From positions 186,001-250,000 of the forward strand of contig JAOTON010001134.1 in assembly GCA_034440635.1 (NCBI GenBank): DNA of 64,000 nucleotides. The letters run 5' to 3'. Of this stretch, positions 1-64,000 are shown piece by piece. The position numbers were made by a program, and so were the translations under genes. The stretch comes from Lepas anatifera. Its lineage: Eukaryota; Arthropoda; Thecostraca; Lepadidae. How positions within the stretch are numbered: position 1 is the stretch's first letter; each line of letters begins with the position of its first letter. Under the pieces are notes generated by a model that worked only from the letters and a program-made list of their open reading frames with translations, was not told where the DNA came from and made no database searches.

Positions 1-3000
1 CTGGTCTTGGCCCCCGGAGCTGATCATGTGCCCTCTGAGCTGATCTGATGCCCTCGTAGTCAATCTGGTGCCCCTCTGAGAAACTAATTGTGCCTTCTGA
101 ACCTATATAATACTCTCTGAATTAGTCTGATGCCTCCGAGCTTGCCTGGTGCCCTATTAGCTGTTTTAGTGCCCCTTGAGCTGATCCGGGCCCCCTGAAC
201 TTATTTAAGACCTCCCGTAGTTTATCTATTATCCAGGGCCGCAGCCAGGGGGCACAGGGGCACGTGCCCCCATCGGTGCTGGATGCCCTTTTCATTGCCA
301 GGTGGTGTACCCCCTTTGGGCCGTGCCGCTCGAAATTTAATGCCCTACGCCGTTGAACCCAGATGGAACTAGACCGCATTTAGCGATTTCAACTACCGTT
401 TGACAATTAAGTGCCTTTTTGGTCAGCTAGGGCATTCTGTCGCCTTTCCAAGCACCCGGAAGAGTATAGGCACGTAATCCGTTTCCAGATAATGCCTCAT
501 CATCGCCAATATTCGTACGGGCGGAGCTCATCTGTTGCCCCCTGGAGCTGATCATGTGCCCTCTGAGCTGATCTGGTGCCCTCGTAGTCAATCTGGTACC
601 CCCTTGAGAAAATAAATGTGCCCTCTGAATCTACATAATACTCTCTGAGTTAGTTTGATGCCCCCGAGCTTGCCTGGTGTCCTTTTATTTAGCTGTTATA
701 GTGCCCCTTGAGCTGATCCGGGGCCCCTGAGCTTATTTATGCCTCCCGGAGTTGATCTACTGTCCCGGGGGTGCAGCCGGTGGGGGAGGGGGCACATGGG
801 GCACGTGCCCCCATCACTGCCGGGGTGCCCTTTTGATTTCCAGGTGGTGTACCCAATTTGGGCCGTGCCGCTCGAAATTTAGTGCCCCAAGCCGTTAGGC
901 CTAGATGGAACTAGACTGCATTTGGCGATTTGAATTATTGTTTGACAATTAAGTGCCTTTTTGGTCAGTTAGAGCATTCTGTCGCCTTTTCAACCACCCG
1001 GGAAGAGCAAAGGCACGTAATCCGTTTCCAGATAATGCCTCATCATCGCCAATAATCGTACGGGCGGAGCTAAACTGGTGCCCCTTGAGCTTATCGGGTC
1101 CCCCTGAGCTCTGGTCTTGGCCCCCGGAGCTGATTACTTGCCATCTAAGCCGATCTGGTGCCCCTGAGTCAATCGAGTGCCCCACTGAGCAAATAATTGT
1201 GCCTCCTGAACCTATATGATGCCCTCTGAGTTAGTCTAATACCTCCGAGCTTGCTTGGTGCCTTAGTAGCTGATTTAGCGCCCCTTGAGCTGATTCGGGA
1301 CCCCCGAGCTGATCTCATGCCTCCCCAAGTTGATTCTGTCTCCTAAGTCAATATGGTGCCTCTTCAGCTGATTAGGTGCCCCCTCAGCTGATTATTGATG
1401 TCTCCTTAGATGGTCTGGTGCCCCCCTGAGCTGGTTTGGTGGGCCCTGAGCCCACCTTGTGTCCCCTGAGCTGTTATGTTGCTCCCTGAGCTGATTTAGA
1501 CTCCTGACATAGTCTGGAGCGCTGGGAGCTGATCTGGCCCCCGAGCGGATCGATCTGGTGCCACCTGAGCTGCACTAATGCCCCTGAGTCGATCTGGTGC
1601 CTCCTGAGCCCATCTGATGCCCTCTGAGCTAGCTGGTGCCCCTGAGCTAATCTGGTGCCCTTTAAGCTGATCTGGGCCTCCTTACGTGATTTCATGAGCA
1701 ACTCTAAAGCCCTGAGCTAGGCTCACAGAGGCTGATGAGGGCCCCTGAGATGGTATGGGGCTCTTGAGCTAATTAAGTGCCTCCTGACTTGATCTGGTAT
1801 TCCCGAGCTGGTCGGGGACCACTGATCTGATTGTTTATCCCCGAAGCTAATCTGGTGCCCTATGGGCATCTGGTGTCCCCTGAGCAGCTCTGGGGCTTTT
1901 GAACTGATTGGGCCCCGAGCTGGTGAGGATCCCTGAGCTGATTTCGTGCCCCTGACTTGAACTTGCCCCCTGCGCTGATCGATCTGGTGCACCCTGAGCA
2001 GATATACTGCCTCTTGAACTTAACTAATGCCCCCTGAGTCGATCTGGTGCCTACTGAGTCATCAGTGTGTCTCCTGAGCCCATCTTATTCCCTCTGAGCT
2101 AGTCTGGTGCCCCATGGCTAATATGGTGCCCTTTGAGCTGACCCGGGCCTCCTGGGTTGATTACGTGATTTCCTGAGCAGCTCCCAGACCCTGAGCTGAG
2201 CTGGGCCCACAAGGGCTGGTGAGGGCCCCTGAGATGGTATGGAGCTCCTGAGCTGATTAAGTGCCTCCTGACTTGACCTGGTATTCCCGAGCTGATCTGG
2301 GCCCCCAGCTGGTCGGGGACCACTGATCTGATTGTTTGTCCCCGAGGCTGATCTGGTGCCCTATGGGCTGATCTGGTGTTCCCTGAGCAGCTCTGTGGCT
2401 TTTGAACTGCTTGGGCCCCGAGCTGGTGAGGAATTCCTGAGCTGATTTAGTGGCCCTGACTTGATCTTGCCCCCTGGCCTGACTTGAGGCCCTTGAACTG
2501 ATCTGGGGCCCCAAGAGCTGATCTGGGGCCCAAGAGCGAATCTAGGTTCTGAGGGTACCCTGAGCTGGTCTGGGCGCTGAGCTTGTGAGAGCCCCTTAAG
2601 TTGGCTTGAGCCCCCTGAGGTGATCTGGCGCCTTAAACTGTTCTGGGGTTTCTTGAACTGGTTTAAGGCCCTATGAGCCTATCTGTGGCCAATTGAGCTA
2701 GTCTGATGACCTCATCTCTGGGACCGATGAGCTAGTCCAGTCCCTCGGTGAAGCATGAGCTGCTCTGTGGCCCTGATCTACATTAGGGGCCCCTGAGGTG
2801 GTCTTGAATAGATGGGGAATAAAAACGCAATGGAAACTCCCCTTGTAAAACGGAGCTAACGAGGAATGAGGAATCTCTAAAACGGCTTGTGATACCTAGG
2901 CACCCCAGGTTATATAAATTGTTTATTGTACTGGTGGATTCTGGGAAGGGATGATAAAAAGGCATGTGCCCCTGACCTCAGAGCACAGTCCCCTAAACCA

Positions 3001-3670
3001 GGATTTCTACTAATTAATTTAAATGAAGAACTAGTTTTCACAATTTTCAGCCCAGTCACACCATCCCCATCCAAACCACCGGCCTGTTCACCTTTTATTT
3101 ACTCTTAACTGGGACCGATCCTTGAGAACATGGAACTTAATAAACGTGTTCAAAAGGTATCTCACAAATTTTTCCGGCAGCAAAAATGTGTTCTTTCAAA
3201 GACACTATGCCACTCCTCGTCCCACGGCGATTGTGGGAGGCAAGGTACTTAATCCGCGTTTAGCCAGGGCTCACTCGTCACGACAAAACCAGTGGGCATA
3301 ACAAATGAATTTTAGACCCCAATATGCCTTGTCCTGCACACTGTAACAGATATCACATGCTCCGCTGATTTCTCCGATGTTAAGTACTTGTATGAGTTGG
3401 CTGATTTGTCCTTAAATCTATCCAAAACAGTCGTGTTTGGGCTACTTCCATGATATTTTGGTGATATTTTTTCCTTTTTTCGGTTTTAATCGCGTTTTCC
3501 TTCTCCTTCAATGATTTATTTGCATTTTTAATGAAGCAAAGATGCCCAAAAAACGATATAAACAAAGATATAGTAAGTTTTTTAGGTTACGTTCAAAAGT
3601 GCCCTTTTTTCCCCGGGGTGCCCCTCAAAGTTGGTGTGCCCCCCATACCAAAGCTCTGGCTGCGCCCCTG
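1..3670 (-). mobile_element. Giant hAT-like element with word-repeat body (left part outside window)
   Basis: This is the reverse-complement relative of the complete element at 8550-13443. Its right end at 3670 reads ...CTGGCTGCGCCCCTG, the complement of the CAGGGGCGCAGCCAG terminus at 8550. Positions 2780-3670 match the unique terminal region 8550-9730 inverted. Positions ~1-2780 are a degenerate array of ~20-25 bp words close to GGTGCCCCCTGAGCTGATCT. The other terminus lies before base 1, so its TSD cannot be checked; the expected duplicate would equal CCTGTATC at 3671-3678. The short open frames inside follow the repeat periodicity and are not genes. Position 3024-3031 is the empty site of the MITE found at 9202-9490 in the other copy. 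Confidence 0.8.
238..1080 (-). repeat. Two ~540-bp higher-order modules of the giant element
   Basis: Two units repeat the same order of landmarks: a degenerate terminus-like GCAGCC(A/G)G, CACGTGCCCCCAT, GGCCGTGCCGCTCGAAATTTA, and TTCGTACGGGCGGAG. The last landmark recurs at ~514 and ~1057, a period of ~543. The same module occurs four times at 11584-13443 and three times at 62680-64000. Each unit contains a decayed copy of the element terminus, so the array looks like tandem duplication of the transposon end. Confidence 0.75.
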
Positions 3671-4490
3671 CCTGTATCAATATTTATAATCAAATATTGA
3701 ATAATTCCTACAGTTGCACATGTCTATGCTGTACTGTCATCTTATGAATATCCCGATGAATTCAAAATCTTAGTCATATATGGGTGAACAAAATATAAAT
3801 TGTGATAGCCTATTTGTTACTTCGTATTGTCAGTATACCATTTCAAAGGAAGTCATTTAACCAATTTCCTGCTAACATATTGATACTAACACCTAGCTCT
3901 AGCTAGAAAATTATTTTCAGAAGCTTTCTGCGTCAGGTAAAAAGAAAATGTTATCTATGGAGCCATTCCCATGTCCTCTACGAAAAATGGTGAAGTGAAT
4001 ATGTCAGGTACAAACTATCTAGTGGGAGCCCATAATTTTCAAATTGGTCTGCCAGCTCTAGATGCAAGAGCAAATGTTGACGAGTTTGACCCTCCCACAG
4101 CTTCATCTTGCTCTTGCATTGCCCAAGAGATGCAGAATCCACTCAGAAAGGGCTAGTATAAGCAAGGAAATAGGCACAAAGAAAACATGTTTTTGATCGA
4201 AGTACTTCAAAACATAAATTAGTTAGTTGTGGAAAGCTACTGGGGAGAGCAGTCAGCCTTAGAAGAAAAGGAGTTTCTGCTGTAAAGCAGAAATAACATG
4301 AAGGATAAACCGTTGAGGTTCAATGTTTCTTTCACCAATAAAATGACAAGTTTATTAATTGAGTTTGATCTCTGCCTCAGTGGATGACTTGTGAGTCTAA
4401 GCTCATTTTCCTGCTGTGAAATACTTCCATACATGTATTGCGACAGCACACACGATAAAAACATTACAACGGTAAAAAACGAATAGTACA
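3671..4490. other. Unassigned AT-rich sequence
   Basis: I see no gene, terminal repeat or tandem repeat here. It is ordinary AT-rich DNA between the end of the giant element and the GC-rich minisatellite. A 61-codon open frame at 3971-4156 has no recognisable features and no sign of splice sites or homology. Confidence 0.5.
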
Positions 4491-6125
4491 ATGGGTGCGC
4501 ACCCTAAAATCCTAAGGCCGGCCGGCATGATTACGCTGGGCAATATTATAAAACGCATAAGTAACAGTATAAGACAGCGAAAAAATACAGCGCAACATAA
4601 CCGCCGGGCCGGAGTCCGACCGCAGAGAAGCACGCCGCGCCGCCACAACAGGCGACGATACCCCGCGCAGCGGCAGCCGCGGCGGGCGGCGGGAGGCGCC
4701 CAGCCGAGAGAGCGGCGGGAGGCCACCCCACCACGGCGACTGAAGACCCGCAGCCGCAGAGCGGCCGCCGCGGCGGGCGGCCGCCCGGACGCCGGAATGA
4801 ATCCGCAGAGCGGCCGCCACGGCGGGCGGCAGGAGGCCGCCCGGACGCCGCGAGGAGTCCGCAGAGCGGCCGCAGGGATGACACCACGCCGGACGGCGGG
4901 ACGCCGCCAGGGCGCGGCGACCGAAGACAGGAAGCCGCAGGCGGACGCCGCGCCGGACGGCGAGAGGCCGCCCGGGCGCAGCAATCGTCGGGGCGCAGCC
5001 GCCGAGTGGCCGCCGCGGTGGGCGGCGGGAGGCCACCCCACCACGGCAACCGAAGACACGCAACCGCAGAGATGACACCGCGCCGGACGGCGAGAGGCCG
5101 CCCGGGCGCAGCGATCATCGGGGCGCAGCCGCAGAGTGGCCGCCGCGGCAGGCGGCGGGAGGCCACCCCACCACGGCGACCGAAGACATGAAGCCGCATG
5201 CCGCGCCGGACGGCGAGAGGCCGCCCGGACGCGGCGAACGCCGGGATGAGTCCGATGAGTGGCCGCCGCGGCGAGCGGCGGGAGGCCATCCCACCGCGGC
5301 GACCGAAGACTCGCAGCCGCAGAGACGACACCGCGCCGGACGGCGAGAGGCCGCCCGGGCGCGGCGACCGAAGACATGAAGCCGCAGGTGGACGCCACGC
5401 CAGGCGGCGAGAGGCCGCCCGGGCGCAGCGATCGTCGGGGCGCGGCCGTCGAGTGCCCGCCGCGGCGAGCGGCGGGAGGCCACCCCACCACGGTGACCGA
5501 AGATACGCAGCCGCAGAGACGACACCGCGCCGGACGGCGAGAGGCCGCCCGGGCGCAGCGATCGTCGGGGCGCAGCCGCCGCGGCGGACGGCGGGAGGCC
5601 GCCCCACCACGGCGACCGAAGACATGAAGCTGTAGGCGGGCGCCGCGCCGGACGGCGAGAGGCCGCCCGGACGAGGCGAACGCCGGGATGAGTCCGTTGA
5701 GTGGCCGCCGCGGCGAGCGGCGAGAGGCCGCCCGGGCGCGGCGACCGTAGACATGAAGCTGCAGGCGGACGCCACGCCGGACGGCGAGAGGCCGCCCGGG
5801 CGCAGCGATCGTCGGGGCGCAGCCGTCGAGTGGCCGCCGCGGCGGGTGGCGGGGACCACCCCACCACGGCGACCGAAGACACCCAGTCGTAGAGACGACA
5901 TCGCGCCGGACGGCGAGGGGCCGCCCGGGCGCAGCGATCGTCGGGGCGCAGCCGCACAGCGGCCGGCAGGCGGCCGCCCCAGGTACGGCGACCGGCGAAA
6001 CGCGGCCGCAGAGCGGACGTCACCCGCCCACAGCCGGACGGCCAGCCGCCGGCGAACCGCGGCGACACCAGCCCCGGCCATCCGCGCCAGGCACCCGCAG
6101 CCCGGGAGCGAGGCGAGCTCCATGT
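4491..6125. repeat. GC-rich degenerate minisatellite (~60 and ~130 bp units)
   Basis: An abrupt island of very high GC is built from recurring words such as GGCGAGAGGCCGCCCGGGCG, GCGATCGTCGGGGCGCAGCC and GGCCACCCCACCACGGCGAC. The CCCGGGCGCAGCGATCGTC word recurs near 4973, 5101, 5417, 5549, 5797 and 5927, giving spacings of about 60 and 130 bp. Long frames are open on both strands at once (up to 525 codons on minus and 194 on plus), with low-complexity Arg/Pro/Ala/Gly products. That is expected when stop codons are rare in GC-rich repeats, so I call none of them coding. The sharp borders suggest a satellite or the body of another word-repeat element. No terminal repeats were found. Confidence 0.75.
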
Positions 6126-6568
6126 TGGTCCTGAAAATGAAGTGAGATAAGAAAAGGGGGGAGGAGGAGGGGATGATTCCATGAGCTCGACGTATGGCGG
6201 GGGATGAGGGTTCTTGTCGAGACGGATGAATGATGCGGTCAGAATGGCGGCAGATTGGACCAGGAGCATAGCTCGGTCACGGCCTCCTGTGCCTGATTGT
6301 GTTTCCGTATAAATGATTAATGTGATTAATGTGATTCCGTATAAATTCCGTATAAATGATTCCATATATTTAAATTTTGGGAATTTTGGGAATTTAAATT
6401 TTGGGAATTTTGGAATTTAAATTTTGGGAAGCATTTAGGGAAATGCTTGACCCATCGTAGTATTTGCGTTATGCATAGTGCTATATAGGGCGCACCAGCG
6501 TTTGTGCATTTAATTGTCAATTGATGGACGCTATAAAACATGAAAACCTGCCATCAAATAGGTAGTTC
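6126..6568. other. AT-rich spacer with a short tandem repeat at 6362-6432
   Basis: Positions 6362-6432 contain about three imperfect copies of a ~22-bp unit of the form AATTTAAATTTTGGGAATTT, and 6310-6362 has a duplicated TTCCGTATAAAT motif. Nothing else is recognised. Confidence 0.5.
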
Positions 6569-6572
6569 TTAA

Positions 6573-7409
6573 CACGCGCATTGACAGGGGTCTAAGCCAC
6601 CTTCGCATTGACGGGGGCGGGTACCCGCCCCCCTAAGATCTCGAGAACCACGGTAGGTAGCAAAAAACGGTAAACGGCGTTGGGCTGCCCATCTACTTCT
6701 CCATCGAAAACATTTAAACCATTTTTTTGTCAGGTCATATTCAAGGTCACGAGAGGTCAAAACATGCCGTCATAGGGATAACATGTAAATTCAGTTTTTC
6801 GGCCATTTCATCTGAACAAGTAAAGATAGAGCAAAACGACTTGAACTATATGAATCCTCTCAGCAAGCCGAATCGAATGATATATAATTTGACCTTGTTA
6901 GGTCAAATCAAGGATTTGACCTGACCTGAGGTCAGGTCAGGGTCAAATTATATAAAATGCAAATCATTAGAACCGCAAAGCCCAGGCGAGTCTAATGCAG
7001 CTAAAATAAATGCTCTATCACCATCCGTTACTGAGTTATTCTGTAAAAAAAACAGTTTCCCATGTATTTTCAATGGAGAGGTCATACCTCGTACCTGACC
7101 TTAGGTCATCGATATCAAAAATACCGGACATATTTTAGAGAACTTGGTGGGGCCATTATGTGATGAGTTTCAATCGGATAAGTTCACCCTGCTCCGACTT
7201 ATGCTATCTTAAACTTTTTTTGAGGTCGGGTCACTTGACCTGTACTGGTGACCTGACCTGAGATGACCTAACCTTAAAATTTTCAGAGAAGTTGTAAAAA
7301 TGATGTGGGAAAAGGTATGCCAAGTACGGCGGCGCTACGCGCCGCCATTTTTCTGCTGTCTTCGAAAAACCCGAGGGGGGCGGGTACCCGCCCCCCGTCA
7401 ATGCGCGTG
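6573..7409. mobile_element. TTAA-specific element, family A (copy 1, 837 bp)
   Basis: It is flanked by TTAA at 6569-6572 and 7410-7413, with terminal inverted repeats CACGCGCATTGACRGGG / CCCGTCAATGCGCGTG. Just inside each end lies a perfect palindrome around GGGCGGGTACCCGCCC. The interior carries many AGGTCA/TGACCT half-sites in direct and inverted arrangement, including a long palindrome near 6920. There is no coding capacity. TTAA duplication is the hallmark of the piggyBac superfamily, so a non-autonomous piggyBac-like element is the best reading. Family assignment beyond TTAA use is inference. Confidence 0.85.
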
Positions 7410-7413
7410 TTAA

Positions 7414-7934
7414 GTCTAGTGCACAGTGTGTTGCTTAGGGTCGTCGAAAATGGATATGCCTCCCGAAAGGCTGTATGATACGATCAAATTTTTGGTGATG
7501 TGTAAAAGTCGCGAAGAACAATGGAGGGTGTAAAAGGGTGCTTGAATTACTCCTGATTCAGGGGTAATGGCTCGGTTACTCCGGGGGTAGTAACCAGTCC
7601 AATGAAAACTGGAGTCAATTTGGCACTACTCTGTGGGAGTAACGTTACTCCACTAATTTGCTACCCTTAATTCTGGCATACCGGTACTCTTTTATATGGG
7701 TAATAGAACACCCCGTGTAGTGGTGCTTCGAAAAAATGCTCAGGTTACCCCGAAAATTAAACTACTGGAAACTAAAAAAAGAGTAATTAACTCTCGAAAA
7801 AGGGGTTTTTGGCCGCCCTTAGATGGAGTCATTTTGAACCCAAATGGAACACTGTTTTTCGGAGTAAACTTTTTTCTCAGTGAAGAACAATGGAATAATA
7901 TAATAAATAACAAGTTGAAAGTTATCAAACCTGA
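7414..7934. other. Unassigned spacer
   Basis: Nothing recognised. There are short AT-rich and TACTCC-type repeats around 7540-7690. The plus-strand open frame from 7696 becomes recognisable only in its last ~30 codons (next entry). Confidence 0.4.
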
Positions 7935-8028
7935 GATCGGTGAGTGGCCATCCTCGCTGCGGCCTAACCGCCGTGAGGAGGTGGCGTTGTGTCGATTGCG
8001 GACTGGCCACACGCTGGCCACTCACTGA
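7935..8028 (+). pseudogene. Jockey/I-group LINE ORF2 C-terminal fragment
   Basis: The last ~30 residues of the plus-strand frame read like the C-terminal region of Jockey/I-group LINE proteins, which carry a W-P ... RREEV-LCRLR-GHT-LTH signature. Here I see WPSSLRPNRREEVALCRLR followed by TGHTLATH and a stop. The rest of the LINE is missing, so this is a short relic. It abuts, in the opposite orientation, the reverse transcriptase fragment that starts at ~8035, so two LINE relics are joined tail to tail. Confidence 0.6.
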
Positions 8029-8034
8029 TATCTG

Positions 8035-8549
8035 TTATGCGGCGAACCTCGACCACAATGTCAGCGATGTGCGGCGCCCCTGTCGGTCCGACATTAAGCA
8101 ACGCTAATTGCCTCGTTGCTCTCACGGGCACATACAATGAGAAACGGCGTACTAAAAAAGATGAGTCGATCCTACCTTTAAGAACATTGCGCATGAACAT
8201 CAAATCATGCTGACTTCTTCGCGATGACAATGACATGACCTTAAAATGATTCATGAGGTCGCTGTACAATAGTGATCTAGATTGGTTCCGACAGTTTGCG
8301 TTCAACCATAGAAGGAATTTGTGTTGCACCCTGTCGACTCTAGTCAAGTGAACAGCAGCTGCTCCGCCCCAAATAACACTACAATACTCGAGGACCGAAC
8401 GAACATGTGCATAGTAAGATACGAGAACTGCTGATAGGCTGAGATTTCCTCCTTCACCGGATTTTTGGAATGATCTTATTAAAAAACCAAGAGTTCTGTT
8501 GGCCTTTTTCACCATGTTTTCAATTTGAGGACCAAACGTGAGTTTTGTG
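8035..8549 (-). pseudogene. LINE-alpha reverse transcriptase, C-terminal part (split by giant hAT)
   Basis: This minus-strand frame continues the reverse transcriptase interrupted at 13444. The upstream half ends at DLGVILDTK and this half begins with L/TFGPQIENMVKKA and runs through a typical LINE thumb and post-RT region (SYYAHVRSVLEYCSVIWGG, VDRVQHKFLLWLN). Both sides carry GTTTTGTG, the TSD of the inserted giant element. Collapsing one copy joins the two halves in frame, as expected for a clean insertion. The open frame runs on to 7964 over the antisense of the neighbouring LINE relic, which is not part of it. The C-terminal end is therefore uncertain. Endonuclease and 5' regions are absent, so the copy was dead regardless. 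Confidence 0.85.
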
Positions 8550-9201
8550 CAGGGGCGCAGCCAGAGCTTTGGTATGGGGGCACACCAACTTTGAGGGGCA
8601 CCCCGGGGAAAAAGGGCACTTTTTAACGTAACCTGACAAACTTGCTATATATTTGTTTATATCATTTTTTGGGCATCTTTGGTTCAATAAAAATGCAAAT
8701 AAATCATTGACGAAGAAGGAAAACACGATTAAAACCGAAAAAAGGAAAAAATATCAAAAAATCATGGAAGTAGCCAAAACACGACTGTTTTGGATAGATT
8801 TAAGGACAAATCAGCCAACTCATCATCTGACAAATCAGTACTTAACATCAGAGAAATCAGTGGAGCATGTGATATCTGTTACAATGTGCAGGTTAAGGCA
8901 TATTGGAGTCGAAAATTAATTTGTTATGCCCACTGGTTTTGTCGTGACGAGTGAGCCATGGCTGAACGCCGATTAAGTTCCTTGCCTCCCACAATCGCCG
9001 TGGGACGAGGAGTGGCGTAGTGTCTTTGGAAGAACACATTTGTGCTGCCGGAAAAGTTTGGGAGATACCTTTTGAACGCGTTTATTAACTTCTATATTCT
9101 CAATGATTGGTCCCAGTTAGGAGTAAATGAGAGGTGAACAGGCCGGTGGTTTGGATGGGGATGGTGTGACAGGGCTGAAAATTGTGAAAACTAGTTCTTC
9201 A

Positions 9202-9490
9202 CAGGGGCCAAAAAAGTGTCCAGTGTGTCACCATTGAAATTGTCAAGCTCTAAATGTGTCACCAGCCCAGGCTGAAAAATGTGGCACGTTTTGCGTTAGT
9301 AGGATATCAACGGATACTCCTGGGCGATCCTAGTTGCTGAAAAGCATTGTGGGTCCAAATTACAGGTGCCAATTTCGGCGATGTGTTCCGTTATTGGTCT
9401 GGAGGAAATATTTCGGCTAATTTTTGTCACTTTGCCCACCATGAACTGTCAACATTTTTAATGCCAAAATGGTAGGTTTTTCGACCCCTG
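9202..9490. mobile_element. hAT-like MITE (289 bp) inside the giant element
   Basis: It has a perfect 8-bp TSD GTTCTTCA (9194-9201 and 9491-9498) and ends CAGGGGCCAAAAA / TTTTTCGACCCCTG. The inverted sister element at 1-3670 lacks it and shows the empty site at 3024-3031, so insertion postdates divergence of the two giant copies. Non-coding. Confidence 0.88.
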
Positions 9491-9719
9491 GTTCTTCATT
9501 TAAATTAATTAGTACAAATCCTGGTTTAGGGGACTGTGCTCTGGGCTCAGGGGCACAAGCCTTTTTATCATCCCTTCCCAGAATCCACCAGTATAATAAG
9601 CAATTTATACATTTAACCAGGGGTGCCTAGGTATCACAAGCCGTTTTAGAGATTCTTCATTCCTCGTTAGCTCCGTTTTACAAGAGGAGTTTCCATTGGG
9701 TTCTTATTCCCCATCTATT

Positions 9720-11583
9720 CAAGACCAGCTCTGGGGCCCCCAAGTGTGGATCAGAGGCCTCCAGAGCAGCTTCCCCCATCCCCCCAGTTGTGCCTCCAGG
9801 GACTAGACTAGCTCAATGACCCTGCCCCGAGATGATGCTCCCATCATTGGTCTTGTGTTCTTATTATCTGTCTATTCAAGACCACCTCAGGGGCCCCTGA
9901 TGTAGATAAGGGCCACAGAGCAGCTCATGCTTCACCCAGGGACTAGACTAGCTCATTGGTCCCAGAGATGAGGTCATCAGACTAGCTCAATGGGCCACAG
10001 ATAGGCTCATAGGGCCTTAAAGAAGCCCCAGAACAGTTTAAGGCGCCAGATCACCTCAGGGGGCCTCAAGCCAACTTAAGGGGCTCTCACAAGCTCAGCG
10101 CCCAGACCAGCTCAGGGTACCCTCAGAACCTAGATCTGTTCTTGGGCCCCAGATCAGTTCAGGGGCTTCAATTCAGGTCAGGGGACAAGATCAAGTCAGG
10201 GCCACTAAATCAGCTCAGTGATCCCTAACCAACTCGGGGCCCAATCAGTTCAAAAGCCTCAGAGCTGCTCAGGGGACACCAGATCGGCCCATAGGGCACA
10301 ATATTAGCCTTAAGGACAAACAATCAGATCAGTGGTCCCCGACCAGCTCGGGGTCCAGATCAGCTCGGGAATACCAGATCAAGTCAGAAGGCACTTAATC
10401 AGCTCAGGAGCCCCCCCCATCTCAGGGGCCCTCACCAGCCCCTGTGGGCCCAGCTTAGCTCAGGGCCCAGGAGCTGCTCAGGAAATCACGTAATCAACCC
10501 AGGAGGCCCGGGTCGGCTTAAAGGGCACCATATTAGCCATGGGACACCAGACTAGCTCAGAGGGAATAAGATGTGCTCAGGAGACACACTGATGACTTAG
10601 CAGGCACCAGATCGACTCAGGGGGCATTAGTTAAGTTCAGGAGGCAGTATATCTGCTCAGGGTGCACCAGATCGATCAGCGCAGGGGGCAAGTTCAAGTC
10701 AGGGGCACTAAATCAGCTCAGGGATCCCTCACCAGCTCGGGGCCCAATCAGTTCAAAATCCCCAGAGCTGCTCAGGGGACACCAGATGCCCATAGGGCAC
10801 CAGATCAGCTTCGGGAACAAACGATCAGATCAGTGGTTCCGGACCAGCTCGGGAATACCTGATCAAGTCAGGAGGCACTTAATCAGCTCAGGAGCCCCAT
10901 ACCATCTCAGGGGCCCTCATCAGCCTCTGTGGGCCCAGCTCAGCTCAGGGCTTTAGAGCTGCTCATGAAAACACGTAAGGAGGCCCAGATCAGCTTAAAG
11001 GGCACCAGATTAGCTCAGGGGGCACCAGACTAGCTCAGAGGGCATCAGATGGGCTCAGGAGGCACCAGATTGACTCAGGGGCATTAGTGCAGCTCAGGTG
11101 GCACCAGATCGATCCACTCGGGGGGCCAGATCAGCTCCCAGCCCCCCCCAGACTATGGCAGGAGCCTAATTCAGCTCAGGGAGCAACATAACAGCTCAGG
11201 GGACACAAGGTGGGCTCAGGGCCCACCAAACCAGCTCAGGGGGGCACCAAGCCATCTAAGGAGACATTAATAATCAGCTGAGGGGGCACCTAATCAACTG
11301 AAGAGGAGACAGAATCAACTTGGGGAGGCATGAGATCAGCTCGGGGGCCCGGATCAGCTCAAGGGGCACTAAATCAGCTATTAGGGCACCAAGCAAGCTC
11401 GGAAGCATTAGACTAACTCAGAGGGCATTATATAGGTTCAGGAGGCACACTTATTTGATCAGAAGGGCACTCGATTGACTCAGTGGCACCAGATCAGCTT
11501 AGAGGGCAAGTAATCAGCTCAAGGGGCCAAGACCAGCTGAGAGGCCACGAGATGAGCTCAAGGAGCACCAGATTAGCTTCACC
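9720..11583 (+). repeat. Degenerate ~20-25 bp word array
   Basis: The sequence is a long run of variants of CAGATCAGCTCAGGGGGCAC. Spacing varies and individual words are heavily diverged, but stops, starts and composition repeat with the word. A longer period of ~500 bp is overlaid: the stretch beginning CAAGTCAGGGCACTAAATCA occurs at ~10192 and again at ~10695. Confidence 0.8.
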
Positions 11584-13443
11584 CGTACGATTATTGGCGA
11601 CGATGAGGCATTAGCTGGACACATACTAGGTTCCCATACTCTTCCCGGGTGCTTGGAAAGGCGACAAAATGCCCTAGCTGACCGAAAAAAGTATTAAGTT
11701 GTCCAAAAATAGTTTCAATCGCTACATGCATTCCAGTTACATCTAGGTTCAACGGCGTAGGGCACTAAATTTCGAGCGGCACGGCCCAAATTGGGTACAC
11801 CACCTGGCAATCAAAAGGGCACCCCGGCAGTGACGGAAGGCACGTGCCCCATGTGCCCCCCTGGACAGTAGATCAACTCCGGGAGGCATTAAATAAGCTC
11901 AGGGGGCCCGGATCAGCTTAAGGGGCACTAAAACAGCTAAAAGGATACCAGGCAAGCTCGGAGGCTTGAAACTAACTCAGAGAGTATTATATAGGTTCAG
12001 AAGGCACACTTATTTTCTCAGGGGCACCAGATTGACTACGAGGGCACCAGATCAGCTCAGAGGGCACATGATCAGCTCCAGGGGGCACCAGATGAGCTCC
12101 GCCCGTACGATTATTGGCGACGATGAGGCATTATCTGGAAACGGATTACGTGCCTATACTCTTCCCGGGTGCTTGGAAAGGCGACAGAATCCCTAGCTGA
12201 TCAAAAAGGCACTTAATTGTCAAACAATAGTTGAAATCGCTAAATGCAGTCTAGTGCCAACTAGGTTCAATGACGTAGGGCACTAAATTTCGAGCGGCAC
12301 GGCTCAAAGGAGGTACACCACCTGGAAATCAAAAGGGCACCCGGCACCGATGGGGGCACGTCCCCCTGTGCCCCCTAGACAGTAGATAAACTCCAGGAGG
12401 CATTAAATAAGTTCAGGGGGCCCGGATCAGCTCAAGGGGCACTAAAACAGCTAATAGGGCATCAGGCAAGCTGGGAGGCATCAGACTAACTTAGAGAGCA
12501 TTATATAGGCTCAGAAGGCAGAATTATGTTCTCAGGGGGGGCACCAGATTGACTACGAGGGCATCAGATCAGCTCAGAAGGCACATGATCAGCTCCAGGG
12601 GGCACCAGATGAGCTCCGCCCGTACGATTATTGGCGACGATGAGGCATTATCTGGAAACGGATTACGTGCCTATATTATTCCCGGGTGCTTGGAAAGGCG
12701 ACAGAATGCTTTAGCTGACCAAAAAGGCACTTAATTGTCATACAGTAGTTGAAATCGCTAAATGCGGTCTAGTTCCATCTGGGTTCAACGGTGTAGTGCA
12801 CTAAATTTCGAGCGGCACGGCCCAAAGGGGGTACACCACCTGGCAATCAAAAGGGCACTCGGCACCAATGGGGGCACGTGCCCCCTGTGCTCCCTGGCTG
12901 CGGCCCTGGACAGTAGATAAACTACAGGAGGGCACTAAAACAGCTAATAGGGCACCAGGCAAACTCGGAGGCATCAGACTAACTCAGAGAGCATTATATA
13001 GGTTCAAAGGGCACAATTATTTCCTCAGGGGGCACCAGATTGACTACGAGGGCATCAGATCAGCTCAGAGGGCACATGATCAGCTCCAGGGGCCAAGACC
13101 AGCGCTCAGGGGGCACCAGATGAGCTCAAGGGGCACCAGATTAGCTCCGCCCGTACGATTATTGGCGACGATGAGGCATTATCTGGAAACGGATTACGTG
13201 CCTATGCTCTTCCCGGGTGCTTGGAAAGGCGACAGAATGTCCTAGCTGACCAAAAAGGCACTTAATTGTCAAATAATAGTTTAAATCGCTAAATGCAGTC
13301 CAGTTCCATCTAGGCTCAACGGCGTAGGGCACTAAATTTCGAGCGGCACGGCCCAAAGGGGGTACACCACCTGCAATCAAAAGGGCACCCCGGCACCGAT
13401 GGGGGGGGCACGTGCCCCTTGTGCCCCCCTGGCTGCGCCCCTG
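11584..13443 (+). repeat. Four ~530-bp higher-order modules ending in the transposon terminus
   Basis: The landmark CGTACGATTATTGGCGACGA occurs at 11584, 12114, 12621 and 13152 (spacings 530, 507 and 531). Each is followed by a conserved ~300-bp stretch ending in CACGTGCCCC...GTGCCCCCTGG. The fourth ends in the true terminus CTGGCTGCGCCCCTG, and the third contains a decayed version (CTGGCTGCGGCCCTG near 12893). Confidence 0.85.
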
Positions 13444-14288
13444 GTTTTGTGTCTAAAATGACGCCCAAATCCCGGATTTTTTCAACACGTTCCAACTCTA
13501 TATTTTCGACAGAATACGTTGCCAGAACCGGTTTTGTTTTCAACGTCATGCAGAAGTATTTGCACTTGTCCGGATTTAGATTCAATCGCCAACGTTTGGA
13601 CCATCGACACACTCGATCAATATCGAACTGAAGCAAGGCTGTATCAGTCTCGCACTTGACCTGACGATAGATTTTCAAGTCGTCAGCGAACATGAGACAA
13701 TGGGAGGAGGAAGTCTCATCCGGAAGATCATTTACGTACATCGCGAATAAAAGAGGCGACAGCAATCTTCCTTCCGGTGTGCCCGATATAACCCGGCCCC
13801 ACTCCGAGCACTTTCCGTAGACAATAACTCGCTGCTGTCTATTCTGTAAATAAGAAGAGAACCAATTTAATGCTGAACCGGAAATTTTGTAGGAATTTTT
13901 TAGTTTGTGTACTAAAAGGGAATGGTTTACGCTCTGAAAAGCGCCCGTATAGTCTGTGTATATACAATCTGTTTGGTAGCCAAGCGAGTTAGAGTCCCAG
14001 GCCGCGCCCAAAAGTGTGGCCAGGTTAGATGCGCACGATCTTCCAGAAACAAATCCATGTTGAGTCGGCGATAAAATGGGTTTTATATGCCCCAACAAGC
14101 ACACATAGACTACTCGCTCTAAAATATTTCTAAACAATGGAGTTAAAGATACTGATCTATAATTTTTGGGGTCTCTAGGGCATCCCTTCTTAAAAATTGG
14201 CACTATATTCGCTTGCTTCCACTTCTTCGGGAAGATTCCCTGGGCCAGTGACAAAGAACAAATCTTAGCGAGCGGCACGGCAAGAGGA
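13444..14288 (-). pseudogene. LINE-alpha reverse transcriptase, fingers/palm part
   Basis: The minus-strand frame shows the ordered reverse transcriptase blocks of a non-LTR retrotransposon: ANIVPIFKKG...NYRSVSL (fingers), QHGFVSGRSC, DCIYTDYTGAFQSVNHSLL (first catalytic Asp), a block where the usual GVPQGS is degraded to GTPEGRLLSPLL, FADDLKIY with the catalytic FADD pair, LNPDKC and RDLGVILD. It starts abruptly at about 14288, so the 5' half (endonuclease, ORF1) is lost. The frame ends at the giant hAT insertion at 13443; the remainder is at 8035-8549. The altered GVPQGS-type block suggests decay. Clade: CR1/Jockey group; finer placement not possible by eye. Confidence 0.88.
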
Positions 14289-14842
14289 TCACGACGTTTG
14301 TGGAGCCCAAGAATCGATTGGGGGAGCCAAAATTAGTTTGAGAGGATCTTTCCGCTTTGATCTGTCAGATGCATCCATGGTGGACCTCCACTTTGCACCT
14401 CGGCAGCCTGGATACTTGCTGAGCTGAAATTGACCCCGGTCACGCTCACCAGCGGCGCTAGTGTGCCCTCCAAGATGGCCGCGAAAGAGGGACTCCAAAA
14501 GGTAAACAACGTTAGTGGGCCCCGGGAATAGCATGGTAAGCGGTGAATTATACGTGTTTTATGTTTGGTATGTGGCAGCGGCTTATAAACAGCCACTGCG
14601 GAAGGCAGAGAAGAATGCAAATTCGAAAAGTTTTTGGTCCCAAGGAGCAAAGCTTGTAGTCAGCATCAGGTTGAAGTTTGCTGCCCCCCTCCACTTCTTT
14701 GCCGGTGGCGACGCTTGTGTTTGGAAACGCATTTTCCATCGTACATTCAAACTGGAATTTCAGACGGCTTAAAACAAATAAAGGCGTATATCTACCGAAT
14801 AATTTCAAGATGTCAGTTTTCCGGGCTAAAAAGGAATGCAGC
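14289..14842. other. Unassigned sequence
   Basis: Several overlapping short frames occur, none with recognisable motifs. No terminal repeats found. Confidence 0.4.
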
Positions 14843-15095
14843 CACAGGCGGATCCAGGGGGACGGCAAAGTGGGCACATGCCCCATAGGCAGATCCAGGG
14901 GCAAAGGGGGTATGTACCCACCACCATGGACCCTCGGCGCCCCCTGAAATGGCCACGCCCCCTGAAATTTCCCTTCCCACCACCATCCCCCCCAGGATAC
15001 GAAAGTCGGCTCCCACCGATAGGGTTTCCCGGTTAAGAATGGTGCGCCGCCCCCCGGGAAGGTGCCCCTGATCGGCAATCCTGGATCCGCCTATG
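14843..15095. mobile_element. hAT-like MITE, GGATCC family (degraded copy)
   Basis: The ends are CACAGGCGGATCCAGG and CCTGGATCCGCCTATG, with GC-rich subterminal blocks and a GATCGGCAATCCTGGATCC right end matching copies at 21246-21481 and 46986-47234. The flanks ATGCAGC / ATGACAGC may be a decayed 8-bp TSD. Non-coding. Confidence 0.6.
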
Positions 15096-15186
15096 ATGAC
15101 AGCCCAAGGATTAAGGCTTACTCCTGCTAGAAGCAGGCTCAAGGGAGTGGAAGGAGGCATAAGCGGAACTGGAGATTGCCTCACAG

Positions 15187-15531
15187 CCAGTCTGCAAAGT
15201 ATGGCAGCAGGCCAGACAAGTCGCACCAGCCATCTAAAGTTCTCGCACCACCAGCCTCCAAAAATTTGCACCAATCTGCCACATACCAGGGGAAAAATGC
15301 ACCCATTTCTACCCCTACAATGCAATGCTACCTCAATCATTAGTCAGTTAAGGACTTTTTATAAGGCACCTCCTGTGTCTTAATGGCCATTCAGCCATTA
15401 TTTGTTTAGTTTAAGTGTCACTAACCTCGCAAATTCGCACCAGGTTGATAAAGTTCGCACCACTCGGTCCTGTCTCCAAGGGAACTCGCACGGACGAGAT
15501 ATCGTCGAAAATGCCATACTTTGCACACTGG
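15187..15531. mobile_element. hAT MITE, TTCGCACCA family, copy 1 (345 bp)
   Basis: It has a perfect TSD CCTCACAG (15179-15186 and 15532-15539) and terminal repeats CCAGTCTGCAAAGTATGGCA / TGCCATACTTTGCACACTGG. The interior carries six or so copies of the word TTCGCACCA, which may be transposase-binding sites. It inserted next to the THAP exon at 15558-15827. Confidence 0.92.
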
Positions 15532-15557
15532 CCTCACAGCCGCTTACCAGGTGGATG

Positions 15558-15827
15558 TCAATGGAAGTCAGATGGCTGAAAATGTCTGCAACAGACAGCA
15601 GCATTTGAGCCCATCTTCTTCCCAATTATCAGATTCGACTTCCACTGCTTGGACAGCACCTTATCCTGAAGAAACTTGTGAAAGCTGAGACTTGTACACT
15701 TTCTTCGGAAGGATACACACTGAGGAACGCAGCAGTTCTGATTGGATGTAATGGTTATCCGTCTCACTTTCATTTTCTTTGAACTTTCCAAGATTATAAC
15801 AAACAAGAAAATAACGCCAGTCTTCAA
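15558..15827 (-). CDS. THAP-domain exon or pseudogene
   Basis: The frame encodes a near-complete THAP zinc finger, the C2CH DNA-binding domain of P-element transposases and THAP proteins. From about residue 32 I see CCVPQC, then LSFHKF, KQW, and the closing VCCRHF with DF, spaced as in THAP domains (C-x4-C, x~35, C-x2-H). The likely start is the inner Met before KVRRITITSNQN, since the upstream residues are only hydrophobic filler. The frame stops right after the DF. A GT-AAGC donor-like site lies at about 15551, but reaching it needs another frame, so the exon may be broken. The downstream side is interrupted by the hAT MITE at 15187-15531. It could be a P-element relic or a host THAP gene. 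Confidence 0.7.
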   Translation of the reverse strand: MKTGVIFLFVIILESSKKMKVRRITITSNQNCCVPQCVSFRRKCTSLSFHKFLQDKVLSKQWKSNLIIGKKMGSNAAVCCRHFQPSDFH

Positions 15828-16908
15828 TATTCACGTCCACCCAACATGAACTTCACTTTTTCAGAGCAACGAGTTCACCACGACTGAAAATAAACGTTCA
15901 AAATCTATACCGCGTTCAACAATGCGCCGGATATAAAGCAGCCACGCCAGACGTCAGTCCCTCTACTGGCGTTTTTAAAAAATCCGCCAGGTGCCAACAC
16001 TTTCGATGACCGGGGCCAATAATGTTCGTGAAAATTGAAAAGCTGGCATCTCTAGCTGGTTTAAAAATTGCTAGCAAATGTCACTAGCTTCAGTGTTTGC
16101 GTTCGTAACTCTGTGTCTCATTTTTTAAATCAAATTGAACGTGAAGCTTGCGACCAAATGCTATTTCAAAAAACAAATTATCGAGATATTCGTCATATTT
16201 GTCTCCCAATTTTGTTCTATATGTATCGAAAAAAACATAAATAACAATCGTTTCGGCACATCTCCCCAAACACCGAACGTGCTCATTATCCAGTTTCTAG
16301 CAGGAGATGGACATCTGGAAAAACTGCACTTGGAACAGACTACAAGTACCTATTAGTGGATCTGGTCTAAAAATAAAAAAAGTTGACCATGAGTGTCGCT
16401 ACTTGCATCCCTTATATCGTCTTTTATTATACTATTGCGCAATTCAAACGACCTAAAGAGAAATATACATGTTTTTATTCTCGGAACACTTTACAACTAT
16501 GAACACACTGCAAGCGTACTTCATTCTGTCCATCACTATCTGTTAGATTCTGGCGCAATGCTCGCGAAAGCTCATAGCTCTGAGTCCACTAGCGCCACCA
16601 GATGGGAAACGCCCAGCAAACACTCCAGTTTCTAGTGCCGACCCTAATGTCCATGTATGGATTTCTAAATATTAATTTTTTATGGAGGCCAAGCATAGGT
16701 CTGTTCCAAAGCAAAGCTACTGGCAAAAACTTTCTTCTTTGATTCGTGTTGAAACGGCTTTCAATTATTTTAACAAATCAATTTTTTTAATTACTAATAC
16801 CAATAACAATATTTGCTTGTAATAGACAAAAAATTTACAGCAGCCGCAGACGGCGCACTAAAGACAAATAGTATATCATCACGTTTAGTAAGAGAATAAA
16901 GAAAAAAT
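15828..16908. other. Unassigned AT-rich sequence
   Basis: No gene or repeat recognised. Short frames at 16135-16356 and 16393-16635 have no motifs. Confidence 0.4.
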
Positions 16909-17346
16909 TTACTGGATTATCACATGGTTTTTAATACTTTTTAGCCTTGAGGCTACTAAAGCTTGTGCTTCCGCTTGGTTGCATTTTTCTTCAAAGACAG
17001 TAGTGGCGCAGACTTGTAGCGTTAGTACTTCCACACACATGTATTCAGGAATGAATGCCGCACATCCCATACACAACACAGCAAAAGAGCACAGAAGGAG
17101 CGCAACAAATAAAGCACGGGGGACAAATGAGTCACGACCGATGACACGCGAGGCGAGCGACCGATGTGTACACATTGGTATCAGAGCTGATAGGAGTTTA
17201 TAAGTTTCCTTGACTAGTGTTTTTTTAATATATGGTGGCGGGTGTGTAGATTCAGGGCTCCGCAGGTAGCCCAATGCCAACCCGAGCAGGAGCACCACCA
17301 GCGTCCGGCAGCGCGGCCGATGGCACGACGGATCCAGCCGTGCCAC
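16909..17346 (-). CDS. Hypothetical 145-residue frame with two hydrophobic segments
   Basis: The start is followed by a basic stretch and a hydrophobic run (TLVVLLLGLALGYL, residues ~15-28) that resembles a signal peptide or anchor. A second hydrophobic segment (ALFVALLLCSFAVLCMGCAA) follows near residues 83-103, then a Cys-containing tail. I do not recognise a family. The first ~30 codons sit in a GC-rich patch (17240-17460) unlike the AT-rich remainder, which may mark an exon edge or simply a compositional border. No splice sites were confirmed. It may well be a chance frame. Confidence 0.2.
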   Translation of the reverse strand: MARLDPSCHRPRCRTLVVLLLGLALGYLRSPESTHPPPYIKKTLVKETYKLLSALIPMCTHRSLASRVIGRDSFVPRALFVALLLCSFAVLCMGCAAFIPEYMCVEVLTLQVCATTVFEEKCNQAEAQALVASRLKSIKNHVIIQ

Positions 17347-17823
17347 CTACCAGCGCACGCTCGGCCGCTAGGCGGCGCCAGCGAGCGGGCATCAGCACCG
17401 CAAACGGCCAGCAATCTCGCCAACACACAGGAAACAAGATTGCGTAATGTGGTCAGCTGATATTTGTGTGAGACGACAGTTCACAAAATTGATGGTCCCT
17501 ATATGAATGGTGAATGGGCTGAGGTACTACTAAATCATATGAAAAACTTGAGACCAAGGCGAACACTGGGCACCTGACCAGCAGGGCGAAAAATTCCAAC
17601 TCGCACAATTCCTCACCACTGAGAAGGGCAAATGCACATTGGTCATAGTCTCTGCACCACAAGTACATCTGAAATGGTGTGGGGTCAGCAATGATCGAAT
17701 ATCACAGCGCCTCATGAATTTGGTAGGTATGTGGACCACCATCAGAATGTTTCTTCTTTTTTGTTGAAATTTTAATTGCAGAAGGCACCACACTCAGCGC
17801 TCACTTCAACACCATCTTGCTCT
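17347..17823. other. Unassigned sequence
   Basis: The proximal part is GC-rich, the rest AT-rich. No feature recognised. Confidence 0.35.
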
Positions 17824-18460
17824 TCAGCACAGCGCAGCGTGCGCTAGTCGATAATCCGGTACCTCCGGGCGGCCGGGTCTCTCCTGGGGTCGTACCCCAG
17901 TCGCACTCACATGTTGCGCGAGGGGCCGGTGTTGGAGCAGCAGGCGACCAGCGGCAGCAGGCACTCGAACCGGACCCCCAGGTCGCCCAGCAGGTAGAAG
18001 ATGAAGGAGCGGGACATCACCGGTCGCTCCTCGGCCGGTGATGCTCAAACAACTGTTTGAGCTGGCTAAGGTCGCCTGTGGGGCCGCGCCGCTCGGCCTG
18101 CGACTCGAAGGTAGGCAGGTCAACCAGCGGGTGCTGAGGAATGCGGTCCCACAGGGCGGCCGGGCGCCGCACCGCCACCGCTGCGACCACCCGGCACGCT
18201 GGTCAGGCGGTTGTAAGGCGGACGCCGGCAACGGTAGCTCAGGCGCGCGTCCACGCGAGAAGGCCACAGGCGGCACAGGCGGCATCCCGGAGCTCAGTGC
18301 GGTCGCACGGCAGATCGACGGTTGCCCGGCGACGCCGGACAGACGGGCGATCACCAGGCCGTCCCGGCGTCACCGGGACAGGATGTCGCACGGACACCGC
18401 CCACATCGCCACCGGAGGCCACGGCCGCGACGTCCAGGTGACCAGAGTTCAGAACTCATC
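17824..18460 (-). other. GC-rich block, possible exon remnant
   Basis: A ~640-bp block of high GC stands out from its surroundings. On the minus strand one frame reads WDRIPQHPLVDLPTFESQAE ... GDLSQLKQLFEHH. After a frame change another reads VMSRSFIFYLLGDLGVRFEC..., ending near a GTGAGT donor-like site at about 17910. The well-formed, non-repetitive residue use suggests decayed coding sequence, but I recognise no family and no single frame is open throughout. The 176-residue frame in the third phase is Arg/Pro/Ala-rich and probably a GC artefact. Confidence 0.3.
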
Positions 18461-18654
18461 CAAACTGAGTTCTGTGACAGAAGGGGGAAGTGGGTTAAGG
18501 GAAGATCAGTTGGGGGGTGGGTGAGCAAGGGTGTGAGTGGAAAAGGGGCAGCGAGATTGAGTGGTGCAGCTAACTAACGAGGGACGGGAAGACAAGGTGC
18601 CCGACTTCGGCCCCTGCCAGCAGGGTATAGGTATGAGATTGCGCCCCGAGTATA
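18461..18654. other. Unassigned sequence at LINE 3' border
   Basis: No feature recognised. The neighbouring LINE-beta tail is an AT-rich microsatellite-like run near 18645-18660. Confidence 0.35.
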
Positions 18655-19899
18655 ACAATAATAAATCCGTCACCCTCAACCAACGGTAGATCCCGTCAAC
18701 CCAACCTTTCACTCTTATGGGGGAGAACGGGGGAGGGGGGAGTGCAGGCCCACCCGCAGGGGCAAAAGCACAATAGAACATTTTCACGCAAGAGTGGCAC
18801 GGATGAAACATGACACGGACCTTGTGACACAGGACAAATACGAAAAAAGAACTTGTTGCAAGAACTTACTATACAACATTGTAACAAGATTACAAACACG
18901 GTGGGTGGGTCGATATAGAGTAAGGAAGGAGAGAGAGAGAAAGACAGATTACAAGCGGTTCAGAAAGAAGCAAGACAAGCAGGAAGAAAGAAAGAAAAAA
19001 ACAGGCAAGTTCAGCAGGCAAGAAGACTTAGGTTTCAATACTGGTCAATAAATATCTTTTTAACAACTCGTTTAAACACACAGTTGCTCCTAGGAACATC
19101 ATTAATATCTCTTATTTGGGATGCAATTACGTCATTCCAGGCTTTAGGGGCGGATAGGAACAATGAAAATTTTCTGTAGATGACTGACGTAAATGGAACT
19201 TCAAAATGACGGCATTGTCTTGCTAGTCGGACCCTAACTGATGTAGCCAGTGTGAATTTCGAGGCAAGGGGGTTGGCAGTGTGTGAGAGAGATAATCATG
19301 GAGGACATTAACTTGTACCAGCTTAATTAGATCACAAAATCTCAGAATACCATATTTCTTAAATAGAGGACTAGGTGGGGCCAAGCGGTCTGACGAGTCT
19401 ATTATTCTGACAATTTTTTTGAAGAGTTTGCAGTCTCTTAAATTTAGAGGGGTATGCACCTCCCCAGGCCTGAAGGCCGTATGAGAGATGAGAGAGGACT
19501 AGGGAATTGTAAAGAAGAAGAAGATGCTGAGACTTAAGGTTTTTGCTGGTTCTTCCTATAAGGCCAATATTGCGGGCGACTGTTGATTCAACACTCCTGA
19601 TTTGAGCATCCGATTTGAGTTTTTCATCTATTATGATTCCAAGGTATTTAGTTGTGGATTTTCTCGTCAAAAATTGACCGTGAATAGAAATTCTAATATC
19701 ACATTGCTCGGGAGAATTTGAAAAGAGTTGGTACGTGGATTTTTTGGGATTGATAGTGAGGCGGTTACTATTGAGCCAGGTGGTTAGTTTCGGAAGATTA
19801 TTGACGATGGATTCCTGGAGGTCTGCGGAGTTTTTGTCAGTGAAGATAAGGACAGTGTCGTCCGCGAATTGAAGGAATTTACAGGCAGTGGTACTGAGG
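18655..19899 (-). pseudogene. LINE-beta: C-terminal RT region and 3' UTR
   Basis: The minus-strand sequence begins at the TTAA junction with E1 and immediately gives ACKFLQFADDTVLIF (catalytic FADD), INPKKS, YLGIIIDEKL, and SYGLQAWGGAYPSKFKRLQ. After a frameshift near 19460 it gives the long C-terminal tail HTPLNLRDCKLFKKIV ... KFTLATSVRVRLARQCRHFE ... SLFLSAPKAWNDV, and a stop near 19045. A pyrimidine-rich 3' UTR follows, and the element ends around 18655 in a TTATTATTGTTAT tail. It is the third piece of one LINE whose other pieces are at 39474-39617 and 47736-48990. CR1/L2/Jockey group. Confidence 0.88.
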
Positions 19900-19942
19900 T
19901 TAAAGGGACATTGTCGCAAAAATTTTTATTGTGGTTTCTTAA

Positions 19943-20784
19943 CACGCGCATTGACGGGGGTCTGAGCCACCTTCGCATTGACGGGGGGCGGGTACCCGCC
20001 CCCCTAAGATCTCGAGAACCACGGTAGGTAGCGAAAAACGGTAAACGGCGTTGGGCTGCCCATCCACTTCTCCATCGAAAATATTTGAACCATTTTTTTG
20101 TCAGGTCACATTTAAGGTCACGAGAGGTAAAAACATGCCCGTCATAGGGATAACATGTAAAATTCAGTTTTTCGGGCATTACATCTGAACAAGTTAAGAT
20201 AGAGCAAAACGACTTGAACTATATGAATCCTCTTAGCAAGCCGAATCGAATGATATATAATTTGACCTTGCTAGGTCAAATCAAGGATTTGACCTGACCT
20301 GAGGTCAGGTCAGGGTCAAATTATATAAAATGCATATCATTAGAACCGCAAAGCCCAGGCGAGTCTAATGCAGCTAAAATAAATGCTCTATCACCATCCG
20401 TTACTGAGTTATTCCGTAAAAACCATTTTTCCCATGTATTTCCAATGGAGAGGTCATGCGTCGTACCTGACCTTAGGTCATCGATATCAAAAATACCGGA
20501 ATATATTTTAGAGAACTCGGTGGGGCCATTATGTGATATGAGTTTCAATCGGATAAGTTCACCCTGCTCCGACTTATGCTATCTTAAACTTTTTTGAGGT
20601 CGGGTCACTTGACCTGTACTGGTGACCTGACCTGAGATGACCTAACCTTAAAATTTTCACAGAAGTTGTAAAAATGATGAGGGAAAAGGTATACCAAGTA
20701 CGGCGACGCTACGCGCCGCCGTTTTTCTACTATCTCCGAAAAACCCGAGGGGGGCGGGTACCCGCCCCCCCTTCAATGCGCGTG
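19943..20784. mobile_element. TTAA family A, copy 2 (842 bp), in E1
   Basis: TTAA lies on both sides (19939-19942 and 20785-20788). The empty site is preserved in E2 near 47688-47700, which reads straight through GTGGTTTC-TTAA-TATTTGAAA on the complementary strand. Structure is the same as at 6573-7409: GGGTACCC palindromes near both ends and AGGTCA-rich interior. Confidence 0.93.
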
Positions 20785-21106
20785 TTAATATTTGAAAAAT
20801 ATTGATTCTGGTACCGTCAATCGTTTCTTTATCTTCAGCTAAATTTTTGGAGGCCACTCAACAATTATTCAAATTTGTTAACAATATCAATAATAGGTTG
20901 TAACCTGCTCTTCACCTCTATTCTATCAATCAAAGGTTTAAGTTCTAGAAATGATTTTTTTGCCGTAGAAAATGTCTTTATGATGTATTATTATTCAATT
21001 TATTTTTATTAAGTCCTAAAAATACAACAATTACATTAGTTTGTCCAAAACATTCAGCTTGAGAAAACTAATCAGGGAAGTTTTAAACTCGGCCAGATGT
21101 CGTGCA

Positions 21107-21177
21107 GCGGGGCTGGTATAGTGGCCTCCATTCCCGACTCTCACACGGGTAATACAAGTTCGAATCTAGGTAGTGGA
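21107..21177 (+). pseudogene. tRNA-Glu(CTC)-like sequence
   Basis: It contains an A-box-like GGTATAGTGG, an anticodon arm CCCGA-CTCTCAC-ACGGG with CTC anticodon, and a B-box-like GTTCGAATC. The T-stem and acceptor stem do not pair, so it is a tRNA-derived relic or SINE head, not a working tRNA gene. The matching copy in E2 is at 47302-47374. Confidence 0.6.
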
Positions 21178-21245
21178 AGTTTTTACTGTAAAAAACAATT
21201 TTTCTGGTTTTCTTCTTGACTGTTCATGCGTACTAATGGAGGAAG

Positions 21246-21481
21246 CATAGTCAGATCCATAATTTCCGATCGGGGGGGGTAACCTCCAGGGAGGGCACCA
21301 TCCAGACCGGGGGGCGCCAATTTTGACCGGAAAAACCTATCAGATGGACGCTAAATCCTATCGGTGTGCGCCGATTTGTGCATTCTGGGAGAGGGGATGG
21401 AACGCGACATTTTAGGTTTCACCGAGAGTCGATCAGAGAGGGGGACACGTGCCCCCTTTTGCCCTCCTGGATCCTCCTATG
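21246..21481. mobile_element. hAT-like MITE, GGATCC family, in E1
   Basis: The ends are CATAGTCAGATCC / GGATCCTCCTATG. Flanks GGAGGAAG and GGATGAAG form an 8-bp TSD with one mismatch; the E2 counterpart has the perfect duplicate. It was therefore present before E1 and E2 separated. Confidence 0.85.
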
Positions 21482-21872
21482 GGATGAAGTAGCTATTCTA
21501 AGGACAATTTCTTCTGGTTATCCCTCCGTCCGGGTAGTTGAGGGAAGGGGAATATTAGCCCCAAATATTTTTCTAATCTGACCGGCGTACCAAACTGGGA
21601 CCGGCTTGTCTCCAGCTCCCTCCAATGGTTCTCAGTCCGTCGGATTTACCTCTGTTGGAGACCAGTTCCCCTGTTTTCTGACCACCGGGACACGCTGTTT
21701 GCCATTCCAAAATGTCTTTTGTGTCCTTTGCTGAAGGTCATTCTTGAAGCCTTACCGGTTTTGGTGCAAACCAGGAAACAGAAACCGACCCAATAAAAAA
21801 GCAAGGGTGACTCTGAGATTAAATGTGTTAGTCCCTAAATTAATGTGTCTCGAGATTAATTAATCGTTTCAA

Positions 21873-22278
21873 CACGCGCATTGACGGGAGGAGGGTACCC
21901 GCCCCCCGTCTGGTTTTTCGGATAGAATATAAAAACGGCGGCGCGTAGCGTCGCCGTACTTGGCATACCTTCTCTCATCATTTTTACAACTTTTGTCAAA
22001 TTTTAAGGTCAGGTCATCTCAGGTCAGGTAACCAGTACAGGTCAAGTGACCTGACCTTAAAAAAATTTAAGATAGCATAAGTCGGAACAAAGTGAACTCA
22101 TCCGATTGAAGTGATCTGACAAAATGGTTAAAATATTTCGATGGAGAAGCGTATGGGCTACCAAACGACGTTTACCACTTTTTCACTACATAATGTGTGG
22201 TTCTCGAGATTTTAGGAGGGAGGGTACCCGCCCCCCCCGTCAAAGCGAAGGTGGCTCAGAGCCCTGTCAATGCGCGTG
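21873..22278. mobile_element. TTAA family A, copy 3 (406 bp, decayed), in E1
   Basis: Termini CACGCGCATTGACGGG / ...GTCAATGCGCGTG are kept. The flanks are now TCAA and TTTA rather than TTAA, and the interior has a large deletion. The E2 counterpart is 44997-45570. Confidence 0.8.
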
Positions 22279-22342
22279 TTTATCTGGTAAAACAAGGAGA
22301 TAAAACCTTAATCCGTACGAGATAAAACGTGTTCGAGATTAA

Positions 22343-22732
22343 ATGTGGCGGTGTCCCAGGACGGACCACCCTAAAAGACCGTCTGGGCCTTTCACGGCAG
22401 GAGAGTGTGGAGGCGGGGGCCTGCGCACTGGCCACTCCTTTCTCCTGTGCAGCTACCGAAAGAGGATCGGCCTGGACCCGGAAGCCACGTGCCGGGAATG
22501 CGACGACGGAGAGGACGAGGCCCTCCACCAGCTTCTGACCCAGTGCCCTGCGTGCACTGACCTGCGCTGGGACATATTTCGACGGGACGACCCGCCCATC
22601 CGGGAGGCGCTGGCGGACCCGCAACGGCTGGCGATGTTCCTGCGGCGGTTGGGGCGCCTACAAGGGCGCCCTCCCCCGTATGGCCGGAACACTCAATCAA
22701 TCAATCAGATTAATGTGTCCGTCGACATCTAA
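22343..22732 (+). pseudogene. LINE C-terminal zinc-knuckle fragment in E1
   Basis: The plus-strand frame includes GLRTGHSFLLCSYRKRIG, then C-x2-C...H...CPAC, which is the C-terminal Cys/His motif region found downstream of RT in many LINE ORF2 proteins (LRTGH ... C ... C ... H ... CP). It is followed by a short (AATC)n tail near 22692-22706, so this is a 5'-truncated LINE 3' end. The same relic is in E2 at 44563-44946 (minus), with frame-disrupting differences. Confidence 0.75.
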
Positions 22733-24507
22733 ATATTTGACATAATTTTAATCATTTGGTCCCCGGAGAATATAAAACACGTAGTCTAGAGAACCGGAGA
22801 ATAGCTGAATGTGATAAGGAAGAATAACTCTTGATATGCGTCAGAACTGGGGAACCAAAGAGCAGTCACCACGATCCTTGGATGAACTAACAAAAAATAT
22901 GTGCAGCCACCAAGTGTGGAACGCATCACGAACCCAAACCTGATCACTTTTTGTTTCAGGGGGAACGTTTGTTGTGTGCTGCAGGTTGGAGATGGACTGA
23001 CCACCTCACTTCTCTGTCCGTGGTGGTAGCTAGTTCAATTTTTGTATATAGATATACAAGATTTAAGAATACATCCTTTTTGACTTCAAGTTGAGTTAGT
23101 TTCTGATCCGGGTGCATCAAGAAAATATACCTCAAAATTCTAACCTGGAACAGTTCGTATTAAATAAAAAGGATTCTACAATTAATCTAAACATTGGTAG
23201 TGACGGAGCCTAAACCTAAGAATACGCATTGCGGCTTTAAGACAAGCAAGCTGCTGGCATCTTGAATGACATTTGTTTATGAAAATGATAAGCTTTTATT
23301 TTTAATACTTCGGAGTTTGGAAACGGTCCTTTCTCATAATAGTCGCAGAAGCACTTCATATAACATCATATTATTATATAAAATAGTATATTAACCGTTA
23401 TTTTTATTAGATTGTTTATTAGATTATCTACGTTGATAAGATGTTTCATGACCAGCCTCCTCGAATCATGGTTGCAAAATGGGGCTAATACACTGATAAA
23501 TATTCAGGTACATCCCTTCACCACAATTCTCATAATATAATAGGTGAACACATAAATGTTTAGTCAGAGTGCTAGGATATCCTCGAATCGAGTTCCAATC
23601 TTCGAATATTCCAGTACTGAACTACATTATTTCAGCAACCGAGTTCCATATCAGATCTAAATTTCAAGCCTTGGTCACACTGCCCACAAGTTTTCGCTTA
23701 TTGTATTATGAGGATTCTGACGAGGGGCTGTGCCCGAATATGTGATCACAGTGTGATCACAGGCTCCATTAATCAGGAATTCGAGAGGCAAAGCCATGAA
23801 ACATCTTACCAATTTATAATCATGCTCCTCGGCTACGCAATGCAAGATTCATCTACTTTTAAAAACCAACAGATATCAGTTGATCAATGAGGCTTATATT
23901 CAGACTCACAAAAACATGAGAAAATATAACCTACCAGGAAATTAAAAGCGAGTGATAACCCTCGGCAGGTGAGAAACGCATGCAACAATCAGGTCTGCGA
24001 GTCCCCAAAGAGCAATCTTCCGAGTGCAACGTGAACTAGAGGATATAACTCAGTACGTCAGTGATGGATCCAGGCCAATGTTTTTTTTTGTGGGGGGGAA
24101 GACAGGGTTCGAAATCGTGAATAAAAATGTTTTAAAGATCGGCGAAAATCGCAGAGTTTGGGAGGAAAGTAAATTTTTCCCTGAACCCACCAGTGGGTAT
24201 GCGGCTTCTAGCTTCCAGTCCTTGAAGTGCACTCTAAGAAGGGTGGGAGCGAACCAAATACTGAGCGTACATCAAAAGCATAACATATTTTGCATCTGTC
24301 CACAATAAGTGCTACACGATTTGATAAAATTTTCACCGCAATAGTGTGAGCCCAAAGTAGTCACTTATCATTTTCGCCGACTTTCACACTTACGATCACC
24401 AACAAAATCTGACCACTTGATTTTTTACTATAAAGACCTGTTGCATTACGTGTTTTTTTTACCTTGAAGCTAAAAAGTACTTTTAATGGTATGTTTTACT
24501 GAGGTCC
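22733..24507. other. E1 interior, no gene recognised
   Basis: The stretch is shared with E2 (inverted, ~42.8-44.55 kb). A CAGTGATGGATCCAGG motif at ~24059, also in E2, resembles a hAT-type terminus, but I could not find its partner. Short frames here are not conserved in reading between the two copies. Confidence 0.45.
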
Positions 24508-24726
24508 TCAGAGGATGTGCCTTGATATACGGCGATAAATACCACTTACGCACACACATGAACGTATACTGCGGGCACACAGGTAGACGACCGAGGTGCA
24601 CTCAGACAGGTTCGTGTTCAATGCAGAAAACTGCTGGCTGTGGTACTCTGCCAACTCTAGGATTCCATTGCTCGTCCTCTGAAGCTTGTCTTCCAGCAGC
24701 AGGCGTAAATGGCGATAGTCACTCAC
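24508..24726 (-). pseudogene. Conserved open stretch shared by E1 and E2
   Basis: The minus strand encodes LLLEDKLQRTSNGILELAEY and a Cys-containing tail. The E2 copy (plus strand, ~42550-42780) keeps the same frame with mostly single-residue changes and one premature stop. The residue composition looks like real protein, but I recognise no family. The antisense frame is also open in both copies. It could be a relic of a captured gene or of the element's own ORF. Confidence 0.3.
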
Positions 24727-24905
24727 TGTCGAGGGGCAGCACCTGATTATTTCTGTTTTGCATTCAGCTTTCTGGGGTAGCCCCTTCTTAAATTAGAAGA
24801 TATTTTCACAGCAGGAACAGATGGGACCAATAAAGGGTGCAAATAAAATATCACAAGCTCACAATGAAAGCAAACAAGATATCATTGCATCTTGTTTTAA
24901 ACATA

Positions 24906-24937
24906 TAAAAAATATTATATATATATATATATATATT
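24906..24937. repeat. (AT)n microsatellite
   Basis: A simple AT dinucleotide run of about 14 units. The E2 counterpart near 42375-42390 is much shorter. Confidence 0.85.
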
Positions 24938-26545
24938 CAAGAAGAAAGACGTCCCCAAAGACGATCTATACTCTAGATCATGGGTTTTTGGAGGGGTTGG
25001 GTGGAACCATGCAAAATCATGATTTTTTATAAATTATAATACATTATTTCCAAACTGGCCCACAATAGAAAAAAAATATTTCAAATTTCAGGTCTATGGA
25101 AGAATCGGTCTGATTGGGTTCATCCCATTCAAAGTAACAAACAAAATGATCATACACAAGCTGGTCCATTGATTGGGATGATAGTTTGATGATACACAGC
25201 AGCTACAAAAGACAGGGTTTCTAGTAAAAAAATTTTCTCTCTGAAGTGACCAGCCTAATCTTTCACATATTCCTCTAGGAAAACACAAAAAGTTGCATCA
25301 CCCAAGATTGCCCTCCTGTCATTCCTATATGTCTATCCATATTCTTTGTTCACAATTATATTTTTGTATTGGCTGGGTACATTCCTAGTGTTTCAAATCA
25401 TAATACATCTTATCCTAATTTTTCTTCAGTTTATTTTAAATAGCAATTATAAAAAACATGCAGATGGGCATTTGCAGAGGGCAGATGGATGAATTCATGC
25501 TACAGCCACTTTCATGTCTGGAAACAAACAGTAGCACTTGAAATATGAGTAACTTCATCCGAGAAGTGGATAAGAGTACACAAACTATTATGTACTGCAT
25601 GGTACCAAAATAAATGGTAAAATCTGTTTCAATATGTGAAATTATCAAAAACATTTTCATACTTTAAAGAAGGTAAACTAAGCAGAAAATGCACTAGCAT
25701 GCACACATTGTGCAGAACTAGTATTTGTAACAGGTAGAAATTTGTAATTCAAATTGCAGGCTTGATATAGAATTTTACTAGAGTGCACAGATATTGTAAA
25801 TAGAAAGTTCGACCAAAAAGAGAGCGAATATGGGACATTCAAAAATAAAATGCCTAAACAATCATTGGAAAATTGTCATCGCCAATCATTTTCACCCATT
25901 TTGGTACACAAGTTGACCTGTTCAACAATAAAGTGAGGATTTTTGGCATTGACACTACTCATAAGCCTTGTTCCATCTGTCAGAACAGTCCTGTCTGCAG
26001 GCCCTCGAGCCTCTCCTCTAGAAAAGAAATATCAGTGCCGCGACTGCCTCTAGTATGTGCTACTGCTTATCAAACAAAAATCAACCAGAATACTTATCTA
26101 CCAATCACAAAATAGTGTGCTGCCACTGTTCTGCTTTTACTGTTTCATCCAGCAGCACCACAGCAGGTTGTCAGCCTGTAAATCTACAATTGGTTCTATG
26201 ATTTGTTCTCAGGGAGAGGCTATAGTCATGCGATATCGACTCAATGCTGCTCGCTGATTGGTGTCGACAGACTGAATGAGACCGCAGCTATAATAGCGGG
26301 CCAAAATGAATAGTTATCAATTAAGCATACAATTTGCTTTCTGCCAACTTTGTGAACCTAATTAATGCAGAACAGAAACATGAAATGCATTGCCCATATT
26401 TGATGGGATTAGTGCCTGACTAACTCACTACACTCACTACACAAAACCTCAATAAGCATTGGTGCCCAGCAACGATGGATGGCAAAAATTAAAATTGTTT
26501 CATTAACTTTTCACTCATACATTTTTTCCTCTGAGAAAATCTCAA
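24938..26545. other. E1 interior, no gene recognised
   Basis: It matches ~40.4-42.37 kb of E2 inverted. No catalytic motifs are seen. The E2 counterpart holds a hAT MITE at 40670-41028 that is missing here; the empty site is at about 26238-26245 (GACTCAAT on this strand). Confidence 0.45.
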
Positions 26546-26762
26546 TTGACCACATCAAATGCTCTAAATATTTTACGTACAGATAACCGACGATATTGTT
26601 TTGTTGATCACGAGACCGGACCGGCGACAATCTCCTCGCCCTTAAAACCACCAAAACCTTTTGTCATGCCTCAAAAGAGGCTCTTCTGGATCGCGCTACC
26701 CGTATCTTTTTCTTGTATCATTGTCGCTGCAATGCAATCATGCAATAACGAACAATTATTAA
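26546..26762 (+). pseudogene. Short frame conserved in both E copies
   Basis: The frame has a hydrophobic segment (LFWIALPVSFSCIIVAAMQS) after a Pro/Lys-rich stretch. The E2 copy (minus, ~40145-40330) stays open through the same ~55 residues, though most base differences change amino acids, which argues against selection. The downstream end is cut by the gypsy insertion at 26763. Function unknown. Confidence 0.25.
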
Positions 26763-26824
26763 TAGCTGAGCAGCATTTGTATAAAAACAGCATTAATCGA
26801 GAACCTGTTTATTCAATGATGCCA
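26763..26824 (-). repeat. 3' LTR, distal piece (U5 side)
   Basis: It matches the end of the 5' LTR (38742-38805). It carries AATAAA on the minus strand near 26810, a likely polyadenylation signal; the 5' LTR has AATACA with a two-base deletion. Separated from the rest of the LTR by the P/THAP element. Confidence 0.88.
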
Positions 26825-27658
26825 AAGCAATAGAGACACTAGGTAAAACTTTGGCCGGATTTAAACAATGGACCAATAGGTGCACAGTTTGACAGATGTT
26901 GGGGGCGGGGCCTCTGGACCCGCTCGGGACCAGGCAAGTAGAAGACTGGACTAGCTTAAACTTATTAAAACATTGAATATGAAAAATCGTCTCGTTTTGG
27001 ATTTTTTAAACTCAATTGATAAACAAATATGTTGTCCAAAAAATCTAAGATAAAGCAGTTTTCTTGCTGACTTGGTAACTGCGGTAAGGGGGTAAACGGT
27101 GCAAAGAAAGTGTCTTGTTGCTTATTGAACCCAACATTTTACCACAGAAAAATACATAATACTCGTTATTTGGTGTTTGTTAAGCTATTTATGTATTTTA
27201 TTTAATTTTAATATTTGTTTACACATTTTTGTAGAATTTTATGTGAGTTTATTATTAAAAAATAACAGGTCAAATGAAGCGACATCAAGTCTTTAAATTT
27301 GCATCTTTCAAGATCAAGCAAGCGCGCGCAAGTCAATCGCGCCATTTATTTGCCGCCACATGTGCCCACCAATGTTAATTTTTGCTGTTTATTGCCGCAG
27401 TTCATAATCTAATGTGCCAAGGCGATGTATATTGCAGTGTGTGTGGTGTCTTTTCTATAGCAAGTTTGGGGAGTGATTGCCAATATTTGCATAGTTACTT
27501 GATTGTCCAAGTGTGTGCTCATGGCAATTAATCGGACAGGGAAGGGTGTGATTATCGTCCCTAGAAAGAAGCGATGGGGCTGCCGAAGAAAAATATTCTG
27601 GAATGAAGGGGAGGCCTAGGGAACAGTACTTGCTTCTGCACTACATAGAATACAACTG

Positions 27659-27730
27659 GAATATGCAGAGTTCAAATGTCACACTAAACATCCAGCAACC
27701 CTGCATCTGTTTCCTTCCAGCCAGGCAAGG
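27659..27730 (+). pseudogene. THAP-like exon fragment of the P element
   Basis: The frame reads AEFKCHTKHPATLHLFPSS and ends at a consensus donor (AAG|GTAAGT at 27730). LH-x-FP with a Cys about ten residues before it is the N-terminal signature of THAP domains. The first Cys of the pair is not in frame, so it is probably decayed. Supported by the transposase relic 1.4 kb downstream on the same strand. Confidence 0.4.
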
Positions 27731-27795
27731 TAAGTGGTCAAATTTCCCTTTCCATGCTCACTGACATGCTTTCTTGAGTAGGTAGGTATAAAATC

Positions 27796-28155
27796 CCAGT
27801 CTGCAAAGTATGGCAGCAGGGCAGACGAGTCGCACCAGCCATCTAAAATTCTCGCACCACCAGCTTCCAAAAATTCACACCAATCTGCCATATACCAGGG
27901 AGAAAAACGCACCCATTCCTACCCACACGATGCAATACTACCTCTCTTAGTAGTTAGTTATAGATGAACTTTTATGAGGCCCCCTCCTGTGTCTTAAAAA
28001 CCATTCAGCCATTATTTGTTTGGTTTAAGTGTCGCCTTCTTCGCACCAGTCTCACAAATTAGTACCAGGTTGAAAAAATTGCACCACTCGCTCCTGTCTC
28101 AAAGGGCACTCACATCAACAAGATCTCGTTAAAAATGTCATACTTTGCACACTGG
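27796..28155. mobile_element. hAT MITE, TTCGCACCA family, copy 2 (360 bp)
   Basis: Perfect TSD ATAAAATC (27788-27795 and 28156-28163); termini CCAGTCTGCAAAGTATGGCA / CTTTGCACACTGG. Inserted in an intron-like part of the P/THAP element. Confidence 0.92.
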
Positions 28156-29152
28156 ATAAAATCCATGTCCAGGGGCTCCACACTGAAATTGGATTTGTGA
28201 AGTTTATCTCAGATTGGGTCAAGTGGTAAATTAGTGTTAGTGGCTAGTTAGCAGTGTGCAGTAGTTTGGTTTGTCTGTCAATAATCTGGGGGTGGGTACT
28301 GGCCGTGCTCTGTTGTATGCCATGCCTATGTTTGTGAAGCTGTCATAATACAGTGTGTTCATAATTATTTGGATGTAATGTTTTCCTTGGTTCCATGGTG
28401 ATGCTCATTTATTTAGTTCCATTAGCTTAACAAAGTCAGATTTCTTTGTAGCCTATTTGCTATGCTTTGGATTTTTGAAAGCAAAATATAATGAAAATGC
28501 ATTGATATAATGATAGAGTAAAATTATGAAAATATGTATCACATAAATGTTGTCGTTACATGTGTCAGTGTTGGGGAAATGGTGGCCAAAATTCCCAGTA
28601 ATAAGTATGCTCTCAATTCTGGGCACTGTGACCTGTAATTGAAAATTTTCCCTCCAAAACTGACAATGTATGTGGCAGCACCTCTGTGCTGTGATGCTTT
28701 CATATTGCTGTATTTTCTAGTGCTCATGAATAAGAAATAGTATATGCTTCAAAATCTGGTCAAAGTGCAATCATTTCATTTTTCTTTAATCATTAAATAA
28801 GTTTTGTTAATATTTTCGCTGGACTGGAGGTGACTGGTGTGGAAAAATCGGAATTCAGAAAGGCCCGTTGTTTCCTAGTGAATAAAAAGAGATAATGAAC
28901 CTTGCAGTGGGTAGGTCAAAATAGATTTTGTCAGTTTTAAGTAATGACCAAAGTGTGAAAACTGGATGTATTTTGTCTCAGGGTTTTAAGTTGAGAAACT
29001 GTAATTCACTGACTTGTGAATATTTTACAGAAGTGTCTGCTAATTGCTTGATATAGCGATATATGCGATAAAACTGTTCGCGTATGACATTTTCTCATCA
29101 GTTGATAGTTGTGATGGTGAAGTTAATAACAAATCTCTCCCGTCAGGTGACT

Positions 29153-29985
29153 GGCCTGGAGCCACAGCGAGTACGCCCCGCAGCCCAAATGCTCAACGAG
29201 CGTGTCGGAAAGCTTCTGCTCCACCTATTTGGTCAGCGTTTCGCCAAGTAGGCTTAGTTCATCATCACCTGCGATAAGGTGTTCGACATCTGTAGCTCTC
29301 GGTGCATCCTTGACGGCAGGGCTCATCGGTCGGCGTTCGCCTTCGAGTACACCATTGTTGCTCAGCCACCTCTGATTTAGTTAACGCGACTAAATCGGGA
29401 CTCTTGGCGCGATGAAAGCCAGAGCAGGCTGCCCTTCCAGAACGGGTTCATCATATCCTTAACTGCTCTGCGAGGTCCCCACAGCATTATTAAGAACATC
29501 TACGGCGTCAAGTACTTTCTGACGTCACGGGTGAACCAGGACGTGGTGGAGAACTTCTCACAGGTCAGGGTCTTGGGAGCAGTCAACACCCACCCAACGG
29601 CGGTCGAAGCCAAGACTCGTATGATACTCTTGTTGATGGGGCCTCACCGTCCGTGGCCGTTGGTTCTCATGTCAGACCATGGCCCGCTGGAGTCCCAGTC
29701 AGTCCTGCTTGATGAAAAAGAACCAACTCACCTGGGTGCGGCTACCCTGCAGCTGGACCCTCTGACAGTCAGTACTGAAGAGCGTGACGTCGCTGCTGTG
29801 TTATGAGGTGGAGAGGTTGCAGCCTTACCCCGCTCCACATGTACAAAGAACAGGACTGACGGGATGAAGAAGACCAGGACGCCGCCGCGGAACCAGCTGC
29901 TCCGACAGAAAGGGGCATAGACCAAACAAATTTAGGCAGGTGCTGTCTTACATGGCGGGCTTTATTGGTATGTAAAGTGTAGATC
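29153..29985 (+). pseudogene. P-element/THAP9-type transposase relic
   Basis: Ordered, frame-shifted matches to the C-terminal half of P/THAP9 transposases. First comes VRPAAQMLNERVGKLL and ITCDKVFDICSSR (about 29160-29300). Then one open stretch at 29430-29640 reads NGFIISLTALR, YGVKYFLTSRVNQDVVENF and HPTAVEAKTRMILLLMG, which matches the conserved YILTSRLNQDxLENFFSQIR region that closes the catalytic core. Finally VLSYMAGFIG near 29950 resembles the LxYIAGYIA motif. In the full protein an RNase H-like DDE core with a GTP-binding insertion cuts the element ends. In-frame stops between blocks show it is inactive. Confidence 0.8.
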
Positions 29986-31979
29986 TGTACAGCTCTCTCG
30001 AACATATCCCATCGACCGTGCTTGTAGTAGATAATAGTGGGGATCTGGAGTGGTTGCCACGTCTTAGTCGGAGTGTTCTCACAGTACCAAATGAAAAGTG
30101 GCTTAGACAATTAAGGTAGCTAAATGTTTTGTTTTGTGTTATCCGTGAACCTAGCAGCATGGGTAGAAAATCACTAGTTATCCTCTGTTTTGCTTTTGGT
30201 ATGCTAGTTAAATTCCCGGACCTTAATCAAAAGATAGCGCGAAAGTACGCGGTGACGAGGACTCACATGCGCGTTAGGTGTGCAAACTATGTAAGAATAC
30301 GTATGGAAATGACAGCACTACATAATTTGTGTTTACGGCGTTGTGATTTCGTTCAGTCTGTGTAAACCCTCCATTCTTTGTTCACACCCATCATGAATAG
30401 ATATATGGGCATGGACAGCGAGACTATTTCAAAATGTATTCTGAGATGGTCCTGGTTTAAATTGTTTTTCCTGAGAAACTAGCACACTATATGATATCGA
30501 AGCCTCGTCGTTACCCCCCATGAACATAAACACACTGCACTGGTGCATAGATCTTGTTTCATGATATTTACAAAAGCGTTAAAAAGAAAGTCTCATTCTG
30601 GAAAATTCCTTGGCAGCATTTTTGAACGGAAGTGCCTTCCAGCTGTGTTGTGCTGTGGCCGGAGATAATTTTAGTGTAATAAAATTCCCTGAAAATAATA
30701 CCTTTAGAAAAGTTACTTCTCAGTATATGGCTGATAGTTAATACTAAATTTCGAGACAATAACTTTGGATTGAAACATGTCTGTAAGAAAGACTTTCTTA
30801 CAGACCACACTTTCCTAAATACCCGTTATTTCCTATCTAACTTTTTGGGATTGTAGAGAAAAAGAAAATCGGAAAAAATAAAAATAGAAGGCCAGATTCT
30901 CGCTCCCAAGAAAAAATTAGCTGCCACCTCGGATCTCTTTGATCAAGCATGATTCCCCCACCGACTGCCCTCGTATTCCCATGAAATGTCTCGGGGTCCA
31001 ATGCCGAGTTCTAATTTGTTTGCTCGCCCAGCGCATTCTTGCAATTCCCCGAGATGAGGGGCATACATTATCTTCAGGAGCAAGTGTGGCTTGGGCTCAT
31101 TATGACAAATTGCTTCCCAAGAATTTCTCAGGGAATTCAGGGGGCAAGGCGTTCCAACGATAGAACGCTTAAATCCATGAAGTCGCCACGGCAACAGAAA
31201 TGTCTCCTCACCCTCCCCCTGGCAAGCGAGAATTGGTGTCTTGTGGTAAGAAACCCATCCCCCACCCCTACCCCAAATATTATTGGAACGATTTTGGTGA
31301 CCATCCATGCCTGACACCTGGCCCATTGTCAGAACCAGGGTATGTCCGGGCCGAATGCTACCAGCAGCGAATGCAAGATGTCTATGAGGCTGAAACTCCG
31401 CAATATATCTGGATGCCGATAGAAAGGGGTTATTCGGAGGTGTGCAGAGGGTTGAGTACCCCTGGCCCCCTCCCCGAAACAAAAGTATACAAAGCCGTCA
31501 CTGAACCTCCTTCTCGATCAAGGCCAGGTGAACCCTGAAACGTCTATTGCTAACCCCATTCCAAGGGTGCGAGCATGGGTATCTCGGTGGCTGCGCTGCC
31601 CGGATTCGATAAACTACATTCCCTTAAAACTACATTCGCATTTTGTTCCTTCCCAATTCCTATACACTACATCTCTGTAGCAAAACCCTGGCTACTCACG
31701 GCACCCATCATAGATTCTGGTCTAAATGCCACCTTCTTCCCCTACAAAGAGAAAACCTGGATCCGACATTACAAGTTCCTGTTAATAACACCATGGTCTC
31801 CACACTTGAAATACTAAAACCGAACCTAATTCACCAAACCGAGCTCATTACGGCCTTCGGGGTACTGCCAGATAGATTTTCATCTCTAGTTGGGTTTTGA
31901 AGTAAGCCAACAGCAATTTGCATCAATCAGTATCAGCTGACTGCGCCTGCCCAGCTTCGCAGCCGACGGTCCCGGCCTG

Positions 31980-32126
31980 AATGATGCCAGCGACAGAACT
32001 GATGCGTTTCGGTGATTACAAATGGCGCCTAAATATCAGGATACACAAATGACGCACGCCAGACAATGGTTGCGCTGGGTTCTGTTCAGTTGGTGGCGCA
32101 CATGTGCCATGAGTCAAGCCCAGCTA
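31980..32126 (-). repeat. 3' LTR, proximal piece
   Basis: It matches 38793-38938 of the 5' LTR almost base for base, including the TATTTA box, the TCAGTT initiator and the TGTCGCTGGCATCA primer sequence. Bounded on the right by the polypurine tract. Confidence 0.93.
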
Positions 32127-32140
32127 TGCCCCCCTCCCCA
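32127..32140 (-). promoter_or_regulatory. Polypurine tract of the gypsy element
   Basis: On the minus strand GGGGAGGGGGGCA directly precedes the LTR start TAGCTGGG, the position where plus-strand DNA synthesis is primed. Confidence 0.8.
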
Positions 32141-32225
32141 GAGGACTTTAGTCCGGAGACCTGTCGCGGGAGCTAATGCAATAACGAGTGGCACAGGCAA
32201 ATCACAAGGGACGCACACAGGAGGG

Positions 32226-35200
32226 TCACATTTCAAAGTCGCGGTAGCGTGTGGTGCAACCACGGCGTATGCGAGAGGAACGGCGGGGTAGCGGTGCATC
32301 AACGGGGGCTCCCTGCGGAACTGGGGTCCCGAGGCGGTCCCGGCTGCCGAGGTATCCCAGCTTGGGGGACACTGGCTCCAGAGGCACCGACTGCGAGAGC
32401 GGGGCTGGAGGGGGCACAGGCTCCAGAGTCACCGACGGCGGGGGCGCCGATGGCAGGACCACTGACCCGTGAGAAGCTGGCGGCGAGGGCGCAGGCGGTG
32501 GGTCTGGTATCGTTGAGGCGGCCGGCTGCGGAGCCGCCGGCTGATAGCCCACCGACGGAGGAGGCGTGAGAGGCCAGGGTATCAGCGGCGTGGATGCCGG
32601 TAGCGTCGAGCCAGATGGCTGCACGGTAGGAGAGGCCCCTGCAGGAAACGGCGCTGCGGGGGACACCGGAGTGAAGGCCCGGAGGAACTTCCGGTTGCGA
32701 AGGGTCAGCCGGCGCGAGCCGTCAAGCCGGACCTGGTACTGACGGAAGGGCAGGACAGCGACGACCGTGCCGCGGCGGTCCCACTGACGCGGGTGGTTCC
32801 CCGTCTGGTTTTGTACCAGCACAGACTGGCCGACCCGGAGAGGTGGGAGATCAGCAGTGCGGAGGGACAGACGCTCATGGTCCTTCGTGGAGCGCCTTTG
32901 GAGAGCCTGCTCCCGCCATGAGGCGACGTCATGCCACGTCGGTCGAAGGTCGGCAAAGGTGCGCAGCGGAGGCGACAGTGTGCTACCAGGGAGGAAGTCT
33001 CGGAGCTGGCGACCCAGAAGAAGCTCGGCTGGGGACATGCCAGTGGCCCGATCAGGCGTATTGCGATGCTGGAGCAGGGCACGAGTGAGCTTGACAGAGT
33101 CGAGGCGGCCGTCGGGTCGGATGTTGTCTCTGATCAGACGTTTTGCCGACTTTACCGCGACCTCTGCACGGCAGTTTGCGTGCGGAAAGGCGACAGATGT
33201 CAAGCGATGAGAGATACCATGCTGTCGCATGAAGTCTTGCATCGGCCCAGCCATGAACTGAGGCCCACCGTCGCTTGTTAGCGTCTCGGGAACACCAAAA
33301 TCCCGGCAGAGGTATGTGAGCACTTGCTCAAGAATGAGGTTTCGTCCCTCCCAGACCTGGAACCAGTGACTAAATCGGTCGACCACAACACCGTAGTTGT
33401 GACCCATGTAGCTAAAGAAGTCAGCGGCAACGTGCTGAAAAGGATATTCAGGGATGATTGGCGGTACGGGAGGCAGATTCGACTGCGAGGGGGCGTGGCG
33501 GTTGCAGGTTGGGCAGCGGCGTCGAGTTAGCTCAATGTCCTGAGCCATGGCGGGCCAGAAGAAGCCGCGCTCCGCCCGGAGGCGCATGCCAGTGACGCCT
33601 TGATGAGCCGAGTGGAGGGCCGCCAGGACGCGGCTACGGAGCGCGGAGGGGATAACAGCGCGTCCGCGGTACAGGAGGACAGGACCAGCCGTAGACAGGT
33701 CGCGACGGAGGCACCAGAGCTCCTGCGTGGCGGGGTCAAGCACGTCGGGAGAGGCGGTTGGCGACTGCAGCAGGCGTACGACGGAGCGGATCGGGGCGTC
33801 CTCGCGGGATGCTTCGGCGACCGTCGACCAGGTGATGGGCTGCATGGACGGCGAGACCGCCAGGAGGAAGTCATCGTCGACGCCATCCTCAGGGCCCAGG
33901 GGGGAAGCCAGGAGTGCCGTGAGGTGATGCTCATCATCTGGCGGGGGAGTCTCGTCAGAGCTCCGCAAGCCGTACCGGGACAAGGCGTCGGGGCCGCCGT
34001 GCGAGCGCCCGGGGATGTGGACCATGGTGAAGCGCCAGCCGAACGTCTTCTCCTTGAGGCGACGGAGGCGGGGGGTATCGATGCCATCCAGCGAGCGAGT
34101 CTTGAACAGTCCCAGAAGGGGCTTGTGGTCTGTGCCAACAATCAGGTGGCCACAGCCTAGGGTGAAGTACCGCGTTTTCTCGAGCGCGTTGACCACTCCT
34201 AGGGCTTCACCTTCTGACGATGAGTAGCGGCTCTCAGCAGAGGATGTGAACCGGGATCCGACGCCGCAGACTTTCCACCCATCGGCGCAGCAGTGCGGGC
34301 GAGAGTCTGTACAAGTACAGTGCTTCTGGAGCATGACGTATCCCAGCCCAGATTTGGACCAGTCAGTCAGGAGGCAGGTGTGGCGAGCGGGGTCAAAGGC
34401 GGTGATGCCCTTCTCCACCTCGGAGGCGATGGCGAGCTTGGTCTCGCAGAACAGACCTTCCAGCACATCGTCCCAGTACCAAGTTGAGTCCTGCTTCAGT
34501 AGCTCGCGAAATGGCAGCAGCTGTGGTTGAGTGGCATAGAACATCGATACCTGGTTCACTAAAGCCATGAACGAGCGCAGGTCAGTGACGTTCCGTGGGG
34601 TGGGGAAGGAGCGGATGGCGTCCGTGTGGGACGGCAGCGGGCTGACACCGTCAGGGGCTATCCGGAAACCGGCCCAGTCAACTGACTTCTCGCAGAAGAC
34701 AAACTTGTCCCTGTTCTGGAGGATGCCGTTTCTACCACAGAGGGCGAGGTAGTCTGCGACATGGTGGAACATGTCGGCCACCGTCGGCTTGTACAGGATG
34801 GAGTCGTCGATGACTCGAGCGCAGTCACGCACGTTGACCGTGATCTGATCGAAGCGGTGAGTGTACGCGTCACCGGAGGCCTTGTATCCCTGGGGCGCAG
34901 TCTTGTAGCGGTAACGACCCCACGGAGTCAGGAAGGTGGTGAGGTGCCGATCAGTGGGGCGAATACTGACGGAGTGGTAGCCGTTGAAGGCGTCCGTGGT
35001 AGACTTCCAGTGATTGGCTGGAATAGACATAGCCTGTTGGAATGGGGGCTTGGCGGGATGTGTTTGACGAAGACTGGCCTCGTTGAGCGCCTGCAAGTCA
35101 ATAGTGCGGCGTGGCTCGCCGTTGTGCTTACGGGTGACAACCATCCGCGAACACCACGTGACAGGCACATTCGGGTCCACCTTCTCCAGGACGCCCATGG

Positions 35201-35687
35201 CAACATCCCGGTCCAAGTCCCGCCGGATCTTGTCCTCCCAGTGGAGAGGTACGACCGAAGGAGTGTACACAGCTCGGGGGACAGCGCCAGGTTTGAGGGC
35301 GAGCTCCAAAGGCGGGCCATGCATCAACGGCAGCGGCTGGTGGCAGCACGTGTTGAAGGTGGACGAGGCGTAGTGATCCAGCAGCAGCTGCCTAAGGGCA
35401 GGAATGTCAGCCTCGCCAACCGGTCCGCGAAGGGAGGGCGGGTCAGGCGTATCGGTACGGAGCGGGCAGCCACAGGGGGCCAGCCTGGCAGGGGGATCAG
35501 GTTGACCGGAGAGAGCAGAGACGTCGGCGGCCGCAGCGGATTGGCCTGGTGGATGAGGAGGGTAGGGGAAAGACCCAGGAATCGACCCCAACGAGGTGAG
35601 GGCGTCCTTTGACAGATAAAGACCAGATATTTCCTGCACGACGTACATGAGCTCCACAGTCTGGTAGGAATGGCCGTCGGAAGTCAC
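32226..35687 (-). CDS. pol: Ty3/gypsy Pol polyprotein (RT, RNase H, integrase)
   Basis: A long open frame of 1153 codons. Residues 1-40 are the C-terminal end of the protease. RT spans ~110-340 with catalytic Asp in TDAFNGYHS (~232) and the VIDD pair (~292-295). RNase H spans ~430-570: TDWS (~441), E in SSSEGEA (~495), D in VGTDHKPL (~520), then the HGGPDALSR linker. Integrase has the zinc-binding H-H/CPTC (~692-728) and the D-D-E core at AADFF (~756), TSDGGPQF (~806) and RAEVAVKSAKR (~842; usual NGxAE is NCRAE here). A GPY/F-like module lies near 945-1000, followed by a Pro-rich tail to 1153. These enzymes copy the RNA to DNA and insert it. The frame is open but separated from gag-pro by a frame change inside the protease. 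Confidence 0.93.
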   Translation of the reverse strand: MTSDGHSYQTVELMYVVQEISGLYLSKDALTSLGSIPGSFPYPPHPPGQSAAAADVSALSGQPDPPARLAPCGCPLRTDTPDPPSLRGPVGEADIPALRQLLLDHYASSTFNTCCHQPLPLMHGPPLELALKPGAVPRAVYTPSVVPLHWEDKIRRDLDRDVAMGVLEKVDPNVPVTWCSRMVVTRKHNGEPRRTIDLQALNEASLRQTHPAKPPFQQAMSIPANHWKSTTDAFNGYHSVSIRPTDRHLTTFLTPWGRYRYKTAPQGYKASGDAYTHRFDQITVNVRDCARVIDDSILYKPTVADMFHHVADYLALCGRNGILQNRDKFVFCEKSVDWAGFRIAPDGVSPLPSHTDAIRSFPTPRNVTDLRSFMALVNQVSMFYATQPQLLPFRELLKQDSTWYWDDVLEGLFCETKLAIASEVEKGITAFDPARHTCLLTDWSKSGLGYVMLQKHCTCTDSRPHCCADGWKVCGVGSRFTSSAESRYSSSEGEALGVVNALEKTRYFTLGCGHLIVGTDHKPLLGLFKTRSLDGIDTPRLRRLKEKTFGWRFTMVHIPGRSHGGPDALSRYGLRSSDETPPPDDEHHLTALLASPLGPEDGVDDDFLLAVSPSMQPITWSTVAEASREDAPIRSVVRLLQSPTASPDVLDPATQELWCLRRDLSTAGPVLLYRGRAVIPSALRSRVLAALHSAHQGVTGMRLRAERGFFWPAMAQDIELTRRRCPTCNRHAPSQSNLPPVPPIIPEYPFQHVAADFFSYMGHNYGVVVDRFSHWFQVWEGRNLILEQVLTYLCRDFGVPETLTSDGGPQFMAGPMQDFMRQHGISHRLTSVAFPHANCRAEVAVKSAKRLIRDNIRPDGRLDSVKLTRALLQHRNTPDRATGMSPAELLLGRQLRDFLPGSTLSPPLRTFADLRPTWHDVASWREQALQRRSTKDHERLSLRTADLPPLRVGQSVLVQNQTGNHPRQWDRRGTVVAVLPFRQYQVRLDGSRRLTLRNRKFLRAFTPVSPAAPFPAGASPTVQPSGSTLPASTPLIPWPLTPPPSVGYQPAAPQPAASTIPDPPPAPSPPASHGSVVLPSAPPPSVTLEPVPPPAPLSQSVPLEPVSPKLGYLGSRDRLGTPVPQGAPVDAPLPRRSSRIRRGCTTRYRDFEM

Positions 35688-36829
35688 ACTGAGAGATACT
35701 GGGAGTGCCCCCAGACTGTCAGTCGGGACTTGTTTGCTGCAAACAGGCTGATGCTAGACCGGAGAAGATCACACTTGGCGACACCCATCGCGGCGAGAAT
35801 GTCTGGACCGCAACAGGTCACCGTAGCCCCTGTGTCTGCGACGGCTGTACAGGTGGTGGCCCGGTTGGCAGATGAGCCCGAGCGTGCGCGGGACTGCCAA
35901 GACCGGCTGCCGCTGTCGACAGCGACAGTGACAGGAAGACAGTTACTGGCAGGACGCTGCAGAGCAGGAAGGTACTCTTGCTCAGCTTCGGCAACAAACT
36001 TGCTGGATAGTTCAAACACTCCATCAGGCGGTTCGGTCACTGAGGGGGTCTCAATCGCCCCTACCTGGGCAGGCGTGGAGGCTCCCGGCTGGCCCTTGCG
36101 ATGGCACACGTGGGGAAAATGACCGCGTCGGCCACAAGTGCAGACGTGACTGAACGCTTTACACTGAAGCCGGCGGTTGTCGTGGGCCTGCTCGCCACAG
36201 TGTGAACACAGCCCAGGCTTAGATTTCAACAGAGGCTTAGGGCTGCTTGCAGCGCCTTTCTGGCGTTTGTACGTGGACTGGAGCCGTCCTAATCCTTCTT
36301 CATGCATCACCTCCTGGCTGCGCTTAGCCATCTCCCGGTCCACAGCGTACTGTTCAGCTACAGCGAGGCTGAGGTCGGTTCGGGCGAGTAGGTCAGCTTG
36401 GGCCTCCAGGTCGCTAAGGCCAGCAAGGAGCTGGTAAAGCACCATGTCATCCTCGTAGCTTACCTGAGCCTGGCAGGAACAGATGGCTTTAAACTGGCAC
36501 CGCCTGGCAGCAGCGCGGAGGCTGGCGGAGAAGTGGGCAACTGGCTGACCCTGCCCCTGTTTCATGTTATGAAGCTGGAGGACATATGACAGTCTGTTTT
36601 CTGGTCGGACTAGGAGCACCTCTAGGTTGGTGAGCAGTTCAGCCTCCGTCTGTGCAGTGAGTGCTTCACCGTACCGCGCGAATAGTAGGTTGTAGGCAGA
36701 GGGAGGCAGCGACTGCAGAACAGTATCCGGCAGAGTATCCGGGGGCTGCTGTGCCCAGACTGCGCCTGTAGGAGGCCAGCTGCTGCCGGAAAATCCCCAT
36801 AGCGGTCTCTGTAACCGTGCCATCTTCAC
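35684..36829 (-). pseudogene. gag: Gag (main part) and N-terminal protease, frame-broken
   Basis: The frame covers the capsid-like helical region, then two nucleocapsid zinc knuckles (CSHCGEQAHDNRRLQC and CTCGRRGHFPHVC, residues ~210-245), and then the aspartic protease active site DTGATVTCC. It stops soon after, while the rest of the protease continues in the pol frame (GALPVSLSV then TSDGHSYQ). Because the switch falls inside the protease fold, at a G-rich run near 35718, it looks like an indel rather than programmed frameshifting. A second frame change near 36720-36790 separates this part from the N-terminus. So at least two lesions disable the first polyprotein. Confidence 0.85.
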
Positions 36830-36998
36830 TGGTCTCCAAATGGGGCAGTTTAGCCCGTGGCTGGCGATCAGGCACCGGAGCCAGGCTGTGCACTGCCTTT
36901 TCGTGCATTTGTAGCAGTTGAATGGCTACAGGCCCCTCAAGAGCAGGGGTTTGATAGCTGCAGTCGAGCCACGGGCACGGAAGCTCGGTAGATGCCAT
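36666..36998 (-). pseudogene. gag: Gag N-terminus with C2H2-like finger
   Basis: The start codon at 36998 is the first after the leader. The N-terminus holds CPWLDC ... HEKAVH (C-x4-C, ~19 residues, H-x4-H spacing), resembling a zinc finger at the front of Gag. The stretch to about residue 75 (TETAMGIFRQQLA) is Gag-like. Beyond it the frame drifts into nonsense, while the correct continuation is in the frame beginning at 36829. The leader upstream is interrupted by the foldback element at 37014. Confidence 0.7.
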
Positions 36999-37220
36999 TG
37001 GGGTTGAAATTCGGGTATTATCGCAGTAGGTGGATCACATCTCGCGGTTCAAAAGGATCACATCAGAAGGTCTACAGTTCATATGTTCTACCGCTCAAAA
37101 TGTCTAACTTAAAAAAGTCAAACATTCAAAAGGTCCAAAGAGGCGTGCTCAGATGCATGAGAGTGGGGTGCATGATAACGCAGAGGCGTGCTAAGGCACC
37201 TGATAATAGGAGGCTATGAG

Positions 37221-37473
37221 GGTTAGGTTAGGTTAGGTTAGGTTAGGTTAGGTTAGGTTAGGTTAGGTTAGGTTAGGTTAGGTTAGGTTAGGTTAGGTTA
37301 GGTTAGGTTAGGTTAGGTTAGGTTAGGTTAGGTTAGGTTAGGTTAGGTTAGGTTAGGTTAGGTTAGGTTAGGTTAGGTTAGGTTAGGTTAGGTTAGGTTA
37401 GGTTAGGTTAGGTTAGGTTAGGTTAGGTTAGGTTAGGTTAGGTTAGGTTAGGTTAGGTTAGGTTAGGTTAGGT
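37221..37473 (+). repeat. (TTAGG)n array, left arm (~50 units)
   Basis: Near-perfect TTAGG pentamers, the arthropod telomere unit. Interrupted at 37474 by a hAT MITE and resumed at 37822-37843. Confidence 0.97.
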
Positions 37474-37821
37474 CCAGTCTGCAAAGTATGGCAGCAGGCC
37501 AGACGAGTCGCACCAGCCATCTAAAATTCTCGCAGCACCATCCTCCAAAAATTCGCACCAATATGCCACATACCAGGGAAAAATGCACCCATTCCTACCC
37601 CTGCAATGCAATGGTACCTCAATCATTAGTCAGTTAATTAAGGGCTTTTTATAAAGCCCCTTCTGTGTCTTAATAGCCATTCAGCCATTATTTGTTTATT
37701 TTAAGTGTCACTAACCTCGCAAATTCGCACCAGGTTGATAAAATTCGCACCACTCGGTCCTGTCTCCAAGGGCACTCGCACCGACGAGATCTCGTCGAAA
37801 ATGCCATACTTTGTACACTGG
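37474..37821. mobile_element. hAT MITE, TTCGCACCA family, copy 3 (348 bp)
   Basis: TSD GGTTAGGT on both sides (37466-37473 and 37822-37829), cut from the telomere-type array itself. Because the target is repetitive the duplication is less diagnostic here, but the termini match the other three copies. Confidence 0.9.
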
Positions 37822-37840
37822 GGTTAGGTTAGGTTAGGTT

Positions 37841-37924
37841 AGGTCAGGTCAGGTCAGGTCAGGTCAGGTCAGGTCAGGTCAGGTCAGGTCAGGTCAGGTC
37901 AGGTCAGGTCAGGTCAGGTCAGGT
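37841..37924 (+). repeat. (TCAGG)n variant block, ~16 units
   Basis: The TTAGG array switches abruptly to homogeneous TCAGG, the telomere unit known from beetles. The right arm has only two or three CCTGA units at the mirror position (38197-38218), so the block expanded in one arm only. Confidence 0.95.
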
Positions 37925-38196
37925 GTGTATGCCCTAAGTCCCTATTTTCTAGTCTGGGGATATCAATCCTCTTTCCAGAATCTGAGTGCGCCTCTGGTCT
38001 GGGTACCACTTTTCAAAATGTCATAGAAATATCCCCAAATTCTGCAAGAAAATCCCTAGAGATGAAACGGACGGAAGGAGGGGAAGTTTGAGTAGTGTTA
38101 AGTGGTACCCAGACCAGAGGTGCACTCAGATTCAGGAAAGAGGGTTGATATCCCAGACTAGGAAATAGGGACCAAGGGCATACACAATTGAACTTA

Positions 38197-38450
38197 CCTG
38201 ACCTGACCTAAACCTGACCTAACCTAACCTAACCTAACCTAACCTAACCTAACCTAACCTAACCTAACCTAACCTAACCTAACCTAACCTGACCTAACCT
38301 AACCTAACCTAACCTAACCTAACCTAACCTAACCTAACCTAACCTAACCTAACCTAACCTAACCTAACCTAACCTAACCTAACCTAACCTAACCTAACCT
38401 AACCTAACCTAACCTAACCTAACCTAACCTAACCTAACCTAACCTAACCC
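38197..38450 (-). repeat. (CCTAA)n array, right arm (~50 units)
   Basis: Complement of TTAGG, with a few CCTGA variants at the inner edge and one near 38290. It faces the left array head to head. Confidence 0.97.
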
Positions 38451-38727
38451 TCATAGCCTCCTATTATCAGGTGCCTTAGCACGCCTCTGCGTTATCATGC
38501 ACCCCACCCTCATGCATCTGAGCACGCCTCTTTGGACCTTTTGAATGTTTGACTTTTTAAGTTAGACATTTTGAGCGGTAGAGCATATGAACTGTGGACC
38601 TTCTGATGTGATCCTTTTGAACCGCGAGATGTGATCCACCTACTGCGATAATACCGAAATTCGTACGATAGGCAGTACTCACGGCAGAAAAAAACTTGCA
38701 GCACTTAGAAAATTATACTCGGTATCT

Positions 38728-38741
38728 TGTCGCTGGCATCA
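38728..38741 (-). promoter_or_regulatory. Self-priming site just after the 5' LTR
   Basis: On the minus strand TGATGCCAGCGACA starts at the base after the LTR end. It is a perfect 14-nt complement of TGTCGCTGGCATCA inside the LTR (38794-38807), which lies ~5 nt after a TCAGTT initiator. No TGG-type tRNA primer-binding site is present. This is the Tf1/sushi-type arrangement, in which the RNA 5' end folds back to prime reverse transcription. Confidence 0.65.
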
Positions 38742-38938
38742 TAGCTGAGCAGCATTTGTATAAAAACAGCATTAATCGAGAACCTGTATTCAATGATGCC
38801 AGCGACAGAACTGATGCGTTTCGGTGATTACAAATGGCGCCTAAATATCAGGATACACAAATGACGCACGCCACACAATGGTTGCGCTGGGTTCTGTTCA
38901 GTTGGTGGCGCACATGTGCCATGAGTCAAGCCCAGCTA
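38742..38938 (-). repeat. 5' LTR (197 bp) with promoter
   Basis: The ends are TAGCTG / CAGCTA. A TATTTA box sits about 30-35 bp upstream of TCAGTT, a match to the arthropod initiator, so transcription probably starts near 38812. The short U3-R-U5 is typical of compact Ty3/gypsy LTRs. Confidence 0.85.
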
Positions 38939-38943
38939 ATTAA

Positions 38944-39469
38944 TTATAATCTTTAGAGTGATTGGGCCTGGCCGCAGCGCTAATAAGTCTTATAGAATTT
39001 GTATTCATATCTCCGTGTTTGCCACGGCTTTTAAAATGGTAAATATTGATAACTTGTTGAAAGCCGTGATGACATCACATTGATGTAAGATAAGCCCACG
39101 TGACCAGATCCTATAAGGACTGGGCTTCTGATTGGTTGATGGTATTTCTTTAAAGTCCTATATTTCCTATTCAAAAGTGTTTTGGAAAGTTATTTTTATA
39201 AAATAATTTTTTTATATCTCAGGTTTAGCTACCAAATGCTTCGATTGAAATTTTTTACATTCTTTGGTATAGAAATGGAAAGCTACAGCCCGGAATACGT
39301 CATTTTATCGATACCATAAGGACTCGGTAAAGTCGTCTATAAATGTTGACTTTGAGGCCGATTTTGAGGCATTTTGAGCCTGAATTTGCAAAAATGAGAA
39401 TATGACTTCTGAAACAACTTTTTGCAACCTTTTGATCTAGCCAATAAAAAATTTTGCGACAATGTCCCT
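38944..39469 (+). other. Y-end of E1
   Basis: A ~525-bp terminal block of E1, repeated inverted as the Y-end of E2 (39622-40144). Non-coding. The two copies face each other across 148 bp of LINE sequence, forming a ~1.1 kb palindrome. Confidence 0.9.
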
Positions 39470-39473
39470 TTAA

Positions 39474-39617
39474 TGTCGTTAATATAGAGCAGGAAGAGCA
39501 GGGGGCCCAACAGGGACCCCTGTGGGACGCCACAGGGCATTTTCTGGGGAAGGGGGGATAATATGGAGTTGAATTTGACAACTTGCGACCGATTTTGAAG
39601 GTAAGTTCTGAACAAGT
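39474..39617 (-). pseudogene. LINE-beta: central RT fragment between E1 and E2
   Basis: This 144-bp minus-strand piece encodes LFRTYLQNRSQVV...PCGVPQGSLLGPLLFLLYIND, the RT block between the two catalytic Asp motifs. Flanked by TTAA on both sides, it joins in frame with 47736-48990 upstream (...GISNFSL) and with 18655-19899 downstream (...NLSTTACK), each with one TTAA collapsed. Longer open frames here that run into E sequence are artefacts. Confidence 0.92.
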
Positions 39618-40669
39618 TTAAAGGGACATTATCGCAAAAATTTTTATTGGCTAGATCAAAAGGTTACAAAAAGTTGTTTCAGAAGTCATATTCTCATTTT
39701 TGCAAATTCAGGCTTAAAATGCCTGAAAATCGGCCTCAAAGTCAACATTTATAGACGACTTTACCGAGTCCTTATGGTAACGATAAAGTGACGTAGACCC
39801 GGCTATAGCTATCAATTTATATATGAAAAAATGTCAAACATTTCTTTTAAAGCAGTTCAGTAGCTGAAACCTATAACATCAAAAATTATTCTATAAAAAT
39901 GTATTTCCAAAACGCTTTTGGAAGAGAAATATAGGACTTTAAAGAAATGCCATCAACCAATCAGAAGCCCAGTCCTTATAGGATCTGGTCACGTGGGCTT
40001 ATCTTACATCAATGTGATGTCATCATGGCTACCAATGAACTATCGATATTCACCATTTCAAAAACCGCGGCAAACGCGAAGATATAAATACAAATTCTAT
40101 AACACTAATTAGCGCTGCGGTCAGGCCCGAATACCCTAAAGATTATAATTAATAATTGTTCGTTATTGCATGATTGCATTGCAGCTAAAATGATACAATA
40201 AAAAGATACGGGTAGCGCGAACCAGAAGAGCATCCTTTGAGGCATGAAGAAAGCTTTGGGTGGTTTTTCGGACGAGGAGATTGTCGCCTCTCCGGTCTCG
40301 TGGATCAACATATCGTCGGTAATCTGCACGTAGAATATTTTGAGCCTTTGATGTGGTCAATTGAGATTTTCTTAGAGGTAAAAAATCTATGCGTGAAAAG
40401 TTAATGAAACAATTTGAATTTTTGCCATCCATCTTTGCTGGCCACCAATGCTTATTGAGGTTTTGTGTAGTGAGTGTAGTGAGTTAGTCAAACACTAATC
40501 CTATCAAGTATGGGCAATGCATTTAATGTTTCTGTTCTGCATTAATTAGGTTCATGAAGTTGCCAAAAAGCAAACTGTATGCTTAATTGATAACTATTCT
40601 TTTTGGCCCACTGTTATAGCTGTAGTCTCGTTTCGTCTGTCAACACCAATCAGCGAGCAGCATTGAGTC

Positions 40670-41028
40670 CCAGTCTGCAAAGTATGGCAGCAGGCTAGAT
40701 GAGTCACACCAGCCACCTAAAATCATTGCACTGCCAGACACCAAAAATTCACACCAAACTGCTATATACCATAGTGAAAAATGCACCCTTTCCTACCCAC
40801 ACAATGCAATGCTACCTCTTGTATTAGTTAGTTAAATACTTGTTATAAGGTCCCCTCCTGTGTCTCTATAACCATTCAGCCATTATTTGTTTGGTTTTCA
40901 GTGTCACCTTCCTTGCACCAGTCTGGGAAATTCACACCAGGTTGATGAACTTCACACCACTCACTCTTGTCTCCTAGGACACTCGCCCTGATGAGATCTC
41001 GTTGAAAATGCCATACTTTGCACACTGG
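40670..41028. mobile_element. hAT MITE, TTCGCACCA family, copy 4 (359 bp)
   Basis: Perfect TSD ATTGAGTC (40662-40669 and 41029-41036). E1 has the uninterrupted site near 26238-26245. Interior words have drifted to TTCACACCA. Confidence 0.93.
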
Positions 41029-41036
41029 ATTGAGTC

Positions 41037-44000
41037 TATGTCACATGGCTATAGCCTCTCCCTGAGAACCAATCTTAGAACCAATCTTAGATTTACAGGC
41101 TGGCTACCTGCTGTGGTGCTGCTGGAAAAACAGTGACAGCACAACAGTGGAAGCATACTTTTTGTGATTGGTAGATAAGTATTCTGGTTCATTTTGTCTG
41201 ATTAGCCATAGCACATACTAGAGACAGTTGTGGTATTTCTTTTCTAGAGGAGAGGCTCAAGGGCTCGCGGACAAGGCTGTGCTGGCAGACGGAACAAGGC
41301 TTATGAGCAGTGTCAATGCCAAAAAGTCCTCATTTTATTGTTGCACAGGTTAACTTGTGTACCAAAATAGGTGAAAATTATTTGCTGATGGCAATTCTCC
41401 AATGATTATTTAAGCATATCATTTTTGAATTGCCCATATTCCCTCTCTTTTTGGTCTAACTTTATATTTACAATATTTGTGCACTCTAGTAAAAGTCTAT
41501 ATCAAGCTTGTAATTTGAATTACAAATTTCTACCTGTTACAAATACTGGCTCTGCACAATGTGTGCATGCTAGTGCATTTGCTGCTTAGCTTACCTTCTT
41601 TTAAGTATGAAAATGTTTTTGATTAATTTTACAGATTGAAACAGATTTTCCATTTATTTTGGTACCATACAGTACATAGTAGTCAGTGTACTCCTATCTA
41701 CTTATCAGATCCATTTACTCATATTTCAAGTGCTACTGTTTTTTCCAGACATGAAAGTGACTGTAGCATGAATTCATCCATCTGCCCTCGGAAAATGCCC
41801 ATCAGCATTTATGCCCATCTGCAGATGAATTCATCCATCTGCCCTCTGAAAATGCCCATCTGCATGCTTTTTATAATTGATATTAAAAATGAACTGAAGG
41901 AAAACTAGGATAAGATGTATTATGATTTGAAACACTAGGAGTGTACCCAATACAACAATATAATTGTGAACAAAGAGTATGGATAGTCATGTAGGAATGA
42001 CAGGGGGGCAGTCTTGGGTCATGCAATTTTTGTGTTTTCCTGGAAGAATATATGAAAGATTAGGCGGGTCACTTCAAAGAGAAAATTTGTTTACTAGAAA
42101 ACCTGTATTTTGTAGCTGCTGTGTATCATCAAGCTATCGTCCCAATGGACCAGCTTGTGTATGATCATTTTGTTTGTTAGTTTGAATGGGATGAACCCAA
42201 TCAGACTGATTCTCCCATAGACCTGAAATTTGGAATATTTGTTTCCTATTGTGGGCCAGTGTTGAAATAATGTATTGTAATTTATAAAAAACATGAATTT
42301 GCATGGTTCCACCTGACCCCTCCACAAACCCATGATCTAGACTATAGATCGTCTTTGGGGATGTCTTTGTTCTTGAATATATATTGCATATGTTTAAAAC
42401 AAGATTCAGTGATATCTTGTTTGCTTTCATTGTGGGCTTGTGATATTTTATTTGTACCCTTTATTTGGTCCCATTTGTTCCTGCTGTGAAAATATCTTCT
42501 AATTTAAGAAGAGCCTACCCCAGCAAGCTGAACGCAAAACAGAAATAATCAGGTGCTGCCCCTCGGCAGTGACTATCGCAAATTACGCCTGCTGCTGTAA
42601 GACAAGCTTCAGAGGACGAGCAATGGAATCCCAGAGTTGGCAGAGTACCACAGCCAGCAGTTTTCTGCATTGAACACGAACCTGCCTGAGTGCACCTCGG
42701 TCGTCTGCCTGTGTGCCCGCAGTATACGTTCATGTATGTGCGTAAGTGGTGTTTATCGCGGTATATTAAGGCAAATCCTCTGAGGACCTCAGTAAAACAT
42801 GCCATTAAAAGTATTTTTTAGCCTAAAGGTAAGAAAACTAGTAATGCAAAGGGTCTTTATAGTCAAAAATCAAGTGGTCAGATTTTGTTGGTGGTCGTGC
42901 GAAAGTCGGCGAAAATAATAAGTGACACCTCTGTGCTCAGACTATTGCGGTGAACATTTTATCAAACCGTGTAGCACTTATTGTGGACAGATGCAAAATC
43001 TGTTATGCTTTTGATGTACACTCAGTATTTGGTTCGCTCCCAGCCTTCTTAGAGTGCACTTCAAGGACTGGAAGCTAGGAGCTGCATACCCACTGGTGGG
43101 TTCAGGGAAAATTTACTTTCCTCCCAAACTCTGCGATTTTCACCGACCTTTAAAAAATGTGTATTTACGATTTTGGACCCTGTCCTCCCCTCCCCCCACA
43201 AAAAACATTGGCCTGGATCCGTCACTGACGTACTGAGTTATATCCTCTAGTCCACGTTGCACTCGGAAGACTGCTCGTTGGGGACTCGCAGACCTGATTG
43301 TTGCACGCGTTTCTCACCTGCCGAGGGTTATCACTCGCTTGTAATTTCCTGGTAGGTTATATTTTCTCATGTTTTTGTGAGATTGAATATAAGCCTCATT
43401 GATCAACTGATATCTGTTGGTTTTTAAAAGTAGATGAATTTTGCATTGCGTAGCCGAGGAGCATGATTATAAATTGGTAAGATGTTTCATGGCTTTGCCT
43501 CTCGAATTCTTGACGCAAAATGGAGCCTGTGATTACATATTCGGGCACAGCCCCTCATCAGAATCCTCATAATACAATAAGCGAAAACTTTTGGTCATAG
43601 TGTGACCAAGGCTTGAAATTTAGATCTGATTGGAAATCGAATGCTGGAATAATGCAGTTCAGTACTGGAATATTCAAATATTGGAACTCGATTCGAGGTT
43701 ATCCTAGCACTCTGACTAAAAATGTATGTGTTCACCTATTATATTATGAGAATTTTGGCGAAGGGATGTACCTGAATATTTATCAGTGTATTAGCCCCAT
43801 TTTGGAACTATGATTCGAGGAGGCTGGTCATGAAATATCTTATCAACGTAGATAATCTAATAAACAATCTAATAAAAATAACGGTTAATATACTATTTTA
43901 TATACTGATATGATGTTATATGAAGTGCTTCTGGAATTGTTTGTTCTATTATGAGAAAGGACCGTTTCCGAACTCCGAAGTATTAAAAATAAACGCTTAT

Positions 44001-44562
44001 CATTTTCATAAACAAATCTCACTCATGAGGCTAGCAGCTTGCTTGTCTTAAAGCTGCGATGCGTCTTCTTAGGTTTAGACTCTGTGACTACCAATGTTAA
44101 GATTAATTATAGAATCCTTTTTATTTAATACGAACTGTTCCAGGCTATAATTTTGAGGTATATTTTCATGATGTGCCCTGATCAGAAACTAACTCAACTT
44201 GAAGTAAAAAACAATGTATTCTTAAATCTTGTATATCTATATACGAAAAAAATTAGAAAGAGCTACCACCACGGACAGAGGAGTGAGGTGGCCAGTCCAT
44301 CTCCAACCTGCAACACACAACAAACGTTACCCCTGAAACAAAAAGTGATCAGGTTTGGGTTCGTGGTGCGTTCCACACTTTTGTTAGTTCATCCAAGGAT
44401 CGTGGTGGCTGCTCTCTGGTTCCCCAGTTCTGACGCATATCAAGAGTTATTCTTCCGTATCACATTCAGCTATTCTCCGGTTCTCTAGACTACGTGTTTT
44501 TATATTCTCCGGAGACCAAAGAATTACAATTATATCAAAGATTTAGATGTCGACGGACACAT
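41037..44562. other. E2 interior
   Basis: The counterpart of E1 ~22.75-26.24 kb. A plus-strand stretch at ~42550-42780 is the partner of the conserved frame at 24508-24726. Nothing else coding is recognised. Confidence 0.5.
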
Positions 44563-44946
44563 TTAACCTGATTGATTGATTGAGTGTTCCGGCCATATGG
44601 GGGGGCGCCCCTGCAGGCGCCCCAACCGCCGCAGGAACATCGCCAGCCGTCGCGGTTCCGCCAGCGCCTCCCGGATGGGCGGGTCGTCCCGTCCAAATAT
44701 GTCCCAGCGCAGGTCAGCGCACGCAGGGCACCGGGTCAGAAGGTGGTGGAGGATCTCGTCCTCTCCATCGTCGCATTCCTGTAACGTGGCCTCCGGGTCC
44801 AGGCCGATCCTCTTTCGGTAGCTGCACAGGAGAAGGGAGTGGCCAGTGCGCAGGCGCTCCACCTCCACACTCTCCTGCCGTGAAAGGCCCAGGCGGTCTT
44901 TCAGGGTGGTCCGCCCTGGGAGACCGCCACATTTAATCTCGAACAC
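44563..44946 (-). pseudogene. LINE C-terminal zinc-knuckle fragment in E2
   Basis: Counterpart of 22343-22732, minus strand, with the C-x2-C...H...CPAC pattern (RTGHSLLLCSYRKRIGLD) and the (AATC)n tail near 44573-44583. It was thus part of the shared E ancestor. Confidence 0.75.
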
Positions 44947-44996
44947 GTTTTATCTCGTACGGATTAACGTTTTATCTCGTTGTTTTACCAGATTAA

Positions 44997-45570
44997 CACG
45001 CGCATTGACGGGGCTCTGAGCCACCTTCGCTTTGACAGGGGGCGCGGGTACCCCCCTAAAATCTCCAGAACCACGGTAGGTAGTGAAAAATGGTAAACGG
45101 CTTTGGGTAGCCCATACGCTTCTCCATCGAAATATTTTAACCATTTTGTCAGGTCACTTCAATCGGATGAGTTCACTTTGTTCCGACTTATGTTGTCTTA
45201 AACTTTGAGGTCAGGTCACTTGACCTGTACTGGTGACCTGACCTGAGATGACCTAACCTTAAAATTTTGACAAAAGTTGTAAAAATGATGAGAGAAGGTA
45301 TGTCAAGTTTTTTAACCCGAGTTTATTTTTAACCCGAGTGTGTTAAGTACCTACCTAATAAGTGTGTGATGGCTTAAATTCCGTGGCGGCGCCCCTGCCT
45401 AGTTTTCTTTGCCTAGTGTTAGGAGTGTATGTTTTACCATGTACTGCGTTTTTACTGTTAATATACGCGTATGGATACAAGTGCGGCGGCGCGTAGCGCC
45501 GCCGTTTTTATGCTCTGTCCCAGAAACCAGACGGGGGGGGGCGGGTACCCGCCTCCCGTCAATGCGCGTG
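44997..45570. mobile_element. TTAA family A, copy in E2 (574 bp)
   Basis: TTAA at 44993-44996 and 45571-45574; the counterpart of 21873-22278. It holds a ~170-bp extra piece at ~45308-45480 absent from other family A copies. The right TTAA is shared with the adjacent family B element. Confidence 0.88.
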
Positions 45571-45574
45571 TTAA

Positions 45575-46594
45575 CCCGCGCCCCACCGGGGGTCCGGCGC
45601 CACCTTCGCCCCACCGGGGGGCCATCGATGGCCCCCTCTAACTCCGAAAATATGGGCGTTAGCGCAAATCTGCAAAGTGCACTAGAAAGCTCGCGTGAAT
45701 TCAGTAAGAAATTACTTCACATGTTTTAGTGTTCAGGTCAATGGTTTGACCTCCAGAGGTCAAATTAGGTCAAGATCGGCTATTTTCACTCAAATATGCA
45801 ATGCTTAAGCAAACTGGGCATAACTCTTATGCCCTTAGAGCTATTGAGGTGTGGGAAAGTACATTTGATAGGAAATTGCCAGTACTTTTTCTGCTATGGA
45901 AACGTAAAAACCTCCCGCCAGTAGTTTGACCTCCAGAGGTCACCTCGTGACCTAGTATGACCTGAGGTCACGAAAGGTCAGAAAGTGACCTTGCCGTATA
46001 TCAAATGAAAGCCAATGACGAGACAAACACGATGGCGTTTGTTTCAGCGCTCTAGCTTATACAGGTCAAAGTTATTGTCAAAATACTGTTTTTGACCCCT
46101 GGTGACCTTGGATGACCTTGGGGATGTCAAAGGGCAAATATGGCCCCTGGAATCCGTGAAAGGGTGTCCAAAAACGCTTTTCTGATCAAGCTGAGCATTT
46201 TCAATCGTTTTTGTGACTTTTAGATCATAAGACAGCTTTTCCCATGCTTTTTCAATGGGAGAGGTCACCTCGTGACCTGACCTCAGGACACGAAATTGAA
46301 AAATCCCGGATATACACCTTGTAGACCCTGGAGGGATCATAAAGTGTAGGAAGTTTCAAATCGATCGACTCCGAAATGTAGCTCTTACAGAGCTCTAAAG
46401 CTGAAGTGATGTAACCTTGGTTGACCTCGTCTGGTGACCTGACCTTGGGTGACCCGGGGAAAAAATTTCAGGGATGGTGGGAAAATGATGCAGTGAGAGG
46501 TAGAGCCCTCAACCACGGTGCTGCACCTCATCGTCTTTCTGCTATCCCGGAAAAACCTTAGGGGGGCCATCGATGGCCCCCGGTGGGGCGAGGG
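45575..46594. mobile_element. TTAA family B, copy 1 (1020 bp)
   Basis: TTAA at 45571-45574 and 46595-46598; ends CCCGCGCCCCACCGGGGG / GGTGGGGCGAGGG, beginning CCC as in piggyBac. Subterminal perfect palindromes GGGGGCCATCGATGGCCCCC near both ends. Interior dense in AGGTCA half-sites. Absent at the E1 site (21870), so inserted after E1 and E2 diverged, directly beside family A. Confidence 0.92.
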
Positions 46595-46985
46595 TTAAAC
46601 GATTAATTAATCTCGAGACACATTAATCTCGAGATTAACACATATAATCTCGAAGAGCCACCCCTGCTTTTTATTGGGTCGGTTTCTGGTTCTTGGTTTG
46701 CACGAAAACCGGTCAGCCTTCAAGAATGGCCTTCAGCAAAGGACACAAAAGACATTTTCGAACGGCGAACAGCGTGTCCCGCTGGTTAGAAAACAGGGGA
46801 ACTGGTCTCCAATAGAGAGAAATCCGACGGATTGAGAACCATTGCAGGGAGCTGGAGACAAGCCGGTTCCAGTTTGGTACGCCGGTCAGATTAGAAAAAT
46901 ATTTGGGGCTAATATTCCCTTTCCCTCAACTACCCGGACGGAGGGATAACCAGAAGAAATTGTCCTTAGAATATTTACTTCATCC

Positions 46986-47234
46986 CATAGGAGGATCCAG
47001 GAGGGCAAAGGGGGGGACGTGCCCCCCCTCCCTTCTCTGACCAACTCTCGGTGAACCCTAAAATGTCGCGTCCCATCCCCTCCCCCAGGATGCGAAAATC
47101 GGCGCACACTGATAGGATTTAGAGTCCATCTGATAGGTTTTGCCGGTCAAAGGTGGCGCCCCCCCCCTGGTCCGGATGGTGCCCTCCCCGGAAGTTACCC
47201 CCTCCCCCGATCGGCAATCATGGATCCGACTATG
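46986..47234. mobile_element. hAT-like MITE, GGATCC family, in E2 (249 bp)
   Basis: Perfect 8-bp TSD CTTCATCC (46978-46985 and 47235-47242); ends CATAGGAGGATCCAGG / GGATCCGACTATG. Confidence 0.9.
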
Positions 47235-47301
47235 CTTCATCCATTAGTACGCATGAACAAACAAGAAGAAAATCAGAAAAAATTGTTTTTACAGTAAAAA
47301 C

Positions 47302-47374
47302 TTCCACGACCTAGATTCGAACCCGTATTACCCGCGTGAGAGTCGGGAATGGAGGCCACTATACCATCCCCGCT
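47302..47374 (-). pseudogene. tRNA-Glu(CTC)-like sequence in E2
   Basis: Counterpart of 21107-21177, with a better anticodon stem (CCCGA-CTCTCAC-GCGGG) and B box GGGTTCGAATC. The acceptor stem does not pair. Confidence 0.6.
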
Positions 47375-47735
47375 GTACGACACCTGCCCGATTTTAAAAC
47401 TTTCCTGATTAGTTTTCTCAAGCCGAATGTTTTGGACAAACTAATCTAATATTTGTATTTTTTAAGGGTGAATAAAAATAAATTGAATACGAATACAGCA
47501 TAAAAACATTTTCTATTCCCAAAAAATCATTTATAGAACTTAAAACTTTGATTGATAGAATAGAGGTGAAGAGCAGGTTACAGCCTATTATTGATATTGT
47601 TAGCAAATTTGAATAATTGTTGAGTGGCCTCCAAAAATTTAGCTGAAGATAAAGAAATGATTGATAGTACCAGAATCAGGATTTTTCAAATATTAAGAAA
47701 CCACAATAAAAATTTTTTCGACAATGTCCCTTTAA

Positions 47736-48990
47736 TGAAAAGTTGGATATGCCATAAACCTGTAGTTTTTTAAGGAGAATTTCATGGTTGACAGTGTCAA
47801 AAGCTTTTGAAAAGTCAAGATAGATGGCAGCACTGACTTCCCTGTGGCTTAGAGCAGAAGTAATGTGATCATGCAGTAAGGTTAATGGCATGTAGGTGCT
47901 ATGATGTTTACGGAAGCCGAATTGGTGATCATTGAGTATATTTTGAGAGCTAATGAATTCGGATAACTGGATGAACACAATTTTTTCGAGTACTTTAGAA
48001 GAAGACTGAGTAAGCTAATGGGCCGATAGTTACTGAAGCAGAGGGGATCTCCGGACTTGAAGATGGGGACGACCACAGACCTTTTAAATACTGTGGGGAA
48101 TACACACCTACTTAAACAAAGGTTAAACAGGTGTGTTAAGTATGGAGTTATGGTGGATGATATAGATTTCAAAATTTTTGGAGTCAGACAATCTGAGGTC
48201 GCTGATGAGTTGTCCAGGTCATGAATGATGGAGAGGATAGATTGAGGATCAATGCATTGAAACTGAAAAGGTTCAATAGGTGGTGGGCGGTTAGTTAGGT
48301 ATGACATGGGGTCGACTTCTGACTGACCAAGTTTTTCATCCAATATGGGAGCTATGGAGCCAAAAAATTCATTGAATTTGTTTGCAATAACCATTGGTGA
48401 GTAAAAAATGGTGCTTTCGTGAACAAACTGGTCTGGGAGGGAGGGTTTACATTTATTTTTATGAACCAGCGAATTCAGAACTTTCCAAAGCCTGGCGGGA
48501 TTAGACCTACATTCTTCAAGCTTTCGTTCATAGTAATTTTTTTTGGCGTGACGAATGAGTGACGAGAGACGGTTTCGATAATTTACGTAGGTTGAATGGT
48601 GGAGAGTGGAGGGTTCGCGAATAGATTTCTTATATAGTTCATTATTTTAGTTTATGCTTCGGAGCAAGCCAAAGGAAATCCAAGGCTGGACCGGGATATT
48701 TCTTCTGTCAGATTTTTTTTACACTAAGAGAGACTATTTCAGAGTTAATTGTATTGGTGATGAAGCTCGCTGCTTGATCAGGGTCTTGCATGTTCAGAAC
48801 ACTTCTCAGCTTATGAAATAAAGCTGAATTCAGCGCGTCAATTTTCCGAAAGTCAAAACAAGTGTTAGAATTGGGGGGTTTAAGTTTAGCCTTAATGTTT
48901 GAGATGTTAATGTTAGTTGAATGTTGTTGAAGAAATTGAAGCCATTCACGTTTTATTCACGACATAACGCACAGACGTAGGTAATTTGAA
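47736..48990 (-). pseudogene. LINE-beta: linker and N-terminal RT
   Basis: The minus-strand order is REWLQFLQQHS and RKIDALNSALFHKLRSVL (~48960-48750), IPVQPWISFGLLRSI (~48690), NYRNRLSSLIRHAKKNYYER, ARLWKVLNSLVHKN, MVIANKFNEFFGS, KRSVVVPIFKSGD and NYRPISLL (fingers). A frameshift near 47985 follows, then HQFGFRKHHST, AAIYLDFSKAFDTVNHEILL (first catalytic Asp), ending GISNFSL at the E2 junction. Upstream of ~48990 the similarity is lost, so the endonuclease is missing (5' truncation). In-frame stops occur near 48650 and 48705. Confidence 0.88.
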
Positions 48991-49454
48991 ATACTGTTGA
49001 GTATTTTTTTAGAGAGAGAAGGCAATTGAAACAGTGGGGTTTGGTAGGGACGGCCAATTCCAGAATTCTCTTCAATCAAGCTTTGGTTTTTATGCCTTCC
49101 AGTATCTATATGCTAAAAAAACGTTTTTCTTCCATTCAAAGTGATTTTGACCCCAGTACCAACCATTTTTTGGGTTGTATTTTGGTTGTGTCACTGAGTT
49201 GCTTTATAATTAAGTGAAGGAATAGGAATTACATCTGAAAATGTTGTTTCCAACGAATGAAACTTAGTGAGAGCTGTGTTCTGTGCTGTGTGTGTGCAAC
49301 ATTATTTTTTCTCTTTCATCTAGTTGAATTGATACTTTTCTCATCTTATAAAGTTGGAATATTGCATCAAGGAGGCAATTATGTGCTGGAAAGTCATAGT
49401 TATATTTTATCTCTTATCCTAGTTTTAGATGAAATGTGGAAACCATTATCATGA
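48991..49454. other. Unassigned AT-rich sequence
   Basis: No gene or repeat recognised. Short frames at 49026 and 49257 contain hydrophobic runs only. Confidence 0.4.
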
Positions 49455-49600
49455 ATTTTTCTTTATCCAGACTGGCTCTGGTCCCGGCACAGTCCCGGCG
49501 TTTAGCCTTTGGTCCCAGCTTTAGTCCCGCCGGGACCAAACCTGGTCCCGGCGCCGGGACCGCGGGACCAAAAAGTCCCACCTCTAGTGGATACGCTGCA
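49455..49600. repeat. GGTCCCGG-rich hairpin repeat with hAT-like end
   Basis: A ~145-bp GC-rich patch holding the perfect palindrome GGTCCCGGCGCCGGGACC and several GGGACCA words. It ends in GTCCCACCTCTAGTGG, whose complement CCACTAGAGGTGGGAC resembles a hAT-type terminus. The partner end was not located. Confidence 0.5.
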
Positions 49601-49775
49601 GGGCAGGGCAGAGCATAACAGCGAACTCTCTTACCTGCTCCCATAGCCAATCGCTTCTTCGTTTCTTCTTTTAAAAATACAGCATTTGGAACCATAAGTA
49701 TTTGATTTAAGAATATATATTAAGTTTTTCTTAATACGCAAGATTGGACAGACGGGGCTACCCCACCATCAGGAT

Positions 49776-50085
49776 GACCACCAGAAACCATCAGACCTTC
49801 AGATACTGACCACCAGGCCACCAGGGTGACCATCCGACCATCAAACATTGACCACCAGAAACCGCCAGACCATCAGACACTGACCACCAGACCAGCAGGA
49901 ATTACCACCAGAAGCCACCAGGCAGACCACCAGACCATCAAGATGACCACCAGAAACCACCAGGCAGACCACCAGACCATCAGGATGACCACCAGAAACC
50001 ACCATGCAGACCACCAGACCATCAGAGTGACGACCAGAAACATCAGAAGCCACCAGAAACCACCAGACCACCAGGAAAATCCTGA
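49776..50085. repeat. Minisatellite of ~41-43 bp units
   Basis: Imperfect tandem copies of GACCACCAGAAACCACCAGG plus GCAGACCACCAGACCATCAG. The His/Thr/Pro-rich plus-strand frame at 49826-50251 is a product of the repeat. Confidence 0.85.
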
Positions 50086-51072
50086 TGGTTTTTTCAAGGG
50101 ATACCTTTCTTGTCCCACCCAGCCTGAAAGGGGCATCTCTCAGGAAGACCGCCATCCGCTCCTCCACCTCCCTTCGTGCGTGTTGGGAATAACCGCTCAG
50201 TACACTCTGATGGAACATAAAAGGCATGTAAGTTCCGCGCACCGGGAGTGAATGATTAACTACCCCTGTCAAGTGTTAAAAAGGAAGTACAAAAAATTAA
50301 GTTCTAGGACAAATAAAACACCGATGAATCGGTTTCTCGACACGCTCTATCACATGGCTATCTTCAGTTAAAATCCCATTATGAAGGTGCCACATTCCCT
50401 TTAATGATAGCGATAGCGGAAGAGCGGAATAGCATCGCGGTCCTCCAATTTTCACAAAGTAGCGCTGATAGCGGCATCAGCTAGCCAGTGTCGCGACTTA
50501 TGCTATCTTAAACTTTTTTTGAGGTCAGGTCACTTGACCTGTAATGGTGACGATAATAGCGGCATCAGCTTGCCAGTGTCGCAATAGTAGCGGTTGCAAA
50601 CAATTTGGTAGCCCCGCCCACCCTCCCCGCCCACCTCACTATTCCACCGGTGGGATATCTCGCGCAATTTCAGGGACGCTAACAGCGTTTTAGCACTGTA
50701 TTAGGTCCGATCTAGAGCGAGCCCCAGCTACTTATGGCAGTAATAGATGGTGGAAGTCCGATACCAAGTGGGGCTTTCCTACCATTTCCTTTCCAACCAC
50801 GTGGGAGAACCATAGCATTTCCCATTTCCTTACAACCATCTATACATGGAAAAGATGCTGATCCCAATAAGGATTCCCCAATTATTTCCTGAGCATGTAC
50901 AATATTTCCAGAGCTCATCTCATCGTCTAAAAGAGAAACATATTCGTTAACGTATGTTTCGAACGTTTTAAGTCCAAAAACGTAATTTTTCAGTCAACGG
51001 CAACAACAACAACATGGCACTGGAAGCTTTGCCGTTCGCAGCTGGCCCGTTCCAAAAATTATAAATTCAATA
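50086..51072. other. Unassigned sequence with a family A filler at ~50495-50553
   Basis: A ~57-bp internal fragment of family A (TGACCTG/AGGTCAGG region) sits between two near-identical 27-bp direct copies of ATAGCGGCATCAGC(T)AGCCAGTGTCGC (50467-50494 and ~50555-50582). No element ends are present, so it looks like templated filler at a repaired break. The rest is unremarkable. Confidence 0.6.
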
Positions 51073-51200
51073 ATGCGACCCAGTGACGGATCCAGGGGGG
51101 CAAAAAGGCATTTGCCCCGCCAAATGGAAAAGCTCGGGGCAAAACTGATTTTGCCCCCAAAGCGATCGACCTCTTTTTCCCCCGACTACTTTTTAGTTAA

Positions 51201-52021
51201 CACGCGCATTGACGGGGGTCTGAGCCACCTTCGCTTTGACGGGGGCGGGTATCCGCCCCGCCCCCTACGATATCAAGAACCACGGTAGGTAGCGAACAAC
51301 GGTAAACGGCGTTGGGTAGCCCATCCACTTCTCCATCGAAAATATTTGAAGCATTTTTTTCAGGTCACATTTAAGGTCACGAGAGGTCAAAACATGCCGT
51401 CATAAGGATAACATGTAAATTAAGTTTTTCGGTCATTACATCTAAATAAGTAAAGATAGACCAAAAAGACTTGAACTACATGAGTCCTCGCAGCAAGCCG
51501 AATCGAATGATATATAATTCGACATTGCTAGGTCAAATCAAGGATTTGACCTGACCTGAGGTCAGGTCAGGATCAATTATATAAAATGCATATCATTAGA
51601 ACCGCAAAGCCAAGGCGAGTCTAATTCAGGTAAAATAAACGCTCTATCACCATCCGTTACTGAGTTATTCAGTAAAAACAGTTTTTCCCATGGATTTCCA
51701 ATGGAGAGGTCATACCTCTTACCTGACCTTAGATCTCGATATCAAAAATACCAGAACATATTTTAGAGAACTCGGTGGTCCCATTATGTGATATGAGTTT
51801 CAATCGGATAAGTTCACCCTGCTCCAACTTATGCTATCTTAAACTTTTTTTTAGGTCAGGTCACTTGACCTGTGGTGGTGACCTGACCTGAGATGACCTA
51901 ACCTTAAAATTGTTTACAGAAGTTGTAAAAATGATGAGGGAAAAGGTGGGTCAAGTACGGCGGCGCGTAGCTGCCGAAAAACCCGCCGGGCGGCGGGTAC
52001 CCGCCCCCGTCAATGCGCGTG
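51201..52021. mobile_element. TTAA family A, copy (821 bp) in MITE M
   Basis: TTAA at 51197-51200 and 52022-52025. The M copy at 52190-52694 shows the uninterrupted sequence at the equivalent position. Same GGGTACCC palindrome and AGGTCA-rich interior. Confidence 0.92.
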
Positions 52022-52189
52022 TTAATTATCAATATTTAGGTGTTTTAACTCTCAACTTCAAACAGAACCAGTTAAGTTTAGTGTAAATATTTGGCCTGGG
52101 ACATTGATGGATCTAGGATTTCATTAAGGGGGGCCCAGGCTCGAGGGGCGCCGAACCTGGGGGGCGCCGAACCTGAGGGGCGCCAATTT

Positions 52190-52694
52190 CAGTGGCGGAT
52201 CTAGCCGGTCGGTTTGGGAGGGGCAGACCAAAGTCGAAAAGCAAAAAAACGTCACACAGTAAAAAGCTGCGCTACCAATATCACTTGCCGGTAGAATTTT
52301 GGGTATTTTAGGCGAAAAGCTAAAAAAACGTCACGGGGAGAAAACTATAGTCTCGAGATACTTCTTCCTATCCAAGGCTGGCTATACTATGACTGGCTAT
52401 ATTATAACTGAGAATTATAGATATTTACTCCATGATTCTGATGAAGGGCTGTGCCCGAATATATAATCTTCAGTGTTTTTTACATTTCCGGATTCGAGGG
52501 GACGGGCCAGGAAACATCTTATCAACTTATGTTCTGTTTGAAGTTGAGAGTAGAAACACCAAAATCTTCCTTATAAACTAAAAAGGAGTAGGGGAAAAAA
52601 GTAGGTCGATCGCTTTGGGGGTCAAAAACATAGTGTTGCCCCGAGCTTTTCCGTTTGGGGAATGCCTTTTTGCCCCCCCTAGATACCGCCACTG
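52190..52694 (-). mobile_element. hAT MITE family M, inner copy (505 bp)
   Basis: Perfect 8-bp TSD GCCAATTT (52182-52189 and 52695-52702); ends CAGTGGCGGATCTAGC / CTAGATACCGCCACTG. It is inverted relative to the outer copy and shares CTCTCAACTTCAAACAGAAC and the GGGGCAAAA subterminal block. Confidence 0.92.
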
Positions 52695-53039
52695 GCCAAT
52701 TTACCACCCAAAAGGCGGCCAGTGTCAATGAAAAACGCGTTTAAAAAGGATTTGTAAATGCTTATTTTCATGAATGCTTCCTCTTAGTGAGGACATGTTC
52801 ACGTTTACCATCAATCATATTTCGGGCCAGCTAACGACTGGCACCTTGGTAGAAAATGCTGAAAGCACCCACTGACTTAAGCACGATGAGCAAATAATAC
52901 AGTTATCTTCGGTCATGGCGAAAACTGAGGTGTCGTATCCACCACCTACACTTATCACAGTTGTCCTGGCCAACTGCTCCATACTGAAATAGCCGATTGA
53001 CGCTAACCTGAGCCTCATTGGCCGCAGAGCCTCTGCGGG

Positions 53040-53580
53040 CCTGGGCCCCTGAGTTTTTGGTGACTTCCCTGAGTTTATATCGAGTCCCCTCAGCTGATCT
53101 GGGATCGCTTTAGAACCAGGCCCTCACACTGAACTTGAAACCTATATGTCGCCCCTGAAGCCTATTAAGCTTTTCGGGGCCCTTTTATTGATATAGGGCC
53201 CCCTCAACAGGTCCTGGGCCCTCTGAGCTAAAAGTTGGAGCTCTGAGCTCTGAGCCCCAAGCTGGATTAGTGTCCCTTAAGCTAGTCAGGGTCCCCTGGG
53301 TTGGTACCGTTTTCGTTTAACTGATATAGATCCCTTCAGCTTGTTTGGGGCCCGTTGTGCGTATCTGGGCACTTGTTCGTCGAGGCACCCAGCTAGTCTG
53401 GCCCTATTAGTTTTATGGGCCTTCTGAGCTGCTGCAGGGTCCCCTCAGAGTGTCTGGGCCCCAGAGTTGAAAATTGGACCCCTGGGTTAATTTTGAGTCC
53501 TTGAGCTTATTTAGAAACCGTTTAAATAGCTAGGCACCCCACGCTGGTCTTGATAATCCTGTGTTGGCACTGAGGTCAAA
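53040..53580 (+). repeat. Degenerate word array, GGGCCCCTGAGCTGATCTG type
   Basis: Words of ~22-28 bp closely resemble those in the elements at 1-3670 and 8550-13443, although this host element has different termini. Confidence 0.7.
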
Positions 53581-53879
53581 TGAGCTCGTCGGGGGCCCTT
53601 ATCTGGGCCCCCTTAACTGGCACGGGCCCCTCAGCTGATTTTGGAGACCCAAAATCCCTCCTACCGGATTCCACCCACGCCAGATTTCCTGACTCCCTTA
53701 GGGCCCCTGGGGGCCATTGGGGATTTTTCCCGCGATCAGCGCTGGGGTCCCTCCTCCGAGAAAAAGTTTACATGTCTCTGTCTCTATACTCTAGCGTCTG
53801 CCAGAGTTGAGCTAGAATCATTTTAGGCACAATTCGCTTCCTCTCGTTACGGCGAATCATCAAATAATGTATAATATGA

Positions 53880-54830
53880 CTACACTAGGTTAAAACATAA
53901 AAATGACCTGACCTAAGGTTAGGTCAAGGCCACCATCTAGCCTAGCATAGTCAGTATGCATATAAATCAAATCACAATAACAATAAAAATGGTATTAAAA
54001 TACGGGTTTTATTAATATTTCCTGCAAAGCAATTCACCCAAGTCTTAAAACCTGCTTAGGAAGCCCCAGATGAACTCTCAGAGGTAACATGTCTAAACTT
54101 GCTACATGAACCGATAAAGAGGCCTAGGGTACTATGATTTGGGGAATCCGAAGGTATTTCAAGCGGCGTCTGCAGACATAGAGCAATTATTCGGCAAATT
54201 TCAGTTTTACCCCATGCATTTTCAATGGAGAGGTCATGATTCGTACCTGTCCCTAGGTCATCGATGGGAAAAATCCCGGAATAAATTTATTAGTACTTTT
54301 TGGGCCCATTATATGGTACAAGTTTGAATTCGATAGATTCACCCTTTTCTTACTTACGCCAACTTAAACATTTTTTGGGGTGAGGTCACTTGACCTGCAC
54401 TGGTGACCTGACCTGAGATGACACAACCTTAAATTTTTAGGGAAAGTTGCGGAATTGATCAATGATAAAGTGTGACAAGTACTGTGTCACTTCGCGCCGA
54501 CGTTTTTCCGTGCCACTGGGAGACCTCGAGGGGGTGTTCAAGCACCCCCAACGGGCCGGAACGGGGCGCGAATACTCTAGAATAGGGCTGAGGCCAAAAG
54601 GGAAGGCTCTAAACAATGTCTGCAATTTTTGGGGTCAAGGTCCTTCATGGTCATTTACCTATTACGGCACAACCCAACATATTATGCCTAATTTACGCTA
54701 TAACTAGCGCTGTGCCCAACCTTACCAATGACTTTTGATCAAGCCTTGATCATCAAGGCCAGTCACCTTTAAAATTGACCCGTGACCTTGATCTAAACAC
54801 TGAATAACCTTAACTTTGATGTAATGCATA
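53880..54830. mobile_element. Decayed relative of TTAA families A/B
   Basis: It shares internal blocks with family A: CAATGGAGAGGTCATG, GTCATCGATGG, CACTTGACCTGCACTGGTGA and GATGAC-CAACCTTAAA. AGGTCA half-sites are frequent. Clear TTAA ends were not found, so the limits are approximate. Confidence 0.5.
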
Positions 54831-54889
54831 CGTTATAATAGGTGTCGTAACATTATGCAACGTCATTTAGGGGCTGTCCAGGAGTAACT

Positions 54890-55392
54890 GTGCTCGTCAG
54901 GGACACCTATGCTCTCTGGAGGGGCCTTTGCTTCGATGAGGCACCTGTGCCACTCAGGGGCGCCTTCGCTCCCCAATGGACGCAACCTAGCTATCCAGGG
55001 GCATCTTTGCTGTTCCGGGGGTGCCTTTGATACCCAGTGCCCAAGGGGAGCTTTTTCTTATCCAGGTTCACCTTGGTATTGAGGGGCGTATTTTTATTCA
55101 AGGTAACCTATACTACCCAGTGGCGCCTACCCTATGCAAGGGGCGCTTAGGCTATCTACGGGGCGGCAATTTGCTATACATAGGGCGCCCTTATGCTCTC
55201 CATGGGCACCTCATTCAGAGGGTGCCTCTGATATTCAGGGGCGCTTTTCCTATCAGCAGGGTACCTGTGCCATCTTGGGGCTATTCTTATCAAGGGACGC
55301 TGCTGTTATTCAGGAATACCTACACCACTTTCGAGGGTCGCCTTTGCTACCCAGAGGCGCCTTTACTTCTTAGGAAGTTTGGCGCCTATGCT
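54890..55392 (+). repeat. Degenerate word array, GGGGCGCCTTTGCTATCCAG type (part 1)
   Basis: Words of ~24-30 bp alternate GGGGCGCC, (T/A)NTGCT and ATCCAG. The array is cut at 55393 by family B. Confidence 0.8.
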
Positions 55393-55396
55393 TTAA

Positions 55397-56423
55397 CCCT
55401 CGCCCCACCGGGGGGCCATCGATGGCCCCCCTAAGGTTTTTCCGGGATAGCAGAAAAACGACGAGGCGCAGCACCGCGGTTGAGGGCTCTACCTCTCACT
55501 GCATCATTTTCCCATCATCCCTGAAATTTTTTACCCCGGGTCATCCAAGGTCAGGTCACCAGACGAGGTCAACCAAGGTCACCTCACTTCACCTTTAGAG
55601 GTCTGTAAGAGCTACATTTCAAAGTCGATCGATTTGAAACTTCCTACACTTCATGACCCCTCCAGGGTCTACAAGGTGTATATCCGGGATTTTTCGATTT
55701 CGTGCCCTGAGGTCAGGTCGCGAGGCGACCTCTCCCATTGGAAAAGCATGAGGAAAAGCTATTTCATGATATGAAAGCCACAAAAATGATTGCAAATACT
55801 CAGACTGCTCAGAACAACGTTTTTGGACACCCTTTCACGGATCCCAGGGGTCATATTTGCCCTTTGACTTTTCCAAGGTCATCCAAGGTCACCAGGGGTC
55901 AAAAACAGTATTTTGACAATAACTTTTGACCTAATTGGGCTAGAGCGGTGAAACAAACACCATCGTGTTTGTCTTGTCACTGGCTTTCATTTGATATACG
56001 GCAAGGTCACTTTTTGACCTTTCGTGACCTCAGGTCATATTAGGTCACGAGGTGACCTCTGGCGGTCAAACCACTGGCGGGAGGTCTTTACGTTCCACAT
56101 AGCGGAAAAAGTACTGGCAATTTGCTATCAAATGTACTTTACCAGGCCTCAATAGCTCTAATGACATAAGAGTTATGCCCAGTTTGCTTAATCATTGCAT
56201 ATTTGAGTGAAAATAGCCGATCTTGACCTAATTTGACCTCTGGAGGTCAAACCATTGACCTGAGCACTAAAACATGCGAAGTAATTTCTTACTGAATTCA
56301 CGCGAGCTTTCTATTGCACTTTGCAGATTTGCGCTAACGCCCATATTTTCGGAGTTAGAGGGGGGGCCATCGATGGCCCCCCGGTGGGGCGAAGGTGGCG
56401 CCGGACCCCCGGTGGGGCGCGGG
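55397..56423. mobile_element. TTAA family B, copy 2 (1027 bp)
   Basis: TTAA at 55393-55396 and 56424-56427; ends CCCTCGCCCCACCGGGG / GGTGGGGCGCGGG. It is in the opposite orientation to 45575-46594, with the same GGCCATCGATGGCC palindromes and AGGTCA pairs. Confidence 0.92.
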
Positions 56424-56427
56424 TTAA

Positions 56428-59060
56428 GGAGTGCTTTGGCATTGATTGATTGCTCTATTATTGGGCTTAGGTGCGCGTGAACCTTGAGCTCATGTAGCGC
56501 CCATATTGTTGCTAAGGAACGCTTATGCTATCAAAGGGCGCCTTTACTATCCAGGGCCTCTGTTTTATTCAAGGCAGTCTGTTCTATCCACGGGCATCTG
56601 ATATTTCGGGGGCGGTGCCTAGGTTATTCAGGAGGCGGCTTTTTTCTCCACAGGGGCGCGCAATTGCTTTCCAGGGTCGCCGTTACTGCCCAGGGGTGTC
56701 TTTCTATCCAGGGGCGCATATGCTGTCTAGGTGTATTTTTCAAGCACAGACATGATGGAAATACACGTCCCTACGTTATCCTGGGGTGCTTTTTGTCTCC
56801 GGTAAGGCGCTATTTTTCTCTTCCGGGCACCAGTTTATTCAAAGGCACCTATGCTGTCCAGAGAAACTTTGTTATCTAGGGCTGCCTTCGCTGTTAAGGT
56901 GCACCTTTGCTACCCAAAGGGAGCATTTTACTTTCCTGGAGTGCCTATTTCCATCTAAGGGGCGCATATGCTATCTTGGAGCGCCCTTGCAAACATGGAG
57001 CGAACTTTTCTATCCAGCGGCGCCTTTGCACTTGAGGGGGCGCCTCTGCAATCCAGGAGGAGCCCAAAGTAGATGGAGAATAAAAATTCTGAAATAAGGC
57101 GCTCGAACACTGAAATAAAGTGTCTAGTTATCAAAAACAGGCGCTCATCTGCTGAGCTGGGAGAACTGCTGGTTGGTGAGGGCAGCGTTCTCGCAAGTGA
57201 GGCGCACATACTGAAAAAGTCACCCGGTTGCAGCGATGGAGCACTAAGCCTTCAGTTATAGGTTAATGAAATGTGGTTAAAGGCAGTCCATGCTCAAATT
57301 GAGCGCTCGAGCCCTGTAACAGAGCGCGCGACTGTCGGAAAGGTGTGCCAAACCATAGAAAGTAGGGCAGCTGAAGATGGAAAGGGACACCTATGATATC
57401 CTGGGGGCGCCTGTACTCTCAGGAGAGGCGCTTATTTTCTTTCTCAGGCGCCTAGTTTATCCATGGACGCCTATGCTGTCCAGATAATCTTTCAAGAAGG
57501 GTAAACTTTGCTGTCAAGGGGCGCCTTTGCTATCCAAGGGCGCATATGATATCTGTAGGGCGCTTTATGCAAAGGGCGCCTAGGCTGTCCAAGGGCGCCG
57601 CCTAACCAAAGGCAGCCTTTCACTTTCCCTGAAGTGCCTATTTCTATGTGAGGGGTGCATATATTATCTAGGAGTGCCCTTGATATACGGAGACGCCTTT
57701 TTGTCCAGCGGCGCCTTTGCTCTTGAGGGGCGCTGCTCCAATCCAGGGTAGCTGAAGATGGATAAGGGACATCTATGTTATACAGGGGAGCCTGTGCTTT
57801 CCAATGGGGCGCTCATTTTCCTTCTCAGGCACCTATTTTATCTAGGGGGCGCCTAGGCTATCCAAAGGCGCCTTTACTACTGAAGGGGTACCTTCTTAGG
57901 GGCGCCTTTGCTACCCAGAGGCATCTTTGCTGTCCACAGCACTTGTGTTATCCAGGGTTGTCTTTGCTGTCCAGGGCGCCTTTGCTATCCAAGGGTGCAC
58001 ATGACATCCGTAGGGCGGTTTTCCAGTGGGCGCCTAGGATATCAAAGGGCGCCTTTTTCTATCCAAGGTGAGCATTTTATTTTCCTAAAGTGCCTACTTC
58101 TGTCTAAGGGGCGCTTATGCTGTCCAGGGCACCTATGTTACCAAGATTTGCCTTTGCTGCCCAGGGGCGCCTTTCCTAGCCAAGGGCGCATATGATATCC
58201 GTAGGGCGCTTCATCCAGGGGCGGCGGATTTCTATCGAAGGGGTGCCTTCCTAGGGGCGCCTTTGCTACCCAGGGGCGCCTTAGCTGTCCACAGCACTTG
58301 TGTTATCCATGGTTGTCTGCTGTCCAGGGGCGCCTTTGCTATCCAAGGGTGCATATGACATCCGTAGGGCGCTTTTTCCAGTGGGCGCCTAGGCTATCAA
58401 AGGGCGCCTTTTCTACCCCAGGTGAGCATTTTATTTTCCTAAAGCGCCTATTTCTATCTAAGGGGGCTTATGCTGTCCAGGGCACCTATGTTACCAAGAT
58501 TTGCCTTTGCTGCCCAGGGGCGCCTTTCCTAGCCAAGGGCGCATATGATATCCGTAGGGCGCTTCATCTAGGGGGCGCCTAGGCTATCCAAAGGCGGCTT
58601 TTCTATCGAAGGGATGCCTTCCTAGGGGCGCCTTTGCTACCCAGGGGCGCCTTTGCTGTCCACAGCACTTGTGTTATCCAGGGTTGTCTTTGCTGTCCAG
58701 GGGCGCCTTTGCTATCCAAGGGTGCATATGACATCCGTAGGGCGCTTTTTCCAGTGGGTGCCTAGACTATCAAAGGGCGTCTTTTTCTACCCAAGGTGAG
58801 CATTTTATTTTCCTAAAGCGCCTATTTCTATCTAAGGAGCGCTTATGCTGTCCAGGGCACCTATGTTACCAAGATTTGCCTTTGCTGCCCAGGGGCGCCT
58901 TTCCTAGCCAAGGGTGCATATGATATCCGTAGGGCGCTTCATCCAGGAGGCGCCTATGCTACCCAGGGGCGCTTCATCCAGGGGGCGCCTAGGCTACTCA
59001 GGGGTGCATTAGTTCCCCATGGCGCAATCCTGCTATCTAGTGGCGCCTTTTCTGTGCCGG
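56428..59060 (+). repeat. Degenerate word array, GGGGCGCCTTTGCTATCCAG type (part 2)
   Basis: It continues the array after the family B insertion. Within 57895-58990 a ~355-370 bp higher-order unit is repeated three times; landmark GGCGCCTTTGCTACCC recurs at ~57901, ~58256 and ~58626. Frames such as 57775-58071 are repeat artefacts. Confidence 0.82.
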
Positions 59061-59344
59061 GGCGCTTTTGTTAGGTTTCTAAATTTCATCTTCAAAATTT
59101 TACTGGGGCGCAAAGGACCAGTAAAGGCGTCTAGTGTTTGGGCAGGGGCGCTTTGCCATGGTTTTAAGGACTATGTGTTAATTCAAGTGGAATAAGTGGT
59201 ATCTACCACCTTGGCGCACGAAATGGGTACAGGCGCGCCGCTCATATCGGGCGCCGAAGGCGCCCGATATGAGATGAGCTATGCTAACGCGCTTCGGAGC
59301 TAAGGGGGGGCCGGGCCCCTGGCCCCCCCTTGGATCCGTCACTG
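59061..59344 (+). other. Right terminal region of the giant element
   Basis: Non-repetitive ~280 bp containing a hairpin GGGCGCCGAAGGCGCCC near 59248 and a GC-rich subterminal block GGGGCCGGGCCCCTGGCCCC before the terminus. Confidence 0.65.
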
Positions 59345-59543
59345 GCCTGGGATAGGAAATAATTATCTTGAGCCCATATTTTCCACCTTGTGACGTTTTT
59401 TCCTTTCTTTTTTTTCCTCAAATACCAAAAATTCTACCAGCGAATCTGTTGCGCAAATTTTCACTTCGGGACGTTTTTTTTTGCTTTTCAACTTTCGTTT
59501 GCCCCTCCCAAACCGATTGGCTAGATCCGCCACTGATGCGACC

Positions 59544-60102
59544 AGCGAAATTCCAATTTAAATGGGCAAAGTGACTCACACCACAATATCATAAGGTATC
59601 TAAATAGAAGCCACTGGCGCTGCAAGGAAAGCAACACTGAAAATGTAAAAATGCCGAAAGAGGACGTTGAATGCTCTCTCCTCGGTTATTCACCGGGAAG
59701 GATGGTCAAGAGATGAAGCTTAAGTCAAGTAAACGGTTCCAAAAATAGGCGAGTAAAAATTATTATTCAAGGCAGATACAAACGTTTTTTTTTAGCAGCG
59801 CCCACATCGAGCATATTTTTCCTTATTCGTATCGGGCCATGAGAAGTGAGCGAACGGGCAGAAATCAACATTACGCACATACATTCATTATTACATGTAA
59901 GCTCTCATCAAATAATAAAGCAAATTGAAAATACATAATTTATTGATAAATAGGTTTTCGGAGTGCCTTTTCACTGTTAGCGCTCTCAGCTAGTATGGCT
60001 GAGTAACTAACGGCCGAGCTAGGCCGGGTTAATTTTTCTAATAAATCGCATAAAAGCCCAGTTTATTTGGATGTGTACTATCGGGAAAGTCCTTGTATTT
60101 GG
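59544..60102. other. Unassigned sequence
   Basis: No gene or repeat recognised. Confidence 0.4.
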
Positions 60103-63100
60103 CATGGGCGGATCCAGGATTTTCTCAAGGAGGGAGCGAATTCAATATTTGGGTGCCCGTTGTTTGAGGAGGGGCCCTGCGACCTGGGGGCCAGGAAAAA
60201 ACGTTAACTGTGATGGAAATCAGCTTTTAAAAAAATATTGGCACCAGATTGGCTCAGGGGCACCAAACTAGCTCAGAGGACACTGGACTAGCTCAGAGGG
60301 CATCAGATGGGCTCAGGAGGCACAATGATGGCCGGGGAGGCACCAGATCGACTTAGGGACATTAGTTTAGCTCAGGGGGCAACATATCTGCTCAGGGGGC
60401 ACCAGATCAATCAGCCAGCGGGCTAGATCCCCCTAGCCCCAAGACCCCAGCAGAACAGAGTAGGGGTCTAGATTAGCTCAAGGAACACAAGATCAGCTCA
60501 GGGTTCACCAGACCAGCTCAGGGGCCACTATATCATCTAAGGAAACATCAATAACTAGCTCAGGGGGCACCTGATCAGCTTAAGAGGCACCATATTGGTT
60601 CAGAGGACAGTAGATCAACTCTGGGAGGCGTGAGATCAGCTCAGGGGGCCCAGATCAGCTCAAGGGGCAATAAAACAGCTAATAGGGCACCAGGCAAACT
60701 CGGAGGCATCAGACTAACTCGGAGAGCATTAGATAGGTTCAAGAGGCACAATGATTCGCTCAGGGGCACCAGATTGATTCAGGGGGCACCTGCAGCTTTG
60801 GGGACCCCAAGTGTGGATCAGAGGCCTCCAGAGCAACTTCCCCCATCCCCCCAGTTGTGCCTCCGGAGAATAGACTAGCTCAGTGACCCCGCCCCAAGAT
60901 GATGGGAGTTGGCCTTGTGTTCTTATTATCTATCTATTCAAGATCACCTCAGGGTCCCCTGATGTAGATCAGGGCCACAGAGCAGCTCATGCTTCACCCA
61001 TGGACTAGACTAGCTCATTGGTCCCAGAGATGAGGTCATCAGACTAGCTCAATGGGCCACAGATAGGCTCATAGGGCCTTAAACCAGTTCAAGAAGCCCC
61101 AGAACAGTTTAAGGCGCCAGATCACCTCAGGGGGCCTCAAGCCAACTTAAGAGGCTCTCACAAGCTCAGCGCCCAGACCAGCTCAGGGTACCCTCAGAAC
61201 CTAGATCCGCTCTTGGGCCCCAGATCAGCTCTTGGGGCCCCAGATCAGTTCAGGGGCCTCAAGTCAGGTCAGGGAGCAAGATCAAGTCAGGGGCACTAAT
61301 TCAGCTCAGGAATCCCTCACCAGCTCGGGGCCCAAGCAGTTCAAAAGCCCCAGAGCTGCTCAGGGGACACCAGATCGGCCCATAGGGCACCAAATCAGCC
61401 TAGGGGACAAACAATCAGATCAGTGGTCCCCGACCAGCTCGGGGCCCAGATCAGCTCGGGAATACCAGATTAAGTCAGGAGGCACTTAATCAGCTCAGGA
61501 GCCCCATACCATCTCAGGGGCCCTCACCAACCCCTGTGGGCCCAGCTTAGCTCAGGGCCTGGGAGCTGCTCAGGAAATCACGTAATTAACCCAGGAGGCC
61601 CGGGTCAGCTTAAAGGGCACCATATTAGCCATGGGGCACCAGACTAGCTCAGAGGGAATAAGATGGGCTCAGGAGACACACTGGTGACTCAGCAGGCACC
61701 AGATCGACTCAGGGGGCATTAGTTGAGTTCAGGAGGCAGCATATCTGCTCAGGGTGCACCAGATCGATCACCACAGGGGCATGTTCAAGTCAGGGGCACT
61801 AAATCAGCTCAGGGATCCCTCACCAGCTCGGGGCCCAATCAGTTCAAAAGCCTCAGAGCTGCTCAGGGGACACCAGATGCCCATAGGGCACCAGATCAGC
61901 TCCGGGGACAAACAATCAGATCAGTGATCCCCGACCAGCTCGGGAATACCAGATCAAGTCAGGAGGCACTTAATCAACTCAGGAGCCCCATACCATCTCA
62001 GGGGTACTCGTCAGCCTCTGTGGGCCCAGCTCAGCTCAGGGCTTTAGATCTGGTCATGAAATCACGTAAGGAGGCCCAGATCAGCTTAAAGGGCATCAGA
62101 TTACTCAGGGGGGCATCAGATGGGCTCAGGAGGCACCAGATCGACTAAGGGGCATTCGTGCAGCTCAGGTGGCACCAGATCGATCCGCTCGGGGTCCAGA
62201 TCAGCTCCCAGCCCCCCAGACTATGGCAGGAGCCTAAATCAGCTCAGGGAGCAACATAACAGCTCAGGGAACACAAGGTGGGCTCAGGGCCCACCAAACC
62301 AGCTCAGGGGGGGGTGGGGACCAGACCATCTAAGGAGACATCAATAATCAGTTGAGGGGGCACCTAATCAGCTGAAGAGGCACCATATTGACTTAGGAGA
62401 CAGAATCAACTTGGGGAGCCATGAGATCAATTCGGGGGCCGGAATCAGCTCAAGGGGCAATAGGGGCAATCAGCTATTAGGGCACCAAACAAGCTCGGAA
62501 GCATTAGACTAACTCAGAGAGCATTATATAGGTTCAGGAGGCACAATTATTTACTCAGTGGGGCACTCGATTCACACAGAGGCACCAGATCAGCTTAGAG
62601 GGCAAGTAATCAGCTCAAGGGGCCAAGACCAGCTGAGAGGCCACGAGATGAGCTCAAGGAGCACCAGATTGGCTTCACCCGTACGATTATTGGCGACAAT
62701 GAGGCATTAGGTGGACACATACTAGGTGCCCATACTCTTCCCGGGTGCTTGGAAAGGTGATAGAATGCCCTAGCTGACCGAGAAAGGTATTAAGTCGTCC
62801 AACAATAGTTTCAATCGCTACATGCGGTCAAGTTACATCTAGGTTCAACGGCTAGGGCACTAAATTTCGAGCGGCACGGCCCTAATTGGGTACACCACCT
62901 GGCAATCAAAAGGGCACCTCGGCAGTGATGGGGGCACATGCCCCCTGTGCCTTCCTGGCTGCACCCCTGGACAGTAGATCAACTCTGGGAGGCATTAAAT
63001 AAGCTCAGGGGGCCCGGATCAGCTCAAGGGGCACTAAAACAGCTAAAAGGACACCAGGCAAGCTCGGAGGCATCAAACTAACTCAGAGAGTATTTTATAG

Positions 63101-64000
63101 GCTCAGAAGGCACACTTATTTTCTCAGGAGGGCACCAGATTGACTACGAGGGCACCAGATCAGCTCAGAGGGCACAAGATCAGCTCCAGGGGGCACCAGA
63201 TGAGCTCCGCCCGTACGATTATTGGCGACGATGAGGCATTATCTGGAACCGGATTGCGTGCCTATGCTCTTCCCGGGTGCTTGGAAAGGCGACAGAATGC
63301 CCTAGCTGACCAAAAAGGCACTTAGTTGTCAAGCAATAGTTGAAATCGCTAAATGCAGTCTAGTTACATCTAGGTTCAACGGCGCAGGACACTACATTTC
63401 AAGCGGCACGGCCCAAAGAGGGTACACCACCTGGCAATCAAAAGGGCACCCGGCAACGATGGGTGCACGTGCCCCCTGTGCCCCCTGGACAGTAGATAAA
63501 CTCCGGGAGGCATTAAATAAGTTCAGGGGGCCTGGATCAGCTCAAGGGACACTAAAACAGCTAATAGGGCAGCAGGCAAGCTCGGAGGCATCAGACTAAC
63601 TTAGAGAGCATTATTTAGGTTCAGAAGGCACAATTATTTATTCAGGGGAGGGGGGCACCAGATTGACTACGAGGGCATCAGATCAGCTCAGAAGGCACAT
63701 GGTCAATTGGTCACCTCCAGGGGGCACCAGATGAGCTCCACCCGTACGATTATTGGCGACGATGAGGCATTATCTGGAAACGGATTACGTGCCTATACTC
63801 TTCCCGGGGGCTTGGAAAGGCGACAGAATGTTTTAGCTGACCAAAAAGGCATTTAATTGTCAAACAATAGTTGAAATCGCTAAATGCGGCCTAGTTCCAT
63901 CTAGGTTCAACGGCGTAGGGCACTAAATTTCGAGCGGCACGGCCCAAAGGGGGTACACCACCTGACAATCAAAAGGGCACCCGGCACCGATGGGGGCACG
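60103..64000 (+). mobile_element. Third giant word-repeat element (right end outside window)
   Basis: The start CATGGGCGGATCCAGGATTT resembles the terminus of the giant element at 52102 (CATTGATGGATCTAGGATTT). The body, however, matches the array and modules of 8550-13443 in the same orientation (for example 60960-62650 against ~9890-11580). Three ~530-bp modules occupy 62680-64000 (CGTACGATTATTGGCGAC at 62680, 63212 and 63743). Neither a left TSD partner nor a right end can be seen. Frames such as 61723-62148 are repeat artefacts. Confidence 0.75.
62680..64000 (+). repeat. ~531-bp higher-order modules (three visible)
   Basis: Spacings of 532 and 531 bp between landmark copies, more regular than in 11584-13443. 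The module continues past the window end. Confidence 0.82.

Follow-up and report, generated by a model that had tools for sequence, protein, structure and literature searches.

Within a stretch of 64,000 nucleotides from Lepas anatifera (hereafter, the window), the unit at 37014-38655 is very probably a member of a multicopy foldback family of non-autonomous DNA transposons, for whose mobilisation in trans a Mutator-like (MULE) transposase is the likeliest agent. The inverted arms of this family carry arrays of the pentanucleotide TTAGG. The family is recognised by the structure of its copies, their recurrence in the genome, their target-site duplications (TSDs), a pair of reciprocal empty sites, the polarity of the arrays and the insertions nested within them.

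The first-pass annotation had proposed a foldback unit with a perfect 8-bp TSD and about 50 telomere-type repeats in each arm. Its boundaries, which enclose 1,642 bp, proved to be exact; the TSD GAAATTCG is present on both sides and has no other occurrence in the window, and the arrays contain 50 TTAGG units in the left outer array and 46 TTAGG plus 4 TCAGG units in the right one (Table 1). As had also been described, the TTAGG arrays stand head to head within long complementary arms. Besides the inverted arm A on the outside, a second inverted repeat, B, lies on the inside. Read inward, each arm of the window copy consists of A, TTAGG units, mostly TCAGG units, and B. The 207-bp outer arms are 98% alike (203 matches, 3 substitutions and 1 gap), while the left and right copies of B share 80 matches, with 6 mismatches and 5 gaps. 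Three consecutive TTAGG units, with up to two mismatches allowed, gave 99 overlapping matches in the window against 0.15 expected by chance. The longest stop-free frame of the window copy is 82 codons, and an Rfam search returned no matches.

Table 1. Positions in the window of the foldback copy, of the retrotransposon that carries it, and of the MITE copies.
Feature	Position	Strand	Remark
Left TSD GAAATTCG	37006..37013
Outer arm A, left, tip GGTATTATCGCAGTAGG...	37014..37220	+	copies found in genome
Left outer array, 50 TTAGG units	37221..37473	+
Nested hAT-like MITE, inside left array	37474..37821	+	3 more copies in window
MITE TSD GGTTAGGT, 8 bp	37466-37473 and 37822-37829
Left inner array, 4 TTAGG then 16 TCAGG	37822..37924	+
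Inner inverted repeat B, left	37925..38011	+
Central spacer, 87 bp	38012..38098	+
Inner inverted repeat B, right	38099..38188	-
Right array, 46 TTAGG + 4 TCAGG	38189..38449	-	read on minus strand
Outer arm A, right, inverted	38450..38655	-	aligned to left arm
Right TSD GAAATTCG	38656..38663
LTR retrotransposon carrying the foldback in its leader	26758..38943	-	Gypsy-like
Retrotransposon TSD ATTAA	26758-26762 and 38939-38943
Retrotransposon 5' LTR	38742-38938
Presumed gag start	near 36998
gag-like frame	35684-36925		no Pfam match
pol	32226-35753		RT, RNase H, integrase matches
5.1-kb insert splitting the retrotransposon 3' LTR	26825-31979		flanked by 10-bp repeat AATGATGCCA
hAT-like MITE copies in window (n=4)	15187-15531, 27796-28155, 37474-37821, 40670-41028

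Assembly is difficult at palindromes and in pentamer arrays, and an artefact at the palindrome had been named as an objection to the structure. We give this explanation practically no weight: the two halves differ by the 3 substitutions and 1 gap in A, by the 6 mismatches in B, and in the length and composition of their arrays; the MITE is found in one arm only; and copies of this structure occur elsewhere, next to TSDs of other sequence.

Other tandem repeats are also present in the window. Units of 19-20 bp (GATCAGCTCAGGGGCCCC type) form arrays of either orientation at 1-2841, 9726-13444 and 60244-64000, which are up to 91% alike over 3 kb, and a GC-rich array of about 18 copies of a 65-bp repeat, with several frames open, extends over 4803-5965.

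The foldback lies about ten bases ahead of the presumed gag start of the retrotransposon. One substitution and one 2-bp indel are all that separates the two LTRs of this retrotransposon (197 and 199 bp), and the insertion that received the foldback is itself young; because the foldback came after it, the window copy probably jumped recently. A related copy of the retrotransposon's target, at about 40150, is uninterrupted and, together with the nesting, establishes the order of events: target repeat, retrotransposon, foldback, MITE. In protein searches with pol and with two RT fragments, the best 120 of 865, 488 and 309 hits, respectively, included named sequences from Palaemon, Euphydryas, Hydra, Amphimedon and a bacterial bin, all of them distant. 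The window also contains a repeat of about 5 kb in two copies of opposite orientation, at 21958-26763 and 40148-45308, which are 89-90% identical.

The MITE that splits the left array of the window copy is 348 bp long (CCAGTCTGC...CTGG). It is noncoding, is flanked by an 8-bp TSD, ends in a short TIR and occurs in several copies, as is the case for hAT-type MITEs, and from its TSD and ends we take it to be one of them. The copies beginning at 15187, 27796 and 40670 have perfect 8-bp TSDs of their own (CCTCACAG, ATAAAATC and ATTGAGTC, respectively). Patterns representing the arm and the MITE gave no matches in viral contigs.

To look for further copies, as the first-pass annotation had proposed, arm A was searched in the assembly to which the window belongs (1,044,440,039 bases in 2,126 contigs). 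The search returned 1,987 first-look candidates, the best 40 of which were scored, and 43 places were listed: 40 with 99-100% identity, including the window copy, and 3 with 75%. The scored places were fetched with their flanks and, after the removal of 13 narrower duplicates, 35 non-redundant loci remained, which contain 69 arm copies with an identity of at least 95%. Three or more TTAGG units in a row were found within the 300 inner bases of 68 of these 69 arm copies, and the other one (the right arm of locus L039) has six TTAGG units, never three of them consecutive. Since the scored places are the best 40 of 1,987, the sample leans towards young and intact copies, and older copies outside it may be without arrays. 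The family as a whole probably comprises several hundred to about a thousand copies. The pattern of the arm/array junction had no matches in the genome contig collection that was searched.

These results indicate that other copies do carry TTAGG arrays between TSDs, and the objection that the structure could be restricted to a single locus falls with the 35 loci. The annotation had also regarded arm copies without TTAGG or without TSDs as contrary evidence. No scored copy is without TTAGG; TSDs, however, are absent from one tandem cluster (L014) and invisible in the eight one-ended loci, 8 of the 35, in which the second arm was not found within the fetched stretch.

Two-ended copies were found in 26 of the 35 loci and number 28, one of them being the sister element of L043. 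Their TSDs comprise 18 perfect duplications of 9 bp, 5 perfect duplications of 8 bp (the window copy among the latter), 2 of nine bp in which one base does not match, 1 displaced by an additional G, and 2 whose length is ambiguous because the copies are located in periodic arrays. With 23 of the 28 perfect at 8-9 bp, the family falls within the 8-10 bp TSDs of foldback elements. The arm pairings were chosen by hand, and five loci (L018, L029, L043, L046 and L047) allowed several pairings, of which those with matching TSDs were taken; the tally is favoured by this choice, and without these loci a perfect TSD is present in 18 of 21 copies (13 of nine bp and 5 of eight bp). The usual TSD of the family is 9 bp, and the window copy belongs to the 8-bp minority. 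The idea that its TSD is a 9-bp duplication that has lost one base was rejected: 8-bp TSDs recur in L013, L022, L023 and L048, and the 8 bp of the window copy are therefore taken at face value.

The cluster L014 (G000 C1444:2195000-2204500) consists of four units of about 2.1-2.3 kb in a row, which carry arms of the window family and of 75-78% relatives. None of its 9 possible pairings shows a TSD, and we regard it as a local tandem amplification.

Direct evidence of insertion comes from the reciprocal empty sites of L032 and L035, which lie at different sites in two paralogous repeats that are alike at 527 of 571 positions: each one is continuous, with a single copy of the duplicated bases, at the point where the other has its insertion. 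These empty sites and the perfect TSDs of 22 other copies bear out the earlier proposal that the unit moved as one foldback transposon.

The same observations decide whether the unit could be the relic of a fusion between telomeres or between sister chromatids. A TTAGG array opposite a CCTAA array has the orientation expected of a fusion relic, yet such a relic should separate differing chromosome-end flanks and have no TSD. In the window, the arms end sharply at the TSD within a single LTR retrotransposon, whose sequence (LTR and coding part) runs on beyond both ends; elsewhere, 22 of the 27 other two-ended copies have perfect TSDs of their own, and two show the reciprocal empty sites. The fusion reading, which the annotation had already set aside, is refuted, with a negligible residual probability.

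The full order A-array-B-spacer-B'-array-A', which is that of a foldback, is kept in 25 copies, which measure 912-1,642 bp from one recognised arm end to the other. The array region measures 75-515 bp on the left, leaving out the 705 bp of the window copy, which are enlarged by the MITE, and 95-404 bp on the right. Within one copy the two arms diverge by 2.0% on average and by 3.9% at most (23 copies), and left arms diverge between copies by 2.4%. One 912-nt copy is predicted to fold into a single DNA hairpin of -455 kcal/mol, whereas 20 shuffled sequences average -108 kcal/mol.

Composition and polarity were determined for 49 arrays, the left array of the window copy being left out. They contain 1,282 TTAGG and 382 TCAGG units, together with others such as TTGGG and CTAGG; in a sister copy, runs of TTTAGG, TAGGC and AAGTC also occur. 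Units of this kind (TCAGG, TTGGG, TAGGC and TTTAGG among them) indicate that the motif is not strictly held to TTAGG. In every one of the 49 arrays TCAGG is on average located further inward than TTAGG, and none of them contains CCTAA when read from A to B.

Two origins of the arrays have to be weighed. They could be an ordinary pentanucleotide microsatellite, without connection to telomeres, that grew by slippage in the arms of a foldback, and we put the chance of this slightly below even. The drift of the units agrees with it, as does the lack of correlation between left and right array lengths (r = -0.22; 25 copies, the window copy included). In 49 of 49 arrays the variant units occupy the inner side, the one that would be telomere-distal in a captured telomere; this points the same way, and so does the lack of a telomeric repeat at any of 77 readable contig ends (80 were fetched, 3 of which consisted of N, with only 150-400 bases each). 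Against it stands TTAGG as by far the dominant unit; TTAGG also forms the telomeres of most arthropods and of those decapods that have been studied (PMC7859515, PMC8977481). Mobile-element transport has been counted among the possible origins of interstitial telomere sequences (PMC6410037).

The arrays could also have been true telomere repeats originally, either by a single capture from a chromosome end or by telomerase addition at a break in an ancestral arm, and then have been copied to the other arm; we consider this rather unlikely. Order and polarity are identical in every measured copy, which makes a single origin of the arrays likely, and sister elements whose arms are about 77% alike carry arrays as well, so that this origin probably predates them. 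In a captured telomere, however, variant units are expected at the centromere-side end, which here corresponds to the outer arm, and the variants are found at the inner end instead; direct telomere capture is mildly disfavoured by this opposite placement.

The arrays have themselves received insertions. In L047 a family copy lies within the TTAGG array of another copy, with TTAGG on either side, and in L043 a copy adjoins the array of a sister element with 77% alike arms. An arm directly follows a CCTAA run in L018, and in L029 (G000 C2119:1613900-1618800) a family copy is located in a (GGCTA)n array beside a 76% relative of the arm, from which it follows that the array motif varies between relatives. 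Taken together with the MITE of the window copy, these cases suggest that TTAGG arrays are favoured, or at least tolerated, as landing sites. A third foldback was noticed deeper in the TTAGG array of the sister element of L043 (L043:4560-6650, G000 C456), with tips GGTAATCATCGGG / GGTAATCATCGGGTAGACG and arms made of 40/125-bp tandem repeats.

As to the superfamily, TSDs of 8-11 bp and long TIRs are Mutator (MULE) traits (PMC6446971), and the family has both. Foldbacks assigned so far are mostly Mutator, according to a statement in PMC4079207, and 9 bp is the commonest TSD of our family (18 of the 26 unambiguous two-ended copies). The mobilising transposase could nevertheless be of P type, hAT type or another type. 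TSDs of 8-9 bp are common to other superfamilies, occurring in P, hAT and Merlin elements too. One foldback, Galileo, is a P-superfamily element (PMC3688188, PMC3169594); we think it improbable that such an enzyme, and not a Mutator-type one, mobilises the family. The idea that the one-ended copies might be autonomous elements found no support, the listed frames of L003, L030, L031 and L037 looking RT-like or unrecognisable by eye. No transposase was recognised by eye in the frames of these four loci or in those of L043 and L044.

The annotation had assumed that no family with this structure had been described. This holds for the telomere-type unit as far as the search reached: TTAGG arms were not found in any foldback or Mutator family among the best matches in the openly licensed literature. 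It does not hold for the general plan, since foldbacks with tandem repeats in their arms and TSDs of 8-10 bp are already known (PMC4079207, PMC3169594), and what appears to be new here is the telomere-type unit in the foldback arms.

One close likeness is to Tetris, a foldback of Drosophila virilis, which has long inverted arms composed of a unique domain and tandem repeats, TSDs of 8-10 bp and, in the part of the source available, no conserved open frames; its authors place it in Mutator, and its arm repeats seeded satellite DNA (PMC4079207). Its arm repeat TIR-220, in contrast, is a long unit unrelated to telomeres, and only three structurally complete copies are present in the assembled genome (PMC4079207). 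Tm1, a Mutator/Foldback element of root-knot nematodes, also has composite arms in which the number of tandem units varies between the two ends, and TSDs of 8-10 bp, mostly 9 bp; it differs in its unit of 13-15 bp, present in 1-9 consecutive copies, and in having a known element that codes for a Phantom-like transposase (PMC3169594). Rehavkus is Mutator-related, with a 9-bp TSD and satellite repeats in its termini, and the window family likewise has tandem repeats in its termini; unlike it, Rehavkus is a 9.5-kb element of Tribolium, has a 164-bp unit in mostly 5 and 8 monomers, and possesses a PHD-finger transposase (PMC6446971, PMC10218199).

Comparisons can also be made with Galileo, with Drosophila FB and with a sea urchin foldback. 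The last of these is named TU, and to our knowledge the arm units of all three are not telomere-like. They are foldbacks with internally repeated arms (PMC4079207, PMC3169594), Galileo differing as a P-type element (PMC3169594).

In penaeid shrimp, transposable elements carry SSRs, and (AACCT)n, a telomere component there, forms long SSRs; the association, however, is of SSRs with TE classes, notably En-Spm, and the available portions of these reports describe no TTAGG-armed foldback between TSDs (PMC7878876, PMC6341167). MoTeR of Magnaporthe is likewise mobile and gives rise to interstitial telomere tracts, but MoTeRs are retrotransposons that insert at telomeres, and the tracts are internalised target and not the cargo of inverted arms (PMC7367193). 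A Mutator family of Medicago has TA microsatellites as its target (PMC4486113).

For the foldback family of the window, we propose that a transposase supplied elsewhere, probably of Mutator type, would recognise the conserved outer arm tips (GGTATTATCGCAGTAGG...) and excise the element, which would move by cut and paste. Insertion through a staggered cut would duplicate 9, sometimes 8, target bases. The TTAGG arrays, lying between arm A and arm B, would be passengers copied at every jump, by which the family would disperse head-to-head TTAGG blocks. Array length would then drift independently in the two arms, for which replication slippage or unequal exchange is the simplest mechanism; new units such as TCAGG, TTGGG and others may arise inside the arrays, and these would take further insertions, both from their own family and from others.

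A link of the family to telomeres may exist. In its strongest form, TTAGG would be the telomere motif of the host, and the family would disperse telomere repeats, prefer TTAGG arrays as landing sites and build interstitial clusters by inserting into its own arrays, from which breaks would gain a telomere seed, or a recombination partner for chromosome ends. We hold this full scenario to be quite unlikely, and any effects of the element on chromosome ends, including the seeding of new ends or fusion points suggested by the annotation, are speculation.

The family is a concrete example of TTAGG blocks that move with a transposon, documented by TSDs and empty sites. Should the telomeres of the host be TTAGG, interstitial FISH signals could not be read as relics of fusions unless this family were ruled out, and one could test at individual loci what a dispersed telomere block does to breakage, healing and fusion. 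If the telomeres of the host are not TTAGG, the family still shows how microsatellites arise in foldback arms and are spread by them.
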